The translations under genes were made by a program, and so were the position numbers. A stretch of 64,000 nt of DNA from Gemmatimonadota bacterium (GTDB lineage Bacteria > Gemmatimonadota > Gemmatimonadetes > Longimicrobiales > Gaopeijiaceae), in contig JAJDXM010000024.1 in the NCBI GenBank assembly GCA_022823225.1, positions 124,001 through 188,000 on the forward strand, in the 5' to 3' direction. Position 1 is the first letter of the stretch; each line of letters opens with the position of its first letter. Under the pieces are notes generated by a model. That model saw only the letters and a list, made by a program, of their open reading frames with translations. It had not been told where the DNA came from and searched no databases. This document shows, piece after piece, positions 1 to 64,000 of this stretch.

Positions 1-2
1 TG

Positions 3-671
3 GTGGTGCGGTCGCGGGGCGACGCGGCGCGGGCGCGTGAGAAGCTCGCCGGGCCCCTGATTGCCGAGAGCTTCGTCGCGTTCGAGCGCGAACTGAGCGT
101 CCTGGCGGTCGCCGGGCGCGATGGTAGCCGGGTCTTCTATCCGCTGACCGAAAACCATCATGCGCACGGTATCCTGCGCGTCAGCTATGCTCCGGCACCC
201 GGCCTCGATCCGGAGCTTCAGGCCGAGGGCGAGCGGATCGCCGGTCTCCTGCTCGGCCGGCTGAACTACTGCGGAGTGCTGGCGATCGAACTCTTCGAGG
301 CGGGGGGCCGCCTGCTTGCCAACGAGATGGCCCCCCGGGTCCACAATTCGGGCCACTGGACGCTGGACGGCGCCAACGCCAGCCAGTTCGAGAATCACAT
401 CCGTGCGGTGACCGATCTCCCGCTGGCCCGGCCACAGGTCTCCGGCCCGGCCGCGATGGTCAACATCATCGGCGAGCTGCCGGACCCGCGCGCGGTTGCC
501 GGGGTGCCCGGCGCGCACCTGCATCTCTACGGCAAGGCGGCACGCCCGGGCCGCAAGCTGGGGCACGTCAACCTGACCGGCCGCGACGCGGCCGAGGTGA
601 TGGACGGGGTGGCACGGGTGTGGGAACTCCTTCCCGGGGCGGCACTGCCCCCTCGGCCCACGGGCTGGTAG
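3..671 (+). CDS. purK: PurK, 5-(carboxyamino)imidazole ribonucleotide synthase (C-terminal part)
   Basis: Partial gene entering from the left edge; about 222 C-terminal residues of a protein usually near 380 residues. ATP-grasp enzyme of purine synthesis that carboxylates aminoimidazole ribonucleotide to N5-CAIR using ATP and bicarbonate, in the cytoplasm. The diagnostic PurK signature NEMAPRVHNSGHWT is present, followed by the usual C-terminal domain with HLYGK and GHVN motifs. The true start lies outside the window. Family assignment is clear. Confidence 0.93.
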   Translation: MVRSRGDAARAREKLAGPLIAESFVAFERELSVLAVAGRDGSRVFYPLTENHHAHGILRVSYAPAPGLDPELQAEGERIAGLLLGRLNYCGVLAIELFEAGGRLLANEMAPRVHNSGHWTLDGANASQFENHIRAVTDLPLARPQVSGPAAMVNIIGELPDPRAVAGVPGAHLHLYGKAARPGRKLGHVNLTGRDAAEVMDGVARVWELLPGAALPPRPTGW

Positions 672-776
672 GCGGGGACTCTTCGCGGGGCGCCGGGAGG
701 TGCGCTCGCTGCCGGCCCCCGCCGTCTTCGGATTGGCATTAGCTTTCGCGCTGGAATCACAACACAGCGAGGCATC

Positions 777-1259
777 ATGCTTGAAGCGATAAAGGCCAGG
801 ATATCGGACGAGGTCGAGGCGCTGACCCGCGAACTCAACGTCGAGCTTCCCGACCGGATCAAGAAGGCCGCCGAGTTGGGGGACCTGCGAGAGAACTCGG
901 AGTACAAGTCGGCGCTGGAGCGGCAGCAGTTCGTTCAGGCACGGATCGGACACCTGGCCTGGCGAATGTCGGAATTGTCGAAGATCGACGTGAAGGACAT
1001 CCCCTCGGACCGGGTGGGCTTCGGTTCGACTGTGCGCGTGCTGAACGTTGCGACCGACGAAGAGACGACCTTCACGATCGTCGCCGGGGATTACATCGAT
1101 CTCGACGCGGGACACATCTCCCTGGACTCGCCGCTCGGAAGGGGACTGCTCGGGGCTCGCCAGGGAGACGATGTCGACATCACGCTTCCCGCGGGCGAGC
1201 GCCGTTTCCGGGTGGTCGAGCTCACGACCCTGCCGCAACAGCTGGCAGCCCGTGGATAA
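777..1259 (+). CDS. greA: Transcription elongation factor GreA
   Basis: 160 residues, normal length for GreA. The protein rescues backtracked RNA polymerase by stimulating transcript cleavage through the secondary channel. The N-terminal coiled coil carries the family motif GDLRENSEYKSA (about residues 36-47), and the C-terminal half has the FKBP-like fold with the IVAGDYIDLDAG strand region. ATG preceded by a short GAGG Shine-Dalgarno element. GreB is less likely given length and sequence. Confidence 0.93.
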   Translation: MLEAIKARISDEVEALTRELNVELPDRIKKAAELGDLRENSEYKSALERQQFVQARIGHLAWRMSELSKIDVKDIPSDRVGFGSTVRVLNVATDEETTFTIVAGDYIDLDAGHISLDSPLGRGLLGARQGDDVDITLPAGERRFRVVELTTLPQQLAARG

Positions 1260-1375
1260 ACCCGCGTGAGCACCGCGGCCAGCCCGGATGCATTCGCCGC
1301 TCGAATGCCGCGTGGGTTTTGTCCATGGGCTGCTTCGGGGACGGGTAGGACGCCCGTCCCGGCAGCCGCCGCCGG

Positions 1376-4030
1376 TCAGAAGCCCGGCGGCGGGGCGATC
1401 CGCGCCACGATCACGGCCACGTCATCGGGCACGCCGGCGTGGAAGATGGCGCCCGCACCCGCAGTCATTGCCTCGAAGTCGTGCATCCGTACGCCGCTGT
1501 CCCCCAGAAGGCCCCTGAACGAGGCTGCCTGACCGAGGACGACCGCCGCGACCGCGCTGGCGTCGTCGTCCCCGGTGAGCGTGACCGGCCACGGGTAACG
1601 CCCCGGGGGATCCGGGTTCACGAAGATCTCGGTTGCGGTGGGAAAGTCGTACGCCAGAAACCGCGGCGTGCGCTCGTCGGTCAGCCAGGGTTCGGAGCCG
1701 GCCACCGTCATCGCGATGCCGTGGTATTCGAGAAGCTCCGCCATCGAAACGCCGGTGACCGCCTCGAGCCCCTCCACCCCCGGAACAGTGAGCGAGTCGT
1801 TGAGCGCGGTCACCAGGGCCGGGTCGGCCGACGGGTCCGTTTCCCCCGCGGCTCCGGCCACCCAGTCCCGGACGAGGCGGTGAAAGTGCCACCCGCTTCC
1901 GTACACCGAGAACCTGAGCTGGATCTCGTAGGTTACCGCATTGGGGTCCAGGTGGAAGGCGTCCACGGTTCGGTCCATGAGGTTGCGGACCCCGTACGAT
2001 GCACGTGGGGCGTCCCGGAAGCCATCGCGCATCATGCTGCCGTCGACCCGGTCACCCCTGTCGGGCCCTCCCGCGCGCTCCCACGCCAGCCGCGAACTCA
2101 TCTCCTTCGCGATCTCGGCGGTTCCCTCCTCGATCCAGACGGGATGGAAGACATTCGAACCGGTGTTGCCGCGCCGCCGCTGGTTTATGTTGCGCTTATA
2201 GAGGCTGCTCACGTGCTTGACCTCGTGCACCAGCGCCGACAGCGCCCAATGGTTCCCGCCGGTGAACCGGAACGCGCCGGGGGTCATGTGCACGAGCTCC
2301 CTCTGGTTGGACGCGGCGCACTGCGTCGCCGAGTAGGTCATGTCGGCCGACCAGACGTAGGCCTGCACGCCGGGCAGGGTCGGGTCGACCAGGAGCGAGA
2401 TGCGCCCGTCGCCGTTCACGTCGCTGACCCCGCCGAAGTAGTCCTCGATCACCTCGACGCCGTGAGCCGAGTAGAAGTCGATGATCGCCTGCGCGTTGTC
2501 GACCGAGACCTTCGAGCCGCCCTCGACCGATTCGTAGACGGTGAAGTGGTCGTTCTCGGCGATCACGTCCGTGACCAGCGTCGTGTCCACCCGGCAGCTG
2601 AAGTTGTCGGAAATCTTGAAGGTGACGGGACTCGTGGGCGCGCGCTGCAGCTGCGCCGCCGGCTGGTCGGGGAGAATCTCCACCGGCCCCTCGGCGGAGA
2701 GTTCGCGGTGGAGTTCGGCTTCCCGCCGCCGGACCTGGCGGTGGAGCGCGGCGTTGGCCCGCTCGATCTGCCGGATGTCGCTCCAGTCGATGTCCGGTGC
2801 GGGCAGGTCGTCCGGTGTGCGCGCGGCGGCAACGGGGCCTCCGGGCGCCCCGGCCGGCGGACGCAGGGCGGCGATTTGCCCGAACGCCGCCGCCGTGCTC
2901 CCCGGCATCTCCTCCACAACCAGGTCCACGTTGCGAGACGACTCGCCGGTCCCGTCGAGGCTGGCGAAGGTGACGCGGTAGTAGGCACCGGCCGTGTCGG
3001 CCCGCAGGAAGAACCCGCACGGCTCCAGCGCCGCCGGGTCCACGATCCGGACATCTCCCAAGGCGAGCCCGAGCGGTCCGTAGCAGACGCGCAGGCCGAG
3101 GGCGACCCGCGCTTCATTGCCCTTCGAGTCGGTGAGCCGCAGCTCGACTTCGGAGGCCCCGGCCTCTTCCGGGGTTCCCTGCAGGATCCCGTCGGCGCCG
3201 ATCTCCAGCCCGGCCGGGAGCGTGGTGCCCTCAGCCAGGGACCACATGTATCCCTTGCGGGAGCCCCCCTTGGCCGAGAGCGTCTCCGCGTAGGGAAGGG
3301 TGACGCGCCCCTGCGGAAGTGCGTTGGTGAGAATCTCCAGCGGGGCGTCGACGCCGGTCACCGTGAAGTCCGTGGTCAGGGACTCGACCGTGGCGCGCAG
3401 CGTCTGCACGGAGTCCTCGCCGAGGGTCCAGTCGGTTCGGGCGATGCCGTCGGTGCCGGTATCGGCGGACTCCGGACTTATGCTGCCTCCCCCGGAGGTG
3501 ACCTCGAAGGTGACCGCGATGCGTGAAGCCGGGTTGCCGTTCGCGTCGACCACCCGCACGGCCGGAGACACGGGGAGCTTCTCGCCCAGGAACCCCTGCT
3601 GCCCGTCGCCCTCCGCGTTCTCGAGAGCACGCGGCACCTGCGTGACGGTGACCGGCACATCGCTGCCGACCCTGCCGGAGCGTGCCCGGATCTCGGCCTG
3701 ACCGGGGCCGGTGGAGGTCGCCAGGCCCGACGCGCGATCGATCGCCACGATCTGCGGATGAGTGCTTTCCCAGCTGACCGTCACGCCCGTCATTGCGCGC
3801 CCGTTCTGGTCCAGCACGGTGGCCTGGAACTGCTGCTGGTCCCCGACCGCGGTGAAGCTGGCGGAGGCCGGGGAAATGTTCACCGTGGTCGCGACCGCGG
3901 GGGGCTCGGGGGGCATGGGGTTGCCCCCATCCCCGCCTCCGCAGCCGGCGAAGACGAGCAGGGCGAGGCAACCGGCGAGGCACCGGAGGATCGGCTGGCC
4001 GGCGGCGGGCAACGTGCGGCGGATCATCAT
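1376..4030 (-). CDS. Secreted lipoprotein with Ig-like domains and an HExxH metalloprotease-like domain
   Basis: 884 residues. Lipoprotein signal with lipobox FAGC (Cys30). Three Ig-like modules follow: BIG2-like (about 46-130), BIG1-like (about 145-227) and a putative Ig domain of the He_PIG type (about 229-313). The C-terminal half has HEVKH near residue 600 followed by WIEEGTAE, the layout of gluzincin-type peptidases such as M30, and a calcium-loop-like DVNGDGRI. It probably acts outside the cell, anchored to a membrane. The start overlaps the stop of the upstream fusion gene by 4 nt (ATGA), so the two are translationally coupled. Peptidase activity is inferred; the substrate is unknown. 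Confidence 0.75.
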   Translation of the reverse strand: MMIRRTLPAAGQPILRCLAGCLALLVFAGCGGGDGGNPMPPEPPAVATTVNISPASASFTAVGDQQQFQATVLDQNGRAMTGVTVSWESTHPQIVAIDRASGLATSTGPGQAEIRARSGRVGSDVPVTVTQVPRALENAEGDGQQGFLGEKLPVSPAVRVVDANGNPASRIAVTFEVTSGGGSISPESADTGTDGIARTDWTLGEDSVQTLRATVESLTTDFTVTGVDAPLEILTNALPQGRVTLPYAETLSAKGGSRKGYMWSLAEGTTLPAGLEIGADGILQGTPEEAGASEVELRLTDSKGNEARVALGLRVCYGPLGLALGDVRIVDPAALEPCGFFLRADTAGAYYRVTFASLDGTGESSRNVDLVVEEMPGSTAAAFGQIAALRPPAGAPGGPVAAARTPDDLPAPDIDWSDIRQIERANAALHRQVRRREAELHRELSAEGPVEILPDQPAAQLQRAPTSPVTFKISDNFSCRVDTTLVTDVIAENDHFTVYESVEGGSKVSVDNAQAIIDFYSAHGVEVIEDYFGGVSDVNGDGRISLLVDPTLPGVQAYVWSADMTYSATQCAASNQRELVHMTPGAFRFTGGNHWALSALVHEVKHVSSLYKRNINQRRRGNTGSNVFHPVWIEEGTAEIAKEMSSRLAWERAGGPDRGDRVDGSMMRDGFRDAPRASYGVRNLMDRTVDAFHLDPNAVTYEIQLRFSVYGSGWHFHRLVRDWVAGAAGETDPSADPALVTALNDSLTVPGVEGLEAVTGVSMAELLEYHGIAMTVAGSEPWLTDERTPRFLAYDFPTATEIFVNPDPPGRYPWPVTLTGDDDASAVAAVVLGQAASFRGLLGDSGVRMHDFEAMTAGAGAIFHAGVPDDVAVIVARIAPPPGF

Positions 4031-6891
4031 CGCCCATCCAGGATCGCGTCATGGACGATGGGGCGAAGCAGCCCATCCACCTGCGCCGCACCGTACGGTT
4101 GCAGCTGCGTCCACGCCAGCGCAATGATCTCCTCCGCGGGATCGATCCAGAAATAGGTGCTCGCGATCCCGGACCACCAGTAGGTGCCCGGGTTCTCGCC
4201 GACCGACACGGCGAAGCCGAGCCCGAAGCCCTGCCGGCCGATCCCCGGCATGATGGGGATCATCTCGTCCGAGAGGTGGTTTCGGGTCATCAGCCGCACC
4301 GTTTCCGGCTGCAGGAGGCGCACCCCGTTTGCCTCTCCCCCGCCGAGAAGCATCTCGCAGAACCGCAGGTAGTCGGCTGCCGTCGAAGTGAGGCCGCCGC
4401 CGCCGGAGAACCAGCTCGGCGGACGGGTGTAGCGGTCGCCCTGGGGGGCGGGAGGCGCGAAGAGCCCGTCACGGGCGCGGTAGTAGAGCCGGGTGAGGCG
4501 GTCCACCTTGTCGGCCTCCACGTAGAAGCCTGTGTCGGTCATGCCGAGCGGCTCGAAGATACGCCGCCGGAAGAACTCGTCGAGGGTCTGGCCCGAGGCC
4601 ACCTCCACGACGCGTCCGAGCACGTCGGTGGACATGCTGTAGATCCAGCGCTCGCCGGGGTCGGCCGCCAGGGGGAGCGACGCGATCACCTCGGTCCGTC
4701 GCTCTAGGTCCGCCTCGCCCGCCGCGTCCAGCGCGCCGAGACTGGCCCGGTAGAGCGAATCGACCGGGGTGTTGCCGAACAGGCCGTAGGTGAGCCCCGA
4801 GGTGTGCGTCAGCAGGTCCCGGATGAGGATGGGCCGGGCGGGCGCGCGCAGCTCCCCGTCGTCGTGGACCTGCACGCCGGCGAAGGCGGGGATGACGCCG
4901 GAAAGCGGGTCGTCGAGGGAGAGGCGCCCCTCCTCGACGAGCATCATCGCGGCAACGCTGGTCACCGGCTTGGTCATCGAGAAGATGCGGAAGATGTCGT
5001 TCGGCTCGAGGGGGTCCTCGTCCAGGACGCGCCAGCCCTCGGCGTTCCAGTGCACGACCTCGCCGCGGCGCGCCACGAGCGTCATGATCCCTGCCGTGCG
5101 GTCGTTGCCGATGAAGTCCCGCATTGCCGGCCCGATGCGCGCGAGGACTTCGCTGGACAGGCCGACCTGTTCCGGAGGCGCCGTAGTGAGGTTCCGGCCC
5201 TCCTGTTGGGAGTCGGCGTCCAGGGCGAAGGTCCAGATGCCGGGGGCGAGGCCGTAGCTTGAGAGTCCCGCCGCGATGGACACGTACTGCTGCCCGTCCA
5301 CCTCGTAGGTCACCGGCGACGCCGGATCCGCGCCTATCTCGGCCGACCACAGTTCCTCGCCGGTCCGTGCGTCGAGGGCGGCCAGCCGCGCTCCCGTGCC
5401 CCAGAAGAGGAGTTGCCCCCCGGTGGCCATCGTGCCACCGTGGCCTTGCTCGGCAGGCACCCGCCATGCCTCGCGGTTCTCGGCCGGGTCCCACGCCAGA
5501 AGCACGTTGCCGGGGCCCTTGAGCGCGGGCCGCTCCGGGCGGTCCTCTCCGCTCGTGGTTCCGGTGTTCCACCTGCCCGCCCTGTACTCGAACTCTTCGG
5601 TCTTCTCGAAGTAGTAGTTGTTGTTGGTGGCCGGGATATACACGAGCCCGGCTTCGGGGCTCCACGACATCGGATACCAGTTGTGCGCACCGGCTGGTCC
5701 CGGAGCCAGGTAGACGCCCTTGCCGGTCATGCCGTAGCGGGCCTCGGGCGTCTCCATGGGCCGCCCGGTCGTCGGATCGACTCCGGTGGCCCAGGTGAGG
5801 TCGTCGGCGAAGGGCTCGGCCGAGATGAGTTCGCCGGTGAGCCGGTCCACGACGTAGAAGAACCCGTTCTTGGGCGCCTGCACGATTACCTGGCGCTCCC
5901 GGCCTCCGATCTCCAGGTCCAGCGCCATGAGCGGCTGGGTGGCCGTGTAGTCCCAGTCGTCGCCAGGCGTCGTCTGGTAGTGCCACCGGATGGCGCCGTC
6001 GGCAGGGTCCAGCGCCACGATCGACGAGAGGTACAGGTTGTCGCCGCCGCCGGGGCTGCGGTTGTCGCGGTTCCAGGGTGCCCCGTTGCCGGTGCCGATG
6101 TAGACCAGGCCGGCGTCCGGATCGGTTACGATGGCGTCCCAGACCGTGCCCCCGCCCCCAGCGACCCACCACTCGCCCGTCCACGTCTCGGCCGCGGCGC
6201 GCATGGCCTCGCTCTCGAAGCCGTCGGCCGGATTCCCGGGGACCGTGTGGGTGCGCCACAACTCGTCGCCCGAGTCGACGTGGTAGGCGGTGACGTAGCC
6301 GCGCACACCGTACTCGGCGCCCGCGTTTCCGATGATGACGGCGTCGCCGATCACCCGCGGCGCGCCCGTAATCGAGTAGTCGGAGCCGGGCGGGGTGGTC
6401 TGCACCGACCAGAGGAGCGACCCGTCGGTGCGGTTCAGCGCGACAAGCCTCCCGTCGAGGAGTCCCACGAAGAGCGTTTCGCCGTCGACCGCAACGCCCC
6501 GGTTCACGTCGCCGCAGCAGGTGGGGGGACCTCCCTTGCGCTCGTGCGGGATCGCCGGATCCCAGCGCCAGATCTCCTCGCCGGTCACGGCGTCCAGCGC
6601 AAATACGAAGCTGAACGCAGCGGTGCCGTAGAGCACCCCATCGACCACGATGGGGGTGGTCTCGAGCCGGGCGCCGGTCTTCGGAATCTCCCAGCTCCAG
6701 GCCACGCCGAGCCGCTCCACGTTCCCGGTGTTGATCCGGTCGAGCGGACTGTAGCGGGTCTCGGCGGCGTCCCGGCCATGCATCGGCCAGTCGGACTGTT
6801 GCGCGCCGGCGTCCGCGGCCAGGCCGCAAAGGGCTGGAGCGAGGAGGAGCAGTGCCGGCAGGGGACGGCCAGTGGCAAGGAGTGGCTTCAT
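4027..6891 (-). CDS. Fusion: quinoprotein (PQQ dehydrogenase-like) propeller plus serine beta-lactamase-family hydrolase
   Basis: 954 residues with an N-terminal signal peptide (cleavage after AGA/AQQ near residue 30). Residues about 30-560 are an eight-bladed quinoprotein propeller with repeated W-motif blades (LDAVTGEEIWRW) and the vicinal-cysteine motif TCCGDVNRG near residue 125. Residues about 570-954 are a class C beta-lactamase/esterase-like domain with SMTK (SxxK, near 639) and a YSM Tyr-x-Ser-type motif (near 749). Typical quinoproteins of this type carry a cytochrome c domain or end here; this one carries a hydrolase instead. Likely periplasmic. Coupled by ATGA overlap to the downstream metalloprotease-like gene. 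Domain calls are firm; the joint function is unknown. Confidence 0.85.
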   Translation of the reverse strand: MKPLLATGRPLPALLLLAPALCGLAADAGAQQSDWPMHGRDAAETRYSPLDRINTGNVERLGVAWSWEIPKTGARLETTPIVVDGVLYGTAAFSFVFALDAVTGEEIWRWDPAIPHERKGGPPTCCGDVNRGVAVDGETLFVGLLDGRLVALNRTDGSLLWSVQTTPPGSDYSITGAPRVIGDAVIIGNAGAEYGVRGYVTAYHVDSGDELWRTHTVPGNPADGFESEAMRAAAETWTGEWWVAGGGGTVWDAIVTDPDAGLVYIGTGNGAPWNRDNRSPGGGDNLYLSSIVALDPADGAIRWHYQTTPGDDWDYTATQPLMALDLEIGGRERQVIVQAPKNGFFYVVDRLTGELISAEPFADDLTWATGVDPTTGRPMETPEARYGMTGKGVYLAPGPAGAHNWYPMSWSPEAGLVYIPATNNNYYFEKTEEFEYRAGRWNTGTTSGEDRPERPALKGPGNVLLAWDPAENREAWRVPAEQGHGGTMATGGQLLFWGTGARLAALDARTGEELWSAEIGADPASPVTYEVDGQQYVSIAAGLSSYGLAPGIWTFALDADSQQEGRNLTTAPPEQVGLSSEVLARIGPAMRDFIGNDRTAGIMTLVARRGEVVHWNAEGWRVLDEDPLEPNDIFRIFSMTKPVTSVAAMMLVEEGRLSLDDPLSGVIPAFAGVQVHDDGELRAPARPILIRDLLTHTSGLTYGLFGNTPVDSLYRASLGALDAAGEADLERRTEVIASLPLAADPGERWIYSMSTDVLGRVVEVASGQTLDEFFRRRIFEPLGMTDTGFYVEADKVDRLTRLYYRARDGLFAPPAPQGDRYTRPPSWFSGGGGLTSTAADYLRFCEMLLGGGEANGVRLLQPETVRLMTRNHLSDEMIPIMPGIGRQGFGLGFAVSVGENPGTYWWSGIASTYFWIDPAEEIIALAWTQLQPYGAAQVDGLLRPIVHDAILDGR

Positions 6892-7089
6892 GCTGGCGGT
6901 TCCGGTGAAGGTGCTTCAGTGACGAGTCGCACACAAAATGGGCCACAGAGGCAGCTTCCGCGAATGGGACCGGCCGCCGGGCAGTTCGTGGACATAACTC
7001 CCGCGGCATTCGAGTGGCGGTGCATCCGCGTTGGAGCACGGACTGCTGCAGGTGCGGTCTCCACGCGGTCGGGGTACCTTTTTCGAGCC

Positions 7090-7617
7090 ATGAGAATCGC
7101 TCTTTCTGCCTGCGCGCTGCTCGTCGGCTGCGCGGACGCGCCCGAACCGCCGCCCTTCGCGGCCGTCGCCGACTCGCGCCAGCTGATGCTGTCGGTGATC
7201 GAGCCGGCCGCCGAGGTCTACTGGGATGCGGTGGGGACCATCATGGACCTCGAGGGCACCTACGAAATCGAGCCGCGAACGGCGGAGGAGTGGGAGGCGG
7301 TCGTGAACGCGGCCTACCTGATCGCCGAGTCCGGCAACCTGCTGCTGATGGATGAGCGGGCCCAGGGACGGCCGCACTGGACCGCCATGTCCCGCTCGAT
7401 GATCGACATGGGGCGCAGGGCCGTGAGAGCGGCCGAACTGCGCGACCCGCAGGCCGTCTTTGAAGTGGGCGGCGACGTGTACCTGGTCTGTACCGGATGC
7501 CACGCCGTCTACGCCACCGAGACCCTGCGTCCCAACTACGACATTGGCGCGGACACGGCGGTCGAGGCGGCTCCACCCCGGGAGCCCGCCGCCGGCTCCA
7601 GCCGCGAGCACCCTTGA
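7090..7617 (+). CDS. Mono-haem cytochrome-like lipoprotein
   Basis: 175 residues. Begins with a short lipoprotein signal (lipobox LVGC), then a helical domain with a single haem-binding CTGCH motif near the C-terminus, an arrangement like cytochrome c' four-helix proteins. Probably a periplasmic membrane-anchored electron carrier. Its stop overlaps the TTG start of the following DUF6644 membrane protein (TTGA), so it heads a three-gene operon with two membrane proteins that may form its quinone-side partner. The partner role is inference. Confidence 0.7.
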   Translation: MRIALSACALLVGCADAPEPPPFAAVADSRQLMLSVIEPAAEVYWDAVGTIMDLEGTYEIEPRTAEEWEAVVNAAYLIAESGNLLLMDERAQGRPHWTAMSRSMIDMGRRAVRAAELRDPQAVFEVGGDVYLVCTGCHAVYATETLRPNYDIGADTAVEAAPPREPAAGSSREHP

Positions 7618-8171
7618 TCGAGCGATTCCTCGGCTGGCTCGGCGAAACACCCTGGAGCGTCGCGCTCCTCGAGTCGCTCTACGTCTGGCCCCTGGTCGAG
7701 TCGACGCACGTTCTCACCCTGGCCCTCTTCGTCGGCACGACCGTCATGATGGACCTTCGGCTCCTTGGGGTGGCCTTCCGGAAGGTCCCCATCACGTCAT
7801 TTACCGGTCGCCTTCTGCCATGGACGCACATCGGGTTCATCATCATGACCTTGACCGGGCTCCTTCTCTTCTACTCGCAGCCGCTGCGCTACTACCACAA
7901 CCTCTTCTTCCGCGTCAAGGTGCTGGTGCTGCTGCTGGCGGGCGCGAACGTCGCCATCTTTCACAACGGCGTTCACCGCAACGCGGCGGAGTGGGACAGC
8001 GATGCATCACCACCCCGCGCGGCACGGATCGCCGGCGCGGTGTCGCTGGCCGTCTGGACCATCGTGGTGGTCACGGGCAGGCTCATCGCATACAACTGGT
8101 TCGACTGCGACATCCAGCCGCAGCCCGCATGGGTCAACTGGGTTGCCGGTTGCGCCGCAGTGACGGAGTAG
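7614..8171 (+). CDS. DUF6644-type membrane protein, copy 1
   Basis: About 185 residues starting at TTG, overlapping the previous stop by 4 nt (TTGA). At least four hydrophobic segments, an ESLYVWPLVESTHVLTL opening and an LRYYHNLFFRVKVLVLLLAGANV region shared with its neighbour. Members of this family are uncharacterised inner-membrane proteins with conserved histidines in the membrane, often beside cytochromes. Together with the haem lipoprotein upstream it probably forms a membrane redox unit. Confidence 0.72.
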   Translation: MIERFLGWLGETPWSVALLESLYVWPLVESTHVLTLALFVGTTVMMDLRLLGVAFRKVPITSFTGRLLPWTHIGFIIMTLTGLLLFYSQPLRYYHNLFFRVKVLVLLLAGANVAIFHNGVHRNAAEWDSDASPPRAARIAGAVSLAVWTIVVVTGRLIAYNWFDCDIQPQPAWVNWVAGCAAVTE

Positions 8172-8178
8172 CAACGCC

Positions 8179-8649
8179 ATGCTCGAGCCCTTCTTCCGCT
8201 GGTGCGAGGCGAGCGCGATCGGCAGGGCGGTGGCCGAATCGGTGTGGGCGTTCCCGATCCTGGAGGCGGTGCACCTCCTGGGCCTGTGCATGCTGGGCGG
8301 TGCCGTGCTGGTGGTTGACCTGAGGCTTCTCGGCGCGGGACTCACCGGCCAGTCGGTCGCCCGCCTTTCCCGTTACGCCCGGCCCTGGCTGGTCGCCGCC
8401 CTGGTGGTAATGGTTCTGACCGGGGTGCCCCTGTTCCTCTCGGAGGCGATCAAGGCGTACTACAACACCTCGTTCTGGGTGAAGATGTGCACCTTGCCCG
8501 TCGCGCTGACCTTCACCTTCGCGGTGCGTGAGCGCGTGGCCCGCCGAGAGGACCCCGTCCCTGACGCTCTGGGCCGGCTGGTCGGAGCCGTATCGCTGGC
8601 GCTGTGGTTCACCGTGGCGGCCGCGGGGCGCTGGATCGGGTTCTCGTAG
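8179..8649 (+). CDS. DUF6644-type membrane protein, copy 2
   Basis: 156 residues, paralogue of the preceding gene: both share an opening of the form ESxxVWPxxExxHxL, an LRLLG motif and a YYxNxFxVK segment. Four predicted membrane segments. It follows 7 nt after the previous stop, so the two are co-transcribed. Likely a heteromeric pair produced by tandem duplication. Function unknown. Confidence 0.72.
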   Translation: MLEPFFRWCEASAIGRAVAESVWAFPILEAVHLLGLCMLGGAVLVVDLRLLGAGLTGQSVARLSRYARPWLVAALVVMVLTGVPLFLSEAIKAYYNTSFWVKMCTLPVALTFTFAVRERVARREDPVPDALGRLVGAVSLALWFTVAAAGRWIGFS

Positions 8650-8680
8650 GGCCGGGCCGCCGGATGGCGGGCGGCCGCCG

Positions 8681-9130
8681 TCAGCAGCGCCCCCTCTCGC
8701 GCCGCGCCTTCAGCAGCTCCTCCTCGTAGGGCGCGCCCGTCCCCGACGAGCCCAGGAAGATCTTGCTGCCGTCGGTGAAGGTCACGTCGCGCCCGTTCGC
8801 GCGCTTCAGGGAGTGGTCCTTGGCCTGGTATCCGTCCACGATGATCTCGGTGCCGGGCTCGAGACAGTCTCTGCGCAGCCCCCGCCGCAGCAGCACGTTC
8901 GGGGTCCCCCCCTCCACGGCCCACACCTCCTTGGTCCCGTCTTCCTTCTCGATCTCGATGTGGATCCAGGTGTGCGGGTTGACCCACTCCAGCTTGACGA
9001 TCTTGCCCTGCAGCTTGATCGGTGCATTCCGGTCGAACTCCGCACCGAAGGCGTGGTGGGCCACCACGGGGACCGCGACCGCAAGCGCCACGACGGCGGC
9101 GCCCATGAGGATCCAGGTCTTGCGCATCAT
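8681..9130 (-). CDS. DUF6152 family secreted protein
   Basis: 149 residues with a signal peptide and the family hallmark HHAFGAEFD immediately after it, then KIVKLEWVNPHTWIHIE. The family is small, periplasmic and of unknown function, usually next to secreted redox or steroid-like degradation genes. It starts 7 nt after the upstream gene; its Shine-Dalgarno GGAGG lies inside the end of that gene. Converges with DUF6644 copy 2. Confidence 0.8.
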   Translation of the reverse strand: MMRKTWILMGAAVVALAVAVPVVAHHAFGAEFDRNAPIKLQGKIVKLEWVNPHTWIHIEIEKEDGTKEVWAVEGGTPNVLLRRGLRRDCLEPGTEIIVDGYQAKDHSLKRANGRDVTFTDGSKIFLGSSGTGAPYEEELLKARRERGRC

Positions 9131-9136
9131 TTCAGC

Positions 9137-10270
9137 TTACCTCCGCTCTCGCCGTTCCTGCCGCTCCTGCGCCCGGGCACCGCGCAGCACGTTTTCCAGC
9201 GCGTAGTTGCCCTCGTGGCAGGCGTATTCGTAGACCAGTCCGTCGAGACGCTTGAAGGGGACTTCGCCCCGCCACGGCTCGGACCACATGATCGGGTCCT
9301 CGACGGTGAACTCGTAGTTGACGGTGTGCTCGTCGGCCCGGGTGAAGCGCTCGATCACCTTGAACTCCTCGGACGGCGCGATCCCCTGCAGGGTCTGGTC
9401 GGGGTGAAGGTTTGTGGTCTCGACGATCAGCGTGTCCCCCTCCCAGCGTCCCCAGGAATCGCCCATCCACGGACGAATGTGCGCGGGCAGCGGCTTGCGC
9501 TCACCGAGGCGGATGATCCGCACGTCGTGCACCATCTCGGTCATGATCATCACGTGATCCGGCGTCTGCACGATCGTGTAGTTGTTGTTGTAGAAGTAGT
9601 TGGGAAGCATCGGCGGTCCCGCGTTCGACCCGAACGACATGATGCAGCGCTCGGCCAGCGGCCGGTTCTCCGGGTTGTCGTAGGAGCCGAACCGGCTGCG
9701 GAAGCGCCGCCGCTCGGCGATCCGGCCGCGCCCCCCTTCCGTCAACTCCGGCAGCCGCCCGTTCTCGGGGTACACGACGAGCGATGTCCGGGGCTCGCCG
9801 TTGAAGACGGCCACCAGCTCGCCGGCGTCGATGTAGAAGGAATTGTAGCCGCCGGTGCCACCGGAAGCGGCGTCGCGGCGGGCATCTCCGCTGAAGATGC
9901 CGCCCACCGGGGGAGCGCCCCGGTCGGGGTCGCTGTCCTGGGCGCCTCTCTGACGGGCGGTCCGCACGAACCCCTCGATCCTGGCCACCGCCTCCCAGGT
10001 ATGGACCGGCCCCTGGTCCCTTGGCCGCTGGATCGGCGTCACCGTGGCGTTGGTCCAGTTTCCCTGCAGATCCGGGTGCCCGTGGGGCGTCCGTGGAACC
10101 ACCCAGTCGCTCCGGACCTCCCTCTCCTGGGCGGCCGCCGGCACCGCAAGGCCGGTCGCGAGCCCCGTTGCGGCCACCCCCGCGAGCGCCACTGCAAGGG
10201 CGCATCCGGACGCAGGGCCGACCGGCCCGGGCCCCCCTGCGGCTGTCGGCCGGGTACCGCCGAGCGTCAC
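9137..10270 (-). CDS. Secreted protein of unknown function, related to its neighbour
   Basis: About 377 residues from a GTG start at 10270, chosen because AGGTGGGG stands just upstream and this start avoids a 35-nt overlap with the upstream stop. Signal peptide ending in AAAQ. Contains WGRWEGDTLIVETTN, matching VGRWEGDTFVIEVNG in the next gene upstream, so the two are distant paralogues; the C-terminus VYEYACHEGNYALENVLRGAR is characteristic of this secreted family. Co-directional with DUF6152 downstream. No catalytic motif recognised. Confidence 0.65.
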   Translation of the reverse strand: MTLGGTRPTAAGGPGPVGPASGCALAVALAGVAATGLATGLAVPAAAQEREVRSDWVVPRTPHGHPDLQGNWTNATVTPIQRPRDQGPVHTWEAVARIEGFVRTARQRGAQDSDPDRGAPPVGGIFSGDARRDAASGGTGGYNSFYIDAGELVAVFNGEPRTSLVVYPENGRLPELTEGGRGRIAERRRFRSRFGSYDNPENRPLAERCIMSFGSNAGPPMLPNYFYNNNYTIVQTPDHVMIMTEMVHDVRIIRLGERKPLPAHIRPWMGDSWGRWEGDTLIVETTNLHPDQTLQGIAPSEEFKVIERFTRADEHTVNYEFTVEDPIMWSEPWRGEVPFKRLDGLVYEYACHEGNYALENVLRGARAQERQERRERR

Positions 10271-10280
10271 GGCGCCCCAC

Positions 10281-11126
10281 CTACCGGCGAATCGGGTTCT
10301 TGCGCAGGTGTCCATACATCAGCTCCTCCACGAATTCCACGCACTTGAACTGCCCCAGACGGGCATTCGGATCGATGTTGCGGTAGAGCGGCATGCGGAT
10401 CTTCCAGGGGCGCGAATACGTCTCCGGATCGTTGAGTTCCGCCTCGTACATGATGTGATTCGGGCCGACCATCGTGTATCGCTCGGTGACCTGCAGCCCC
10501 GCACTGTGGTGATTGCCCGCGCGGTCCAGCCAGGCCTGTCCGTTGAAGCCGTTCACCTCGATCACGAAGGTGTCGCCCTCCCAGCGGCCCACCGACTGCC
10601 CCATCCAGGAGTCGACCTGGGGCGGTCCAGGGTCGTCGAGGTAGATCTCGCGCATGGCGCCCGCGTACTCGTACGCCATGAAGACCTTGCTGTCGCTCTG
10701 GAAGATCTGGAAGGGAAAGGGCATGTAGGTCGCCCTGGGAACTCCCGCCAGGTAGCACTTGATCTCCGGGTCGCGCTCCAGCCACTGCTCGCGGTTTTCG
10801 TCGCGCAGCGCCAGCGCGTCGGGCAGGTACGGAATCATGCCGCCTTCGACGACACCATAGCCGGACGGCACGGACCCGACGGCACCCAGCGCCAGGACCT
10901 CGTTCGCCGGCACGGGAATCACGGGCCCCGGCTGCATGGCCAGCGCGGGCCTGGCGGCGTGCGGCTCGATGTCCCAGTGGGCGTTCCCCAGCGCCTGCCA
11001 GAGGCCGTTCATGTCGGGCCTGCCGGAGGGAGTCCGCGGGATTTCCCCGTCCTGGGCGCCACCGCAGGCGGGCAGGGCCATCATGAGGGCCGCGAGAATC
11101 ACGGGGCGAACAAACACTCTCTTCAT
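10281..11126 (-). CDS. Lipoprotein of unknown function, paralogue of the downstream gene
   Basis: 281 residues from ATG 11126, where a clear lipoprotein signal begins (lipobox LPAC); a longer upstream reading lacks one. Shares the GRWEGDT core and a PRTPxGxPDxxGxW opening with the downstream gene. Probably part of a four-gene secreted cluster with the DUF6152 gene and the cytochrome-quinoprotein, and anchored on the periplasmic side. Function unknown. Confidence 0.65.
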   Translation of the reverse strand: MKRVFVRPVILAALMMALPACGGAQDGEIPRTPSGRPDMNGLWQALGNAHWDIEPHAARPALAMQPGPVIPVPANEVLALGAVGSVPSGYGVVEGGMIPYLPDALALRDENREQWLERDPEIKCYLAGVPRATYMPFPFQIFQSDSKVFMAYEYAGAMREIYLDDPGPPQVDSWMGQSVGRWEGDTFVIEVNGFNGQAWLDRAGNHHSAGLQVTERYTMVGPNHIMYEAELNDPETYSRPWKIRMPLYRNIDPNARLGQFKCVEFVEELMYGHLRKNPIRR

Positions 11127-11208
11127 GACTGACAATGTGTGGGAGCGCGGGGCCCGGGGCCAGTCGGGCCGGCCTGGAACGAGGTTCGGCGAGCTGTCCG
11201 TTCCCCCG

Positions 11209-13071
11209 TCAGTTGCCCGCTCCACCAGGATCGTTCACCCCGAACGCCAGCAGCAGATTGCCGGGCATCTGGCCGAAGGTGGCGTAGCCGCTGTTGACGA
11301 AGAGCGTGCCGCCGGCCACCACGGGTCCGGGCCCGTCGATCGCGCCGCCCCGCCCCGGCACGCCGCCCACCGTTTCGACGGGCTGCGTCGTGTCGAACTC
11401 CCAGATCACCCGGCCGTCCTCGGCGGAATGTGCACGGATGAAGCCGTCCAGTCCGCCGGCGAAGACCACGCCGTCGATCGAGGTGACCCCCGCCGAGTTG
11501 CTGGAGTAGCAGCGTCTCCTGCCCTCACAGGCCTCCTCGGGCATCGTCGCTCTCCAGACCACCTCGCCCGTCATGAGGTCCAGAGCGTACAGGCCCGGCG
11601 ACAGTTCCCGGTCCGGGTTCACGTCCACGATCACGGCGTTGCGGTCCGCGTTGGGCGCGTAGGCGTAGCGGCCATCGGTGGCCATGCCCCAGTGGATCCC
11701 TCCGAGGGCGCTGCCCTTGCCGACCGCCGTCGACCACAGCAGCGCGCCGTCGTTGTCGGGATCGAGCGCCCACACGTCGCCGGACTTCTGCCCCGCGACC
11801 AGGATCTCCTTGCCGTCGGGGCGGGTGACCAGCATCGGCGCCATCCCGAAGTCCAGATCGGGCCCCGGGGGATTGGGGCAGTTGTCGCGGTTTGCGGGCT
11901 GTGTGCAAGCCATGTTGAAGGCGTCGCCGGCGGTCGCCTGGAACGACCAGGCCAGCTCCCCCGTCTCGAGGTCCAGCGCCAGGATCGCGTCGCTCGACTC
12001 GGTGGTGGGGTGGGTCAGATTCTCGCCGGTTCCGGCGTAGAGGAGCCCGCGGGCGGGGTCGATGGTGGGACTTGACCACACGGCGGCGCCGGACGGGCCC
12101 CAGGTCGTGGTTCCGGCCCCGTTCTGCCCCGTCTCCTCCGGATAGCCGGGGATGACGCGGTGGTACCAGAGGACATCCCCCGTCGCGGCGTCCAGGGCCG
12201 CAACCGCCCCGGAAGAGGTGCAGCATTCGTAGCGCGGATTGCCCGCGACGCTCACCTCGAGCGAGGAGACGGGAACGTAGAGCCGGCCGTCGTGCAGGGC
12301 CGGGCTGCCCGTCCCGTAGGCCACGGCGTGCCAGCCGACCCGGACCCGCCACACCAGCGAGCCGCTCTCCAGGTCGACGGCGTAGGCGTTGGTGCGCGAG
12401 TCGACGAAATACGCGGTCGAGCGGCCGTCCGGTCCCTCACCGACCGTGATGGCGCCGCGGACCGTCGCGTCGGCCTCGAAACCCCACCGCACACACCCGG
12501 TGGCCAGGTCCAGTGCCATCACCTCGCCGAAGGGCCCGGCCACGAGGGCGGCGTCCCCGGCGACCGCGGGCGAGGTGCGCATGCCTGTGCCGCCCGGAAA
12601 GGCGAAGGCCCAGCGCAACTCGAGGTTCGGCACGTCGGCGGCGGTCAGCCCGGCGCGCTGCGGAGGCTGGTAGCCGGTGCCGGCCAGGTTGCCCGCGAAT
12701 CCCATCCAGGAGACCGCGGCCGGGTCCATGCCGGTCCAGGGGAGCCCGGAGCAGAAGGTGGACTCCGGGACGGGCACCGCCTCGTACCGGCGTCGGGTCA
12801 GGTACTCCGCCACACCGATGCGCTGCTCGCGTGTCAGGTCCGCCCCCTCCGCGCGCATCACCCCGTCCTCGAGTGAGGCCACGATGGCGCGCGGGGTGAG
12901 CTGCCGGAGGAGGCTGACCCCCGGTGTTCGCTCGGTGCCGGCGGGCGTGTGGCAGCTGGCGCATGCCGCCTCGAAGATCTCTTCGCCTGTCTGGGGGTGC
13001 GCGGGGGTCCAGGAGGCCAGCCATGCGAGGACGGTGAAGACCGTTGCGGTCGCGGTGGAGCGGGGCGTCAT
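11209..13071 (-). CDS. Cytochrome c-quinoprotein (PQQ polyvinyl-alcohol-dehydrogenase-like)
   Basis: About 620 residues from ATG 13071; a start at 13131 would add 20 residues ahead of the signal peptide. Signal peptide, then a cytochrome c domain with CASCH (residues 37-41), then a quinoprotein propeller with repeated LDLATGCVRW-type blades and a vicinal Cys pair in YECCTSSGA. The order haem first, propeller second matches PVADH-type dehydrogenases, which oxidise alcohols in the periplasm and pass electrons to the haem. The natural substrate cannot be read from sequence. Confidence 0.8.
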   Translation of the reverse strand: MTPRSTATATVFTVLAWLASWTPAHPQTGEEIFEAACASCHTPAGTERTPGVSLLRQLTPRAIVASLEDGVMRAEGADLTREQRIGVAEYLTRRRYEAVPVPESTFCSGLPWTGMDPAAVSWMGFAGNLAGTGYQPPQRAGLTAADVPNLELRWAFAFPGGTGMRTSPAVAGDAALVAGPFGEVMALDLATGCVRWGFEADATVRGAITVGEGPDGRSTAYFVDSRTNAYAVDLESGSLVWRVRVGWHAVAYGTGSPALHDGRLYVPVSSLEVSVAGNPRYECCTSSGAVAALDAATGDVLWYHRVIPGYPEETGQNGAGTTTWGPSGAAVWSSPTIDPARGLLYAGTGENLTHPTTESSDAILALDLETGELAWSFQATAGDAFNMACTQPANRDNCPNPPGPDLDFGMAPMLVTRPDGKEILVAGQKSGDVWALDPDNDGALLWSTAVGKGSALGGIHWGMATDGRYAYAPNADRNAVIVDVNPDRELSPGLYALDLMTGEVVWRATMPEEACEGRRRCYSSNSAGVTSIDGVVFAGGLDGFIRAHSAEDGRVIWEFDTTQPVETVGGVPGRGGAIDGPGPVVAGGTLFVNSGYATFGQMPGNLLLAFGVNDPGGAGN

Positions 13072-13134
13072 GGGCAGCGTCCGGTTGAGTGGAGCCGACG
13101 CGGTCGGTTGGAAGAGATGGCTCCCGGACACGAT

Positions 13135-13179
13135 AAGCCCCCGAAGGCTCTGGACGCTACACAGAGCCTCCGGGGGCTT
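13135..13179 (-). terminator. Strong hairpin between short ORF and quinoprotein gene
   Basis: Near-perfect inverted repeat: arms AAGCCCCCGAAGGCTCTG and CAGAGCCTCCGGGGGCTT with one mismatch around a 9-nt loop. No U-tract follows on the minus strand. It could end the short transcript carrying the 20-residue ORF, or act as an attenuator before the quinoprotein gene. Confidence 0.6.
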
Positions 13180-13243
13180 CTGGAACCGGCCGCAACCCGG
13201 CGCGAAGGCCGCTTACGGCGCGAACGTTCGATCGTGTTTCGGC

Positions 13244-13306
13244 TTAGTTGCCGAAGCGGCGACCGCTTGCCCTTGCCGGGTTGGGCTGGGTACTTGGACT
13301 AGACAA
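13244..13306 (-). CDS. Possible 20-residue peptide with near-consensus Shine-Dalgarno sequence
   Basis: TTG start preceded at 7 nt by AAAGGAGGTGATC, an almost full complement of the 16S rRNA 3' end. The peptide is polar and basic, rich in Ser, Pro and Arg, and ends RRFGN. It sits downstream of a promoter-like sequence and is followed by a strong hairpin, so it forms a compact transcript unit. An overlapping reading from ATG 13326 gives 37 residues beginning MKKEVITCLV, but then the Shine-Dalgarno element would be internal. Function unknown; it could be a leader peptide. Confidence 0.4.
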   Translation of the reverse strand: MSSPSTQPNPARASGRRFGN

Positions 13307-13418
13307 GTGATCACCTCCTTTTTCATGGGTTCGACTTCGGGCGGGACATTTGCATCCTGCGCGAGCCGGCACCGCCACGCATGGCGGCACCGCTTTTGGC
13401 CACCATGGCCAGAACAAA

Positions 13419-13446
13419 TGTATACTGACAGGTGGCGGCGGATCAA
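13419..13446 (-). promoter_or_regulatory. Sigma70-like promoter
   Basis: On the minus strand TTGATC and TATACA are separated by 16 nt. Transcription would begin near 13411 and give a leader of about 100 nt with a GCCGCCA/TGGCGGT hairpin before the 20-residue ORF. Confidence 0.45.
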
Positions 13447-13508
13447 CCTTCGCGATCGAGGCCTTTCGGTGCAAGGGGGGCCGCCAGGAAGCAGAAGGTA
13501 AAGCGAAC

Positions 13509-15389
13509 ATGACAGTTTGTAATGTCGACTTTACAACCCGGACGGGGATCCGGGCCACGCGACGCTCCGTGCCCCGGGGCCGGGCCTTCCCGGGTGTCGG
13601 CGCCGTACCATCGGGTGGCGCCGCCCTGGCCCGCGCCGCCACGGCCCGCACCGCCCTGGTCAGCACCGCCGTGGCCTGCCTCGTCCTGACTGGCTGTACA
13701 CCCGAGCCTCCCCCGGAAGCCGACCTCATCCTCACCGGCGGCCCCGTCATCACCCTGGACGCGGAGAGCCGCGTGGCCGAGGCGGTGGCGGTGATCGGCG
13801 AGCGGGTGGCCGCCGTCGGCACCGTAGCGGAGATCGAGGTGCTGGCGGGGCCCGGAACCGAGCGCATCGATCTCGCGGGCCGCGCCGTCACCCCTGGGCT
13901 GATCGACGCGCACGTACACTTCGCGAGCGGGGGCGCGAACCGCCTCTACAACCTCGACATGAGCTACCCGAACGTCGAGAACATTGCGGACGTGCAGCGG
14001 ATGGTGGCGGACCAGGTCGCGATCGTGGGCGAGGGAGAGTGGGTACGGGGGGGCGGCTGGGACGAGGGCAAGCTGGAGGAGGTCCGCTACATATACGCGA
14101 CGGACCTGGACGAGGTCGACGAGGGGCGGCCCGTCTGGCTGATGCACACCATGGGGCACTACGGGACGGCCAACTCGATCGCGCTCGAGATGGCGGGGAT
14201 CACTGCGGACACTCCGGATCCGCCGGGCGGCACCATCGACCGCGACGCCGCCGGCCAGCCCACCGGCGTCCTCAAGGAATCGGCCATGGGGCTCGTCACC
14301 CGTCTCATCCCCCGCCTCGGCCCGGACCAGCAGCGCGAGGGAATCCGCTCCCTGACCGGCGCCTTCAACGCCGCGTGCATGACCGGCGGCAAGGATCCGG
14401 GGATCACGCAGGCCACCTGGGACGCGTACGCCGACGTCCTCGCCGCCGGCGACCTCACCGTCCGCATCTTTGCCCTGTGGAGCGCGCTGGACGGGCCCAT
14501 CGAAGAGGTCCGCGCCTACGCGGAGCGCCTCGCCGCCTTCACCCGCCCCTACGAATCCACCGGCGACGACCGCCTCATCGCAGGGGGCGTCAAGCTCTAC
14601 ATCGACGGTAGCGGAGGCGCCCGCACCGCGTGGCTATACGACGACTGGAACCGCGAATCCACCGGCACCGACACCGGCAACCGCGGCTACCCCACGATGG
14701 ACCCCGACGAGTTGCGCCGACGCTTCCGCGCCTACCACGACGCCGGCCTCCACGTCAGCATCCACTCCATCGGCGACCGCGCCATCGACTGGACGGTCGA
14801 GAGCTTCCAGGAGGCGCTCGCGGCCACCCCGACCCGGGGCCTTCGCCACGGCATCATCCATTCGAACATCCCCACCGACCGCGCCCTCGACGCCATGGCC
14901 GAGCTGCAGCGTGACTGGCAGGCCGGCTACCCGGAACCCTCGCCGACCTTCACCTGGTGGATCGGCGACACCTATGCGGGCAACTTCGGCCCCGAGCGCG
15001 CCCTTCGCCTCAATCCCTTCCGGTCCTACCAGGAGCGCGGCATGATCTGGGCCAGCGGGTCGGACTTCTTCGTCACGCCCTTCCCGGCCCGCTACGGCGT
15101 TTGGGCGTCGGTCGCGCGCCGGCCGCTGCTGGGCGTCTACGGCGAGGCGCCCTACGGCACCGCCGAGTCGGTGGATGCGGAGACGGCGCTGCGGTCGTTC
15201 ACCGTGTGGGCGGCCCACCAGATGTTCCTGGAGGACAAGGTCGGGACCATCGAGCTCGGGAAGTACGCGGACCTTGCCGTCTGGGACCGAAACCCGCTAT
15301 CCGTGCCGACCGACGGGCTGCGCGACATGGTCTGCGAGATGACGGTGTTCAACGGGGAGGTGGTGTTCGGTGGGGGAGCTGCCCCATGA
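13509..15389 (+). CDS. Amidohydrolase family lipoprotein (YtcJ-like)
   Basis: 626 residues from ATG 13509. The N-terminus is long (about 60 residues) before a lipobox LTGC; then a metal-dependent hydrolase of the amidohydrolase superfamily with DAHVHF (HxH metal site), GGVKLYIDGSGG, HSIGDRAID and GKYADLAVWDRNP near the C-terminus. YtcJ-like proteins hydrolyse C-N bonds of small or cyclic amides; the substrate here is unknown. A palindromic motif (13518-13535) falls just after this start, so translation might begin further downstream, although no better start with a Shine-Dalgarno sequence is seen. Overlaps the next gene by 4 nt. Confidence 0.82.
   Translation: MTVCNVDFTTRTGIRATRRSVPRGRAFPGVGAVPSGGAALARAATARTALVSTAVACLVLTGCTPEPPPEADLILTGGPVITLDAESRVAEAVAVIGERVAAVGTVAEIEVLAGPGTERIDLAGRAVTPGLIDAHVHFASGGANRLYNLDMSYPNVENIADVQRMVADQVAIVGEGEWVRGGGWDEGKLEEVRYIYATDLDEVDEGRPVWLMHTMGHYGTANSIALEMAGITADTPDPPGGTIDRDAAGQPTGVLKESAMGLVTRLIPRLGPDQQREGIRSLTGAFNAACMTGGKDPGITQATWDAYADVLAAGDLTVRIFALWSALDGPIEEVRAYAERLAAFTRPYESTGDDRLIAGGVKLYIDGSGGARTAWLYDDWNRESTGTDTGNRGYPTMDPDELRRRFRAYHDAGLHVSIHSIGDRAIDWTVESFQEALAATPTRGLRHGIIHSNIPTDRALDAMAELQRDWQAGYPEPSPTFTWWIGDTYAGNFGPERALRLNPFRSYQERGMIWASGSDFFVTPFPARYGVWASVARRPLLGVYGEAPYGTAESVDAETALRSFTVWAAHQMFLEDKVGTIELGKYADLAVWDRNPLSVPTDGLRDMVCEMTVFNGEVVFGGGAAP
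13518..13535. promoter_or_regulatory. Operator-like palindrome TGTAATG-N4-CTTTACA
   Basis: Inverted repeat with 6 of 7 matching positions and the same 4-nt spacer as the perfect site upstream of glpD at 20222. Two such sites in this GC-rich DNA suggest a shared regulator. The core TGTA/TACA resembles BlaI/MecI-type operators, but the regulator is not identifiable. Confidence 0.35.
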
Positions 15390-16468
15390 GGATCGCCTGC
15401 AGCCTGCTTTTCTCCCTCGGTGCGGCTCACGCTTCGGTTACATGCCTTCGCGCGCAGGAACCCGAGGAAGTGTCCGGCGAAGTCACCGGCGCGGAATGTG
15501 TCATAACACTTGACACCATCGTGACCATCGGCGGCCAGGACGGACCCGGCGTGGAACTTGTCTCACCGTTTTCGCATGTCGCCGTGGACCGGCGGGGCCG
15601 CATCCTGCTCTGGGAGTCCAGGGAAGCGGAGATCGCGGTGTTCGATTCGACCGGCACCTACCTGCAGACCATCGGGGGACGGGGGTCTGGACCGGGGGAG
15701 TACCAGTCCATCTCGCACATCGGCGTGGGTCCCCAATACATCCACGTTTTCGAGTATCATAGGGGTCGAACGATGCTCGACCACGACTTTCGGGTGGTCC
15801 GCACCGACCGCTTTCCGGGACAGGTCAGATCCGCCGCCGTACTGAGCGATGACGTGGCGGTGTTCGTGGCCCTCGTCCCGACGCCCGAGTCCGTGGGTCA
15901 CAAGCTTCACGTGCTGCAGCCTTCCGGGGAGATGGCCTCATATGGCCACGATGGAGCGGTCCATTCACCCGAATCGAGCCACTGGGCCGCAACCACCAGC
16001 GTTGCCGGGTGGGACGAAACCGTCTGGGCGGCGCCGCGTGAGGCCAACCGAATCGTGCGCTGGGATCTGGCGCCGGAGCCAGGAACCGGCAGGGTCTTTG
16101 ATCGTCGTGTTGCGGAGTTCGACGAGGGCGGCGACGAATTCGCGCCAGCGGCGATAGACTTGGGGATGCTGGACGATCGGGGACTCTGGGTCGTGTGGCA
16201 CACAGCCGACCCGGACTGGACAGGTCCACCGCCGTCGGCGGAAGCCAGGCTGCATGAAATCGACCTCGCCCAATTACGAGACGGATGGCTTGATCTTGTA
16301 GACCCCGCTACCGGGCTAACGCGGGCGCGCTCTCACCACGACGGTGTGTTTGTCGGCTTTGACGGGAGTGCCCGCTATGTGATCGGCTACGAGGAGACGG
16401 ACGCCGGGGTGCCGTTCCTCCACCTGCTGGAGCCGCGGCTGTCCCGGCGGCCCCTCACGCCGCCTTGA
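15386..16468 (+). CDS. 6-bladed beta-propeller secreted protein
   Basis: 360 residues. Start ATG overlaps the amidohydrolase stop (ATGA), so it is coupled. Signal peptide, then an NHL/6-bladed propeller with the repeat features DRRGRILLWESREAEIAVFDSTG and GGRGSGPGEY that mark the Gemmatimonadota/Bacteroidota 6-bladed family. Probably an extracytoplasmic binding or scaffold protein. Its 3' end overlaps the convergent M50-like gene by 14 nt. Confidence 0.75.
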   Translation: MRIACSLLFSLGAAHASVTCLRAQEPEEVSGEVTGAECVITLDTIVTIGGQDGPGVELVSPFSHVAVDRRGRILLWESREAEIAVFDSTGTYLQTIGGRGSGPGEYQSISHIGVGPQYIHVFEYHRGRTMLDHDFRVVRTDRFPGQVRSAAVLSDDVAVFVALVPTPESVGHKLHVLQPSGEMASYGHDGAVHSPESSHWAATTSVAGWDETVWAAPREANRIVRWDLAPEPGTGRVFDRRVAEFDEGGDEFAPAAIDLGMLDDRGLWVVWHTADPDWTGPPPSAEARLHEIDLAQLRDGWLDLVDPATGLTRARSHHDGVFVGFDGSARYVIGYEETDAGVPFLHLLEPRLSRRPLTPP

Positions 16469-17141
16469 ACGCCCGCCAGAACGCCAGCGCGCTCACCACC
16501 ACCGCGACCGCGATCCAGATGACGCCCCAGGTCATCGTCGGCACCCCCGTCAGTTCCGCCAGCATTGCGGCGTCGGACTCCAGGTGGGGCCGGTCGAGCA
16601 CATCGCTCTTGATGTCGAGGATGGCGTAGAGGCAGCTGGTCAGGCCCAGCGCGGTCATCAGAATGCGGCTGGCGGCGGGCCCGAGCTTGCGGCCGGCGAT
16701 CATCAGGGTGGCGCCGAAGGCCAGCCCGAAGGCCAGCCCGAAGCCGTTGCGGACGTAGAGCGCGGTCAGCAGGACGACCAGGGCGCCCACCCCGAAGACC
16801 AGCGTTTGCGTGGGGATCCGCCGGCTGTTCGTGGCCGCCAGCAGCACCAGCCCCCAGACCAGGCTGCCGAGGTAGCCCGCGGACAGGGTGAGGAAGGCGT
16901 TGCCGCCGCCGCAGTAGCAGGCGCCGCCCTGGTAGGGGTCCAGAACGATCTTCTCGATGGACCCCCCGGTGGCAACCGACGCGATGCCGTGACTGATTTC
17001 GTGCAGCATCACCACGAAGATCTTGAGCGGATAGACGAAGGGTGTGTTCCAGAGAAGCCAGAGTGCGGCGAAAAAGACCAGGAAGCCGGCCAGGAAGACC
17101 AGCTTGCGTCTGGCGTCGGTCGGTGGGGTGTCTGCGGCCAT
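16455..17141 (-). CDS. M50-like integral membrane metallopeptidase
   Basis: 228 residues from ATG 17141 with GGAG upstream; longer readings have no plausible start. Five or more hydrophobic segments. HEISH in VVMLHEISHGIASVATGG is the zinc-binding HExxH of site-2-protease-like (M50B-type) proteins, placed in a membrane helix. A CYCGGG segment follows. Likely an inner-membrane intramembrane peptidase, substrate unknown. Divergent from the thioredoxin-like gene. Confidence 0.75.
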   Translation of the reverse strand: MAADTPPTDARRKLVFLAGFLVFFAALWLLWNTPFVYPLKIFVVMLHEISHGIASVATGGSIEKIVLDPYQGGACYCGGGNAFLTLSAGYLGSLVWGLVLLAATNSRRIPTQTLVFGVGALVVLLTALYVRNGFGLAFGLAFGATLMIAGRKLGPAASRILMTALGLTSCLYAILDIKSDVLDRPHLESDAAMLAELTGVPTMTWGVIWIAVAVVVSALAFWRAFKAA

Positions 17142-17257
17142 GGTGCCTGGCTCCGGTGAATGTGTGGTTGGGACGCCTTTCCCTACGCGGAGGGTTGCGC
17201 GGGTGTTCCACCGCGGGACCCGGGCCGACCGTCCGGTCGCGGCCCCCACTTTCATTA

Positions 17258-17286
17258 TTGGCGCACCGGCCCGCCTTGGGTAGGTT
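17258..17286 (+). promoter_or_regulatory. Sigma70-like promoter for the thioredoxin-like gene
   Basis: TTGGCG and TAGGTT separated by exactly 17 nt in the divergent intergenic region, about 75 nt ahead of the GTG start at 17362. Confidence 0.4.
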
Positions 17287-17361
17287 GATCTGCCGGGCGG
17301 CTCCCGCGAAGGGAATCGCGTGGAGTCACCCGTGCTTCCCCCCCAGCCAGGAGCCTGTCCC

Positions 17362-17877
17362 GTGACCCGATATGCGACGCTGACCATGGCGGCACTGGTT
17401 GCCGCCGCCTGCGAAGTGCCGGAACGTCCCCAGGTCGGCGGCCCCGCGCCCCCGTTCACCGCGCTGACCCTGGAGGGGGCCGAAACGGGCAGCGAGGATC
17501 TGCTCGGGGCGCCCTACATGCTGAACATCTGGGCGACCTGGTGCGCACCGTGCCGTGAGGAGATGCCCGAACTGCAGGAGCTGCACGACACCTACGCCGA
17601 CCGCGGCTTCCGGGTGGTCGCGGTCAGCGTCGACAACCGCAGCGACGGAGACCAGATCCTTGCCTTCCTTGAAGAGCACGACATCACGTTCCCGGTCTGG
17701 CACGATCCAACCTGGGAGATCCAGGACACCTATTTCCTGTACGGGCTTCCCGGGAGCTTCCTGATCGACGCCGAGGGGAGGATCGTCCGGGAGTGGCTGG
17801 TTCCGTTCCGGCCGATGGAGGAGGACGTGCAGGCCGACGTCCGCGCGCTGCTGCCCGCGGCGGCGGAGCAGCCTTGA
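17362..17877 (+). CDS. TlpA/ResA-like thioredoxin lipoprotein
   Basis: 171 residues from GTG 17362, chosen because AGGAG lies 8 nt upstream and a lipoprotein signal (lipobox AAAC) begins here. Thioredoxin fold with active-site WCAPC in NIWATWCAPCREEMPEL and the cis-Pro GLPGSFLID. Periplasmic membrane-anchored thiol reductase of the TlpA class, commonly serving cytochrome c maturation or protein repair. Next gene follows after 70 nt. Confidence 0.88.
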   Translation: MTRYATLTMAALVAAACEVPERPQVGGPAPPFTALTLEGAETGSEDLLGAPYMLNIWATWCAPCREEMPELQELHDTYADRGFRVVAVSVDNRSDGDQILAFLEEHDITFPVWHDPTWEIQDTYFLYGLPGSFLIDAEGRIVREWLVPFRPMEEDVQADVRALLPAAAEQP

Positions 17878-17947
17878 CCGAGCATCCGGTTCGGATCCGA
17901 ACCGAGCCGCAGGTGAACGCTGAGAAACCGGCACCGGAGGCGGCTGC

Positions 17948-20209
17948 GTGAGCGCAGACGGGTCTTCGGCCTCGAGCGCCAACGGGTCTTCGGCAGGCGA
18001 GCCGACCGTGGTCGCCGGCCTGAGCCGCGACCTCGGACTGGTTTCGGCGCTGGCGATCGGCACCGGCACCATGATCGCCGCCGGGATCTTCACGCTGTCG
18101 GGGCTCGCGGTAGGGTACGTGGGCAGCGCCGCGATCGTCTCCTTCCTGCTGGCGGCCCTGGTCGCGGCCTTCACCGCGCTCACCTACTGCGAGTTCACCT
18201 CGATCTACCCGTCCTCCGGCGAGGGCTACCTCTACGCGCGCAAGACCTTCCCGCCGCTGCTGGCGTACCTGGTGGGCTGGTGCATCCTCCTGGGCTACGC
18301 GTCGTCGTGCGCCTTCTACATCGCGAGCCTGTCCACCTACTTCAACGAATTCATCTGGCACGCGCCGCTCGTGGCGCTGCCGGGCCTCGTCTTCCTGGCC
18401 GCCCTCACGCTCCTCAACATGAAGGGCACGAAGGAGAGCGGCACCTTCCAGATCGTCGTCACGGTGGCCAAGATCGCGCTGCTGGTGTGGTTCGTCGCGG
18501 GCGGCCTGGGCGGCTTCAGCGCGGCGTCGATCACCGAGCGCTTCAGCACCGACCTCCCCCTCATCGCGTCGACCGCCGCGCTCGTCTTCATCACCTTCTT
18601 CGGGTTTTCGGCGATCGCCGCCTCGGCGGGCGAGGTGATGAACCCGACGAAGACGATCCCGCGCGCGATCTTCATCTCGATGCTCGTGGTGACGGTGCTC
18701 TACGCGCTGGTGGTGCTGGTGGTGGTCGTGGCCGACCTGACCGAGTACACGGAGGCCGCGATGGGCGTGGCCGCGCGGGCCTTCCTCGGGCCGATCGGGG
18801 GCGCGGTAATCGTGGGCGGCGCGATCTTCTCGATGATCTCCGCTTCGAACGCGTCGATCCTCGCCGGGTCCCGCGTGGCGCTGTCGATGAGCCACCGCAG
18901 CCACCTGCCCCGCTTCTTCGGCCGCATCGGCGCGCGCACGCACACGCCGTACGTGGCGGTGCTGGCGGCGGGCGCCTCGATCGGCGTCTTCGCCCTCCTG
19001 CTGCCGCTTGAGGACCTCGCTCACTTCGCGAACCTGGTCCTCCTCCTGGCTCTGTGCTTCGTGAACGCGGCGCTGATCATCCACCGCCGCCGCTTCCCCG
19101 ACATCGAGCGCCCCTTCCGGGTCCCTCTGGTGCCGCTCCTGCCCGCGCTTGGGATCGCGGCCAACATCTACCTGATCCTGCAGATCCCCATTCAGGGACA
19201 CCTGCAGCCGGTGTTGCTCGCCATCCTCGCGCTGCTGGTGGGGCTCTTCTGGTACGCGGCCTGGCGCGGCACCCGCTTCGAAGTCCCCGACGCCGCGGGG
19301 CCCGGCTCGCGCATCGTCGCGCTGCGGGCATCCCCGCGCGAAGCCCCCTTCCGCATCCTGCTCCCGGTCTGCAATCCCCACACGGCCGAGCCCCTGCTGC
19401 GGATGGCCGCCACCCTGGCCCGGCACCGCGACGGCGAGGTCACCCTGCTGCGCGTTGTTCAGGTCCCCGACCAGCTGCCGCCCGAGCTCGCGCGCGAGGC
19501 GATCGAGGCCGAGGACGACATCCTGGAGCGCCTGGCCGCGCTGGAAGGCGAGCTGGGCGTCCCGATCACGACCGAGGTGCGGGTTGGGCACAACGTGGGA
19601 CGCGCCATCCTCGAGGCCCGTCGCGAGGACCGCTCCCACCTGATCGTGCTCGGATGGAAAGGCTTCACCACGACCGCCCGGAAGATCCTCGGCGAAGTGA
19701 CCGACGACGTGGTGCGGCTCGCCCGCGCCGACATTCTGCTGGTCCGGTTCGGACCCGGGCCTGCGATGCCCACCCGCATACTGCTCCCGACCGCGGGCGG
19801 TGTGCATGCGCGCAAGGCCAAGGGCTACGCGGTGGGGCTGACGGCGCCGGGCGACGCGGCCGCCGGCGAGGAAGGACTCCTCACCCTCGCCTCCCATGTG
19901 CCCGCAACGGCCAGCGCGGAGCGCCGGACCGAACAGGAGGAGCGGCTCGCCAAGGAGCGGGCGGAGCTGCCGGAGGGGGCGGCGGTGGAGACGAGGATCC
20001 TGGAGGGCGCGGGCGTGGTCGAGTCGATCGTGGCAGCGGCCAGGGACTACGACGCGGTCATGGTGGGGGCCTCGGGCGACAGCTTCTCGAGCCGCATCGT
20101 CTTCGGGACGATCCCGGAGCGGATCGCGCGCGAGGCGCCGGGCACGGTGATGGTGCTGAAGAGCCACGAGCGCGTGCGGGCGTTCATGGGGAGGGTGGCG
20201 GCGGACTGA
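17948..20209 (+). CDS. APC-family amino-acid permease with C-terminal universal stress protein domains
   Basis: 753 residues, GTG start with GGAGG 8 nt upstream. About 12 membrane segments (residues about 25-435) of an APC-superfamily transporter: GTMIAAGIFTLSG near the start, YPSSGEGYLYARKTF and a GFSAIAASAGEVMNPTKTIPRA loop. Then two cytoplasmic UspA-like domains (about 460-605 and 610-750), the second ending with VGASGDSFSSRIVFGTIPERIA. Such permease-Usp fusions are known; the Usp part probably senses nucleotide or stress state and adjusts transport. Substrate unknown. Confidence 0.87.
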   Translation: MSADGSSASSANGSSAGEPTVVAGLSRDLGLVSALAIGTGTMIAAGIFTLSGLAVGYVGSAAIVSFLLAALVAAFTALTYCEFTSIYPSSGEGYLYARKTFPPLLAYLVGWCILLGYASSCAFYIASLSTYFNEFIWHAPLVALPGLVFLAALTLLNMKGTKESGTFQIVVTVAKIALLVWFVAGGLGGFSAASITERFSTDLPLIASTAALVFITFFGFSAIAASAGEVMNPTKTIPRAIFISMLVVTVLYALVVLVVVVADLTEYTEAAMGVAARAFLGPIGGAVIVGGAIFSMISASNASILAGSRVALSMSHRSHLPRFFGRIGARTHTPYVAVLAAGASIGVFALLLPLEDLAHFANLVLLLALCFVNAALIIHRRRFPDIERPFRVPLVPLLPALGIAANIYLILQIPIQGHLQPVLLAILALLVGLFWYAAWRGTRFEVPDAAGPGSRIVALRASPREAPFRILLPVCNPHTAEPLLRMAATLARHRDGEVTLLRVVQVPDQLPPELAREAIEAEDDILERLAALEGELGVPITTEVRVGHNVGRAILEARREDRSHLIVLGWKGFTTTARKILGEVTDDVVRLARADILLVRFGPGPAMPTRILLPTAGGVHARKAKGYAVGLTAPGDAAAGEEGLLTLASHVPATASAERRTEQEERLAKERAELPEGAAVETRILEGAGVVESIVAAARDYDAVMVGASGDSFSSRIVFGTIPERIAREAPGTVMVLKSHERVRAFMGRVAAD

Positions 20210-20221
20210 CGCCGACCCAGA

Positions 20222-20260
20222 TGTAATGCCAACATTACAAGATGTAATGAAAAGTTTACG
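20222..20260. promoter_or_regulatory. Tandem operator-like palindromes upstream of glpD
   Basis: Perfect inverted repeat TGTAATG-CCAA-CATTACA (20222-20239) and, 21 bp later, a second TGTAATG with a degenerate partner (20243-20260). Two helical turns apart, so two dimers could bind the same DNA face. Matches the motif at 13518. Confidence 0.5.
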
Positions 20261-21860
20261 CGGCGCGGCATTCCCTGGACCTGGAAGGACGGCGGGTCCC
20301 AACCTCTCCAGAGACCGCATCCTCGAACAGGCCATGCAGTTGCGTCCGTGGGACGTGGTGGTCGTCGGCGGGGGCTGCAGCGGACTGGCCACGGCTCTCG
20401 ACGCCTCCGCCCGCGGCTACCGGACCCTTCTGGTCGAGCGCGGCGACTTCACCGGCGGGACGTCGAGCCGCAGCACCAAGCTGATCCACGGCGGGGTCCG
20501 GTACCTGCGCCAGGGTCAGGTCGGGATGGTCTACGGTGCGCTGCGGGAGCGCCATCGGCTGTGGAAGAACGCGCCCCACCTGGTGAACGACCTGCGGCTG
20601 ATCGTCCCGGCGTACCGCGCCTGGGAGCGGGCCTGGTACGGCACCGGCCTCAAGGTGTACGACGCCCTGGCGAGGGGAAGGGGCCTGGGTTCGTCGCGTC
20701 TGCTGAGCCGCCGCGCCTGCCTCAGCCGGGTCTCCACGCTCCGGGGCCGCAAGCTGCGCGGCGGCGTGCTCTTCCACGACGGCCAATTCGACGACGCCCG
20801 GCTGGGTTGGGCGCTCATCCGCACCGCGATCAGCCTGGGGTGCGCGGCGATCAACTACGCCGAGGCGGTCGGGCTGCTGGAATCGCGCGGGCGGATCAAG
20901 GGCGTCCGCGTTCGCGACCTGATCGGCGGCCGCGAGTGGGAGGCGCGCGGCGCGGTGGTTGTGAACGCGGCGGGCCCCTTCGCCGATTCGGTCCTGAGGA
21001 TGGACGAGCCGCGCCAGGATCCCTCCGTGGTGCTGAGCCGGGGCGCCCACATCGTCGTCAGCAGCGCCTTCCTTCCGGGCGACTCGGCCGTGCTCGTCCC
21101 CTCCACGGACGACGGTCGCGTCCTCTTCGCGATCCCATGGAAGGGTCACGTCGTGATCGGCACCACGGATGTCCCGGTGGACGCGCCGTCGCGCGAACCG
21201 GTCCCCGGCGAAGCGGAGGTGGACTACCTGATCGACCACGCGGGGCGCTACCTGACGCGCCCGATCACGCGCCCGGACATCCTCGCGGCGTGGGCGGGCC
21301 AGAGGGGACTGATGGCGGCGGGTACCGGGCAGAACACCGCCGCGCTGTCCCGCGGCCACAGCGTGAGCGTGTCCCGGCGGGGGCTGGTCACGGTCACGGG
21401 AGGGAAGTGGACCACCTGCCGCAAGGTCGCCCAGGACACCGTCGAGGTCGCCTCCGATGTCGGCGGACTCTCGCCCACTCACACCCGGACCGCCACGCTG
21501 CGCCTGCACGGCTATTCCATACGCCGCGACGTCCACGATCCCTGGAGGGTGTATGGGAACGAGGCCGAAGCGGTCCGCGCATTGGAGGAGGCCGACCCCG
21601 CCCTCGGGGCCCTCATGCACCCGAGCCTGCCCTATCGGCTGACCCAGGCCGCCTGGGCCGCACGGAACGAGATGGCGGTGCGCGTGGAGGACGTGCTGGC
21701 GAGGCGCACCCGCGCCCTCTTCCTGAATGCCAGGGCGGCGGCGGCCGCCGCGCCAGCCGTGGCCCGCGTGATGGCGCGGGAACTCGGCCACGGTCGTGGC
21801 TGGGCCGACGGGGAGGTGCGGGCTTTCAGACAGCTCGCGAGGCGCTACGTTTGTGAGTGA
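20247..21860 (+). CDS. glpD: FAD-dependent glycerol-3-phosphate dehydrogenase
   Basis: About 537 residues. Oxidises glycerol-3-phosphate to dihydroxyacetone phosphate and feeds electrons to quinone at the inner membrane. Rossmann motif VVVVGGGCSGLATALDASARG after an SRDRIL lead-in typical of GlpD, GGTSSRSTKLIHGGVRYL and the late GGKWTTCRKVAQD. Start uncertain: ATG 20226 and 20247 both lie inside the palindromic operator region without a good Shine-Dalgarno sequence; ATG 20334 would cut into the conserved N-terminus. Regulation by the operator pair is inferred. Confidence 0.88.
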   Translation: MKSLRGAAFPGPGRTAGPNLSRDRILEQAMQLRPWDVVVVGGGCSGLATALDASARGYRTLLVERGDFTGGTSSRSTKLIHGGVRYLRQGQVGMVYGALRERHRLWKNAPHLVNDLRLIVPAYRAWERAWYGTGLKVYDALARGRGLGSSRLLSRRACLSRVSTLRGRKLRGGVLFHDGQFDDARLGWALIRTAISLGCAAINYAEAVGLLESRGRIKGVRVRDLIGGREWEARGAVVVNAAGPFADSVLRMDEPRQDPSVVLSRGAHIVVSSAFLPGDSAVLVPSTDDGRVLFAIPWKGHVVIGTTDVPVDAPSREPVPGEAEVDYLIDHAGRYLTRPITRPDILAAWAGQRGLMAAGTGQNTAALSRGHSVSVSRRGLVTVTGGKWTTCRKVAQDTVEVASDVGGLSPTHTRTATLRLHGYSIRRDVHDPWRVYGNEAEAVRALEEADPALGALMHPSLPYRLTQAAWAARNEMAVRVEDVLARRTRALFLNARAAAAAAPAVARVMARELGHGRGWADGEVRAFRQLARRYVCE

Positions 21861-21920
21861 ACTGCGGTGCCGGTGGTCGACCGGCGCGGCAATCGCCATC
21901 GAACAGGATACGAAAGACCC

Positions 21921-22469
21921 ATGTCACATACCCCGGGCAGACCCGGAAGCGACGAATACGCCGACTTCTACGGATCCTACATCGCCGCAGTGAAGGAACC
22001 GCTGCTCGACACGCTCGAAGCGGAGGCCGGCCAGTGGCGCGCGCTCCTCGCCCGCGTTCCGCGAGAGAGAGAAGGGTACCGATACGCGCCCGGCAAGTGG
22101 TCGGTGCGCGAGGTGGTCGGCCACGTCATCGACGCCGAACGGATGTTTGCCGCCCGCGCGATGGCCTTCGCGCGCGGGGACCGGTCGCACTACCCCTCCT
22201 TCGACGAGAACCTGTACGCGGCGAACTCCGGCGCGGACCGGCGGCCGCTGGCCGGGCTGGCCGAGGAGCTGGCGGCTGTGCGCAGGTCGACGGTCCTCCT
22301 GCTTCGGAGCTTCGAAGAGGACACCTGGAATCGCCGCGGAACGGCCAGCGGCTACGAGTTCACGGTCAGGAGCCTGGCGTGGATCATCGCAGGGCACTCC
22401 CGGCACCACCGGGGGGTCGTTGCGGAACGGTACCTGCGGGCATCCGCGGCGCAGGCGCAGCAGCAATAG
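21921..22469 (+). CDS. DinB-like (DinB_2) family protein
   Basis: 182 residues from ATG 21921. Four-helix-bundle protein with the metal-site pattern of DinB/YfiT-like proteins: WSVREVVGHVIDAERMF and the C-terminal WIIAGHSRHHRGVV (His triad). The family includes metal-dependent thiol transferases and uncharacterised stress proteins. Cytoplasmic. The next gene starts 8 nt later, so they form an operon. Confidence 0.8.
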   Translation: MSHTPGRPGSDEYADFYGSYIAAVKEPLLDTLEAEAGQWRALLARVPREREGYRYAPGKWSVREVVGHVIDAERMFAARAMAFARGDRSHYPSFDENLYAANSGADRRPLAGLAEELAAVRRSTVLLLRSFEEDTWNRRGTASGYEFTVRSLAWIIAGHSRHHRGVVAERYLRASAAQAQQQ

Positions 22470-22476
22470 CAGGGCG

Positions 22477-23445
22477 ATGAGGGTCCGGATTCTCTCCCGC
22501 GCCGAGGTCCTCTCGCTGATCACGATGCCCGACGCCATCGAGGCGATGGCACGCGCCTTCAGGCAGCTGTCCGCGGGTTCGGCCGAAATGCCGGTGCGCG
22601 GGGCGGTGACGACGGGGGACGGGATTTCGCTCTTCATGCCCGCGCGGCTGGGTGCGACCGGGGAGCGGGGCGCCAAGGTCGTGTCGGTATTCGGTGGGAA
22701 CCGGTCCCGCGGACTCCCGTCGATCAACGGCGTGATTCTCATGCTCGACGACGGGACGGGGCTCCCCGCGGCGCTGATGGACGCCGGCGAGCTCACCGCG
22801 ATCCGCACCGCGGCGGCAGCGGGCCTCGCGGCGAGGCTGCTGAGCCGGGCGGAGTGCCGCGTGCTGGCGATCTTCGGGGCGGGCGTCCAGGCCCCGCGGC
22901 AGATCGAGGCGATCCGGGCGGTGCGGCCGATTCGGGAGGTGCGGGTGGTGTCGCGGGGCGGGGAGTCGGCCAGAGCGCTGGCCGATTCACTTGATGGCGT
23001 CGAGGTGCGCGCGGTGGACGACTCGGCGGAGGCGGTCGACGGGGCGGACATCATCGTGGCCGTGACCACGTCGCGCACACCGGTCTTTGATGGCTCGGGG
23101 CTGCCTGCCGGGACGCACGTGAGCGGGAGCGGAAGCTTCCTGCCGGACCACCGGGAGATCGGCCCCGAGGTGGTGACCCGGGCACGGGTGGTGGTCGAGG
23201 AGCGCGAAGCCGTCCTCGAGGAGGCCGGCGACCTGATCATCCCGATTCAGGAGGGGCTGGTGACGCCGGATGTGATCGACGCCGACCTCGGCGAGATCGT
23301 CAACGGCGATGCGCCGGAAGGCCGCGCGGGCCGCGATCTCACGTTCTTCAAGTCGGTGGGCACGGCGGTCCAGGATGTGGCGATCGGGGCCGAGGTGCTG
23401 CGCCGGGCGGAGGAGGCGGGGGTGGGGCGGGTGGTGGAGATGTAG
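22477..23445 (+). CDS. Ornithine cyclodeaminase/mu-crystallin family protein
   Basis: 322 residues, ATG with AGGG just upstream. Contains AIRTAAAAGLAARLLSR, Rossmann IFGAGVQAPRQIEAI, and ADIIVAVTTSRTPVF. Members reduce imines or deaminate amino acids (ornithine cyclodeaminase, alanine dehydrogenase, ketimine reductase) using NAD(P)H. The exact substrate cannot be assigned. In operon with the DinB-like gene. Confidence 0.85.
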   Translation: MRVRILSRAEVLSLITMPDAIEAMARAFRQLSAGSAEMPVRGAVTTGDGISLFMPARLGATGERGAKVVSVFGGNRSRGLPSINGVILMLDDGTGLPAALMDAGELTAIRTAAAAGLAARLLSRAECRVLAIFGAGVQAPRQIEAIRAVRPIREVRVVSRGGESARALADSLDGVEVRAVDDSAEAVDGADIIVAVTTSRTPVFDGSGLPAGTHVSGSGSFLPDHREIGPEVVTRARVVVEEREAVLEEAGDLIIPIQEGLVTPDVIDADLGEIVNGDAPEGRAGRDLTFFKSVGTAVQDVAIGAEVLRRAEEAGVGRVVEM

Positions 23446-23626
23446 GTCTGGCCGCGGCGCTCATGCGCTTGGCCACCGTCTCCCGCTACGCCGATCCGTA
23501 ACCGGACAGAGTGATGCCGAATCCCTGGTTGATCCACAACGGAGACCAGCACGGTGACGAGCAACGCCTCGCGACAGTTCCGCATGATCGCTACCCGCTC
23601 CGGTCTTTAGGGACGACGGACATTTC

Positions 23627-25465
23627 CTACACCACCTCCTCCATCTCCCTGACCAGCACCTCCAGCATGTCGGTGTAGAACACGCGCCGCGACCTCTGGT
23701 CCTGGGTCAGTGGCGCGACCACGCCTTCAATGTCGCCCGAGAGGCGGCCGATGCGCGTGACGAGTTCCCCGAACTCGCGCTCCAGGTCCCGCAGCTTGGT
23801 GGCCCGTGGGCTCTCGTCGTCCTCCGCCACGCCCTCCAGCGCCTCCTCCACACGGGCCAGTTGCCGCTGGGCCCGGGCCCGCAGTTCGCCAAGCTGGAGC
23901 AGGGTGGCCGTCCAGGCCGAGCGGGTGGCGGGCGTCACGTTCAGCCGCGGATCCTCGTGCACCTCGAACGGCTGCGCCAGCTGCGCACCCGCGACGGCCT
24001 CCGCGCCTTCAACCTGCAGCCGTGCGGTGTAGTTGCCCGGCACGACCAGCGGCCCCCGTCCCCCGCCGCCGAAGCCCCCCCGCCCGCCACCCCCCGGCCC
24101 GGCCTCGTCCCCGACCCGGTGGCGAAGATCCCAAACGATCCGGTTCATCCCCGCTCGCCCCGTACCCTCCACCGTGGCCACGCGGCCGCCCACCCCGTCC
24201 TCGATCACGACCGACACCGCCCCCGGCTCGGCTTCCTCCCCGAGCCAGTAGTCGAGGATCGCGCCGTTCGGGGGGTTCTCGCCCCGGTAGAAGATGTCTC
24301 CGGTGTGCGCCTGCCTCCCCGCGCGGCGGATCTGCGTCGCGGGCCCGACCGTGAAGAGGTGGGCCGCCCTTGCCATCACCTGCGGGGTGAGTTCCTGGAG
24401 CGCGTTGATCTGGTCGAGGATCCACACGCCGCGCCCGTGCGTCCCCAGCACGAGGTCGTTCTCGCGCGGGTGGATGACCAGGTCGTTGAAGGCCGCGGTG
24501 GGCATCCCGCCGCGCAGCTCGGTCCAGTGCGTGCCCCCGTCCATCGTGTAGAAGAGACCGATCTCGGCGCCCAGGAAGAGCACGGATTCGTTGCGGAGGT
24601 CCTCGCGCACCGTCCGCAGCACCCGGTCCGGGGGCAGGTCGCCGGTGATGGAGCTCCAGGTGACCCCGTAGTCGTCCGACCTGTACAGGTAGTTCGCGTA
24701 GTCGTCGTTGCGGTAGTTGTTCCAGACGGCGTAGACGCGGGCCTCGTCGTGGCGCGAAGGCTCGATGCCGCTGACCCAGGCGCCCGGAGGAAGGCCGGGG
24801 AAGCCGGTGGGGATGGCCCCTTCCGGCCCGTCCGAATCCGTCGCATCGCGGGCCGCCACATCCGTCCAGGTCGCGCCGCCATCACGTGACACGTGAAACC
24901 GCCCGTCATCCGTCCCCACATACAGCAGCCCCCGCGCCAGCGGACTCTCCGCCACCGATGAGATCGTGGGCCAGTAAGGGATCCCGTCGTCCAGCGAAGG
25001 GGTGTAGTCGTCGGGCATCTGCCCCATGATCGGGAGAGTGCGGCGGTCGGTGCCCGTGGTCAGGTCGCCCAGCTCCTGCCACGAGTCGCCCCGGTCCGTC
25101 GTCTTCCACAGGATGTTCGTGCCCGCGTACAGGGCGGACGCGTCGTGCGGCGAGATGATGAACGGGCCGTCCCAGTTGGCCGGGGCCATCGCGTTGCCCA
25201 GGCGCTGCCGCTCGAAGGTGCCGACCTCGCGCCAAGTCTCCCAGTTGCGGCGGCCGCCGATGTGCCCGATCGGGTCGCCGGGCCGGATCGAGGTCCGCTC
25301 GCCGGTGCGCATGTTGACGCGCGACAGCCCCAGGTACTGGGACTCCGTGTAGACGATCGTGTTGCTGGTCGTATCGACCAGGTTGATGAAGCCGTCGCCG
25401 CCCCCCAGCCGTGTCCAGTCGCTGTTGAGGATGCCGCTCTGCCGGTACGTCTCGCTCGGTCCCAT
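23627..25465 (-). pseudogene. 5'-truncated VPS10/sortilin-like BNR propeller gene
   Basis: 612 residues from ATG 25465, no signal peptide. Repeated Asp-box/BNR blades (DRGDSWQELGD, DGGATWTDV, DYGVTWSSI, DGGTHWTEL) of the sortilin-like propeller, then a Gly-rich linker (GGGGRGGFGGGGRG) and a coiled-coil-like C-terminus. Relatives are secreted proteins of about 1000 residues; here the first several hundred are absent. The reading frame upstream of ATG still encodes propeller-like IPVNGSW residues and then meets a stop in an AT-rich patch, so the 5' part was lost by deletion or insertion. A residual cytoplasmic product is possible. Confidence 0.7.
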
Positions 25466-25761
25466 CCAGGAGCCGTTGACCGGAATATGGTCGTTGTAAC
25501 TATAAGTGAATCAACATTATACACGTTTCATCACGGATAGATTATCACTTTAGATATTCCTAGTGTTTCGAGTCGGGTTGGGGCAGAGAAACGGGGCGTG
25601 GAACCGAGGAGGCGGCACTGGTTGGAAGCGGGTGTCGAGGGGAGCTTGACCTGCGGGGCGACCTGTTGGCCCGGCGCCGGGAGGTCACTGCGCCGCCGAA
25701 GGAGTTAGCGGCAGAGACCGGGAATATCGCGGAACGGGAATCGGTGGTGGTGGCCAACAAG
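25466..25761. other. AT-rich junction between truncated VPS10-like gene and hicA
   Basis: No gene recognised. Bases 25490-25560 are far more AT-rich than the surroundings and hold a minus-strand TATAAT (25516-25521) pointing into the truncated gene; no matching -35 is seen. Probably a recombination scar. Confidence 0.5.
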
Positions 25762-26019
25762 CTACTTGATGAGCTTCAGTCTTCGAAGGTCGTCTTCGGT
25801 CCATCCTGTCTTGCCGAGCAGTGCCTTTAGCAGCTTCGGTTGGTAGGTATTCTTCGGGTGGTAGTGGATGACTATGCGCAGGTCGCCCTTCTTGAAACCA
25901 CAGGTTGCCCCACGGCGGTCTTCCTCCTCCCATCCGTCACGACGGAGAGCCCGGATGAGGTCCTTGGCGGTCAGTGATTTGAGTTGGTCCCATACTACGC
26001 GGTTGCGAATTCTGGACAC
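25762..26019 (-). CDS. hicA: HicA-like mRNA interferase toxin
   Basis: 85 residues. Small double-stranded-RNA-binding-fold toxin: TAKDLIRALRRDGWEEEDRRGATCGFKKGD followed by the catalytic-region VIHYHPKNTYQPKLLKALLGKTGW. HicA cleaves mRNA and is neutralised by HicB. The N-terminus is about 15 residues longer than usual. It overlaps the upstream antitoxin by 25 nt. Order antitoxin-toxin, as in many hicBA loci. Confidence 0.8.
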   Translation of the reverse strand: MSRIRNRVVWDQLKSLTAKDLIRALRRDGWEEEDRRGATCGFKKGDLRIVIHYHPKNTYQPKLLKALLGKTGWTEDDLRRLKLIK

Positions 26020-26306
26020 GGAACAGACAGCCTCCTAGTGGTTCGCTTCTTGACGGTCGTCGGGAGACGCTGAGGCGTAGGCTCATTCAGAAGGATGGCA
26101 CAGTCCTTTCCGATTGGAAGAGGATCACCATGTCGCTCGAGAGAATCCAGGTACAGATCCAGCCCGTCACGGACTCGATGCAGTGTCTCGTCGATGGTCT
26201 TGCCATCCATGAGCAAGCCGCTGAAAGCAGGGCAGTGACCGAACCATCGATCATCGTCGCGCTCGATGATGACGGTCACCAAGAGGTGCAGTTTGGCGCT
26301 CGACAT
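25995..26306 (-). CDS. hicB: HicB-like antitoxin
   Basis: 103 residues, ATG with AAGGAG 9 nt upstream. Partial RNase H-like HicB fold: VTVIIERDDDRWFGHCPAFSGLLMDGKTIDETLHRVRDGLDLYLDSL. No C-terminal HTH domain is visible; the tail is basic (VKKRTTRR). Binds and inhibits HicA and probably represses the pair. Confidence 0.78.
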   Translation of the reverse strand: MSSAKLHLLVTVIIERDDDRWFGHCPAFSGLLMDGKTIDETLHRVRDGLDLYLDSLERHGDPLPIGKDCAILLNEPTPQRLPTTVKKRTTRRLSVPCPEFATA

Positions 26307-26727
26307 CAGTTTGGTCTCCTTGATTCAGAGGAAAAGGACGGGGAAGATGGGGGATACATCCCCATCACGCAACCCCCCGTAAGGGACGACACCCGTAGGG
26401 ACGAGTACCCCCTAATCCCCCTGGGGATCCGCGCGGCTCACGGCGTAGAAAGCTGAGGCAGCGCACGAGAGAGATCAGGGGCCACGAAGGCGCACTTTCC
26501 GAACGGCGGGGGCAACTGCCCCTCACCGGGTTCACTTGTTGCTCCGCCCTTTCCACAGTGCGGCGTGAGGCGGTGCAAGTGGCTTGAGGGGCGTGTCGGC
26601 TCGGAAGGAGGCGCGTGGCAGAGGAGGGAACGGTCGGGTTCGCTTCATTGTCCGTCAGCCCAGGCGTGGGAAGTGGGGGTCTGAGAAATGACTGACCCTC
26701 CATGATACCACACCCCACCGGATTCCG
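26307..26727. other. hicBA upstream region, no gene seen
   Basis: Contains repeated GC palindromic bits (GATGGGGGATACATCCCCATC near 26345-26365; CCCGTAAGGGACG and CCCGTAGGGACG near 26385-26403) just ahead of hicB. They may be operators or leader hairpins. Confidence 0.35.
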
Positions 26728-28080
26728 CTAACCTTTCTCGGTCACCGCTTTCGGGGTAACTGGGGCTTCCAAGGCCGCTTCCGGGGTCCCCAGGCACTCA
26801 CGCGTGTGCTGGTCGTCACGGGGCCTGATCAACGTGAGGTCACGCAGTTGAACGCGCTGAACCCCGAGTTCGTCGGTGTGGACGCCGAGGGCTTGGCCGC
26901 GGCCCACTTCCTCGATGCGAAAGGAAGTGGGGACGGCCACCCGACCGAGGTAGACGCCGTCGGCGGCGAAGACGTTCCAGCGCCGCATTGACTCGCCCGG
27001 GAGCCGGTAGCGCCGGGCCCAGATCTCGCCCTCTTCGCTAAAGAGGACATCGGTGTACCCGGGAAGCGAGTCAGGCAGTGCGACCTGTTGGTATCGGTCG
27101 ATCCGCTCGCGGATCTCTGCTTCATCGGCATCGGAGCTTCCCGCACCCGCGTACCTCTTCAGGTGCTCGTCCGTGCGAGCCGGAGGGGCGTCGTCGATGC
27201 GCGCGATCATGCGTAGTGCGCCGTCTTCGCCGAACACTCTGATCTCGTACGCGACCCCGTCGGTGACCACAACACCGTACGGGGATCCCGCGGCCGAGGA
27301 CTGTGACGAGAAGGGAATCGCGAAGGAGCGCGCGCCATTCCCCTGTGCCAAGGTAGCCATTGCCACATCCCTTCCCTCCGCCAAGGTATCGACCAGCCCA
27401 CCGTCCAAGCGATGGCGCACAAAGAGGACTCGGCGGTTCTCCTCGCCCCCGAACATGGTTTCCATCATGTTCACCACGGATCCGCCCCTGAAAGCCGCGA
27501 AGTCGGGCAGGTTGTAGGGGGAGGCGCGGCTCAGCGCCGCGTTGGGACCAGCGAGCCCGACCGTCCGGATGGACATGTCGTCCGTCCCGGCAAGCGTGGC
27601 CGTTCCCATCGGTGTCCCCTCACCGCTGAAGCGGGTGATCCGGTCCAGTTCGGAGTCCGCCGCGATGATCTGTCGGGAGTCCACATCGGTTTCGTCCAAG
27701 TACCTGATCGGCCAGGCCCCGCTGAGGGTCCGAAACTCCCCAGGACCCTCTCCTTCTCTCCCTAGCGACTGAATGTGCCGGCCCTCAGCGTCGAAGGTGC
27801 GGATCTGATGGGCCTGCCCATCGGCCACAACGACATTGCCGACCGCGTCGCGCTTGGCGGATACGATTCGGCCGAACAGCAACTCGTCCGGGCCGCTGAG
27901 TTGGCCGATCGAGAGCGTGGGTTTTTCGGCCAACTCCGCGTATACGAGATCAGCAGGCGGATTTGTGACGACCCGGATCCCGGCAGAGTCGGTGATCGGC
28001 ACGTTCGAGGATGGCGATGCCTCCGAATCACCACAGGCGGCGCAGGCTGCAACCAGACTCAGGAAAAGCAGGTGTCTCAT
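26728..28080 (-). CDS. 6-bladed beta-propeller lipoprotein
   Basis: 450 residues. Lipoprotein signal with lipobox CAAC, then a 6-bladed propeller: ITDSAGIRVVTNPP opening, SLGREGEGPGEFRTLSG and the terminal VHTDELGVQRVQLRDL that typify this family in Gemmatimonadota. Exported and membrane-anchored; ligand unknown. No coupled neighbour downstream. Confidence 0.8.
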   Translation of the reverse strand: MRHLLFLSLVAACAACGDSEASPSSNVPITDSAGIRVVTNPPADLVYAELAEKPTLSIGQLSGPDELLFGRIVSAKRDAVGNVVVADGQAHQIRTFDAEGRHIQSLGREGEGPGEFRTLSGAWPIRYLDETDVDSRQIIAADSELDRITRFSGEGTPMGTATLAGTDDMSIRTVGLAGPNAALSRASPYNLPDFAAFRGGSVVNMMETMFGGEENRRVLFVRHRLDGGLVDTLAEGRDVAMATLAQGNGARSFAIPFSSQSSAAGSPYGVVVTDGVAYEIRVFGEDGALRMIARIDDAPPARTDEHLKRYAGAGSSDADEAEIRERIDRYQQVALPDSLPGYTDVLFSEEGEIWARRYRLPGESMRRWNVFAADGVYLGRVAVPTSFRIEEVGRGQALGVHTDELGVQRVQLRDLTLIRPRDDQHTRECLGTPEAALEAPVTPKAVTEKG

Positions 28081-28147
28081 TCAGTTCCTCCGCGAGTCCC
28101 GCCTCTGTGGAAGGCGGCGGTGCTGCTCAAATGGGATGTCGGCTCGG

Positions 28148-28750
28148 TCAGTTCCCGGCGCCGGTGCCCTCGGGATCTTCCTCGCAGGTCACGTAGCCGT
28201 GGAAGTCGACCCGGTCCTCCTCCTCGTTGTAGTAGGACTCGGCGTCGAAGTCCGACTCGAGGAACCCGCCGCACGCGCGCACGGCGCGCTCCATGCACTG
28301 CAGGAACTGCCGCCAGCGGTGGCTCTTCTGAAAGATATTGAGGTTTTCGACATCCTCCACGATGCAGGTGGGCTCGCGGTCCTCGTCGGGCTCTTGGTCG
28401 AAGGCCGTCCCCTCCCAGCCCGGGGGCACGTACGGGATTTCCCGGTACACGTAGAGCACGACGCCGGGCGCCAACTCCGACTCGTGCGCGATCTCGACCA
28501 TCTCGCGCATCCAGGCTTCCTGGGAGGTGGCGATTACGTCCGGGTCGGTGAGAATCGACATCTTGTCGACACCGGGCTTCATCTGTGCGACCAGCGCCCC
28601 GAGCATGTCGGCGTTCGCCAGCAGTAGCCCCTCCTCCTGCTCCCCGACCGGAGCGGCCGGGCCGGCGTCGCCGCAAGCGACCGTCAGGGTGAAGGGCAGC
28701 AGGACGAGGTTCAGGATCGCGAGTGCGATGATCCACTTCTTCCGATTCAT
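28148..28750 (-). CDS. Small lipoprotein of unknown function with start-associated motif
   Basis: 200 residues from ATG 28750. An in-frame ATG at 28756 is only 1 nt from the AGGAGG element, whereas 28750 has normal spacing. Lipoprotein signal with lipobox TVAC. Acidic, contains five Cys (CIVED, CMERAVRACG, VTCEED) in the second half. No family recognised. Its leader holds the 17-mer ACTCCCCAACAGGAGGC, identical to one in the small-gene array 19.5 kb away. Confidence 0.6.
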   Translation of the reverse strand: MNRKKWIIALAILNLVLLPFTLTVACGDAGPAAPVGEQEEGLLLANADMLGALVAQMKPGVDKMSILTDPDVIATSQEAWMREMVEIAHESELAPGVVLYVYREIPYVPPGWEGTAFDQEPDEDREPTCIVEDVENLNIFQKSHRWRQFLQCMERAVRACGGFLESDFDAESYYNEEEDRVDFHGYVTCEEDPEGTGAGN

Positions 28751-29908
28751 TTCCATGCCTCCTGTTGGGGAGTTTGGGTTCCTGGGGGCCGGGGATCGGC
28801 CCTGCCCCCCTCGTACACATCCGCACACGGCTCTCCGCTGACGCGGCGCAGCGGGTGGAGCGACACTCCGGTAGCAATATCTCTGAACGAAACGAAGGTC
28901 TCGTTCCCCTCACGGGTCACCACGGCATGCCGGCGGAACACCAACACACTGTCCGCGCGTATGTTGATCGGCTTGTGGCGATGCTCTCTCGCTGCACGAA
29001 TCAGAGCGTAGCATCCACTCTCCGGGTCGATGATCGCGCCGTGAGTACCCGTATCCATACCGAGTAGCACGAGATTGCCAACGGTCATCGAACGAGAGCC
29101 AGGCACCTCTGCTCCAGTGGGGACATGGCCGCTCAGGCCGAATCAGACTGCCATCCGCGCGACGCTCTTCCGCGATAGTACAGGCCAGCCGTCCCGTGGG
29201 ATCCTCGACAGGCACGGCCAGCGTCTCTGCCCTTCCGCTGCCGTGATAGACGAACAGCGAGTCCGGCTGGTCCTCGGCATGGGACATCAGCACATAGGCC
29301 CTGTCTTCCGTACACGCGATGGTAGCCGTACGCAGTCTCTCGCGGACTGTCGTGAGTTCGTCCACGCTCTCACCGGCAATGCTGCGGCCCCGTGCCCTGA
29401 CAGGACCGACGGACACGCTCGCTCCGTCAGGTCCACGCCTGACCACCCCCCCCTGGGTCGGGACCGCCGGTGCTCCGCCGAAGCCACACACCGTCCGCGG
29501 GACCGGCACTTCCGAAGTCCAGGAGTGGATGGGCTCGCCTGCAGGATCGTACTCGACAACCCTGACGAATCCGGCCACATAGAGCCCGCCGCCCGGACCG
29601 ATCGCGATGCTTCGGTGGCCCTGGGCGAACTCATACGGGCCTTGGCCCCTTGGAGTCCGGATCGTGCGTATCCATTCGCCCGTCTCGAGGGAGAAGGCCA
29701 TGATCCCGAACGGCTCCTCGGCATCTTCGAAATAGATGAGGCTCCGGTCCCAATCCACCGCCACCGTCGTGGTGCTCATCGCACGAAACTCGTCCTCGAA
29801 GATGGTGCGGCCGGCCGAGTAGTCGATCTCAAGCACCTGCTGGGCATCGGCAACCGAAGCCCAAAGGCACGTCATCCCGGCAATCCAGGGGAGAAGTGGT
29901 CTGGTCAT
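28747..29908 (-). pseudogene. Frameshifted 6-bladed propeller protein
   Basis: Reading begins at ATG 29908 with a signal peptide (ending ADAQQ) and runs through propeller blades (SLETGEWIRTIRTPRGQGPYEFAQGH). Near 29105-29125, after CPHWSRG, the homologous sequence moves to another frame (TVGNLVLLGMDTGTHGAIIDPESG onward, ending at 28747), while the first frame continues as low-complexity nonsense to 28910. A single-base indel explains this. Either a real pseudogene or a sequencing error; no slippery heptamer supports programmed shifting. Confidence 0.65.
28757..28773 (-). promoter_or_regulatory. Start-associated motif (class I)
   Basis: ACTCCCCAACAGGAGGC on the minus strand; CTCC and GGAG can pair across a 6-nt loop and cover the Shine-Dalgarno element. 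Same 17 bases as at 48283-48299. Confidence 0.6.
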
Positions 29909-30022
29909 GGGACTACGCCGGCACCAGCAAAAGCCCGGGAATCGTCGGCACTGATCCACCCCCGGTCCTTTCGCCCTCGCGGTCGAACTCACGTTCCAGA
30001 CAGCCCCATCCGCTGACCCCGC

Positions 30023-30178
30023 CTATTGGTCGACTCCAGATGAGCCTTGCGTATCGGCTACGTCGTGGGTCTCGGCAAGGAGCTTGCCGAACCAGCGCAT
30101 CAACAGCAGAAGGATGATTACCGTGAGAAGCGTCCCGCCGTGTTCACGCAAGAGGTACATCCAGTCGCTCGCGTCCAT
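30023..30178 (-). CDS. Small single-span membrane protein, copy 1
   Basis: 51 residues from ATG 30178 with AGAGG 6 nt upstream. DWMYLLREHGG followed by a membrane helix TLLTVIILLLLMRWFG and a polar tail. A second copy lies at 36460-36633 at about 85 percent DNA identity, which argues that both are genuine genes. Function unknown. Confidence 0.6.
   Translation of the reverse strand: MDASDWMYLLREHGGTLLTVIILLLLMRWFGKLLAETHDVADTQGSSGVDQ
30035..30178. repeat. Long direct repeat, copy 1
   Basis: About 145 bp matching 36490-36633 in the same orientation; it covers the small membrane protein gene. The two copies bracket 6.3 kb. Confidence 0.75.
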
Positions 30179-30620
30179 GTCTACCTCTCGGAATTGATGT
30201 GGTCGGCGCCCACAAGCGGCTCCCAAGCGGGCAACCGGGTTACAGTGAATCCAAAGATGGGCAACGGCTCATGGACGCTCCCAGAGGGAAAGCCCGCGAA
30301 TCTTGGCAGGAGAAACCCGTAGCGGACCGGCCCGGAGAATCCCGTCAGAGCTTCGGCCCCCCCGCGCTTGGTGAGGCGTGCGGAGAACGCGTCCTATCTC
30401 GAAGGGCCGGGGCAGAACCAACCGTCGCTGGCTGACGACGGACGAAGGCGCCCGGTCCGGCCCCGTTCGCCACGGTTCGCGCCGAAGACCGCTGGGCCGT
30501 GAACGTCCCGGCCGGACGCGAGAAGCCCCCGGCGGCTCGCCTTCCGGATTTCATCCCCATGAAGACCTGCGGGGAACAGCGGCGCGCCGGGGGCGGTCCC
30601 TTCCTCGGCTGTCGGGCAGT
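30179..30620. other. Intergenic region with a repeated 55-bp module
   Basis: No gene supported. Bases about 30310-30362 (AAACCCGTAGC, then CCCGTCAGA and GGCCCCCC) recur at 33084-33144 with about 80 percent identity in the same orientation, suggesting duplicated gene-end or insertion-scar sequence. Confidence 0.45.
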
Positions 30621-31127
30621 CTAGCCTTCGCCGGGCTTCTCCGCCCAATAGCAGGCGTAGTAGCGGATCGCCGGGTCTTCGGGTCCGTTCGTCCGTTCGC
30701 CTTCCGTGCAGGCCATCGGCGAGCCCCGGTGTTCCGCGCCGATCCAAGACAGATACTCCACCGGGGGCGCGAGGCAGTCGGAGTCCACGCGCTCAAGCGG
30801 GGATGCTTCCGACCCGTGCGCCATCAGCGGGCTTGCGTAGGCGCACGTCTCAAGGCTCACCAAGCCTTCGTTCTTCGGGATCGTCACCACCAGCTCGCCC
30901 GGCAACACTTCCTCGGAGAACCGAAAGCCAAGGTGGTAGTCCTCCCATATCACCGCCGCCCGCACCCGGTGCGCCCCGGCCTCGCCCTCCACGTCCTCGA
31001 CCACCACCCACACCGGGAACAGCGCGCTTTGCGTCCCCACCGTGGACTCGGCCGTGTCGCCCGATTCCTGCGCCGCCGCAGGAAGCGCCAGCGCCAGCAC
31101 GAACAGTACCCCAAACATCGTCCTCAT
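30621..31127 (-). CDS. Secreted protein of unknown function
   Basis: 168 residues from an ATG near 31127 with GGAG 8 nt upstream. Signal peptide ending AAAQ. Middle part DVEGEAGAHRVRAAVIWEDYHLGFRFSEE; Cys pairs may form disulphides. Last gene of a three-gene minus-strand operon with the two genes upstream. No family recognised. Confidence 0.6.
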   Translation of the reverse strand: MRTMFGVLFVLALALPAAAQESGDTAESTVGTQSALFPVWVVVEDVEGEAGAHRVRAAVIWEDYHLGFRFSEEVLPGELVVTIPKNEGLVSLETCAYASPLMAHGSEASPLERVDSDCLAPPVEYLSWIGAEHRGSPMACTEGERTNGPEDPAIRYYACYWAEKPGEG

Positions 31128-31141
31128 GGTCCCGCTCCTTT

Positions 31142-31963
31142 CTAGCTCTCGGTGCATTCCTTGACGGTCTTCCAGTAGCCTTCCTCGATCACCACGTCCA
31201 CCCATTGGCCCTTGCTGTCGGCGCTCACCGTAATTCCCGGAATGGGTACCGCTTTGTGCTTCGTCGGCACCGGCTCGCCGCCCTCCAGCGTCGAAGATTC
31301 CGGCTTCACGAACACCTCGATCGTCACCGGCGGAACCCACTCCTGCGTCTCCGTGCACGTCACCGTCTTCGGAGTTTCGCCGCCGTCGCCGGGCTCGTCG
31401 TCTTCCTCCTCCTCTTTTCTGTCCTCGTCGTAACACTCTTCAATGGGCCGCCCGATGGTGGAGTCGTTTTTCAACCGGGTGTTGAGTTCGCTGATATCGT
31501 TGTCGGTGGCGCCCGTCGCCCGGTGCCACGCCTCGTGAATCAACGTTTCAAACCCCGCCGGGCCGAACAGTGCCCAACCGTGCACCACGATTACGTCCGC
31601 ATCGTTGACGGATCCACCCTTTTTCGAGGGACCGAAATACTCACCGGCAAAGGTGCCGATCCCCTGTTGAATGTCGGCGTATTCGAGCGCGTCGAGGGTG
31701 TAGTACATGGCGTTTTGGCACTCTTCGTTGCTGTGCCACTTCGAGGTGCCCGCCGCGTCGCTTTTCCAGCCTGCCAAAACACCGGCGTCCATGGGCCCGA
31801 AGCTGTTCCACCAGCCGGGGTTGCCGTCCGGCGTCAGGTGGCCCGGAATGGTGTCGAAGTTTTCCTCCCACGCCCGTCCGAACTGCCCGTAGCTCGTTCC
31901 CGGGGCGACCAGCAGCACCAGCAGGGGAAGCAGGACGCGGGTCCGCTTGAAAAGCTGTCTCAT
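31142..31963 (-). CDS. Secreted protein with HExxH motif
   Basis: 273 residues from ATG 31963, overlapping the upstream stop by 4 nt (ATGA). Signal peptide ending SYGQ. LIHEAWHRATG is an HExxH zinc-peptidase-like motif, with a long acidic stretch (EEEEDDEPGDGG) after it and a Cys pair. No known family recognised, so peptidase activity is a guess. Confidence 0.6.
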   Translation of the reverse strand: MRQLFKRTRVLLPLLVLLVAPGTSYGQFGRAWEENFDTIPGHLTPDGNPGWWNSFGPMDAGVLAGWKSDAAGTSKWHSNEECQNAMYYTLDALEYADIQQGIGTFAGEYFGPSKKGGSVNDADVIVVHGWALFGPAGFETLIHEAWHRATGATDNDISELNTRLKNDSTIGRPIEECYDEDRKEEEEDDEPGDGGETPKTVTCTETQEWVPPVTIEVFVKPESSTLEGGEPVPTKHKAVPIPGITVSADSKGQWVDVVIEEGYWKTVKECTES

Positions 31964-32415
31964 CGGCGCACTTGCTCCCTTCGCTGGGAACAACACGTCC
32001 GCCGCCTGTATTCAGACCGCTCCTGAGGCGTTAGTGCGTTGTACGTGTGGATCCGCTGCCACCCACCGTCCGCGGTGGACCCCATCAGAACGACAGGTTC
32101 ATTGTCTCTGACTTGGGCGGCGCGCTCGGCGGATAACGGAACAAGGCGCGCGATGTCTGGATGATCCGTCACCCCCAAGAAGTCTTCGGTCGCGCGCTTT
32201 GCTTCCTCGCTGTCGAATTGCAGGAATCGCACAAAGAGGGGATTCTCGGGAGGCTTGCCGTAAAGCAGGGCTTCGTAGATCGTCTCGGGGTCGAAGGCTT
32301 CCGGGGCCTCCGGCTCGGCGAACGCGCCGGGGCCGTCTTCGGTGCAGGCGGTGGCGGTGAGGGTGAGGGTTGCGGCCGTCAGGGCCAGGGCGATTGAGTT
32401 GGTCCAGTTCTTCAT
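31960..32415 (-). CDS. Small lipoprotein of unknown function
   Basis: 151 residues from ATG 32415, where a lipoprotein signal (lipobox TATAC) starts. Rest is soluble and helical (ETIYEALLYGKPPENPLFVRFLQF). First gene of the three-gene operon that continues with the HExxH protein. Confidence 0.6.
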   Translation of the reverse strand: MKNWTNSIALALTAATLTLTATACTEDGPGAFAEPEAPEAFDPETIYEALLYGKPPENPLFVRFLQFDSEEAKRATEDFLGVTDHPDIARLVPLSAERAAQVRDNEPVVLMGSTADGGWQRIHTYNALTPQERSEYRRRTCCSQRREQVRR

Positions 32416-33169
32416 GGGATTCCGCCCTTCCAAGTAGCGGGAAACGTGTTGGGGACCTTCCTTCCGAAACAATACACGCTCATCGGCTTCTGGACCAGTT
32501 CCGGGAGGATCGGCCCCACCAGTCTCGGTCACCGGCCCGCACGGCAAGGCCGGGCCGGTGTGTGAGAAAGCACCGGATCAGGGGGGAAACCCCATACACG
32601 AGTCCTGCTTGTTCGCCGGTGAGCGCGGGCGGTTGCAGGCCGCCCGGCCCATTGGTACCCGGCTTTTGTATTCGGCGGGTGGCCCGGCGAGTCGCCGGAG
32701 GCCCCCTTGAACCCGGAGTGCTTTTCTCACGGTACGCGCCCACCCCGATCCCGCGCAAATCCTCCCCTCGACACGGGGAGTCCAGACCGGCCGGAACCGC
32801 TCGGCCCGGATCATCCCCAAGCCTTCCGGAGCGTCCGTCCGGTCCGCTACCGCTTCGTCCGGGCCCGCCGTTTGCGTGCCGCCTCGATGCCCGTTGACGG
32901 CGATCCTGTCCGGCAGCCGCACCGCCCGCCTGGCCGCCCTTGCTCGTGTCTGGACGCCCGCACCCGATTCGCGTCTCTTCATCCTCGATCTAGCCGTGCG
33001 CGCCGGGGTCCAGTTCCCCCGCCGGCTCGTCGGCGCAACCTGCGCCCGCCAGTGCCAGCATGACACCGGCGAACCCGCCATGTAAACCCGTAGCAAACCG
33101 CCCCGAAAAACCCCGTCAGAACTTCCGGCCCCCCGGCCGTGGGCCGTAGCGGATAGGCGGAAGCGGCTC
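32416..33169. other. Gene-poor scar region
   Basis: No intact gene seen. Holds the eroded inverted lipoprotein start (33001-33081) and the second copy of the CCCGTAGC module (33084-33144). Confidence 0.5.
33001..33081 (-). pseudogene. Inverted remnant of a lipoprotein signal region
   Basis: Minus-strand translation gives GVMLALAGAGCADEPAGELD, nearly the same as GVLLALAGTGCTDEPPGELD of the intact gene at 34013 on the plus strand. A stop follows within about ten codons. It is a decayed, inverted duplicate of that gene's 5' end. Confidence 0.65.
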
Positions 33170-33438
33170 ATGCGAACCAAACTCGCGCTGAGGCTGCTTG
33201 CGTTGACGGCTTGCCGTAGCGGAGACGTGCGTTACGCGAGGTGGCCGGAGTGCGGACCTGAAGCGCGCGATACTGGACGATCCCCGAGGTGCGGACCAAA
33301 GTACGGCGGCATGAGGTCCTCGTTAGGAGCCAGGGCCCCCTCCATCCCGGTCCCGTAAAGCGCGGACGCTTGACGCTGGGCAGCCGGGGTCTAGTATTCC
33401 TTCCAAGACGATCACCAGCGGTGCCCGCATCCGCTTGA
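33170..33438 (+). pseudogene. Eroded P4-type tyrosine integrase fragment
   Basis: Two frames match consecutive parts of the intact integrase at 36942. First TKLALRLLALTACRSGDVRYARW (compare TRLALEFLVLTAVRSGEVRGARW, containing the catalytic Arg), then, after a frameshift, YWTIPEVRTKVRRHEVLV and GSRGLVFLP (compare TWTVPAERTKSGREHRVPL and GSGLVFPS). Stops and shifts follow. Remnant of an older integration event. Confidence 0.7.
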
Positions 33439-33560
33439 CGGAACGAAGGGATCAGATGAAGAACCTCACGGCGGTACTCATGACGCTGGTAGTAACTCGC
33501 GTTCATGGTGCTGGTGGGCGTGAGGGTGGTGGACGAGGAGCCGTTCCGCATGGTCTTTGA

Positions 33561-34013
33561 GTGGGTCCGGGAATGACCCCCGGACGTGCAGGATGGGCAC
33601 ATGCGGGAAGATGTGCGGGGTGCGGGCGTAAATTCCGCCGAAGAGACAGACCCGTGGACCCCCGTCGCTACCGCTGTTCCCGGTGCGGCTACAGCTTCCC
33701 CCTAAACGTGAGCTTCGTGAGCGGGGGCAAGGCCCCGTCCCAGAGGGGGCGGCGCATGAGCTTTTGGGAAGCTTGGTGGTTAGCGTACTGGCCAGTTGCC
33801 ATGGTGGTGCTTCTGGCCACGGGCGCGGAAGGGGAGGGAGTGGCTGCTGCGGTGATCTGGTTGCAATTCCCTTGGATGCTGTTGGGCTGGCCGGTCCAAG
33901 CGAGTGTCGGCGTCTGGATGGCCACGATGCGGCGCAACCTCTCGAAGAGCAGCCGGGGACACCGGATGGAGTGCATCGAGACCGGCGAGGCGGAGACGGG
34001 AGACCCGAACTGA
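33561..34013 (+). CDS. Zinc-ribbon membrane protein
   Basis: 150 residues from GTG 33561 (ATG 33573 also possible). N-terminal zinc ribbon CAGCGRKF and CSRCGYSFP, then two membrane helices around WWLAYWPVAMVVLLAT and AAVIWLQFPWMLLGWP. Function unknown. Its TGA overlaps the next ATG by one base, so the pair is coupled. Confidence 0.6.
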   Translation: MGPGMTPGRAGWAHAGRCAGCGRKFRRRDRPVDPRRYRCSRCGYSFPLNVSFVSGGKAPSQRGRRMSFWEAWWLAYWPVAMVVLLATGAEGEGVAAAVIWLQFPWMLLGWPVQASVGVWMATMRRNLSKSSRGHRMECIETGEAETGDPN

Positions 34014-35155
34014 TGGTGCGGACCAGGAAAATGGCGATCGCCGGTGTTTTGCTGGCACTGGCAGGCACAGGCTGCACCGACGAGCCGCCGGGGGAGCTGG
34101 ACGGCGCCCGCCAGCTCGAGGCCGCATTTGCCGAGGAGTTCCATGTGGGCGACGAGCGCTCGGAACGCCAGTTCGTGCGGGTCACGTCGATGGCGTTTGC
34201 GCCGAACGGCCAACTCGTGGTGACGGACCGCGACGCCTTTGCCGTGGTGGTCTTAGACGAGGGGGGGCGTGAGGTCGCAACGTGGGGCGGCGAGGGCGAT
34301 GGGCCAGGAGAGTTCGCGACCGAGCCCAACGACGTGGCCGTATCCCACGAGTCACGGGTGGCAGTACGGAGCTTCCGGCGTGTCGACGTGTTCACGCTCG
34401 ACGGCGAACTGATCGGGTCCCAACTGCTCGACACGCTGGTGGTCACCACGCTCGCCTTCAGCCGAGAGAGTGATGTCGTTGCGAGGGTGGCGGCGACGCC
34501 CCATCCGCTGGCGCTGCTGTCCTCGTCCGGTGAAGCCACCGCTATGCACGTCATGCGCCTGCGCGACCGACAGGTGCTGTGGTCGTCACGGCCGCTTCAG
34601 CCGGCCAGCCTGCTGCGGTTCTGGTCCCCGCACGTCCAGTTGGCCGGGATCGGCGATGGCCGGATCGCAGTGGGCGTGAGCGACCGATACGACATGGATG
34701 TGCTCGATGCCTCTGACGGCACGACGCTGGGGCGCATCTCCCGTGCGGTATCGGCCAGGGGGCCGTCGGAGGACTTCCAGGACAACATGCGCGAGCAGAT
34801 GAGGGGTATGGATAGCGACCCGGCCATGAGGGAGTTGATCGACGACATGACCTTCGTGGAAACGTTCCCGATCCTAAGCGGAGTGTTCGCGGGACCGCCC
34901 GGACGAACCGTCTGGGTTCGCCGCGGAGTGGGCGTCGGGGATGCTCTCGCACCCCCCGCCTCGGACGACATCAACGACTGGACATTTCGGCTCTACGACC
35001 TCTTCGACGGCGACGACTACGCCTACATCGGCACCGTCGAGGTGCCGGAGGATCTCACTCTCATGGCCGGTGACAGCGAACGCGTCGCCGGCGTCCACAC
35101 CGGCCCGCTGGGCGTTCAATCCGTCCGCGTACTGCGCGTCGAACTGCCGGGGTAG
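34013..35155 (+). CDS. 6-bladed beta-propeller lipoprotein
   Basis: 380 residues, lipobox AGTGC near residue 21. Propeller repeats include VTSMAFAPNGQLVVTDRDAFAVVVLDEGGREVATWGGEGDGPGEF and the family-typical end VAGVHTGPLGVQSVRVLRVEL. Coupled to the zinc-ribbon membrane protein. Part of its 5' end exists as an inverted, decayed copy at 33001. Confidence 0.78.
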   Translation: MVRTRKMAIAGVLLALAGTGCTDEPPGELDGARQLEAAFAEEFHVGDERSERQFVRVTSMAFAPNGQLVVTDRDAFAVVVLDEGGREVATWGGEGDGPGEFATEPNDVAVSHESRVAVRSFRRVDVFTLDGELIGSQLLDTLVVTTLAFSRESDVVARVAATPHPLALLSSSGEATAMHVMRLRDRQVLWSSRPLQPASLLRFWSPHVQLAGIGDGRIAVGVSDRYDMDVLDASDGTTLGRISRAVSARGPSEDFQDNMREQMRGMDSDPAMRELIDDMTFVETFPILSGVFAGPPGRTVWVRRGVGVGDALAPPASDDINDWTFRLYDLFDGDDYAYIGTVEVPEDLTLMAGDSERVAGVHTGPLGVQSVRVLRVELPG

Positions 35156-35590
35156 GCGAAAACGACCCCGCCAAGGAGAGGCGCGTGGCACCGAATGCTG
35201 CCGAGCGGCGCCCCGAAGATCAAGCGGCAAAAGGGCCGCGGTGGGCTTGGGTTTGTTTCCAGGGTGCCGGGGGAGCCGCCGCATCGCCTCGGCCGACGCG
35301 ACGCTCTCGCACGCCTGTTTCGCCCGTCTCAAAGGTCGCCCCCGTTCGATGACACTGGCTTGGCCATCGTGAGGCTCATGCACACCGAGCTGCTGAGATA
35401 ACCGGAACGCTGATCTACCAGTAGCCCCCGCCATCAGGCTTGCCGTTGGAAAAGAACTGCCCGGAAAAGACTGCCCCTTGACAAGAGCGGCCGGAGCCTT
35501 CAGCGTAGTTAATGGCTTCGTCAACAGATACCGTCATGATCAGCCGGATCGAGTACGAGGAGTTGCTGGCCGACCAAGAGAAACTTAGAG
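35156..35590. other. Intergenic region, no firm gene
   Basis: A plus-strand reading from 35512 begins MISRIEYEELLADQEKLRA, resembling the coiled-coil start of transposase-like proteins, but it runs antisense through the better-supported gene at 35591. Confidence 0.4.
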
Positions 35591-35818
35591 CTACGAAAGC
35601 CGCCGTTTCAAATCTCGAATCTCGCGCTGAAGCCCTCGAATCTGATCTTCGAGCTCTTTTTGCTCGTCGAGGTGTTCGGCCACAACACAGTTTCCGAACT
35701 TCGCCAGCTCCCTTTGGAACGAGGGATCATTCGTCTGGACGAGATATCCCAGACGCTTGATGCCATCGTCGATGAACTGGTCGAAGGGGTCTGGAACCTC
35801 TTTTGGGCTCGACATCAT
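35591..35818 (-). CDS. Small coiled-coil protein
   Basis: 75 residues (74 if the second ATG is used). TAGGAG just ahead combines the stop of the upstream gene with a Shine-Dalgarno element. The C-terminal half (EQKELEDQIRGLQREIRDLKRRL) is a clear coiled coil. Third gene of a minus-strand operon with the two genes to its right. Function unknown. Confidence 0.6.
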   Translation of the reverse strand: MMSSPKEVPDPFDQFIDDGIKRLGYLVQTNDPSFQRELAKFGNCVVAEHLDEQKELEDQIRGLQREIRDLKRRLS

Positions 35819-35824
35819 TTTCTC

Positions 35825-36463
35825 CTAGTTCGTAGGTGTCGGGCTTTCAGGCGGGCGTTTCCCGGTGGAGACCGAAGCACCTCGCCGCATCAGGACTCTA
35901 GCGGACGTAGTGCCCAAGCTCGTTTCCCCCCGTGCCTCGGGCGACCCGCTCTCGCACATTCCGATCCTAGCGGCTAGTCCAGCCAAGTTCAGGCGGAAAA
36001 AGGTGTCCTCTCCGCCAGAGGGCTCGAACGACAAGATGGCTTCGCTTCCTCCGGTCAGAATGGCCTGCAGTCGCTCTTGCCCCTCCGCGTCGAAGAGCGT
36101 GCGTGCATTGCCGAAACCCGACAGCGTAAAGGCATTGGATCCGAGTCGCTCCGACCGAAACCAAGAAATGTCGGCGATTTCCCCGCCATCAATCCGAGCC
36201 GCACCCGATGCGAGGTCGCTGTGCGACCCGAATAGCCTGACCTGAACGGTTGCCTTCTCGGAGGACTTGTCCCCGCAGAGGACGAACATCGCGAGTTCCA
36301 GGTCCGATTCAGCAGGCTCGATTGCAGTGGCGTACTTCAGGAATTGGACGGGCTCTGCCCGGCCCAACGGGTCCGGCTCCCCCCCGAGCTTGATCCACTC
36401 TTGAGCTTGGGCTGGTTCCAGACAGGTTAGGGCCAGCGTGCCCATGAGAATGGCACGGATCAT
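35825..36463 (-). CDS. Secreted protein of unknown function
   Basis: 212 residues from ATG 36463. Signal peptide ending AQAQ. Mostly beta-rich, two Cys. Start overlaps the small membrane protein stop (ATGA). The tail SPTPTN is low complexity. No family recognised. Confidence 0.6.
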   Translation of the reverse strand: MIRAILMGTLALTCLEPAQAQEWIKLGGEPDPLGRAEPVQFLKYATAIEPAESDLELAMFVLCGDKSSEKATVQVRLFGSHSDLASGAARIDGGEIADISWFRSERLGSNAFTLSGFGNARTLFDAEGQERLQAILTGGSEAILSFEPSGGEDTFFRLNLAGLAARIGMCESGSPEARGETSLGTTSARVLMRRGASVSTGKRPPESPTPTN

Positions 36464-36633
36464 CTGTTGTCCCCCCACCTGCGGTCGATTCGTGATGAGT
36501 CCTGCGTATCGGCTACGGTTTGGTTCTCGGCAAGGAGCTTGCCGAACCAGCGCACCAGCAGCAGAAGGATGATCACCGTGAGAAGCGTGCCGCCGTGTTC
36601 ACGCGAGAGGTACATCCAGTCGCTCATGTCCAT
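36460..36633 (-). CDS. Small single-span membrane protein, copy 2
   Basis: 57 residues from ATG 36633 with GGAGG 7 nt upstream. MDMSDWMYLSREHGG then TLLTVIILLLLVRWFG, closely similar to copy 1 at 30023. ATGA-coupled to the secreted protein gene downstream. Substitutions between copies keep the helix, suggesting selection. Confidence 0.65.
   Translation of the reverse strand: MDMSDWMYLSREHGGTLLTVIILLLLVRWFGKLLAENQTVADTQDSSRIDRRWGDNR
36490..36633. repeat. Long direct repeat, copy 2
   Basis: Matches 30035-30178 in the same orientation at about 85 percent identity. It ends about 300 bp before the intact integrase. Confidence 0.75.
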
Positions 36634-36941
36634 GTTACGGCCTCCGCAGGTGTCGGCCCCTGTTGCCCTCGTGGCGTCACGGCAGACTCGGCAACTTGAA
36701 CGTAATGGGTGCCCCCGCCGGTGGGAAGCTCAGGGAAGTGTGTTCGCGGAGGCTACCTCCCCATGCGGGCCGTCCAGGCGCGTTCCAGCCCGTCGCGCCG
36801 GCGGAGTAGGGGGCGCCCGCCCCGCTGGCCGCGTGTCTCTTGCGGTTCCGGGCCGTCGCCGTCAATGTCCAATCCGGTGTGGGACGGGACGTGGGCGGGT
36901 CGAGACCCCGGTTTTCCCCTTACTGACGAGCAGCAGAGCAG
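36634..36941. other. Region upstream of integrase
   Basis: No gene, tRNA or obvious attachment-site repeat seen. Candidate place for the left element end. Confidence 0.35.
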
Positions 36942-38078
36942 GTGGCGAAGAGACTGACGGCAGCGTTCGTGCGGAGCGCCAAGCCAGGCCGCTACTACGA
37001 CGAGCATGGCCTGATGCTGCGGGTGCTGCCCACGGGCGCCAGGCAATGGGTCTGGCGGGGCACGGTCCGGGGCAAGCGTGTGGACCTGGGGCTTGGCGGG
37101 TTTCCCTACACCAGCTTGGCGGAAGCCAGGGAGACGGCCTTCGAGTACCGGAAGCTGGCCCGGGCCGGTGGTGACCCGCGGGCGGCGCCGGCGGCCGCGC
37201 CCACCTTCGAGGACGCGCTCGAGGAGGTCCTTGCGATCCAGCGGCCGTCGTGGCGGCCGGGCAGCCGGAGCGAGGCCCAATGGCGGGCGTCACTACGCAT
37301 GTACGCGCTTCCGAGGCTCGGCGAGATGCCGGTCGACCAGATCACCACGGCCGACGTGCTGGCCGTGCTGGTGCCGATCTGGAGCACGAAGCGCGAGACG
37401 GCGCGCCGTGTGCGGCAACGGATCGGGGCGGTGATGAAGTGGGCGGTCGCCAACGGCCACCGCGCGGACAATCCCGCCGGCGGCGCGATCGCCGCGGCAT
37501 TGCCGCAGGGCGGCGTGCGGCGGAAGCACTTCCGGGCGCTGCCCCACGCCGAGGTCGCGGCGGCCGTCGAAGCGGTGCGGAAGTCCAGCACCGGGATCTC
37601 AACCAGGCTGGCGCTCGAGTTCCTGGTCCTGACGGCGGTCCGGTCCGGAGAGGTGCGCGGCGCGCGGTGGGACGAGATCGATGTCGGGGCCGCCACATGG
37701 ACGGTTCCGGCCGAGCGCACCAAGTCCGGCCGGGAGCACCGTGTCCCGCTGTCTGGACGGGTGCTCGCCGTGCTACGGAGCGCAGAGGGGATCGGCGACG
37801 GGTCTGGTCTGGTATTCCCGTCGGCGACCGGCGGGGTGATCGCCTCGACCACCTTGGCGAAGGCCGTCCGCGACCTGGGCCTCGACTGCGTGCCGCACGG
37901 GTTCCGGACCAGCTTCCGCGTGTGGTGCGGCGACACGGGGGTCGATCGGGAGGTCGCGGAGGCTGCTCTGGCTCACGTCGTCCGGAACAAGGTGGAGGCG
38001 GCCTACGCGCGCGGGACGCTGTTCGAGCGCCGGCGCGAGGTCATGGAGGCGTGGGCCGTCTACGTCACGGGTGGATGA
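36942..38078 (+). CDS. P4-type tyrosine integrase
   Basis: 378 residues, GTG start with weak Shine-Dalgarno. N-terminal DUF4102-like arm-binding domain (KRLTAAFVRSAKPGRYYDEHGLMLRVLPTGARQWVWR), core-binding domain, and catalytic domain with Arg in AVRSGEVRGARW (about 233), HGFR box (about 319) and Tyr in AAYARG (about 354). Complete set of catalytic residues, so probably active. It integrates or excises the adjacent element. A decayed relative is at 33170. Confidence 0.92.
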   Translation: MAKRLTAAFVRSAKPGRYYDEHGLMLRVLPTGARQWVWRGTVRGKRVDLGLGGFPYTSLAEARETAFEYRKLARAGGDPRAAPAAAPTFEDALEEVLAIQRPSWRPGSRSEAQWRASLRMYALPRLGEMPVDQITTADVLAVLVPIWSTKRETARRVRQRIGAVMKWAVANGHRADNPAGGAIAAALPQGGVRRKHFRALPHAEVAAAVEAVRKSSTGISTRLALEFLVLTAVRSGEVRGARWDEIDVGAATWTVPAERTKSGREHRVPLSGRVLAVLRSAEGIGDGSGLVFPSATGGVIASTTLAKAVRDLGLDCVPHGFRTSFRVWCGDTGVDREVAEAALAHVVRNKVEAAYARGTLFERRREVMEAWAVYVTGG

Positions 38079-38082
38079 AGCC

Positions 38083-38277
38083 ATGATGGGCGAGCGCGAA
38101 TGCAAGCTCGTCGCGGAGTTCATCGAGTCGGAGTATCGACGGATGTTTCCGCGTCCGCCCGAGGAATGGAACACTGAAGAGCAGCGCCACTCGTCGCGGC
38201 TGTCCTGCCGCCCCTGCCGGAGATCACACCGGGCAGTGAGGGCAGCGCGATGGCTGTCAACCCCTCCGCGCGGGTGA
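38083..38277 (+). CDS. Hypothetical small protein
   Basis: 64 residues beginning 4 nt after the integrase stop. First half (ECKLVAEFIESEYRRMFPRPPEEW) is protein-like; the second half is Arg/Ser-rich and may be a frameshifted tail. No family recognised; low confidence. Confidence 0.35.
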   Translation: MMGERECKLVAEFIESEYRRMFPRPPEEWNTEEQRHSSRLSCRPCRRSHRAVRAARWLSTPPRG

Positions 38278-38340
38278 TGTCCACCGCCGTTTTCGCTATG
38301 TTCATGTGCTCGCTTTTTGGTCGATAGAGCAGTAGTGATG

Positions 38341-38381
38341 GGTCGCGGGGGGGTCTTCCGCTTGCTTGCCCTCCCGCGACC
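38341..38381. terminator. GC hairpin after the integrase region
   Basis: Arms GGTCGCGGG and CCCGCGACC, 23-nt loop, no clear U-tract. Possible transcription stop before the replication genes. Confidence 0.4.
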
Positions 38382-38459
38382 ACCCACTACATCGCGGTTC
38401 GGAAGGCCGCACTGGGCCAAAAAGTACCGACCTCAAGGCAAGTGGAAGGGCTCCCAATC

Positions 38460-38960
38460 ATGGGACTCAAGCAGCAATCGCAGACCGAGCACCTAACTCT
38501 ACGCGAAGTGCCACGCTGCCTGGACCGCCACGCGGGCTTTGCCGAAGAACTGCGATCTCTCCCGCCGGACGAGGCCGTACGGCTGATCCGGCTCCAGATA
38601 ATCACGGATCGGATCTTCGATCGCGTGGTGCGGCGAGACGAGCGCGCGCGGTGGCGGGAGCAGTCGGCGCCACCGCCGGGGGGCGATCACTGCCGCCCGC
38701 TGATTTTCCTCGCAGTGCCCGGGCGGCTGGGAGCACGACGGGGCGGGGGCGACGACGACCTCGGAGCCAGCGGCGAGTCGCCATTCTGCCATTGCGTGCG
38801 TGCGGAGGCCATCGGTAAGCAACTGCCGGTGGCCTCTCTCTGTACGTGCCCGCGTGACCCGCTCGCGGCGGAAATCACACCGGGCATCGAGGCGCGGAGA
38901 CGCCCGGTGCGGCGGATGCAAGCGGAGTGGGCCGCGGAGAGGAGGGCATCATGGGACTGA
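38460..38960 (+). CDS. Hypothetical element protein preceding primase
   Basis: 166 residues from ATG 38460. Starts GLKQQSQTEHLTLREVPRCLDRHAGFAEELRSLPPDEAVRLIRL; C-terminal part has scattered Cys. Overlaps the primase-helicase start by 10 nt, so the two are coupled. May assist replication; no family recognised. Confidence 0.5.
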   Translation: MGLKQQSQTEHLTLREVPRCLDRHAGFAEELRSLPPDEAVRLIRLQIITDRIFDRVVRRDERARWREQSAPPPGGDHCRPLIFLAVPGRLGARRGGGDDDLGASGESPFCHCVRAEAIGKQLPVASLCTCPRDPLAAEITPGIEARRRPVRRMQAEWAAERRASWD

Positions 38961-41206
38961 CCACGACAGCCCAAGACTGGCTTGACGCCCTCCACGCGAG
39001 TGGATGGCAAGGCCGAAAGGCGGGCTCCAAGCGCTGGCGAGGGCCGTGCCCGGTCTGTGGCGGCGAGGCCAAGAGTCGCAGGTTCTGGGTCGAGCAGGGA
39101 GATGTCCAGGTGTTGGCAGGCTGCAATAAGGGCTGCGACTTCGAGGCGCTTGCCGAAGCGGTGGGAGCCGTCCCGAACGGCTCGGCACCTGCCCAGCCGA
39201 CGGCGGCCCAACGCGGTGCCGTAGCTGAGACGCAGCGTAGGAATCTGAAGCGCCTGCGGCAGCGATGGGAGGAAGCGATCCCCCTCAAGGACACCCTCCA
39301 CCCCTACCTCGAGGCCAAGGGATTTGACGGCCCGCCGCCCGGGCTACGGACGGACGGCGAGACACTGCTCGTGCCGATGCGCGATTCTGAGCGCCGGGTG
39401 ATGGGCCTCCAGCAGATATGGGGTACCCGCTCCAGGTATCGGAAGCAGTTTCAGAAGGGGAGCCAGCCGAGCGGCACCTACTTCGCCGTGGCGCCCCGAC
39501 AGGATTCCGCCCGAATCTACATCGCCGAGGGCCTCGCCACCGGCCATACCGTCGCGCTTGCGATGCCGGATGCGGCGGTCGTGATCGCTTTCACGGCCGG
39601 CAATCTGGCCTCCGTCGCCAGAACGCTACGGACCAAGTACCCGGACAAAGAGCTGGTCATTGCCGCAGACAACGACCGATGGAAAGACCCCGCCAAGAAC
39701 CCCGGCGTGACGGCGGCGAAGCTCGCCGTGCTAGAGGTGAAGGGCTGCCAGATAGCTATTCCGGACTTCGCGGACCTCAGCGACGTGCAGCCCGGCGAGA
39801 AAGGACCGACCGACTACGACGACCTGCGGATGCGCGAGGGGCTCGACGCCGTGCGGCGGTGGCTGGATCCGGCCATGGCCGATCAGGCCGTCACCGAGCA
39901 GCCGGCCGCAGACGAAGCGGAAGCGGAGCCCGCACCGGCAGAGTCTCCAAATGCCGGCGACGATCAGTCGCTGATCATCATCCCCCGCACATCCGCCGGC
40001 CTGGAAACGGCGTTGAATCACTTCGGGATCTCGCTCCGGTGGAACCTGCGGGGGCGCCGCATGGAGTTCCGCGAGGGTGACGGCGAGTGGGAACCCGAGA
40101 CGGACCGCTATATCGATCACCTGATAGACCGGGTGGCCGACCGCTTCAAGTTCAAGTCCAACAACCCGGAGTCGAGCGGGCTGCAAGCCGCCCGCTTCGG
40201 ACTGCAACGGTTCGGGCAAGCCGTCAACTCCCTCGCCTACACCCGTGAGACCGACACCTTCCTCGACTATCTGGCGGCCCTTCCGGAGTGGGACGGCATC
40301 AAACGGTTGGACTCCCTGCTCAGCGATCTGTTCCACATCCCGGGCGATCGCGAGCTGGCCGCATGGGCCAGCCGGTTCCCATACATGGGCGCCGTCACCC
40401 GGACGCTCCGCCCAGGAAGCCAGTTGGATGAAACGCCGGTCTTGATCGGCGGTCAGGGCATCGGCAAGTCCACCGCTTGCCGTCTCGGTCTCGAGGACCC
40501 CGCATGGTTCGGCGACTGCTTCGACTTCTACGCCACTGTGAAGGAGCAAGCCGAAGCGACCGCCGGATGCGTCATTGTGGAGATCTCCGAAATGGTCGGT
40601 TCGAAGCGTGCCGACATAGTCCGGATCCGTGCAGCCATGACGCGTTTGGACGACGGCCAGCACCGGGCCGCCTACGCTCGGGCCAAGGAACCCGCACCGC
40701 GCCGGTTCGTATTCGTCGGTACTGCGAACGACGATGAGACGCTTCCCAACGACCCGCACGGCAACCGCCGCTTCGTTGCCGTCAGGATCGAGCCCCGGCC
40801 GGATATGCCGGTCGCGGACATTCGCGAGTACCTGATCAAGTACCGGGACCAACTGTGGGCCGAGGCCCTCCACCGGATCAATGCCGGCGAGGAAGCCCGC
40901 TTGCCCGACCGACTGTTCGACAAGCAAGCCGAAGTGAACGAGGACCACCGACACAAAGATCCGTTGGTGGAGGACGCACTCGACATCTGGCTGGCAGAGT
41001 CATACACCGGCCCGTTCAAGCTCGCAGACCTGATCAGGGGCCTCAACCAGTCCAACGACGCGAGCGTGAGCATGAAGCATGACTCGCGCCGTCTCTCGGC
41101 AATGCTCACCAACCGGAAACTCCTCAAGTGCAAGCACTGCACCTGCACCGGGGAACAGCGGACCCGTCGGTGGGCCAAGCCTGCCGACTGTCGGAAACGA
41201 AGCTGA
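38951..41206 (+). CDS. Primase-helicase: zinc finger, Toprim and VapE-like ATPase
   Basis: 751 residues, ATG with GAGGAGGG upstream. CHC2-like zinc finger (C33, C36, C58, C62), Toprim domain with E193 in IAEGLATG and acidic AADND near 240, then a VapE-like superfamily 3-type helicase with Walker A GGQGIGKST near residue 500 and VEISEM as probable Walker B. Such proteins initiate replication of satellite phages, PICI-type islands and plasmids. The C-terminus KLLKCKHCTCTGEQRTRRW is a likely winged-helix tail. Strong sign that the element replicates itself. Confidence 0.87.
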   Translation: MGLTTTAQDWLDALHASGWQGRKAGSKRWRGPCPVCGGEAKSRRFWVEQGDVQVLAGCNKGCDFEALAEAVGAVPNGSAPAQPTAAQRGAVAETQRRNLKRLRQRWEEAIPLKDTLHPYLEAKGFDGPPPGLRTDGETLLVPMRDSERRVMGLQQIWGTRSRYRKQFQKGSQPSGTYFAVAPRQDSARIYIAEGLATGHTVALAMPDAAVVIAFTAGNLASVARTLRTKYPDKELVIAADNDRWKDPAKNPGVTAAKLAVLEVKGCQIAIPDFADLSDVQPGEKGPTDYDDLRMREGLDAVRRWLDPAMADQAVTEQPAADEAEAEPAPAESPNAGDDQSLIIIPRTSAGLETALNHFGISLRWNLRGRRMEFREGDGEWEPETDRYIDHLIDRVADRFKFKSNNPESSGLQAARFGLQRFGQAVNSLAYTRETDTFLDYLAALPEWDGIKRLDSLLSDLFHIPGDRELAAWASRFPYMGAVTRTLRPGSQLDETPVLIGGQGIGKSTACRLGLEDPAWFGDCFDFYATVKEQAEATAGCVIVEISEMVGSKRADIVRIRAAMTRLDDGQHRAAYARAKEPAPRRFVFVGTANDDETLPNDPHGNRRFVAVRIEPRPDMPVADIREYLIKYRDQLWAEALHRINAGEEARLPDRLFDKQAEVNEDHRHKDPLVEDALDIWLAESYTGPFKLADLIRGLNQSNDASVSMKHDSRRLSAMLTNRKLLKCKHCTCTGEQRTRRWAKPADCRKRS

Positions 41207-41209
41207 AAG

Positions 41210-41260
41210 AGTGGGCGGCAAGCGGGCGGCAAGCGGGCGGCAAGTGGGCGGGGTCGGTTT
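41210..41260. repeat. Tandem 11-bp repeat
   Basis: Four consecutive units close to GCGGGCGGCAA directly after the primase-helicase stop. Confidence 0.75.
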
Positions 41261-41663
41261 CGCGGTCACCCCCTACGGGGGTGCGGTGGAAGTGGGCGGG
41301 GTCGGGCGCCATCTCTTAAGGGGGAATGGCTGTTCACGTGAAGAAACGGGTACCCTTAAGGGGAGCCGCCCACCCCGCCCACCCCGCCCACCCCGTTCCA
41401 CTCGCTGCCCCTCCGGGGGCCGATTCAAGGCTTGGTCACGCACACGACGGGAGGCAGCCCGTGACTCTGAACACGACCCTGCCCCCATGGCGATTCGACA
41501 CACCGTGCAACCTGTGAGGCCACAGCACTCCATCCGGAGGCGACACGGGTGGGCCCACCGGGGGCACGGCGAAAAAAGGTTACGGTTCTCGTTTGCGCCC
41601 CGAATCGCGCCCAGACCCCCCCCTCCCCTCCCCGATTCGCACTATAAAGGCCCGTTTTTCACC

Positions 41664-41777
41664 GTCACAGACGTCACAGTGTCACAGGGGGAGGGGGATA
41701 AGGGCTTCGTGGAGGCGCGAAACTGGTGTGACGCTCGGGGGTCTCGAAAAGGGCCTGAACGTCACACACCGTCACAC
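41664..41777. repeat. Iteron-like GTCACA cluster
   Basis: GTCACAG at 41664, 41673 and 41681, GTCACAC at 41761 and 41771, and an inverted copy (GTGTGACG) near 41726. Regular short direct repeats close to a primase-helicase gene fit an initiator-binding origin. Confidence 0.5.
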
Positions 41778-41994
41778 GGCGGGGGTTTCGGCCCTATGTG
41801 TAGGGTTGGGCCGCCTCGCGCTCGTAGGCGCATGCGACGTGGGCGTGCGCGACGTGCGCGCGCGCGAGGTCTCCCCTTTGATTCGGGCCGGATCGGGCGG
41901 CTCGGGGCCGAGCCTGACCGTAACACGGTTCCGAGACGCCCGTCCGTGCCGCTCAGCGCCCTTCTGGCGGGCCGGGATCGTGGGTCTCGCCCCC

Positions 41995-42110
41995 ACCTCG
42001 CCCGCGTGTTGCCCATGCGTGGAGGGTCACCATGGGCCGTGGTCGTGCCCGAGCACCATGGTTCAGGGCGCTGGTGGTCCAGCCGACGTCCAGCCGGGGC
42101 CGTGGGCGGG
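41995..42110. repeat. Dispersed repeat, copy A
   Basis: Contains CCTCGCCCGCGTGT, GGAGGGTCA, GGGCCGTGGTCGTGCCCGAG and GGCGCTGGTGGTCCAGCCGA. Copies B and C follow. Confidence 0.75.
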
Positions 42111-42749
42111 GTGAAGGGGTGGGCATGATGAGAGTAGGTTGACATCGCTCGCTCACCGACCGCTATCGCTCCCGACCCCGACCTCGACGAGGGAGGGGGA
42201 GGGGAGCGGCGGGGTGCCGGGAAGGCGTTCCCGGACCCCCTTGCTCCCTGACGTGGCAAGAAGCCACCTCGGATCCGTCCGAAGAGCCCCCCTGCCCCGG
42301 CGACGCTTTGATGCCGGTAGCAACCGACGGCGACGGCCTCATGGCCCACCAAGGCTTACCACGACCGTGTGTTTGCGGGCCGCGCCACTCCGAATGGTGT
42401 GTTAGTCATAGTAGGGGGTTGGTGGCTTCGTGAAGGTGCGAACAGGAAGAGGCTGGGGATTGGAAACTAGACACCCGGGCGGTTTCGCCCCTTCGTGAAG
42501 GCGGGAGGCTACCCGCACGGCGGATCGAAGGGCGGCTGCGTCCACCGGAAGAGAGTGCCAATTGTCGGCCAGCCAGGCCATGCGCGGCGGCGATTGGCGA
42601 GAATATTACGGTCAGCGCCGAGGGCCTTTTTGGCCCCGAGACCCCCCCAGACCGCCCCCAAACACACTCATGTGGGGTAACTCCCTTCAACTTCTCTAGA
42701 CAGTCATGACAGGGTAAGGGGATGAGGGCTAAGAGTAGGGCCGAAAGGC

Positions 42750-42791
42750 GTCTAGGTAGAGGGTCATTTTCACCTAGACACCGGAAATGAC
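42750..42791. repeat. Interlocking palindromes
   Basis: GTCTAGGT (42750) pairs with ACCTAGAC (42772) and GTCATTT (42763) pairs with AAATGAC (42785), so the two inverted repeats interdigitate. Both cannot form as hairpins at once, suggesting a switch or protein-binding site. Confidence 0.55.
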
Positions 42792-42834
42792 ACCTAGTAC
42801 GGCGATGGGGTTTCACGGCTTCATGTAGGCTTGG

Positions 42835-42864
42835 CTCGCGCGCGCGGGGGCGCGCCTCTTACCG
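42835..42864. repeat. CG-run repeat, copy 1
   Basis: CTCGCGCGCGCG, GGGGCGCGCC and TTACCGG in series; second copy at 43634-43667. Confidence 0.65.
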
Positions 42865-43073
42865 GTAGGTATAGAGTACCGGAGACCCTCTAAACACCGG
42901 AAGGCGGCTCAGGTGGGCCGGATCGGGCCGGATCGGGCCGCAGGAGGGGGTGGATCGACCCGCTTCCCGGCGCACCGGACGGCTCGGGCGGCCCGAGCGA
43001 GCCCGAGGGTGGACGGAGACGCCCGCAGACGCCCGCCGGATGGTCGGTGGGCCGTCTGCCGCCCGTCTGCCGC

Positions 43074-43182
43074 ACCTCGCCCGCGTGTGCCGCTGTGTGG
43101 AGGGTCACGGTGGGCCGTGGTCGTGCCCGAGCCAACCCATGGTCAGGGCGCTGGTGGTCCAGCCGACGTCCAGCCGGGGCGT
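43074..43182. repeat. Dispersed repeat, copy B
   Basis: Closest match to copy A, including GGCGCTGGTGGTCCAGCCGA and GTCCAGCCGGGG. Confidence 0.75.
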
Positions 43183-43633
43183 GTGGGGTGGGGTGGGGGC
43201 AGATGGGGCGCACATCGAGGGTCTGGCGAGGCGCAGCGGGTGGCGGGGCGGCGGGTGGGCCGTCCTCCCTCCGCCAGCTCGGGACGCCCGGGCCGGAGGG
43301 GCGTTCGTTCGCCCTGGGTCGCCCGCTGGCCGCTTCACGACCGGAATACGCGCCGGTTCGTACCCCCTCACGGGGGGCGGGCGTCCGGGCCAATCCGGAC
43401 GCCCGAAACATTACGGTGCCCCCGGAAACGGCCCCTCCACCCCCCCTTCCCCCCTTCCAAAGCATCCCAATGGGGTATATCCCTCTCATTTACCGTTCCA
43501 TCGTCGCCAAGAGAGTACAAAACACCATGGGAAGGGCAGAACGATGGGAACGGTCGGCGCCGATTTGAGCGTACCCGTCGGATGTTGTTCCACCGTACCC
43601 GGATTTGCACACCTCCCCATCGGACGGGGGGCG

Positions 43634-43667
43634 TCTCGCGCGCGCGCAGGGGCGCGCCCCTTACCGG
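43634..43667. repeat. CG-run repeat, copy 2
   Basis: Same series as 42835-42864. Confidence 0.65.
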
Positions 43668-43793
43668 AGTGTATGAGGGTTACCGGAAGGGGCGGGCCGG
43701 ACGGAGGGCGAAACCGTCACCTCGTCCGGCGCATCGGGCCGTTTCGGGGCCGAGCCTGAGCCCGAGTGTGCCCGCATCCGGCTCGTCCTGCCC

Positions 43794-43880
43794 GCCTCGC
43801 CCGCGTGTGCCCATGCGTGGAGGGGTCTCAGGGGGCCGTGGTTGTGCCCGAGCCCTTGGCCCCCCCATGGCCGACCGGCC
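43794..43880. repeat. Dispersed repeat, copy C (partial)
   Basis: Shares the CGCCCGCGTGTGCCCATGCG and GGCCGTGGTTGTGCCCGAGC segments; abuts the stop of the recombinase gene. Confidence 0.6.
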
Positions 43881-43881
43881 C

Positions 43882-44910
43882 TCAATCGGACGACCGCCGG
43901 TAGTACCGAGCCACGGCACCATTCGCCGCGGACTGCCCACGGCTGTAGTGCGCCGGCATCCGTGCTGCCTTCCACCTCCCGACTACCATCAGATCGGTGG
44001 TGGAGGCTCCGGCCTCGACGAGATCGATCGCCATTCCCACTCGCGGCGAGTGCCCCTTGAATTCGCCCTTCAGGCCGGCGGCCTTGGCGGCGGCGGCGAT
44101 GCGGCGGTTGACGGTTTCGCCGGTCTGGATTCCGAAGACGCTCTGCGCGGCGATCGCGGCTTCGTCTTCGTCGTCGGGCCGAATGTCCATGAGCGCGGCG
44201 GCGGCGTCGGATCCGATGAACTGGACGGCCCCGGTCCCTTCCTGATCCGTCTTCGAGCGCCGAATGGTCACGAGTGCGTTGCCGTCGTCGCGGAACTCGA
44301 TGTCGGCCCAGGTCAGCGCGACGGCTTCGGACCTGCGGAGCAGCGCGTCGCGCATCACGGCGATGAGTGCAATGTCCACCTTGCCCCGGCGCTCGGCGGT
44401 CTTCTCGGACTCCCGGGCTCCGCTGCGAAAGACGCGGCGCCGGAGAGCGGTGGCGCGGATCGCGCTGAGGTGCTGGGCGGTGAGCCCGGCCGCCTGGCCT
44501 CGCCCCTGTGGAGTCTCCGAGGCCGCGGCCCTGCGGCCCAGCCCGCGGAGCACGCGGCCAACGCCAGCCGACTGCGTCGGGCTCTCGAAGCCGCGAAGCT
44601 GGTGAACGTGACGGATGCTTGCGCGATCGACTTTCAGTGTGGGGAACGTCCTGCCGTCGTCCGCGCGCTTGGCGAGATAGGCCGCGACGGTCTGCGGGGC
44701 GGCCGGCAAATCCTGATAGCCCTCTTCCTCGCACCACATGGCGAACTGCTTCCACGCCGCTTCGTAGGCGCGGCGGGTCGCAGGGGAGTGGGACTCGACG
44801 GCCGCCGAGACGACGGCTTCGGCGTGCGATTCCTTCAGGTCGGAACCGGCCGAGTCAGCTTGGACGGGCGAGACCGTCGGGTCGGTCGGTCTGTTCGGGG
44901 TCGTGGACAT
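43882..44910 (-). CDS. XerD-like tyrosine recombinase
   Basis: 342 residues from ATG 44910 with GAGAGGAG upstream. Core-binding SAM-like domain (SPATRRAYEAAWKQFAMWCEEEG) and catalytic domain with Arg in LLRRSEAVALTW, Lys in RRSKTDQEG, HSPR box and Tyr in PAHYSRG. Different type from the P4 integrase. Typical for plasmids and cassette-carrying elements, where it resolves dimers or recombines DNA. Downstream of the whole small-gene array. Confidence 0.88.
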   Translation of the reverse strand: MSTTPNRPTDPTVSPVQADSAGSDLKESHAEAVVSAAVESHSPATRRAYEAAWKQFAMWCEEEGYQDLPAAPQTVAAYLAKRADDGRTFPTLKVDRASIRHVHQLRGFESPTQSAGVGRVLRGLGRRAAASETPQGRGQAAGLTAQHLSAIRATALRRRVFRSGARESEKTAERRGKVDIALIAVMRDALLRRSEAVALTWADIEFRDDGNALVTIRRSKTDQEGTGAVQFIGSDAAAALMDIRPDDEDEAAIAAQSVFGIQTGETVNRRIAAAAKAAGLKGEFKGHSPRVGMAIDLVEAGASTTDLMVVGRWKAARMPAHYSRGQSAANGAVARYYRRSSD

Positions 44911-45173
44911 GGATGATCGTGCTCCTCTCTCGCGGGTCTGGTGGTTCCGTGGGTGTCGCGGCCTTACGCTCCTGCGGCCAGCCATCTGGCGATGAATCGG
45001 CGGGCGACCGGCACGTGCTCCTCGAGGGGGAAATGTCCTTGTAGAGCGACGTGTCGCGGTCGGCAGGGAGATGCCGGGGGAATGACCCCCGGCACCCCGT
45101 TGGGGTTTCCTGACTGGACGGCAGCCGTCATCGCGGGTCAGGTCCGCGCACCGGATCCGGCTGCAGGGACCGC
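44911..45173. other. Gap between array and recombinase with hairpins
   Basis: No gene seen. Holds the hairpin 45072-45094 and, next to it, ACCCC-GTT-GGGGT (45094-45106). Confidence 0.4.
45072..45094. terminator. Perfect hairpin after the last array gene
   Basis: TGCCGGGGG, loop AATGA, CCCCCGGCA. No U-tract. Likely ends or processes the array transcript before the recombinase gene. Confidence 0.5.
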
Positions 45174-45425
45174 TCAGGTCGCCTTCGACCGGACATGCCC
45201 GTGGGGGCTGTTCACCAGGAACGCGCCGTACCGGCTGATGTAGTTGCACTTCGGGCACTCCATCACCGAGTCGTGATCCCACTCGTGGTCGCCCCTGCCC
45301 GGTTCCTCGCTCGGCACCGTGCCGTCGTCGGTCAGATCGAGCCAGACCGTCGCGGCGATGGTGAACTGCTCGTCGTTGCCGCAGCGCGGGCACTCCACGC
45401 CCTTCAACAGATTCTCGTTGGCCAT
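45174..45425 (-). CDS. Zinc-ribbon protein (array)
   Basis: 83 residues. CPRCGN near the start and CPKCNY later form a four-cysteine zinc ribbon separated by an acidic linker. Opens with a class I start-associated leader. Last gene of the array in transcription order. Function unknown. Confidence 0.65.
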   Translation of the reverse strand: MANENLLKGVECPRCGNDEQFTIAATVWLDLTDDGTVPSEEPGRGDHEWDHDSVMECPKCNYISRYGAFLVNSPHGHVRSKAT

Positions 45426-45432
45426 CTTCCTA

Positions 45433-45472
45433 CCTCCTGTTCGGAGTAAGCCGCCCCCGCCCGCATGGCGGG
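45433..45472 (-). promoter_or_regulatory. Leader: hairpin plus class I start motif
   Basis: CTCC-GAACA-GGAG start motif (45433-45448) preceded by a CCCGCC/GGCGGG hairpin. Confidence 0.6.
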
Positions 45473-45509
45473 AACGCAGGAAACCGAAGACGTGGCGAGC
45501 GTCCTCGGA

Positions 45510-45617
45510 TCAGAAGTAGAAGTGCCTCACGACGACGATGATCTTCGTGATGATGACCGCCGCGATGAACGCGACGACCAACCATTCGCCCAGGCCCATG
45601 CCTTTCTCACGGCTCAT
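45510..45617 (-). CDS. 35-residue membrane peptide (array)
   Basis: ATG 45617 with AAGGAGG upstream. Short N-terminus and one membrane helix (LGEWLVVAFIAAVIITKIIVVV), ending RHFYF. Lacks the class I hairpin motif. Possibly holin-like or regulatory; function not known. Confidence 0.5.
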   Translation of the reverse strand: MSREKGMGLGEWLVVAFIAAVIITKIIVVVRHFYF

Positions 45618-45693
45618 TACGCTGTCCTCCTTGTGGTTGCGGGAACGTGGATGGTCCCCATCGTGGGGACCGGAGAAGGGTTGAGCAAGCGGT

Positions 45694-45870
45694 TTAGTCG
45701 GCTGGCGCCTCCTCTCTGTCCTGACGGACGTCCGGGTCGGGGTGATGGATGCGGGTGGCCGCCGCAGCCTCGCGGCAACGGCGGCAGTCGCACGGCTGGC
45801 CGTGTCGGGCATGTCGGCAGTCGCACGACAGCCCGTAGGCGATCTTGGCTTCCTTGCGAGACATGGTCAT
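45694..45870 (-). CDS. Small Cys/His-rich protein (array)
   Basis: 58 residues. CDCRHARHGQPCDCRRC packs five Cys and two His, probably a metal knuckle. Start overlaps the upstream stop (ATGA). Function unknown. Confidence 0.55.
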   Translation of the reverse strand: MTMSRKEAKIAYGLSCDCRHARHGQPCDCRRCREAAAATRIHHPDPDVRQDREEAPAD

Positions 45871-46247
45871 ACCGCTTCCTGCCTCTCGGCAGCGGCCCGC
45901 ATCAATGCGTCGAGCGCCTTGTCGTGCAGGCGGGTCGTGTTGGCCGCGTGAACCGCCTTGAGGGCGCCAGACTCGACGATCTCGGACAGCGCGTCCCAAA
46001 GCGCGTTGAACGCGCCCGGTTCCTCCGACGGCGGCCACAGCGCGAGAAAGTCCTCGCCGCCCAACTCTTGGTCGATCAGCTTCTGAATCGTGTCGTTGGC
46101 CTTCTTGCACGAGAAGCTGATGGCGGCGATCTCGACCTTCTGGTAGCCTCCCGCCATTGCGGCCTGAACCGCAGCCGCCAGATTCTCACCGGCGCTGTAC
46201 AGATGCCTCGCGACCTCTACGTCGCCCTCTCTGCGTGTCAGTCCCAT
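45867..46247 (-). CDS. Hypothetical helical protein (array)
   Basis: 126 residues, mostly helical (ENLAAAVQAAMAGGYQKVEIAAISFSCKKANDTIQKLI). Class I leader upstream; heads a two-gene coupled unit. No family recognised. Confidence 0.6.
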   Translation of the reverse strand: MGLTRREGDVEVARHLYSAGENLAAAVQAAMAGGYQKVEIAAISFSCKKANDTIQKLIDQELGGEDFLALWPPSEEPGAFNALWDALSEIVESGALKAVHAANTTRLHDKALDALMRAAAERQEAV

Positions 46248-46253
46248 GTTCTG

Positions 46254-46300
46254 CCCTCCTGTTCTGGAGTGTCCCGCCTCCCACCATGGAAGACGGCAAG
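46254..46300 (-). promoter_or_regulatory. Leader: hairpin plus class I start motif
   Basis: CTCC-AGAACA-GGAG motif (46254-46271) after an imperfect CCGTCTTCC/GGGAGGCGG hairpin. Confidence 0.55.
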
Positions 46301-46415
46301 CCGCCCGCCCCCGGCGAAGGGGACAGGCGGTACGAGACTCAGGTTTCCTCGGTGTCCTACTCGACCATCTGGCGCTCCATCCGCAGCCCGACACGCGATG
46401 TTCGGATCGGGTGCC

Positions 46416-46664
46416 TCATGCGCCCTCCTCCTTTCGATGCCATGTCAGGATGGCGTAGCGGGCGCGGATGCCCGCCCGCATGTGCCACCGCCGGTCGATG
46501 AGGACCACGGCGTTCGCTGGCAGACGCTTCAGCCAACGTTCGACCTCCTTCCGGCTGACTTGGAACGCGCAGTCAGGATGGAAGGGGTAGAGGCTGCCGG
46601 ACATCTGGCCGAGTTTCCAGCGGTAGAAGCGGGTGGCGCGACTCTGTTCGACTGAGCGCCTCAT
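46416..46664 (-). CDS. Hypothetical protein (array)
   Basis: 82 residues, basic, Trp/Arg-rich (FYRWKLGQM, ERWLKRLPANAVVLIDRRWHM). ATGA overlap with the upstream gene; third member of a coupled trio. Might bind nucleic acid. Confidence 0.55.
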   Translation of the reverse strand: MRRSVEQSRATRFYRWKLGQMSGSLYPFHPDCAFQVSRKEVERWLKRLPANAVVLIDRRWHMRAGIRARYAILTWHRKEEGA

Positions 46665-46924
46665 GCCTGCCGCCTCTCCGGCAGAAGTCCGGCCCGTGCG
46701 GCGGACGCCTCCCAGATCGACAGCCGCCTCCCGTACCGGCGCAACTCCTTGTAGGCCGTGGTGCCCTTACACGTCTGGCACTTCACATCCCTGAGTTTCC
46801 GTGTCCCGAGCTGAGGCTTGTTGTCGGTCGAGAGCGAGTGCCCGCCCTCGTAGCTCACCAGCCCGCAGGCCGTTGTCTCGATGTGCCCGTCCCATGTCAG
46901 GGTCAGATGCTTCGGTTTGCTCAT
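46661..46924 (-). CDS. Zinc-finger protein (array)
   Basis: 87 residues. HIETTACG and VKCQTCKGTTAYKEL give a four-ligand Cys site resembling phage zinc-finger proteins. An 8-bp inverted repeat CCGTGCCT/AGGCACGG just before the start partly covers the Shine-Dalgarno element. ATGA-coupled on both sides. Confidence 0.58.
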   Translation of the reverse strand: MSKPKHLTLTWDGHIETTACGLVSYEGGHSLSTDNKPQLGTRKLRDVKCQTCKGTTAYKELRRYGRRLSIWEASAARAGLLPERRQA

Positions 46925-47124
46925 CCCGTGCCTCCTCTCATCAAGGCACGGCACACGTCCTTGGCGGGCATCTTCACATACTCGTGCAGCCCGCCGATGG
47001 ACAGAAAGAGGTGGGCCGTGCCCGGTGCGCTGTCCTTCACCTGCACGACATGGGCGGGGTTCACATGGATGAACCCGCCCCGTGTGCCGGGAAGGCGCAC
47101 CAGGGTCGCGTTTTCTCCAGCCAT
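46921..47124 (-). CDS. Hypothetical protein (array)
   Basis: 67 residues, beta-rich (GGFIHVNPAHVVQVKDS, AHLFLSIGGLHEYVKM). Class I leader; heads the trio ending at 46416. No family recognised. Confidence 0.55.
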   Translation of the reverse strand: MAGENATLVRLPGTRGGFIHVNPAHVVQVKDSAPGTAHLFLSIGGLHEYVKMPAKDVCRALMRGGTG

Positions 47125-47132
47125 GGTTCCTG

Positions 47133-47180
47133 CCTCCTGTTGCGGAGTGAGCGCCCCGCCCGCGTGACGGGGACAACAAG
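47133..47180 (-). promoter_or_regulatory. Leader: hairpin plus class I start motif
   Basis: CTCC-GCAACA-GGAG (47133-47149) after a CCCCG/CGGGG hairpin. Confidence 0.6.
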
Positions 47181-47228
47181 GGCGGGAGCACCCTGTGACG
47201 GTGCCCCCGCCGGTTGGAGGAACGGGGA

Positions 47229-47738
47229 TCAGTACGATCCGCAGGACTGGTAGCCCTCTTCGATCCAGCCGCCGCTCACTTCGGCCTCGGGCCACCGCTC
47301 GCGGAGCGCGTCAATGACGGGCTCCGGCGGTCCCCACGGCGTATCGAAGCGGAGCAGGATCGAGCGGTCGCCCTTCGATGCGTGGCTGTGGCTGGCGTCC
47401 CATTTGACGCCCCACTTGGCATCGCGCCAATCGTGGCCCGACGTGAAGCCGGTCGCTTCGATCTCGGCCAGCTCCTCGGGCGTCGCCGGTCGCTCTCGGA
47501 CCCGGCCCCCCGGCGCGGGCTCGGGGTCGAAGCTGACCATCACGACATCGCCGTTTGCGCGCCTCTGCGCGTTGTCGAGAATCGGCGGGGGCGGCACGAG
47601 CTTCTTGAACGTGACGCGGCGGTCGTCGACGTTCTCCTCGCCATCCTCCGGAAGATCGGTGAGCGTGTCGAATATCTCGTCGATCACGGCCTGATCCTCG
47701 TGGAAGATTTCGACGTTGTTTGTTACCCAGTTCGGCAT
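47229..47738 (-). CDS. YubB/Api92-like ferredoxin-fold protein (array)
   Basis: 169 residues. MPNWVTNNVEI at the start and DAKWGVKWDASHS near the middle match the YubB (DUF1281) family seen on plasmids and phages, where the opening MPNWC and WGTKW-type motifs are characteristic. Function unknown; typical mobile-element accessory gene. Own class I leader. Confidence 0.65.
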   Translation of the reverse strand: MPNWVTNNVEIFHEDQAVIDEIFDTLTDLPEDGEENVDDRRVTFKKLVPPPPILDNAQRRANGDVVMVSFDPEPAPGGRVRERPATPEELAEIEATGFTSGHDWRDAKWGVKWDASHSHASKGDRSILLRFDTPWGPPEPVIDALRERWPEAEVSGGWIEEGYQSCGSY

Positions 47739-47747
47739 GGGCTACAG

Positions 47748-47795
47748 CCTCCTGTATGGAGTGTGATCGGCCTCCGCGTGAGACCGGAGAGGCAC
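47748..47795 (-). promoter_or_regulatory. Leader: hairpin plus class I start motif
   Basis: CTCC-ATACA-GGAG (47748-47763) after a GCCTCTCCG/CGGAGGC hairpin. Confidence 0.6.
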
Positions 47796-47838
47796 CGAAA
47801 CGCCTTCGACGGCGTTCCGGTGGAGGAAGGGGGGGGCT

Positions 47839-48276
47839 TCACCTGAGCTTGTCGTAGTCGAGGTTCGAGCCAATGCTGGCGCCGAGCACTTCGACCACGG
47901 TGGCGTCGTCCACCTGTGACGGATTGGGGTCGCCGTCGTCGGGCACTTCGATCTCACCGTTCTCGGCGAGCAGGTTCGCGGCCCACTGCCGGGCGTTCTC
48001 GATATGCACGGCTTCGTCGTGTCGGTGGTTGCCGGAGAACACGATGATGCGGACGCGCTCATCGCTCTTCGGCGGCGGAATCGGCTTGACGCCCTTCGCC
48101 TCGTTCCACCAATCCACGCTCGTCCATGAGTCACCGTCCCAACCGATGACGCGGACGCTGTGGAGGCCAGCGGCCCTCCACGCCTTGGCGGCCTCGATCG
48201 CGTTCTCGCGGCTCGGGGTTTCGTGGCGCATGAGCTTGCCGTTCAGTCCGCCGGCGCTCACTTCGTACTCAAGCAT
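47839..48276 (-). CDS. Hypothetical protein (array)
   Basis: 145 residues: MLEYEVSAGGLNGKLMRHETPSRENAIEAAKAWRAAG, then RVRIIVFSGNHRHDEAVHIENARQWAANLL. Mixed alpha/beta. Own class I leader. No family recognised. Confidence 0.6.
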   Translation of the reverse strand: MLEYEVSAGGLNGKLMRHETPSRENAIEAAKAWRAAGLHSVRVIGWDGDSWTSVDWWNEAKGVKPIPPPKSDERVRIIVFSGNHRHDEAVHIENARQWAANLLAENGEIEVPDDGDPNPSQVDDATVVEVLGASIGSNLDYDKLR

Positions 48277-48282
48277 GTTCCT

Positions 48283-48328
48283 GCCTCCTGTTGGGGAGTG
48301 ACGTTTCCCGCCCGCCTGGCGGGGAAAC
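48283..48328 (-). promoter_or_regulatory. Leader: hairpin plus class I start motif (best example)
   Basis: ACTCCCCAACAGGAGGC (48283-48299) preceded by the hairpin GTTTCCCCGCC-AGGC-GGGCGGGAAAC (about 48302-48328). Confidence 0.7.
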
Positions 48329-48377
48329 AACGGGACCGGAGCGGCTTTGACCCGCCCCGATCCGGGGGGAGGACGCC

Positions 48378-48770
48378 TTATGCGGCGTCGGGGAGGCTGA
48401 CGATGCGCCGGGCGGTGTGGGCGGCGTCCGCGTACTCGCGGAGCGTGCCCTGTGCCTTCCAGAACTTGTCGCGCTCGATCGGCAGGCCGAACGGCTTGAA
48501 CCGGATCGACAGCAACTCGTTGAGCGATGCGTAGCCAAGCTCAGGGAAACCCAAGCCGGGGTCGCAGAGCCCGAACATCTCGATGTCGTCTCCGTAGACC
48601 CTCGCCTCGCTGAACAGCCAAGTGCCGGCGGATCCGCCGAACATCTTGACGACGGGCTTCGGGTCGTGGCCGTCCTTGTTCCGGCCCTTCGCGTTGTCGA
48701 GCAGCTTCTGCCATTCCTTCTTGGTAATGACGATCTGCCCGAGTCGGTTCCTGATCGGTGGCTGTACCAC
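48378..48770 (-). CDS. DUF2958-like protein (array)
   Basis: 130 residues from GTG 48770 with ACAGGAGG upstream. VVKMFGGSAGTWLFSEARVYGDDIEMFGLCDPGLGFPELGYASLNELLSIR followed by GLPIERD is the DUF2958 pattern, a family common on plasmids and conjugative or integrated elements. Function unknown. A GGAC/GTCC hairpin can show the Shine-Dalgarno element in its loop. Confidence 0.72.
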   Translation of the reverse strand: MVQPPIRNRLGQIVITKKEWQKLLDNAKGRNKDGHDPKPVVKMFGGSAGTWLFSEARVYGDDIEMFGLCDPGLGFPELGYASLNELLSIRFKPFGLPIERDKFWKAQGTLREYADAAHTARRIVSLPDAA

Positions 48771-48881
48771 GGTGGACCTCCTGTCCTGATGGGAAACGGA
48801 ACTACACGGAGGCGACGACAGGGGGGTCGAGTCCCTGCCGCCGTGGGTTGTGCGGTGTTGGTCAGAGTCCGCCAGGCGTCG

Positions 48882-49169
48882 TCACGCCGGGATGGGTGCG
48901 GCGTCGGTCGTCTTCTCGCGGACGTTGCCGGTCTTGCGGTTGACGGTGAGAGTCCGGTCGCACAGACGGCAGACCCACACCATGCAGCGCCGCGTCTCTT
49001 GCTCACGGTCGCGGACGTACTGGTGGAAGCCGTGGGAACCGATTGGACACGGAGGCTTCGCGAACTTCGTGCCTTTCAGCACACCACCCGTCTTCGGGTT
49101 CCAGCCGTCGAAACGGTCGCCCGTCTTGCCCTTGGCTTCCTTCTTCGCCTTCGGCTTGCGCTTCGCCAT
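48882..49169 (-). CDS. Basic zinc-finger protein (array)
   Basis: 95 residues. Lys-rich start (MAKRKPKAKKEAKGK), then CPIGSHGFHQ and CMVWVCRLCDR. Start overlaps the upstream stop by one base (TGATG). Possibly nucleic-acid binding; function unknown. Confidence 0.58.
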   Translation of the reverse strand: MAKRKPKAKKEAKGKTGDRFDGWNPKTGGVLKGTKFAKPPCPIGSHGFHQYVRDREQETRRCMVWVCRLCDRTLTVNRKTGNVREKTTDAAPIPA

Positions 49170-49618
49170 CAGTCGTCCTCCCGGCGCGATGCCAGCGGGT
49201 CGTCCACGATCTCGTCCGGCTCGCCATCGTCGCGCGGCAACGCCTTGAACGCGACCTTCACGATCCGGTAGGACTCGGCCTTGCCGCCGTGGTCCTCGCG
49301 CCACTCCCGAGCCCGCTTCAACCGCAGATGGTACGGGCTGACCGGCTCGCCGGCGTCGTCGATGACGATGAACAGGTCGCCGTAGTAGTCGCGGGAGAGC
49401 TGCGGCTCGCCGCGCTTGGGCGGGAGCGGCACGAACGTTGCCCATTCGCGTCCCTCGCACTGTTGGCAGAACGGCTTCTCGCACGCTTCCTCGAAGTCCA
49501 TCTGCTGCGTCTCGGTGTTCCAGGTGCCGTCGCCCTCGAAGGTCAGCTTGTCGCTGCCGCAATGGCTGCACACCCATTTGCCCGGCCCGTCGTCTGGACC
49601 ATACAACTCGTTGCTCAT
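49169..49618 (-). CDS. Zinc-ribbon protein (array)
   Basis: 149 residues. CSHCGSDKLTFEGDGTWN and CQQCEGREW form a zinc ribbon; a helical acidic tail follows. Class II leader in which TTCCTC and GAGGAA pair around the start site. First gene of a coupled pair. Confidence 0.6.
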   Translation of the reverse strand: MSNELYGPDDGPGKWVCSHCGSDKLTFEGDGTWNTETQQMDFEEACEKPFCQQCEGREWATFVPLPPKRGEPQLSRDYYGDLFIVIDDAGEPVSPYHLRLKRAREWREDHGGKAESYRIVKVAFKALPRDDGEPDEIVDDPLASRREDD

Positions 49619-49621
49619 GGA

Positions 49622-49641
49622 TTCCTCCCCCTTTTGAGGAA
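49622..49641 (-). promoter_or_regulatory. Class II start hairpin
   Basis: TTCCTC-AAAAGGGG-GAGGAA: the Shine-Dalgarno GGGGGAGG lies in loop and stem. Confidence 0.55.
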
Positions 49642-49714
49642 ATGGGACGGGGAACGGCCGATCCGTTCCCCCACAGGCGGCCGGGAGGCGTTGAGACCTC
49701 CCGGCCGATCTTCC

Positions 49715-50398
49715 CTACGCAGGGCGCAGTCCCATCACCAGCAAGTCGAGCGACCGTCCCGCAGCCTCGGCGCTCGCGTCGAGCACCGGAGCCCAAGTTG
49801 CCCGCCTCTCCTTCGGCGTCAGGTTCCGTTGCCGCAGCGTCACGGCCAGGCGGTTGTTCCCGTGGTTCTGGAAGATGCTGCCCACACGCCCCATCTCTTC
49901 GAGATAGGTGGCGTTCAGCCCGATTGCCGTCTTGGCGACCGCGTAGTGCCGATAGCGCCTGAGCACATCGTCCACGTTCGGATAGCGCCGGAAGCATCCG
50001 CCAGTGCTGGCCGGGTCGCAGCCTACCGCCTGATGGCCCGCCGCGCTGTCGAGCACATGTACGCTGCCGTCCTCGAAGCATTGGACCGTGACCGACGTGT
50101 CGAGCACCTTCTTTGCTCGCTTCCGGCTGAACAGGTCCGACGGAATCACCGCGTCGCGCTTGAAGCGGTCGGTCGGCCACTCGCCCTCCCATGTGCCGCC
50201 GATCATGCTGACCAACTTGTGGCTGTTGGACGCGATGGTGCGCAGGTTGCCGCGCTCCTTTGCGGCGGGATCCTCCGGCCGGAAGCAGATGCTGTTGAGC
50301 AACGGCCGGGCCGGGTCCATGCTCACGGCAAGCAACGCCACAAGAATGTGACGCCTGAACACGGTGAGTCGCAGTACCTCCTTCGTCGATTTCGCCAT
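49715..50398 (-). CDS. Sliding-clamp (DnaN)-like protein (array)
   Basis: 227 residues. Segments such as NSICFRPEDP, LRTIASNSHKLVSMI, VIPSDLFSRKRAKKVLDTSVTVQCFEDGSVHVLD and AKTAIGLNATYLEEMGRV resemble repeated domains of beta-clamp proteins encoded by phages. Shorter than cellular DnaN (about 370), so probably two domains. If right, it may act with the primase-helicase in element replication. Assignment is by pattern only. Confidence 0.5.
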   Translation of the reverse strand: MAKSTKEVLRLTVFRRHILVALLAVSMDPARPLLNSICFRPEDPAAKERGNLRTIASNSHKLVSMIGGTWEGEWPTDRFKRDAVIPSDLFSRKRAKKVLDTSVTVQCFEDGSVHVLDSAAGHQAVGCDPASTGGCFRRYPNVDDVLRRYRHYAVAKTAIGLNATYLEEMGRVGSIFQNHGNNRLAVTLRQRNLTPKERRATWAPVLDASAEAAGRSLDLLVMGLRPA

Positions 50399-50422
50399 AG
50401 GTTTCCCCCTGTTGGCGTTCCA

Positions 50423-50441
50423 GAGACCGGCTCTCGGTCTC
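50423..50441 (-). promoter_or_regulatory. Leader hairpin (class II)
   Basis: GAGACCG-AGAGC-CGGTCTC perfect 7-bp hairpin ahead of the AACAGGGGG start element. Confidence 0.55.
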
Positions 50442-50481
50442 CCATGGGCGGGAAGGGGTGCGATCCCCCTCCCGCCGTCGC

Positions 50482-50808
50482 TCAGCGTCGCCAGTGCTCC
50501 CGGTCGCGCGTCGGTGGCCCGGTCGTGACGTAGCGTCCGTGGATGCCCTTCTCGTGCTTGCTCGGCATCTCGCGGATGCGCCGGTCAAGGCAGGTCATGC
50601 ACACGCGGTTGCTGTCCTTCGGCTCGAACACCCAAGCCGCGAGCGACAGGATGCTCGCCAACCTCGCGTTGTCGTTCCCGATGGCCCATGCCCGTGGTGC
50701 GCCCTTCGGCCCTTTGAGAAGGCGCTGCCAGTCGATCATCAGCTTTCGCACGAGGAACACGATCAGCGTCCGTGTGATCCAGTCCCGAATCCTCTTGAGT
50801 GTCCTCAT
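50482..50808 (-). CDS. Hypothetical membrane-associated protein (array)
   Basis: 108 residues. N-terminal amphipathic/hydrophobic stretch (WITRTLIVFLVRKLMIDW), later CMTC and a basic tail. ATGA overlap with the upstream gene. No family recognised. Confidence 0.5.
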   Translation of the reverse strand: MRTLKRIRDWITRTLIVFLVRKLMIDWQRLLKGPKGAPRAWAIGNDNARLASILSLAAWVFEPKDSNRVCMTCLDRRIREMPSKHEKGIHGRYVTTGPPTRDREHWRR

Positions 50809-51146
50809 GATGCCCTCGCCTTCCTGCTCGCGGCGTCCTGAATGGAGCGCAGCACCGGGCGGACATGCACCGGCACGTCGGCGGGCTTCCTGTCCACGAT
50901 CTCCCGTGCCGCGTCCCGGCAGAAGTCCCGAATCAGCCGGTGCAGCGTCGTGCGGAGCGGGCTGTGGGTGAACCCCAACACGAACAACAGGGGTCCGATC
51001 TGGTCCAACTCGTCCTCGATGTCCGGAAGGTGCGCGGTCAGGTTCGTTGCGACCTGACGGCGAAACTCGTCGCCGTCGAACATCTTGTGTGTGAGGATGT
51101 GGGCGAGCATTGCGCGCTCGACCACCTTCGCCGCCTTGTCTGCCAT
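50805..51146 (-). CDS. Hypothetical helical protein (array)
   Basis: 113 residues, helical (KVVERAMLAHILTHKMFDGDEFRRQVATNL). Class II leader. Coupled to the downstream gene. Function unknown. Confidence 0.55.
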   Translation of the reverse strand: MADKAAKVVERAMLAHILTHKMFDGDEFRRQVATNLTAHLPDIEDELDQIGPLLFVLGFTHSPLRTTLHRLIRDFCRDAAREIVDRKPADVPVHVRPVLRSIQDAASRKARAS

Positions 51147-51172
51147 GGTCTCTCCCCCTTTGGGCAGTGTCC

Positions 51173-51193
51173 GGGGACCGTCTTTCGGTCCCC
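51173..51193 (-). promoter_or_regulatory. Leader hairpin (class II)
   Basis: Perfect 8-bp hairpin GGGGACCG-AAAGA-CGGTCCCC before GGGGGAGAGACC-ATG. Confidence 0.6.
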
Positions 51194-51240
51194 CATGGGA
51201 CCGGGGGCCTGTGACGGCCACCCGATCCGGTTGGGGGGGA

Positions 51241-51768
51241 CTACAGCGCGTCCCAAGCGCGAACGAGCGCGTCGAGGTCGCGGCGGATGTACCGGCGCGT
51301 TCGTGCTTCGGCGTCGGTCAGCGTCTCGGCGGACTCTCGCGCCGTCCAGAGGTCGCGGTCGTGCTGATCGAGAAACGCGGGCGGGACCGACCGGAGGACT
51401 TCGCGGTCCTGGTGCGCCAGCATTGCCCGCATCCGCCCGATCTGGCGGGCGAGTCCCCGCTTGGTCGCGTCGGTGCAGGGCGGTATCAGGTTCGTGGTCT
51501 GCGCCGCCTTGACCGGACTCACCTGCCGCATGGTGTCGCGGACGGCGAGCACGGCTTCCGGCCCTTCGCCCCGGTCGGTGGCGGCGGCCAGCTCGCGGAA
51601 CATGACGGCCAAGTCCTCCATGATGTCCACCGCCGCCTCACCGGCCTTGCTGTGAACGCGCTCGGCCACCTCGTTGCCCCTCGCGTCGATCTCGCGCTCC
51701 AGTGTCTTGAACGCGCCGCGAAGATACGCGGTGACGTTGCGGCCCTTCCCTTCGGTGCCTTCCTGCAT
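51241..51768 (-). CDS. Hypothetical helical protein (array)
   Basis: 175 residues from ATG 51768. Helical (FKTLEREIDARGNEVAERVHSKAGEAAVDIMEDLAVMF). Leader is a variant: CTGCC-AAAC-GGGAGGC with a CGGCC/GGCCG hairpin above. No family recognised. Confidence 0.55.
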   Translation of the reverse strand: MQEGTEGKGRNVTAYLRGAFKTLEREIDARGNEVAERVHSKAGEAAVDIMEDLAVMFRELAAATDRGEGPEAVLAVRDTMRQVSPVKAAQTTNLIPPCTDATKRGLARQIGRMRAMLAHQDREVLRSVPPAFLDQHDRDLWTARESAETLTDAEARTRRYIRRDLDALVRAWDAL

Positions 51769-51873
51769 GGGCTCTGCCTCCCGTTTGGCAGTGACTCCGG
51801 CCTCCAACCATGGGGCCGAACAGTCTCCCCGCCCGGTGTGATCCGAACGGGAAGGGGGGGAGAGTCGGGACGG

Positions 51874-52563
51874 CTATACCCCGGCCTCGGGGTCGTTGTG
51901 GTGGTCGTAGACCAAGAAACTCGTGGTCCGCTGGACATGGGCGACGACACTGCGCCCGGTGCGCTTGCCCTCGGCTATCGCCTCGGCCCGGTCCTCGCGG
52001 TCGTTCAGGTCCGTGTCACCTTCCAACTCGTAGATGACGCGGGCGTCGGCGTCGCGCTCGGCAAGTTCGAGAATGTCCGCCAACGCGGGCGCACCGTCGG
52101 GGCTCCGCTTGCGGTCATATGCCGCCTCGGCGGTGTCGAACGGTCCCGCCCACTGGCTGTGCTCCGGCTGGAAGTAGTACCAGCCTGCCGGGTTCGGGTA
52201 GGCGTCTCGGGATCGGGCATGGTAGCCGCCGATGTGGTCGATCCCGCCCCGTGGGAAGTAATGGACGCCAACGCCCATCATCTGGGCGACCGGCCTCGGG
52301 TCGATCCGCACCTCGTCGAGAAGCGTCAGCAACTCCAGACACGTCGCAACGTGATCCTTCGCGTCCTCGGCGTGCAGGTCGTTGTCACGCGGGGGCCGCG
52401 TGGTGATGGTCCCGAGAAAGTCGCCGCCAGCACCACCGCCGGGGTCGTTGGCGTACAGTTCGAGATACGCCGCCTGAGCGTTGTACGTCGCCATGATGGT
52501 GAAGGGGCCGTGCTTCTGGACATCCGCAACGGTGACCGTGCGGTCCTGTGGCTTGTCAGCCAT
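51874..52563 (-). CDS. Hypothetical protein (array)
   Basis: 229 residues, one of the larger array proteins. Starts ADKPQDRTVTVADVQKHGPFTIMATYNAQAAYLELYAND; middle YFRPGGIDHIGGYHARS-like, acidic second half. Class I leader. No family recognised. Confidence 0.58.
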   Translation of the reverse strand: MADKPQDRTVTVADVQKHGPFTIMATYNAQAAYLELYANDPGGGAGGDFLGTITTRPPRDNDLHAEDAKDHVATCLELLTLLDEVRIDPRPVAQMMGVGVHYFPRGGIDHIGGYHARSRDAYPNPAGWYYFQPEHSQWAGPFDTAEAAYDRKRSPDGAPALADILELAERDADARVIYELEGDTDLNDREDRAEAIAEGKRTGRSVVAHVQRTTSFLVYDHHNDPEAGV

Positions 52564-52570
52564 TTCCTCG

Positions 52571-52610
52571 CCTCCTGATGGGGAGTGACAGCCTCGCCAC
52601 CCCGGCGAGA
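52571..52610 (-). promoter_or_regulatory. Leader: hairpin plus class I start motif
   Basis: CTCC-CCATCA-GGAG (52571-52587) after CTCGCC-GGGG-TGGCGAG hairpin. Confidence 0.6.
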
Positions 52611-52654
52611 CGCATGGGACGGGGACGGTTCGATCCGTGCCCCGCCCGTCAGGG

Positions 52655-53224
52655 TCAGAGTGATTCGATCTCCACCCACTTGCGCGACGGCCCGCCATCG
52701 CCGAGCGGGAAGGCGTACTGCTGGCCTTCGACCTTGGCGATGCGGCCCACCGCCCGCAGCGCGTCGCGGTCCTTCGCCGCTTCATGCCACTCGGCGTGAC
52801 GGCCGAGCGTCCGCAAGAGACGGCCACCCTCGGAAAACACGGCCACCCGGTAGCTCGTGTAGTGATAGCCCCGGTCGCTCTCGGTGTAGCCGCCGATGAC
52901 ACCGCCCGCCTCCACCCGCTCCAGCGCCACCATGCCGTCCTCCGCACCGGCGTCGTACCAGTCGGACGGGTCGATGTCGTTGAAGTACTCGCGACGAAGC
53001 GCGGTCACGAATCCGAGCCAGTACTCGCGGAGGTTCTCGGGACCGTCCGGCTCAATGGCCATCTGCCGGACGCCCATGGCCGTGTCCCGGCCCGCCAGAT
53101 AGTCGTGCGGCAGGTCGCTGTCGTTCATGTCCCTCGCGCGCGAGTCGTGCATCCCGCTCAGCGCGTCGCGCACCCCGTCGCGGTAGGTGAGCGTGTCGGC
53201 CACCCCCTTCTTGCCTGTGTCCAT
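52655..53224 (-). CDS. Hypothetical protein (array)
   Basis: 189 residues from ATG 53224. DTGKKGVADTLTYRDGVRDALSGMHDSRARDMNDSDLPHDYLAGRD at the start; Trp/Tyr-rich middle (REYWLGFVTALRREYFNDIDPSDWYDAG). Variant class I leader (CTGCC-GAATACA-GGAGGC, hairpin GCCCGGTCCC/GGGGATCGGGC). Unknown. Confidence 0.58.
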   Translation of the reverse strand: MDTGKKGVADTLTYRDGVRDALSGMHDSRARDMNDSDLPHDYLAGRDTAMGVRQMAIEPDGPENLREYWLGFVTALRREYFNDIDPSDWYDAGAEDGMVALERVEAGGVIGGYTESDRGYHYTSYRVAVFSEGGRLLRTLGRHAEWHEAAKDRDALRAVGRIAKVEGQQYAFPLGDGGPSRKWVEIESL

Positions 53225-53330
53225 CGGCTGCCTCCTGTATTCGGCAGTGCTGCCCGATCCCCGAGCGGGACCGGGCCAAGCACCCGCCACAGTGCGAACC
53301 GTGACAGGTGTGGGGGAGAAGGGGTGACGG

Positions 53331-53879
53331 TCAGTGAATCTCGAAGCCGCCCGAGTGAATGCAGAACTCGGCGAACCGCTTCATGTCGTCGAGATTGAAC
53401 CTGTAGATCGTGGCGTCCGGTCGAAGCGCGCCCGAGCCACCGCAGGCGTTGCAGACGGTCGGATGCGGCTTGATGTCCGTCCGCTTGCCGGTTGCCCGGC
53501 AGTACTGGCAGGGCTGATCCGGCACCTCGTCGAGTGCGGCGTTGCGGAGCGCGATCAGGTCGGCCATCCGGCCGTCCTCGACCATGGCCTTCAGCTTGCG
53601 GCCCAACTCGCGGGCGGCGCGGGCACCGAGTCCGTCCCCTTCGGTTGACTGCCAGTAGGTGCAGCCGGACGCCAGACCGGGAAACTCCCTGCAGATGAAG
53701 TCGGCCATCGGACGCCACGTCCACCAACTCGTCTGGAAGAAGCGCCCCGGCTTGCCCGGCTGCCACGGGCGGTCCTCGGGCGGCATGTTCAGGTGCGCCT
53801 CGGCTCCGATCTCGTCGAACAGCTTCGAGTCGGCTTCGTACTCGGCGTCGAACGCCTTTCCGAAGATGTCAACGCCCAT
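53331..53879 (-). CDS. Phage-type protein with DnaJ-like zinc finger (array)
   Basis: 182 residues. MGVDIFGKAF start and FFQTSWWTWRPMADFICREFP match a small family seen in phages and plasmids; later CQYCRATGKR and CNACGGSGA form a CxxCxGxG-type zinc finger. Overlaps the upstream gene by 11 nt. Function unknown. Confidence 0.6.
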   Translation of the reverse strand: MGVDIFGKAFDAEYEADSKLFDEIGAEAHLNMPPEDRPWQPGKPGRFFQTSWWTWRPMADFICREFPGLASGCTYWQSTEGDGLGARAARELGRKLKAMVEDGRMADLIALRNAALDEVPDQPCQYCRATGKRTDIKPHPTVCNACGGSGALRPDATIYRFNLDDMKRFAEFCIHSGGFEIH

Positions 53880-54159
53880 AGTGCGCTCCCTCCTTGGTGC
53901 CCCGCTTGCCATGCACCTGTTCGAGCGCCCCGATTGCGGCCCGTGCCATGGCCAGCGCGCACTCTCTGGCCTCGTGCTCGCTGAACCGCATCTCGCTCTT
54001 TGCGATCACGGTTCCGTTGAGCGTCACGATGGCGTCGGCGGCGACCAGAAGCGGCGTCGGCTTGGGCTGGACCAGCGCCTCGACGATCTGATCGGCCCCG
54101 TCCGTGTCCCCTTCGAGCCACCACTTGAGCACGGTGTAGGCTTCCTTGCTCTCGGACAT
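53869..54159 (-). CDS. Hypothetical protein (array)
   Basis: 96 residues (MSESKEAYTVLKWWLEGDTDGADQIVEALVQ). Class I leader; heads a coupled pair. No family recognised. Confidence 0.55.
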   Translation of the reverse strand: MSESKEAYTVLKWWLEGDTDGADQIVEALVQPKPTPLLVAADAIVTLNGTVIAKSEMRFSEHEARECALAMARAAIGALEQVHGKRGTKEGAHYGR

Positions 54160-54168
54160 AGGCCCTTA

Positions 54169-54222
54169 CCTCCTGTTCAGAGGGGTGAATCCGTCCTCCA
54201 ACACGGAGAGACGGCAGGCGCG
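54169..54222 (-). promoter_or_regulatory. Leader: hairpin plus class I start motif
   Basis: CCTC-TGAACA-GGAGG (54169-54187) with a CCGTCTCTCC/GGAGGACGG hairpin above. Confidence 0.55.
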
Positions 54223-54388
54223 CCGGAGGCTCTGACACCCCCGGCGCGCACCGTTGTGTCCGGTGCTACGCTTCGAGTCCCGCCGCGCGGATCAGCGAAG
54301 CCCGCAGGTCCGCGTCGTAGCTCTCACCGTGAGGCGGGCCAAGCGTCCCGAAGGCTGCGGCAACCTCGGGACGTAGCGGGGAGCGGGG

Positions 54389-54610
54389 TCAGGTCATGGG
54401 GGTGAGCACCATCATGACCTTGCGGACCACCGTGTACGATTGGACGGCAACCATCGAATCGTCCGTCTCGCAGACCTGATAGCCGTCGAACAGGACGATG
54501 TAACCCGTCATGGTGCGGCGCAGCGTGACGCGGTGCTTGCCCCGCTTCTCCGTCTCCATGATGCGGGGGACGGCGCGGTCGTCGTCGATCATCCGGTCGA
54601 TGTCAGCCAT
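54389..54610 (-). CDS. Hypothetical protein, possible TGA readthrough (array)
   Basis: 73 residues from ATG 54610. Basic middle (KRGKHRVTLRRTMTGYIVLFDGYQVCETDD). Overlaps the upstream gene by 8 nt. Its TGA is followed by C, and the same frame stays open for 40 more codons to a TAG at 54266, encoding a protein-like tail (AAAFGTLGPPHGESYDADL). Confidence 0.5.
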   Translation of the reverse strand: MADIDRMIDDDRAVPRIMETEKRGKHRVTLRRTMTGYIVLFDGYQVCETDDSMVAVQSYTVVRKVMMVLTPMT

Positions 54611-55049
54611 GGTCCAGCCCTGCCCTCTCGCGCGTGACAGCGAGTTTGAGCGCGTGGACCACAGCCGTGTGCGTCGTCTCGTCATTCCAGGCCCACAGGT
54701 CGTCCGCGTAGCACTCGCCGGGCACGATCGCGCGGAACGCCCCGCACAGCGCCGCGTGTGCGTACCGATAGACCTGAGAAGGGAACAAGCGCCGGTCGTG
54801 CTCGTCGGCATCGGGGGCGATCTCCTTCACCGCCTCCATCAGCCACTCCTTCCGGTCGCGGTAGACCACCCGGCGTAGCGCACCGTCCAAGCACAAGCAC
54901 TTCGGCGGCTTGTCGGTGAGCAATCCGCACCGATCTATGCTCCGTCCCTTCGCGTCCCGCGCCCAAGCGCGTTGCGTCCACCGCTCCGGCTTGCCCACCA
55001 TCGTGAGCGTGTCCGTGAGCACCGTGGACACCACTTCCTGAATGGTCAT
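54603..55049 (-). CDS. DUF6197-like protein (array)
   Basis: 148 residues from ATG 55049 with GGGGGAGACC just upstream. CLCLDGALRRVVY and the terminal WNDETTHTAVVHALKLAV match the DUF6197 pattern (CALGAL with a late WND motif), found in actinobacteria and their phages. Function unknown. Confidence 0.6.
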   Translation of the reverse strand: MTIQEVVSTVLTDTLTMVGKPERWTQRAWARDAKGRSIDRCGLLTDKPPKCLCLDGALRRVVYRDRKEWLMEAVKEIAPDADEHDRRLFPSQVYRYAHAALCGAFRAIVPGECYADDLWAWNDETTHTAVVHALKLAVTRERAGLDHG

Positions 55050-55137
55050 GGTCTCCCCCATGGTTCAGGTACTCGCCCGAGCCACCATGGCCGGGTCAAG
55101 CGTCCGGCAGGCTGCGATACCTGCCGGGCGCGGGTCG

Positions 55138-55356
55138 CTACCGGATTCGGTAGCCGTTGGTCTCTGCGGCCTTGCGGGCCTTGGCCTCGGACGGCCACAT
55201 GGTGGCGTAGTGCTTCTTGTCCGTTGGCGTCTGCCCGCTGCGGTGATAGGTGCCGTCCCCGAAGGCGAGGACGTACCAGACCGCGTCCCGCTTGCCGAAC
55301 GGGTCTAGGGTCGGCGTGTGCGGCTCGATGGTGACGGTCTGCGTCGTGTCCTGCAT
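55138..55356 (-). CDS. Hypothetical protein (array)
   Basis: 72 residues (AVWYVLAFGDGTYHRSGQTPTDKKHYATMWPSEAKARKAAE). Class II leader sharing GGGCGCTTCC and GCAGTACCC with the 56033 gene. Unknown. Confidence 0.52.
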   Translation of the reverse strand: MQDTTQTVTIEPHTPTLDPFGKRDAVWYVLAFGDGTYHRSGQTPTDKKHYATMWPSEAKARKAAETNGYRIR

Positions 55357-55451
55357 GGTGCTCCCCTCTTGCGAAGGTGAATGGGGTACTGCGGGAAGCG
55401 CCCGCACAGGGCTCCGAACCCTGTGGGGCGTGGTGGCGGAGGCGTTTTCCC

Positions 55452-56033
55452 TTACGCTGCCGCCAGTTCGATCCGCTCCAGCTCGTCGGCCAGCTCGGCG
55501 AGGCTGTCGAGATGCCGCTCGAACATGCCGCGCGTCTCGAACATGGGCTCCTCGGGGCCCTGCCGGTTCTCGGGGGTGCGGCGACGGCGGGTGTCGCACA
55601 GCCGATGCACGTCAGCGCGGAACGCTTCCCGCTGCGGGTCACGCTTCCCGTCCGGCGCATACCAGCCATGGAGCGCCCGGTACGCACCGTCGATGTTGCC
55701 CTGCCGCACCCGGTCCAGAGCGCACAGCGCGTCCGTCTGCGCCTCCTCGTAGAGCGACACAAGCACATTCGAGTTGACGGTGCCGTAGTCCTCCAGCGGT
55801 TGACGGCTCAGTCCGGCCAGCGTCCCGAGCATCACGCCACCGGCGAGACACGCGGTACACTTGCCGTCTTCGAGTGTCGGCGTCCTGAACCACATGGCGT
55901 AGTACGGTCGAACGTCTGGCCGCTCGGCCAGCATCTTCCGGCCATCCTCGATCCCGACACGGATCAAGGACGCCAGCGACGTTACCGGCGTTGCGGTACG
56001 CAACGCTTCCTGCACTTCCTCCACGGTTTGCAT
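55452..56033 (-). CDS. Hypothetical protein (array)
   Basis: 193 residues from ATG 56033. CTACLAGGVMLGTLAGL and helical C-terminus (EEPMFETRGMFERHLDSLAELADELERI). Class II leader. No family assigned. Confidence 0.55.
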   Translation of the reverse strand: MQTVEEVQEALRTATPVTSLASLIRVGIEDGRKMLAERPDVRPYYAMWFRTPTLEDGKCTACLAGGVMLGTLAGLSRQPLEDYGTVNSNVLVSLYEEAQTDALCALDRVRQGNIDGAYRALHGWYAPDGKRDPQREAFRADVHRLCDTRRRRTPENRQGPEEPMFETRGMFERHLDSLAELADELERIELAAA

Positions 56034-56117
56034 GGTCTCCCCCAATGCAAAGGTGAACGTGGGTACTGCGGAAGCGCCCGAGAGGCTTGTGAATCCCCTC
56101 GGGCGGTGGGCGACCCG

Positions 56118-56381
56118 TCAGAACATCAGCAGGTCGAAGTCGGCCATGTCAGCCGCCCAATCGTCAGGATGCGGCGACATGTCCATCACTGCCGACGCGG
56201 CCATGGCCTTCAGCCGGTCGGCCTCGGTCAACTCGTCGTCGCCCGTACACTTGGCATCGAAGGTCTCGCAGCCCTCGCGCGTGAACTTCGCCCGAGCCTC
56301 GTCGAACGTGAGGCCGGGCACATCGTGCAGGCTGTAGATGTCCCAAGGCTCGGCGCACTTGGGGCAATAGATGTCCGCCAT
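56118..56381 (-). CDS. CPKC protein of actinophage type (array)
   Basis: 87 residues. MADIYCPKCAEPWDIYSLHD with a later Cys pair is like small proteins common in mycobacteriophages and actinobacteria (opening YCPxCxEPWExxSLHD). Function unknown. Class II leader. Confidence 0.6.
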   Translation of the reverse strand: MADIYCPKCAEPWDIYSLHDVPGLTFDEARAKFTREGCETFDAKCTGDDELTEADRLKAMAASAVMDMSPHPDDWAADMADFDLLMF

Positions 56382-56470
56382 ACTCTCCCCCTTCGGTTGG
56401 CGGTACGCGGGGACCGGCGGTCGATCCCCCATTGAGGCGCGCACCGTGCGAGAGTGCGCGCCCCGAGCCA

Positions 56471-56656
56471 TCAGCGGCGAGCCATGCGGTTGACCCGGCG
56501 AGCCTTGCGGGCAGCCTTGCGCTTCCGCTTGCGCTTCGCCCTCGCCCTGATCTCGGCCCGCCCCGGTCCAGCCGTCGGAAGCGCAGGACGCCAGTCCTGC
56601 CCGCCCGGCGGCAGAAGCGGGAGCAAGCCACCCAACAGGAGCACGCTACGGTTCAT
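56471..56656 (-). CDS. Small basic protein with membrane/signal segment (array)
   Basis: 61 residues: NRSVLLLGGLLPLLPPGG then a highly basic tail (RARAKRKRKRKAARKARR). GGGGAGACGTCC before ATG. Unknown; low-complexity tail. Confidence 0.45.
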   Translation of the reverse strand: MNRSVLLLGGLLPLLPPGGQDWRPALPTAGPGRAEIRARAKRKRKRKAARKARRVNRMARR

Positions 56657-56749
56657 GGACGTCTCCCCATGGTGGTAAACGGTCGCGGCCCGAACGGCCA
56701 CAGACTCAAGCCACCCGCGCCCGTGTGAAGGGCACGGATGGGAAGGTTC

Positions 56750-56953
56750 CTACGCCTCGACATCCACTGAGGAAGCCACCTCCTCGCCGGTGCGCCAGCG
56801 AAAGACGTCAAGGGTCTGGTCGGGCAGGTCGTGAACGTTGTCGGCCACCTCCTTGATGGCATCGTCAACGGTCTGCGCCCGAAGGAACACAACGCTCGCG
56901 TCCCCGTCCGCATCGCGGGACACGGTGTAGAACCTCGCCAGCACCCTTGTCAT
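56750..56953 (-). CDS. Hypothetical protein (array)
   Basis: 67 residues (TRVLARFYTVSRDADGDASVVFLRAQTVDDAIKEVADNV). ATGA overlap with the upstream gene. Unknown. Confidence 0.55.
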   Translation of the reverse strand: MTRVLARFYTVSRDADGDASVVFLRAQTVDDAIKEVADNVHDLPDQTLDVFRWRTGEEVASSVDVEA

Positions 56954-57306
56954 GCGGCCACCTCCGCTTCCTCGTCGGCCAACCAGATGCGGACGTTGCT
57001 CAGGCCGAACCCGACGTTCGCCCACTCGCCCGTGCGCGTGTGAGTGATCCGGTAGGAACCGTTGGACTGGCGTTCGATCCGCCACGGCCCGTAGCGGTGG
57101 ACGGTCATGAAACCGTCTTCCTGGACCAACTCCAGTTTGACCTTGAGTGCGGCGATGTGCCCGCCGTGCTCGGCCAGCACACACGCCCCCAACAGGTCGC
57201 TGACGTGGAAGTCCCCGCGGGGCGTCTCGACGAAGAACGGGAACCGCTCATCGTCCGTGTTGTCGTAGATACGGTTCACACCGTTCACGACGCTCCGTAA
57301 CACCAT
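56950..57306 (-). CDS. Hypothetical protein (array)
   Basis: 118 residues, beta-rich (FFVETPRGDFHVSDLLGACVLAEHGGHIAALKVKLELV). GGGGGAG start element. Heads a coupled pair. Unknown. Confidence 0.57.
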   Translation of the reverse strand: MVLRSVVNGVNRIYDNTDDERFPFFVETPRGDFHVSDLLGACVLAEHGGHIAALKVKLELVQEDGFMTVHRYGPWRIERQSNGSYRITHTRTGEWANVGFGLSNVRIWLADEEAEVAA

Positions 57307-57395
57307 GCTCTCCCCCTTGAAAGCCGTGTCAGGGTTGGCAGGTCCAACCCAAGGACCGGATGGGCTTTCGAGACCCACCCGGTCGCGTGTGGCGG

Positions 57396-57926
57396 CTACA
57401 CAAGGTCGCGCGCGTGAATGAAGATGTCCCGCTCCCGCTGCACCCTCCGGTACGCCCCCCCGATCCCGCCGGGGTCCGTCTCAAGGCTGTACTTCGGGTG
57501 AAGGTCGGTGACGGCCCGCTTGACGAAGCGGTGCAACTGCTGCTGCTTCCTGTCAATCAGGGCCGACAGACCCTTGATGACCACCCGGCGGCGCGGCGGA
57601 TGCGTCTTGCCGTCCGACGCGACCCGCTCGATCTCGGCGTCTGCGAGCGTCTTCGAGACGGCATCGGCGACCTTGCCGCCTCCCGGCGACGTGGCGATCT
57701 GCCGCAGGACGTAGTGAAGCGTGTCGGCCACATCCTGCTTCTCCCGAATCCCACCGGCCTTGGGCGTGGTCTTCAGCACATCCTCGACGCCCGCATCCCA
57801 CAGGGCGGCATCGAACCGCTGGAGCGCCTCGTTGGCCCGCTTCATGGCGACGCTGGCCTTCTCGAACTCCGTGTCCATCTCCCGCTGCACCTCGTCGGCC
57901 AGCGCCTTCACCTCCTGCTCGGTCAT
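57396..57926 (-). CDS. Helical hypothetical protein, near array start
   Basis: 176 residues from the second ATG (57926), where spacing to GGGGGAG is normal. Long coiled coil (KALADEVQREMDTEFEKASVAMKRANEALQRF) then basic segment (KTHPPRRRVVIKGLSALIDRKQQQLHRFVKR). Probably DNA-binding or scaffolding; no family recognised. Hairpin CCGCTTCG/CGAAGCGG upstream. Confidence 0.58.
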   Translation of the reverse strand: MTEQEVKALADEVQREMDTEFEKASVAMKRANEALQRFDAALWDAGVEDVLKTTPKAGGIREKQDVADTLHYVLRQIATSPGGGKVADAVSKTLADAEIERVASDGKTHPPRRRVVIKGLSALIDRKQQQLHRFVKRAVTDLHPKYSLETDPGGIGGAYRRVQRERDIFIHARDLV

Positions 57927-57950
57927 CATGCTCCCCCTTGGAACTGTGAC

Positions 57951-57971
57951 CCGCTTCGCGAATCGAAGCGG
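57951..57971 (-). promoter_or_regulatory. Leader hairpin of first clear array gene
   Basis: Perfect 8-bp hairpin CCGCTTCG/CGAAGCGG with a 5-nt loop, followed by GGGGGAG. Confidence 0.6.
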
Positions 57972-58011
57972 CAGACGGTCAGGAGGAGGCGAACCCTCCC
58001 GACCGTGTGGG

Positions 58012-58689
58012 TCAGGCGTTGCGGAAAGTCTCGTGGATGCCCGTGTGACGGTTGAACGCGACCCGCAGCACCAAGGGACGCTCGGTGTCTGCCGTCTCGG
58101 CGGATTGGGAAGGGTCTGAATCCCGGCAGGAAATCACGTAAAGTCTTACAGGGCTGCACGATCTGCGTTTCCTGCCGTTGTAATGGACCCTGCTGGACCG
58201 TACCGCGAAAGCGGGAAGGTCGGACGTGAATGGCGGGAGTGTCGCGGCCACGCGTGCCCTTCTCCGAGGGTCTCTGAAACCGACATTTCGCCCACGTCCC
58301 CAGAGGCTTGGTCGTCCGGGCGCATTAGCGGGCCCGACCTGGCGGCTCGCCGCGCCCGAAGTCCTCCACGCAACTACGTCATGCAGCGACCGACCGCCGT
58401 TGGTCGCTATCTGCAAGCGCTGGCTAATGGACGAGGGTGCTGGATCGGCGACTCCTGTCGGCAATTCCAGAACGTCCAGCGCCTCCAGCGCGCCGGCATA
58501 CATGCCCATCGAACTCTCGGGCGTCCCCCGTTCGAGTCTGATCACCGAAAAGCGAGACACACCCATGCGGCCGGCCAGATCCCGCTGAGTGAGCCCACGC
58601 CGGATTCTGGCCGCGCGGATGTACCTGCCCAACCGTGCCATGGCCCGGGTCAACTCGGGGGGCGTCCCCGGAGTGGCCTCGCCGCTCAT
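58012..58689 (-). CDS. XRE-family regulator with replaced C-terminus
   Basis: 225 residues from ATG 58689. The first about 85 residues are a normal XRE HTH (LGRYIRAARIRRGLTQRDLAGRMGVSRFSVIRLERG), similar to the regulator at 63642, which ends near 100 residues. After ADPA the sequence no longer looks like the family and runs on through the start of the array. The element edge probably cut the gene near 58430. An internal GTG at 58137 could instead start a separate 41-residue array protein ending FNRHTGIHETFRNA. Confidence 0.5.
   Translation of the reverse strand: MSGEATPGTPPELTRAMARLGRYIRAARIRRGLTQRDLAGRMGVSRFSVIRLERGTPESSMGMYAGALEALDVLELPTGVADPAPSSISQRLQIATNGGRSLHDVVAWRTSGAASRQVGPANAPGRPSLWGRGRNVGFRDPRRRARVAATLPPFTSDLPAFAVRSSRVHYNGRKRRSCSPVRLYVISCRDSDPSQSAETADTERPLVLRVAFNRHTGIHETFRNA
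58124..58177. repeat. Nested inverted repeats upstream of the array
   Basis: Outer arms CGGCAGGAAA and TTTCCTGCCG (perfect 10 bp, 34 bp apart) enclose GTAA-AGTC-TTAC (about 58138-58149). Position just upstream of the first array genes suits an array control site or an attachment-site core. Confidence 0.5.
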
Positions 58690-58750
58690 TCGGAGCGGCA
58701 GCCGCGTGGATCGAAATCGGTGGTCGAGCAACGTGTCCGGGGTTGCATGT

Positions 58751-60343
58751 TCAGCGCTCCCGCGCCAGGGACCTGAGCAGCCCGGCGATCATGAACAACA
58801 GCACGACGCTGACGGGCAGGGCGGCGGCTATGGCCGCGGTCTGCAGGGCCTGTAGACCGTCGGCGAGCAGGAGCACGGCGGCCACGACGCCGATGCCGAG
58901 CCCCCAGACGATGCGGAAACGCCGGGGCGGGTGCGGGTCGCCCATGCTCAGCAGGGTGGTGATGACGAGCGTGCCGGAGTCCGAGGACGTAACGAACCAC
59001 GTCACCAGCAGGAGGGTGGCCGTGGCGGACATCGCCCAGGCCAGCCAGCCGATGTCGGTCATGCGGTCGATGGTCGCGTAGAGCGCGGCTTCGTAGTCGG
59101 CGCCCCTGACCAGTTCCATGATGCCGGCCGTCCCGACGCCGCCCGGGGCGTTGAGTTCCAGATGGATGGCGTTGCCGCCGAAGATCCCGAACCAGAGCAG
59201 CGCGAGTCCGGCAGGGACGAACATCACGCCCAGGATGAACTCGCGCAGCGTGCGTCCGCGCGAGATGCGGGCGATGAACGTACCGACGAAGGGCGCCCAG
59301 GAGATCCACCAGCCCCAGTAGAAGATGGTCCAACCGTTCTGCCAGGCCGCGTGCTCCGGATCGTCCGCGATCCACAGTGACATGGGCACCAGGCGCCACA
59401 GGTATTCGGCGAACGAGGACGCGACGAATCCGGCGAGCCAGGTGAACGGTCCCAGCAGCACGAAGCATGCCAGCAGGACGATGCTCACGCGGATGTTCCA
59501 CTCCGACAGGACGCGGATGCCGCGGCTGACGCCGGACACCGCCGACAGGGTGGCCGCCAGCGAGATGGCGGCGATGAGCGCGACCTGCGTGGCGACGCCC
59601 GGTTCCACACCGAACAGCACGTCCAGACCGGTGGCCATCTGGCTTGCCCCGAGGCCTAGGGAGGTAGCGATGCCGAAGACCCCGCCGAACACGGCCAGCA
59701 GGTCCACCAGATGGCCGGTGGGGCCGTAGATGCGCTCGCCGACGATCGGGTACAGGGCGGAGCGGAGCGTCAGCGGCAGTTTCTTGCGGAACCCGAAGTA
59801 GGCCAGGCACAGCCCGACCACGACGTACACGGACCAGCCGTGGATGCCCCAATGGAAGTAGGCGACGCGCATGGCGTGCACGGCGCGCGGCTCGTCCAGC
59901 GCCACGGCGCCGGCCAGATCGGCGGCCGGGTTGTTGGGGTAGCCCGCGCTCTGGCTGTTGTCGAAGTAGAACAGCGGTTCGGCGATGGAGAAGAACAGCA
60001 GTCCGATCCCGATGCCGGCCGAGAACAGCATGGCGAGCCATGCTGAGGTCCTGAACTCGGGCCGGGAACCGTCATCGCCGAGCCGGATCCGGCCGAACGG
60101 GCTGCACACGAGAAACAGGCAAGCGAGTACGTTGACGCCGACGACGAGGAAATAGAACCAGCCGAGCGTGCCTTCGATCCAGTCGCGGATGCGGTCGAAC
60201 ACGGCGCCGGCGGCGTCCACGTCCCGGACCGTGGCGAGGACGAAGGCCAGCACGACACCCTTGGCGGCCAGCGCCATTGCGGGATTCAGCCCCTTCCACG
60301 GCCCCGCATCCGCCGTGGTTCGCCGGTGTCGCCCGTTCCTCAT
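58751..60343 (-). CDS. BCCT-family betaine/choline/carnitine-type transporter
   Basis: 530 residues, 12 membrane segments. BCCT motifs: GIGIGLLFFSIAEP in TM3-4 and WTIFYWGWWISWAPFVGTFIARISRGRT in the TM8 signature. Sodium- or proton-coupled uptake of quaternary-ammonium osmolytes. Exact substrate not readable. Starts 28 nt after the TonB-dependent receptor, so the pair is co-transcribed. Confidence 0.9.
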   Translation of the reverse strand: MRNGRHRRTTADAGPWKGLNPAMALAAKGVVLAFVLATVRDVDAAGAVFDRIRDWIEGTLGWFYFLVVGVNVLACLFLVCSPFGRIRLGDDGSRPEFRTSAWLAMLFSAGIGIGLLFFSIAEPLFYFDNSQSAGYPNNPAADLAGAVALDEPRAVHAMRVAYFHWGIHGWSVYVVVGLCLAYFGFRKKLPLTLRSALYPIVGERIYGPTGHLVDLLAVFGGVFGIATSLGLGASQMATGLDVLFGVEPGVATQVALIAAISLAATLSAVSGVSRGIRVLSEWNIRVSIVLLACFVLLGPFTWLAGFVASSFAEYLWRLVPMSLWIADDPEHAAWQNGWTIFYWGWWISWAPFVGTFIARISRGRTLREFILGVMFVPAGLALLWFGIFGGNAIHLELNAPGGVGTAGIMELVRGADYEAALYATIDRMTDIGWLAWAMSATATLLLVTWFVTSSDSGTLVITTLLSMGDPHPPRRFRIVWGLGIGVVAAVLLLADGLQALQTAAIAAALPVSVVLLFMIAGLLRSLARER

Positions 60344-60371
60344 GGTTCGATGGCCGGGCCTCCCGTGTATG

Positions 60372-63014
60372 TCAGTACGAGACGGTCGCGGTCATGGATA
60401 TGGTTCGGGGCGCGCCCAGCCAGGCGGCGTTCTCGGTGATCGCGGACAGATAGGCCGTGTCGAGCAGGTTGTTGGCCACGATCGAGAACTCCGTGGACCG
60501 GAACACGTCGCCGAGCGCCTCGCCCTGGAAGGTGACGTAGGCGTCCACGGTCCAGTAGGCGTCGGTCTGCCAGTCGGCCGTCAGGCTGACGCGGCGTGAA
60601 GCCGTGTACTTGGCCGACAGGCCGCCGCCGAGCGGTGGTCCTTCGCGGTCGAGCGAGACGACCCACAGCCGGGGCGGCACACCGGTGACGTCGGTGCCGG
60701 GCACGATGCCCTGGCTCTCGTCCACGAGCGGATCGTCGGTCCCGACGTACTTCGAGTCGTTGAGCGTCAGCGCGCTGTAGAGCGATGTACGGGCCGGCAT
60801 CGCCAACGTGGTGGCCAACTCGAGGCCGCGCGTCTCGATGCCGCCCGCGTTGAAGTACGCACCGCCGCCGGGGATGAGGTAGTTGGGTCCTGCGGGTGTC
60901 TGCGGGCCGAGGAAGAAGATCCGGTTCTGGAAGTCGATGGTGTACAGCGTGGCGCTGAGCGCGAGCCTCTCGCCGGAATACTGGACACCGACATCGATAT
61001 TCGACGCGGTCTCGGGCTCGAGACGGTCCAGGCTGCGGCCCGGCACTTCGAGCAGGATGCTGCCGATCGCGCGGAAGTTCTGGGCGTAGCCCGCGAACAG
61101 GTCGAGGCCATCGACCGGTGTCTCGTACGTGACGCCGCCGGAGAAGAGCAGCTTCGAGTCGGAGTTGACATCAAGTGGTTGGTCGATGCCGAACTGGTCC
61201 TCGCGCGACACGGAGACGAGGTACTGCTTGACGCCGGCGGCCAGTTCGAAGGGGCCGAAGTACAGCGTTTCCTCGACGTACCACTTGAACACGCTCTGCG
61301 GGAAGTCCCATTCGTATTGGTGCCAATAGGGCCGCTCGTCCCACTTGAAGTTGATCGCGGGGTCCAGAATGCGGTGCCAGTCGCGGCCGAGGTCGCGGCG
61401 CGAGCCCTCGTACCAGATGCCGGCGCGCAGCGCGCTGCCCCGGCCCCCGCCGAAGAGCACCGACCACTCGCCGTCGACGTTCATGCCGAGCCGGTCCTTG
61501 CCGTAGTGGCTGTGGCGGTACGACTGAACCGCGCTCGCCCCCGGGTGGCACGCCGGATCGACCTCCGGCCCGCCCGACCCGTAGTAGTTGAAGATGTAGG
61601 ACGACGCGCAACCGGGCGTCGGTCCAACGGCCGCACCGTTGCCGTCCACGAACCGGATCACCCCGAGCTGGGCACCGCCCCTCACCGGCCTGCGGCCCCC
61701 CGCCAGTTCCGACTCCGGTCCCCCGCCGTCGTCCACCACGTCGACGATGTAGGGAGGCAGCCAGTCGCCGCGTCCCGAGTTGTGGTGATGGTAGGCGCCC
61801 GCGCTCACCGAGATCAACTCGCTGACCGACCAGTCGGCCTTGGCGTAGGCGAGCGTGTTCTTGCGCCGGGTCTGCCAGCCGGGCCGGTAGAACTGGTTCA
61901 TGTAGGGCACGCCCGGCCACTGGCCGATCAGCCGGTCCCAGCGCGGGTTGGCCCGGAAGTCGGCCTCGCTGTAGAGCCGCTGGTAGACATCCTCGTGGAT
62001 CTCGTCGTACGAGAGGTAGCCGGTGAAGTCCACCGCTCCGTGCGAGGACACGATCTTGGCGGCGACGTGCTCGCGCTCGTTTCTGGCCGAGCCCTCCATC
62101 CAGTCTGTCGCCTCCTGGCGGATCGCGGCGATCCAGGCCCGCGTCGTGCCGCCGAACAGCGAGCCGGTCTCGACCCGCGCGGCGAACCGCTGGCCCTCGT
62201 TCTCGCCGATCGTGACAGACGCCGTGTGGCTCCGCTCCGCCGCCGGGTCGGCCGTCAGAAAGTTGAGCGTGCCGCCCAGCGCCTCGACCGAGCGCGACGC
62301 GATGTCGGCGGTTCCCTGCGACACCTCGACGCCGCCGAGGTTCATCGGGTCGACGAACCGGCTCGCCTTCGCGCCGCTCCAGTAGTCCGACGTGCCGTTC
62401 GGGAACCCGTCGATCGTGGTGCCGATCTGCGCGTCGTTGATCGTCGACTGGAACCCGCGCATCACCACGTTGCTCGACCAGTCGTCGAAGGAGTACGGGT
62501 CGCCCTCCTGGACCGAGACGCCGGGAAGGTTGTCGATCACCGAAGTCACGGCCGTGATGCTCGACTGCTGCCGCATCATCGGCTGCGCGACGAAGTTGCG
62601 CGCAAACACCGTTGGCTCTTCCGCCACCACGGTGATCTGATCCAGTTGGAAAGAAGGCTGCAACACGATCCGGACCGTTTCGACGGCGCCGGCGCGTACC
62701 GTGACCTCAAGCTCGCGGGACAGATAGCCGAACAGGGTGGCGGTCACAACATGGTCGCCGGGTGCCAGCCCGGTGAGTTCGAAGCTGCCTTCGGCGTTCG
62801 TAACGACCTCCGCGTCCGCGTCGGCGACCGTCACCCGGACACCGGGCATCGCGGCGCCGAACCCGTCGACGACCGTGCCCCGGATGGTTCCCGTCTGCTG
62901 CGCGGTCGCCGGTGCCGCGGCCAGCAGCAACAGCAGCGCGGCGCGGCCGCAGAACCCGGCGAACAGTCTGCCGGCATTCCTGCCAGAATCTCGCCGTAAG
63001 GTTGGAATCGCCAT
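60372..63014 (-). CDS. TonB-dependent outer-membrane receptor with carboxypeptidase-like regulatory domain
   Basis: 880 residues from ATG 63014 with GGGAG 6 nt upstream; signal peptide ending ATAQ. N-terminal carboxypeptidase-regulatory-like beta-sandwich (GTIRGTVVDGFGAAMPGVRVTVADADAEVVTNAEGSFELTGLAPG), plug domain (SVIDNLPGVSVQEG, VVMRGFQSTINDAQIGTTIDGFPNG), 22-strand barrel ending in an aromatic residue (ATVSY). Paired with the BCCT gene, it likely imports quaternary amines or related organics across the outer membrane. Confidence 0.9.
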   Translation of the reverse strand: MAIPTLRRDSGRNAGRLFAGFCGRAALLLLLAAAPATAQQTGTIRGTVVDGFGAAMPGVRVTVADADAEVVTNAEGSFELTGLAPGDHVVTATLFGYLSRELEVTVRAGAVETVRIVLQPSFQLDQITVVAEEPTVFARNFVAQPMMRQQSSITAVTSVIDNLPGVSVQEGDPYSFDDWSSNVVMRGFQSTINDAQIGTTIDGFPNGTSDYWSGAKASRFVDPMNLGGVEVSQGTADIASRSVEALGGTLNFLTADPAAERSHTASVTIGENEGQRFAARVETGSLFGGTTRAWIAAIRQEATDWMEGSARNEREHVAAKIVSSHGAVDFTGYLSYDEIHEDVYQRLYSEADFRANPRWDRLIGQWPGVPYMNQFYRPGWQTRRKNTLAYAKADWSVSELISVSAGAYHHHNSGRGDWLPPYIVDVVDDGGGPESELAGGRRPVRGGAQLGVIRFVDGNGAAVGPTPGCASSYIFNYYGSGGPEVDPACHPGASAVQSYRHSHYGKDRLGMNVDGEWSVLFGGGRGSALRAGIWYEGSRRDLGRDWHRILDPAINFKWDERPYWHQYEWDFPQSVFKWYVEETLYFGPFELAAGVKQYLVSVSREDQFGIDQPLDVNSDSKLLFSGGVTYETPVDGLDLFAGYAQNFRAIGSILLEVPGRSLDRLEPETASNIDVGVQYSGERLALSATLYTIDFQNRIFFLGPQTPAGPNYLIPGGGAYFNAGGIETRGLELATTLAMPARTSLYSALTLNDSKYVGTDDPLVDESQGIVPGTDVTGVPPRLWVVSLDREGPPLGGGLSAKYTASRRVSLTADWQTDAYWTVDAYVTFQGEALGDVFRSTEFSIVANNLLDTAYLSAITENAAWLGAPRTISMTATVSY

Positions 63015-63641
63015 CGAAGCTCCCTTTCTGTAACGTGCGTTGGTGCGGGTGTGATCCCCCAAGGTTACGCTGGGACACGCGGTTCGCAAGACCAATGTAA
63101 CGCGCATGAAGTGCAGCGGGAGCACCCGGGCCGCGCCCGCCGGCTGTCCGTAATGTTCTGGCGTACCCTTTCAGCAGACCTGTCTCGCGAGCCGTCGGGG
63201 GGCGTTAGGTTAGGTGCCGGCTTTGGGGCTTGAGCAAACCGGTGGCTTGCGGAACTTACGGTCCGGGGTGCCGGGGTTACGGGGGGAGTCGCCGCGACCC
63301 GGCAAGGCTTGACGGGGACTGCCGCGGGCGCAGATTGGAGCCATTGCGACGAGTCGGCAGTCTTGCACCAACGAGGAGGTCGGTTGCGAATGCTAACGAA
63401 GGCGCGGAATGCAGCCGCGCGGGAGAGGACGCTCTTGAAGACCACCGCGTCCGTGGGGGTGCATATGGCCTTCTACCGCACGCCGGGAGACTGCTCCCTC
63501 TTGCCCGGACTTGTGCCGCTGAGCGTATTTCACGTCTGGACAGCGCGGCGCATTAGGGGTCTCGCCGTTCCCATCGGCATCGACCGGCGCGCCGACGAGA
63601 TCCACATAACGGCGAACTGAACGCAAGGAATCGAACTTGGT
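63015..63641. other. Intergenic region upstream of the TonB receptor
   Basis: No gene supported. No strong promoter or repeat recognised. Confidence 0.4.
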
Positions 63642-63944
63642 GTGAGTCGCCGCTCCCCGATCGTCCATTCGCCGCCGGCGGAAGTCGGAGACGCCGTTGC
63701 CCGCCTTGGCAAGAGGATACGCGCCGCGCGCGAGAATCTGGGCCTGACCCAGGTGGAGCTGGCCGAGCGCATCGCCGTCAGCCGGTCCACGGTCATTTGT
63801 CTCGAATGCGGCACCCTGGGCACGGCGGCGGGCACCTACTTCAAGGCGTTGCAGGCCGTGGGACTGCTGGACTCGATGAACCGGAAGATCGCGGCCATCG
63901 AGCAAGCCGGGAGCGTGTCCGGGGCGCGAGAGCAAATCGAGTGA
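63642..63944 (+). CDS. XRE-family HTH regulator
   Basis: 100 residues from GTG 63642. HTH VARLGKRIRAARENLGLTQVELAERIAVSRSTVICLECG with a short helical tail. Similar to the N-terminus of the 58689 gene. HipB-like regulators of this size often work with toxins, but no hipA is visible before the window ends. Confidence 0.75.
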   Translation: MSRRSPIVHSPPAEVGDAVARLGKRIRAARENLGLTQVELAERIAVSRSTVICLECGTLGTAAGTYFKALQAVGLLDSMNRKIAAIEQAGSVSGAREQIE

Positions 63945-64000
63945 GGGGCCGCCGCGACGCGGAGGGGAACGATTGCGGGCGTGGCAGGCGAGGGGATACC

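Follow-up and report, generated by a model that had tools for sequence, protein, structure and literature searches.

Type II quinohemoprotein alcohol dehydrogenases (ADHs), e.g., ADH-IIB (PDB 1kv9), 1kb0, and 1yiq, combine an 8-bladed propeller bearing the PQQ/Ca residues with a C-terminal cytochrome c domain. In the lanthanide-type PQQ ADHs (XoxF/PedH), an extra Asp lies two residues past the catalytic Asp. The family VIII esterases can be recognised by short motifs: subfamily VIII.1 has SxxK, Y-x-x, W-x-G, and GGxG without KTG, and the class C beta-lactamases carry Y-A-N and K-T-G (table in PMC9795927). Many Gram-negative bacteria with PQQ enzymes import the cofactor rather than make it (PMC12124388). 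Here, we describe a gene of Gemmatimonadota that joins a propeller related to the type II ADHs to a hydrolase with family VIII.1 motifs. The fusion is a new domain architecture built from two known enzyme families, and no published description of a propeller-esterase fusion was found in the literature searched.

The gene lies on the minus strand of the window (the whole stretch of 64,000 nucleotides analysed), at positions 4027 to 6891, and encodes a single exported protein of 954 aa. From the N-terminus, and on the same strand, this protein consists of a signal peptide (residues 1–30, read from the sequence and ending in AGAQ; 6802–6891), the propeller (residues ~35–557; 5221–6789), an interdomain linker (residues 558–572; 5176–5220), and the hydrolase domain (residues ~573–950; 4042–5175). 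The two Pfam matches, PQQ (E 3e-73) and Beta-lactamase (PF00144, E 1e-67, residues 591–934), fall in one frame and are both far above the cut-off. The N-terminus shows little conservation and rapid evolution, as judged from the alignment and the substitution rates, and the linker is variable in length and sequence, with elevated dN in many pairs. The open reading frame, the Pfam and TIGR03075 matches, and the alignment of homologues bear out the initial annotation, which had claimed a full propeller and a serine hydrolase in one exported protein.

The fusion was found in frame and at full length in 20 of the genus's 23 genomes (counting G000), the other copies being 72–82% identical to that of the window, and it lies within the single-contig assemblies G001 and G022. 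One further genus (Gemmatimonadota/Longimicrobiales) carries it in a stop-to-stop frame of 1025 aa (G030), which is the 21st aligned protein. A stop or frameshift at the join had been named as the point to check, and there is none in the 21 aligned homologues. A chimeric assembly or a missed stop codon, i.e., two neighbouring genes read as one, is thus extremely improbable: nothing was found in its favour, the identical in-frame join recurs in the 20 congeneric genomes and in G030, and the alignment reveals no further signal peptide where the two domains meet. Since independent assemblies carry the fusion, we consider this artefact refuted. The loci similar to the fusion come from MAGs of Gemmatimonadetes, Gemmatimonadota, or Longimicrobiales, and among 395 genomes drawn evenly from the phylum, with two candidates scored per genome, the fusion was confined to this genus, G030, and G271. 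The latter genome (genus g12; C63 and C97) has a fused copy (74%) together with a lone propeller that shows the contig coordinates and score of the one in G033, and its estimated contamination is 3%. For these reasons, its fused copy may be foreign, possibly through contamination of the assembly. From isolate names and the literature on Gemmatimonadota, the host group may be one of marine bacteria associated with sponges.

The propeller half resembles the type II quinohemoprotein ADHs in sequence and fold. It passes the curated cut-off of TIGR03075, the model of methanol/ethanol-type PQQ dehydrogenases (543.9 bits against 480.05), and the solved structures closest to it are type II quinohemoprotein ADHs. 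An AlphaFold model is mostly above 85 in pLDDT over residues 30 to 560, approximately, and finds 1kv9 as its best PDB match, along with 1yiq and 1kb0. Alignment to 1kv9 and 1kb0 identifies a set of core residues that we take, by analogy with methanol dehydrogenase, to form the PQQ/Ca site. All 24 fused proteins keep E77, the vicinal cysteines Cys125-Cys126 over the PQQ site (6514–6519), R131, T175, GA191-192, T249, W251, N269, the predicted catalytic residue and Ca ligand Asp314 in WDYT (5950–5952), K341, N404, and W405; E193 is kept in 23 and is D in the remaining one. The residue two positions past Asp314 is Thr316 in all 24, so the propeller would be of the Ca type, and a lanthanide-type enzyme (XoxF/PedH) is not supported because the extra Asp is absent. 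Unlike the type II ADHs, the fusion has an esterase in place of the cytochrome c domain, as CxxCH occurs nowhere in the 954 aa. It also differs in two Trp of the PQQ pocket, which are replaced by G at 483 and by L at 543; both positions vary in part of the cytochrome-bearing relatives as well.

The hydrolase half carries SMTK at residues 638–641 (4969–4980) and YSM at 751–753 (4633–4641), where the initial annotation had placed a class C-like domain on the strength of these two motifs. It further has WSG at 906–908 (4168–4176) and GGGG at 830–833. Within the 21 aligned fused proteins, SMTK, Tyr751, W906, and G908 are invariant. GxSxG is absent, and so is K-T-G, since the single K-T-G in the 954 aa belongs to the propeller (residue 71). 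By motif, the domain is a predicted family VIII.1-type carboxylesterase. The class C-like assignment therefore holds for the serine hydrolase of beta-lactamase fold and fails for class C itself, which was rejected on the YSM and WSG motifs and on the score of the NCBIfam model bla_class_C (27 bits against a cut-off of 415). As a predicted family VIII-type esterase, the domain would also fit the suggested ester cleavage better than the label of beta-lactamase does.

The solved structures closest to this half are EH7 (7pp3, E 9e-83), a family VIII.1 carboxylesterase, and the carboxylesterase 4ivi; it shares their SxxK, Y-x-x, W-x-G, and GGxG and their lack of GxSxG and KTG, and differs from family VIII carboxylesterases in being attached behind a quinoprotein propeller. 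The nearest named family is the methyl acetate hydrolase AcmB (NF052559), the best NCBIfam model for the hydrolase and a match for all 10 members tested, and the score of 210.9 bits against a cut-off of 550 leaves the domain outside it. The AlphaFold model is mostly below 50 in pLDDT over the esterase half because the supplied alignment is shallow there, and a search of viral contigs yielded just three distant loci with which to deepen it. With model confidence this low, it is the sequence on which the assignment of the fold is based.

Purifying selection acts on both domains. In eleven pairs of fused genes (Nei-Gojobori), dN/dS was 0.07–0.16 for the propeller and 0.09–0.22 for the esterase, whereas the values for the linker and the signal peptide were mostly higher and noisy. 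The low values in both domains indicate that both halves are being maintained.

The initial annotation had not considered that the genus lacks recognisable PQQ biosynthesis genes. None of the 23 genus members has pqqC, no pqqE scored above the cut-off in the genus, and pqqB was found in none of the four genomes tested (G000, G001, G018, G022); as positive controls, PqqC, PqqE, and PqqB were all found in two genomes from other families of the order. This sets the host of the fusion apart from type II quinohemoprotein ADHs, and it implies that PQQ, if used, must be scavenged. No PQQ importer was identified, and the TonB receptor at 60372–63125 matches siderophore/heme receptor models only below the cut-off. 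The absence of these genes, together with the two replaced pocket Trp, could be taken to mean that the propeller is an empty quinoprotein, which no longer uses PQQ and serves the esterase for binding or as a scaffold. The propeller is also homologous to the acido-empty-quinoprotein group A (TIGR04528), to whose model it shows sub-threshold similarity. However, its score is far below the cut-off (331.9 bits against 650) whereas TIGR03075 is passed, the fused proteins retain the core ligands of PQQ and Ca along with the vicinal cysteines, and the constraint on the propeller equals that on the esterase. We thus regard the loss of PQQ use as improbable. The genus offers a clear added case of conserved PQQ-type enzymes in the company of no recognisable PQQ synthesis genes.

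The genes around the fusion are partly conserved. Divergent from it, on the plus strand, lies a syntenic gene for a c-type cytochrome lipoprotein (7090–7617), identified by CTGCH in its translation and without a Pfam or NCBIfam match. It is followed on the same strand by two DUF6644 membrane proteins (7617–8649), about 30–35% identical to each other and kept with the cytochrome in nearly all syntenic loci. The pair and the lipoprotein look like a small electron-transfer module. On the other side, the next downstream gene (1376–4030, minus strand) encodes a secreted Big_1/Big_2 protein, supported by family match and synteny. The stop of the fusion overlaps its start by 4 bases (4027–4030), which suggests that the two form one operon in this genome; several congeners have a gap between them. 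This protein contains HEVKH, a zinc-protease-like motif, and has no peptidase family match. Beyond it, greA (777–1259, plus strand) marks the syntenic locus.

The closest propellers outside the phylum end differently. We scanned GTDB genomes with propeller peptides as seeds and counted the best 80 loci listed: 64 propellers have a CxxCH tail, the top three loci carry the esterase, and the remainder without CxxCH end alone or are cut. This agrees with the earlier contrast with cytochrome c, in that the nearest non-Gemmatimonadota propellers end in this domain in 64 of the best 80 loci listed. Within the family, the nearest propellers end alone, near the residue where that of the fusion ends, and propellers without esterase occur in several genera. 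The esterase also exists as a separate protein, which has a signal peptide itself, in two members of the genus (G003, G015) and in other genera (G027, G032, G033). In G003, G027, G032, and G033, its neighbours are the divergent cytochrome gene and the DUF6644 genes that also lie beside the fusion, and in G003 and G015 it adjoins greA, i.e., it occupies the locus of the fusion (the short contig of G015 does not cover the cytochrome side). A lone propeller adjoins greA in G047, and genus g12 (G033) has propeller and esterase as separate genes. In the lone esterase of G015 (L058), the third motif has changed from W-x-G to G-A-G.

The esterase tree places G003/G015 and G033 inside the fused group, which forces at least three changes of state, and the propeller tree groups the fused copies with some of the lone ones in a cluster whose branching is not resolved. 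The leader 5' of the start codon can be aligned between the lone esterase of G033 and the fused gene of G014. These data fit an old fusion followed by losses of one half, and a second fusion or a transfer may instead account for G030 and G033. The locus is a natural system for studies of domain gain and loss.

The function we favour, with some reserve, is that of a bifunctional periplasmic esterase and Ca/PQQ alcohol dehydrogenase. The N-terminal half would be a dehydrogenase that descends from the type II quinohemoprotein ADHs and has no cytochrome c domain, and the C-terminal half a family VIII.1-type serine carboxylesterase acting through Ser638, Lys641, and Tyr751. Environmental PQQ would be scavenged and loaded into the propeller, the esterase would cleave a small ester, and the freed alcohol, or another one nearby, might be oxidised at the PQQ site. 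Since the propeller has no cytochrome domain, a separate electron acceptor would be needed, presumably a cytochrome c, and the neighbouring lipoprotein (7090–7617) is a possible candidate.

It is plausible that both halves work on one ester in sequence. Each half is also found alone, and two congeners have the esterase alone at the same locus, which means that the coupling is not obligatory; nor is it demanded by the neighbourhood, as the cytochrome gene is conserved also at loci without the propeller. The most specific version of the proposal, a one-polypeptide converter of esters to aldehydes (or acids) that passes the freed alcohol to its own PQQ site in symbiont-type bacteria living on scavenged PQQ, is one that we put forward tentatively, as a possibility. 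If it is true, the ester-to-aldehyde pathway functions only within a PQQ-producing community. Two working enzymes might instead be tethered for shared export or co-expression, with unrelated substrates, as a convenience and not as a substrate channel. The independent existence of the halves in relatives, the two congeners that retain just the esterase, and the varying length and sequence of the linker are in line with such tethering. Yet, 20 genomes have kept the fusion, with both halves under strong purifying selection, and genus g12 (G033) has both parts as separate genes, so that propeller and esterase are compatible partners. We consider simple tethering rather unlikely. The fusion provides a natural test case for whether ester hydrolysis is coupled with PQQ-dependent alcohol oxidation.

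Two other features of the window deserve mention. The conserved neighbourhood includes a second quinoprotein (11209–13131), with an N-terminal cytochrome c and a PQQ-type propeller that scores below the cut-off of TIGR03075. Further away, within a window that has no tRNA gene in its 64,000 nt, the region from 36942 to 45393 is likely an integrated element; it encodes an integrase (36942–38078), a VapE/Toprim protein (38945–41206), and a second tyrosine recombinase (43882–45393).

Follow-up and report, generated by a model that had tools for sequence, protein, structure and literature searches.

Four repeat modules between a primase-helicase gene and a Cre-like recombinase gene in a Gemmatimonadota element: a candidate replication origin and putative recombination sites

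Results and Discussion

The 2.7-kb intergenic region at positions 41207-43881 of the window (the whole 64,000-nucleotide stretch analysed here, a piece of a 301-kb contig from a 4.2-Mb draft genome) is a row of four repeat modules, W0 to W3, and not one origin. W0, directly behind a primase-helicase gene, has the features of a replication origin. W1 to W3 may be sites for a recombinase of the kind encoded by the adjoining gene int2, a relative of Cre. Together they would control both replication and recombination of an integrative, plasmid- or satellite-like element from Gemmatimonadota of sponges, a composite reading to which we assign a probability of about 0.48. The host and its relatives bearing int2 can be read as sponge-symbiont Gemmatimonadota. 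If the composite reading is true, these elements carry a natural family of Cre-type enzymes with complex sites, fast-changing in sequence and fixed in geometry. Such a natural series for how Cre-type enzymes switch their target would be directly useful for designer recombinases. It would also give a first handle on the replication and resolution of mobile elements in sponge Gemmatimonadota, of which our literature search found no description.

The element and its genes

Along the element int1 stands at the start, followed by the primase-helicase gene, the 2.7-kb region and int2 (Table 1). Its boundaries are presumed to lie at about 36738 and 58442, as suggested by similarity to contig G012:C39 (locus L050) from the same genus; int1 and a flank with a BCCT transporter are common to the window and G012. 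The replication protein of the element is presumably the primase-helicase. A second contig of the same genome, G012:C9, is 93.6% identical to positions 43882-58102 (14.3 kb), and compared with it the window element seems to be cut off at 58102. The block beyond int2 comprises about 25 small genes on the minus strand, one of them a DUF1281_C gene, and blocks related to it contain SSB, DUF2958 and RusA-like genes. Going by its predicted genes, it resembles the accessory block of a plasmid or ICE. Left of int1 there is a 153-bp direct repeat (36483-36635 and 30028-30180, 89.5% identical), and a short second primase-like gene (L034, G000:C87:199379-200113) is located about 11 kb past the right edge of the window.

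Table 1. Features of the element and of the 2.7-kb region (positions in the window)
Feature	Position	Strand	Evidence and remarks
int1, full-length phage-type integrase of the host element	36942..38078	+	Pfam PF22022, PF13356, PF00589
Primase-helicase (Toprim_3 and VapE-like domain)	38927..41206	+	Pfam PF05272 (5e-46), PF13362 (6e-7); PHROG 2249 DNA primase (5e-69)
W0, origin-like module	41211..41391	+	score reached by 0/60 dinucleotide shuffles in each of two tests
W1, six-box module, boxes CGTCACAN (GTCACA)	41574..41846	+	layout test 0/1000 shuffles; box at +76 absent
CG-rich run closing W1	41834..41868	.	sequence, tandem repeats
Tail repeat, copy 1	41991..42113	+	repeat comparison
Two-hairpin sequence, 80 bp	42170..42249	.	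88% identical to a copy in G005 (L013 3528-3607)
Probable truncated remnant of a W1-type module	42413..42506	+	repeat families D2 and D11; weak profile match; read by eye
W2, CTAGACAC-type boxes	42600..42870	+	relative L012C in G021; strict layout test not significant (932/1000)
CG run of W2	42836..42860	.	followed by TTACCGG...GTACCGGAGACCCTC...ACACCGG
Tail repeat, copy 2	43070..43195	+	repeat comparison
W3, boxes ACCGTTCC, adjoins int2	43406..43672	+	strict layout test not significant (151/1000)
CG run of W3	43637..43660	.	sequence, repeats
Tail repeat, copy 3, shortened	43790..43854	+	27 bp separate its end from the int2 stop codon
int2, Cre-like tyrosine recombinase, 342 aa	43882..44910	-	Pfam PF00589 (8e-13)
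Small-gene block of the int2 element	45174..58102	-	gene calls; comparison with G012:C9

Repeat content of the region

The initial annotation described the region as non-coding and dense in repeats; the repeats are confirmed, and the region appears to be non-coding. No gene was found between 41206 and 43882 by a codon-usage gene caller (a home-made script), the five ORFs inside or overlapping the region match no Pfam family, and Rfam gave no match anywhere in the window. Of the 48 rows that Tandem Repeats Finder reports for the window, 12 fall in these 4% of the bases. The 11-bp tandem repeats reported after the primase stop codon are present at 41213-41251, and GTCACA occurs, as stated, exactly five times in forward (41664, 41673, 41681, 41761, 41771) and once in inverted orientation (41727). 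These six are among only 17 occurrences in the window, a number below chance, and they fall within 113 bp. The two CG-run modules noted earlier correspond to the runs of W2 and W3; a third CG-rich run closes W1. A dispersed repeat of about 100 bp, here called the tail repeat, does have three copies, but the third measures only about 64 bp. What had been overlooked is that the repeats group into modules and that an inverted CCGCCCACC array (41366-41395) pairs with the 11-bp repeats.

Alignments of parts of the region, both among themselves and to four loci of the same genus (BLAST and profile searches), revealed the recurring unit. It consists of a GTTACGG lead, a C-rich tract, an AT-rich palindrome (e.g. 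GGGTATATCCC), short repeats, a CG run and ACCGG repeats. The 80-bp two-hairpin sequence is perhaps a small mobile or REP-like sequence; its copies in the window and in L013 have unrelated flanks and DNA fold z-scores of -2.5 and -3.0.

W0, the origin-like module

W0 begins 5 bp past the stop codon of the primase-helicase gene. Direct GTGGGCGG-type repeats (41211, 41222, 41233, 41244, 41292) are followed by a gap of 60 bp (41306-41365) and by inverted CCGCCCAC copies (41366, 41375, 41384). The gap contains 45% AT compared to 32% in the window, or 34% under the pairing used in the test of the W0 plan. Seven related loci keep the same plan with other repeat sequences. When 'direct pair, gap, inverted pair' was scored against 60 shuffles per locus, 0 to 2 shuffles reached the score at all eight loci (W0, L041, L039, L067, L076b, L106, L012, L014B). 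The plan was found in none of five control stretches by other primases (33 to 60 of 60 shuffles), among which the L037 stretch lies upstream and not downstream of its primase and the L014 primase is located on a contig with int2. The W0-type gaps have an AT content of 50-60% at six of the eight loci and of 42% in L014B. In the window, L041, L039 and L012, iterons flanking an AT-rich segment adjoin the primase-helicase gene.

Such a form would be expected of an iteron origin that has a melting segment, and on sequence grounds W0 is the best origin candidate of the 2.7-kb region. The initial annotation, which had proposed an origin with multiple initiator sites for the region as a whole, was therefore partly right: about 190 bp (W0) are origin-like, but most of the 2.7 kb, namely W1 to W3 with the GTCACA repeats, tracks int2. 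Cumulative GC skew across the element, suggested earlier as a check, reaches its maximum at 45084 and has no minimum inside the region. It gives no sign of an origin here, but this test is confounded because the gene orientation is convergent.

Layout of the six-box modules

In the clearest modules six boxes of 8 bp are located at 0, +8/9, +52 to 55 (inverted), +75/76, +87/88 and +96 to 98. The box words change from unit to unit: GTCACA in W1, CTAGACA in W2, ACCGTTCC in W3, GTGCC words in L041 and L039, GTGTAACG and GTGTACTG in L077 and GTGTCGG in L076. For six of nine modules the box words agree more closely with the module they come from than with each of the eight others. A GTCACAC box is common to W1 and L067, whose int2 proteins are about 70% identical.

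For a strict test of the layout, L041 and L039 alone supplied the spacing windows, and 1000 dinucleotide shuffles were used. Five of the 13 other modules (W1, L067, L077a, L077b, L076a) gave 0/1000 and L014B gave 13/1000, and seven, including W2 and W3, were not significant; the test is not blind, because the layout had been recognised after viewing all 15 modules. With wider spacing windows nine of the 15 modules, W2 and W3 among these, were at 0/200 shuffles and the remaining six at 6 to 199. A simple single-motif test was not significant for most of the 15 modules, one of which gave 0/100 shuffles. In addition, we scanned 36 fetched sources (loci, not whole genomes; 1.10 million strand positions) for the layout irrespective of motif. 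Six sites scored at least 31, five of them non-coding and beside int2 (L041, L067, L076 and two in L077) and one coding (L045); W1 and L039, with a score of 30 each, were missed. W3, which adjoins int2, is less regular than the distant W1. The AT content just before box 0 averages 45% compared to 36% for whole modules, and no other 50-mers of the region are as AT-rich as the stretches directly upstream of the W2 and W3 boxes.

Together, boxes 2 and 3 make a dyad about 30-34 bp long. The best dyad with 13-bp arms is located 67.5 to 71.5 bp from box 0 in six of the 15 modules, including W2 and W3, and the arms of these co-positioned dyads match at 9-10 of 13 bases. Taken singly, the dyads are mostly not above chance (at most 20/1000 shuffles in two of 15 modules, one of them off position). 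A putative lox-sized dyad is kept in W2 (gcgtctaggtaga-GGGTCATT-ttcacctagacac, 42748-42781) and in W3 (43544-43578), where the AT-rich GGGTATATCCC palindrome is found at 43473; W1 lacks one arm.

Relationship of the modules to int2 and to the primase

A profile of seven int2 homologs compared with the PDB matched 17 sequences, all of them Cre or Cre-derived (best E 5e-18). Foldseek with the AlphaFold model of int2, which is mediocre (pLDDT 71), returned Cre or Cre variants at ranks 1-33 with TM-scores of only about 0.4, and VchIntI (2a3v) at ranks 39 and 41. Identity between int2 and Cre is about 20%, so that int2 is kin to phage P1 Cre and not Cre itself. The putative catalytic set R192/R193, K220, H287, R290, W313 and Y322 is invariant in all seven int2 sequences.

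Close homologs of int2 (57-90% identity) are encoded in eight other genomes of the genus. Modules are supported by model or layout in eight of the nine int2 loci with at least 57% identity, the window counted. The exception is G005, where the layout score is not significant and repeated CTACGCTAC words beside int2 were seen by eye only. The sequence model R1, built from the modules of five genomes, matches six of the 23 genomes of the genus, five of them by construction because they supplied its training modules; the one genome outside the training set is G017 (E 2e-12, beside int2). Across 154 genomes of the order R1 has matches in seven, the seventh being G023. That match (E 1e-3) lies in a coding sequence, which can be read as a ksgA-like methyltransferase, and was rejected as a false positive.

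A primase is found beside the modules in four of the nine int2 loci (window, G020, G008, G021). The modules of L067, L076 and L077 adjoin int2 with no primase adjacent, and the stretches by primases away from int2 contained neither kind of module. The window, L041, L039 and L067 all have the order W0-type module, W1-type module, int2; in L106 the same order was read partly by eye. In G017 the genes for a Prim-Pol and a D5-type helicase are situated at the opposite end of the element; a circle, itself inferred, would therefore restore the order helicase-primase, W0-type, W1-type, int2. Identity between the G020 and G008 elements is 96% in the small genes, 89% in the part containing primase and origin and 82% in the int2 part, and the module core can hardly be aligned.

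Unlike the close homologs, 11 distant int2 relatives of the genus or family (L092-L102) reached best layout scores of 26-29. Near six outside relatives on plasmids, about 33% identical to int2, the score never exceeded 29. The int2 query gave no match in viral contigs, nor did the primase query in a search of genome contigs. In G021 (L012 2686-8477) int2 with a module tail is separated by a primase segment from an inverted array of three modules, as if this segment had been inserted or flipped inside the array. Module A of L014 comes after a broken int2 copy, and its upstream flank is common to W3.

Proposed function and alternative explanations

According to the composite reading, an initiator, most likely the primase-helicase itself, would bind the direct and inverted iterons of W0 and open the AT-richer gap. 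W1 to W3, with a lox-sized dyad flanked on both sides by extra boxes of the same sequence, would be sites for an enzyme of the int2 kind. They might serve to resolve multimers of a circular form or to recombine elements with each other. We infer that proteins and boxes pair in this manner and that some modules may be active at present. Within a module, the box sequences would drift together and fast, and old modules would accumulate in tandem; therefore only one module per array, or none, would need to match the resident enzyme. Several points speak against the composite reading. The distance of 8-9 bp between boxes 0 and 1 is too short for two Cre monomers bound to 13-bp arms, and three different box sequences are found beside a single int2. 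W2 and W3 are irregular, W1 lacks one dyad arm, and W1 and L067 have one box in common despite int2 proteins of only about 70% identity. Furthermore, the AT-rich stretches upstream of box 0 would suit an origin equally well, and W0 and W1 have words in common in L106. The seven modules not significant in the strict layout test, the mostly chance-level single dyads, the GC skew and the searches for att sites, an empty site and a circular junction, which yielded none of these, also count against it.

Alternatively, it might be that all four modules are initiator sites, with W0 as the core origin and W1 to W3 as further cis regions for replication or copy control. Phage P4, too, has a second region, crr, besides ori1. 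The neighbourhood of int2 would then be incidental, as resolution sites and origins often adjoin. The iteron-like box spacing and the AT-rich stretch immediately before box 0 favour such sites, and some words are shared between the module kinds: GTAACG is common to the W0 and W1 boxes of G018 (L106), and the W0 word of L012, GTGTAACG, is the box of L077a. The primase-helicase beside the modules in four of nine int2 loci and, in the G017 element, the Prim-Pol/D5-helicase pair at the opposite end point in the same direction. We nevertheless regard this explanation as somewhat unlikely. In the window, L041, L039 and L067 the W0 and W1 boxes differ, the modules of L067, L076 and L077 adjoin int2 and not a primase, and no modules were detected by primases away from int2. 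One primase would have to serve three box sequences, and with three box sequences in three modules a single initiator for all of them fits poorly. A single origin for the whole region was dropped because the modules follow int2 and the boxes differ.

If only W0 were in use, W1 to W3 could be relics left where related elements inserted one after another at a single hot spot. This would account for the tandem arrangement with repeated tails, for the truncated module between W1 and W2, for module A of L014 behind its broken int2 copy with the flank known from W3, and for the apparent truncation of the window element compared with G012:C9. However, layout and box agreement are intact in W1 (0/1000) and in the int2-adjacent modules of G020, G008, G017, G013 and G003, and we consider an array made up of relics improbable. 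Even less probable is a more far-reaching reading, which sees in the tandem modules a record of elements in competition. In each module the docking sequence of another recombinase or initiator would be preserved, by which an element could recombine with, capture or titrate co-resident rivals, and the array of past specificities would be built by the Cre-like enzyme itself. It is hardly credible that the region encodes a structured non-coding RNA or conceals a protein gene. The inverted boxes are able to pair, and in RNAalifold 10 of 13 predicted pairs were kept with changes on both sides; but the consensus fold has an energy of only -5 kcal/mol and a covariation term of -0.28 (10 sequences), the boxes are repeated in direct orientation as well, and Rfam gave no match. 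The RNA structure was dropped because of this weak signal, and for a protein gene the coding signal is absent.

Comparison with known systems

The composite reading has its closest parallels among the Cre/loxP, Dre/rox, Nigri/nox and Panto/pox systems. Like these, int2 is Cre-like, and several modules contain a candidate inverted repeat of about 30-34 bp in the intergenic region near its gene. In the account of PMC7438526 loxP consists of two 13-bp arms and an 8-bp spacer, and searches for Cre-type systems, as outlined in PMC4957104, look for a 34-bp lox-like intergenic site near the recombinase gene. In contrast, the arms found here match over 8-10 bp instead of 13, four extra boxes surround the dyad, and several modules with different boxes are arranged in tandem. 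The TnpI irs of Tn4430 and Tn5401 is described in PMC7157771 as an inverted core, IR1-IR2, with direct accessory repeats, DR1 and DR2, beside the recombinase gene. An inverted pair together with direct boxes of one motif is present in five of the seven most regular modules, the exceptions being W1, without box 3, and L067, without box 2. However, the irs has four subsites and serves a transposon, whereas the modules here have six boxes with other spacing. No transposase was detected among the element genes scanned.

W0 on the other hand is similar to the origins of the satellites SaPI and P4, in which iterons and an AT-richer gap are located near a primase-helicase gene, and it may be compared with the minimal replicon of pRN1. 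For W1 to W3 we know of no counterpart in the SaPI, P4 or pRN1 systems. The plasmid pRN1 encodes a large replication protein and, as given in PMC4234260, needs 166 bp downstream of its replication operon; the initiators of PLE, P4 and SaPI are treated in PMC7145576. In contrast to the satellites, neither a helper phage nor a packaging gene nor induction is known for the present element. PHROG scans of a sample of genes revealed no genes for packaging interference or capsids. The arrangement of repeated units in tandem opposite a tyrosine recombinase is also reminiscent of integron attI and its cassette array, and attI has accessory recombinase sites, too. The units found here, however, carry no genes and no attC-like site, and int2 is nearer to Cre than to IntI. 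The integron reading was rejected for the Cre-like recombinase and the gene-free units.

Ends of the int2 elements

For five int2 elements both ends, and for the window both of its candidate left ends, were searched for att sites or direct repeats, and only matches of chance size (11-12 bases) appeared; no att site or direct repeat was found at the ends of the G017 element. In G002, considered as an empty site for the G017 element, the flanking genes are close together, yet other genes lie between them. The empty site is not proven because of these intervening genes and because the flanking genes belong to gene families. A search for circular contigs revealed no terminal overlap in any of the four contigs tested. 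G020:C210 (24.8 kb) and G008:C102 (24.6 kb) span nearly the same element end to end and are perhaps complete extrachromosomal copies, although they lack a terminal overlap. At the far end of the int2 elements, before the first small gene, a palindrome of the form CTGATAACTTCAGTTATCAG is conserved (L104 at about 10896, L070 at about 1505, L069 at about 10388), and several contigs start or stop near a palindrome of this type.
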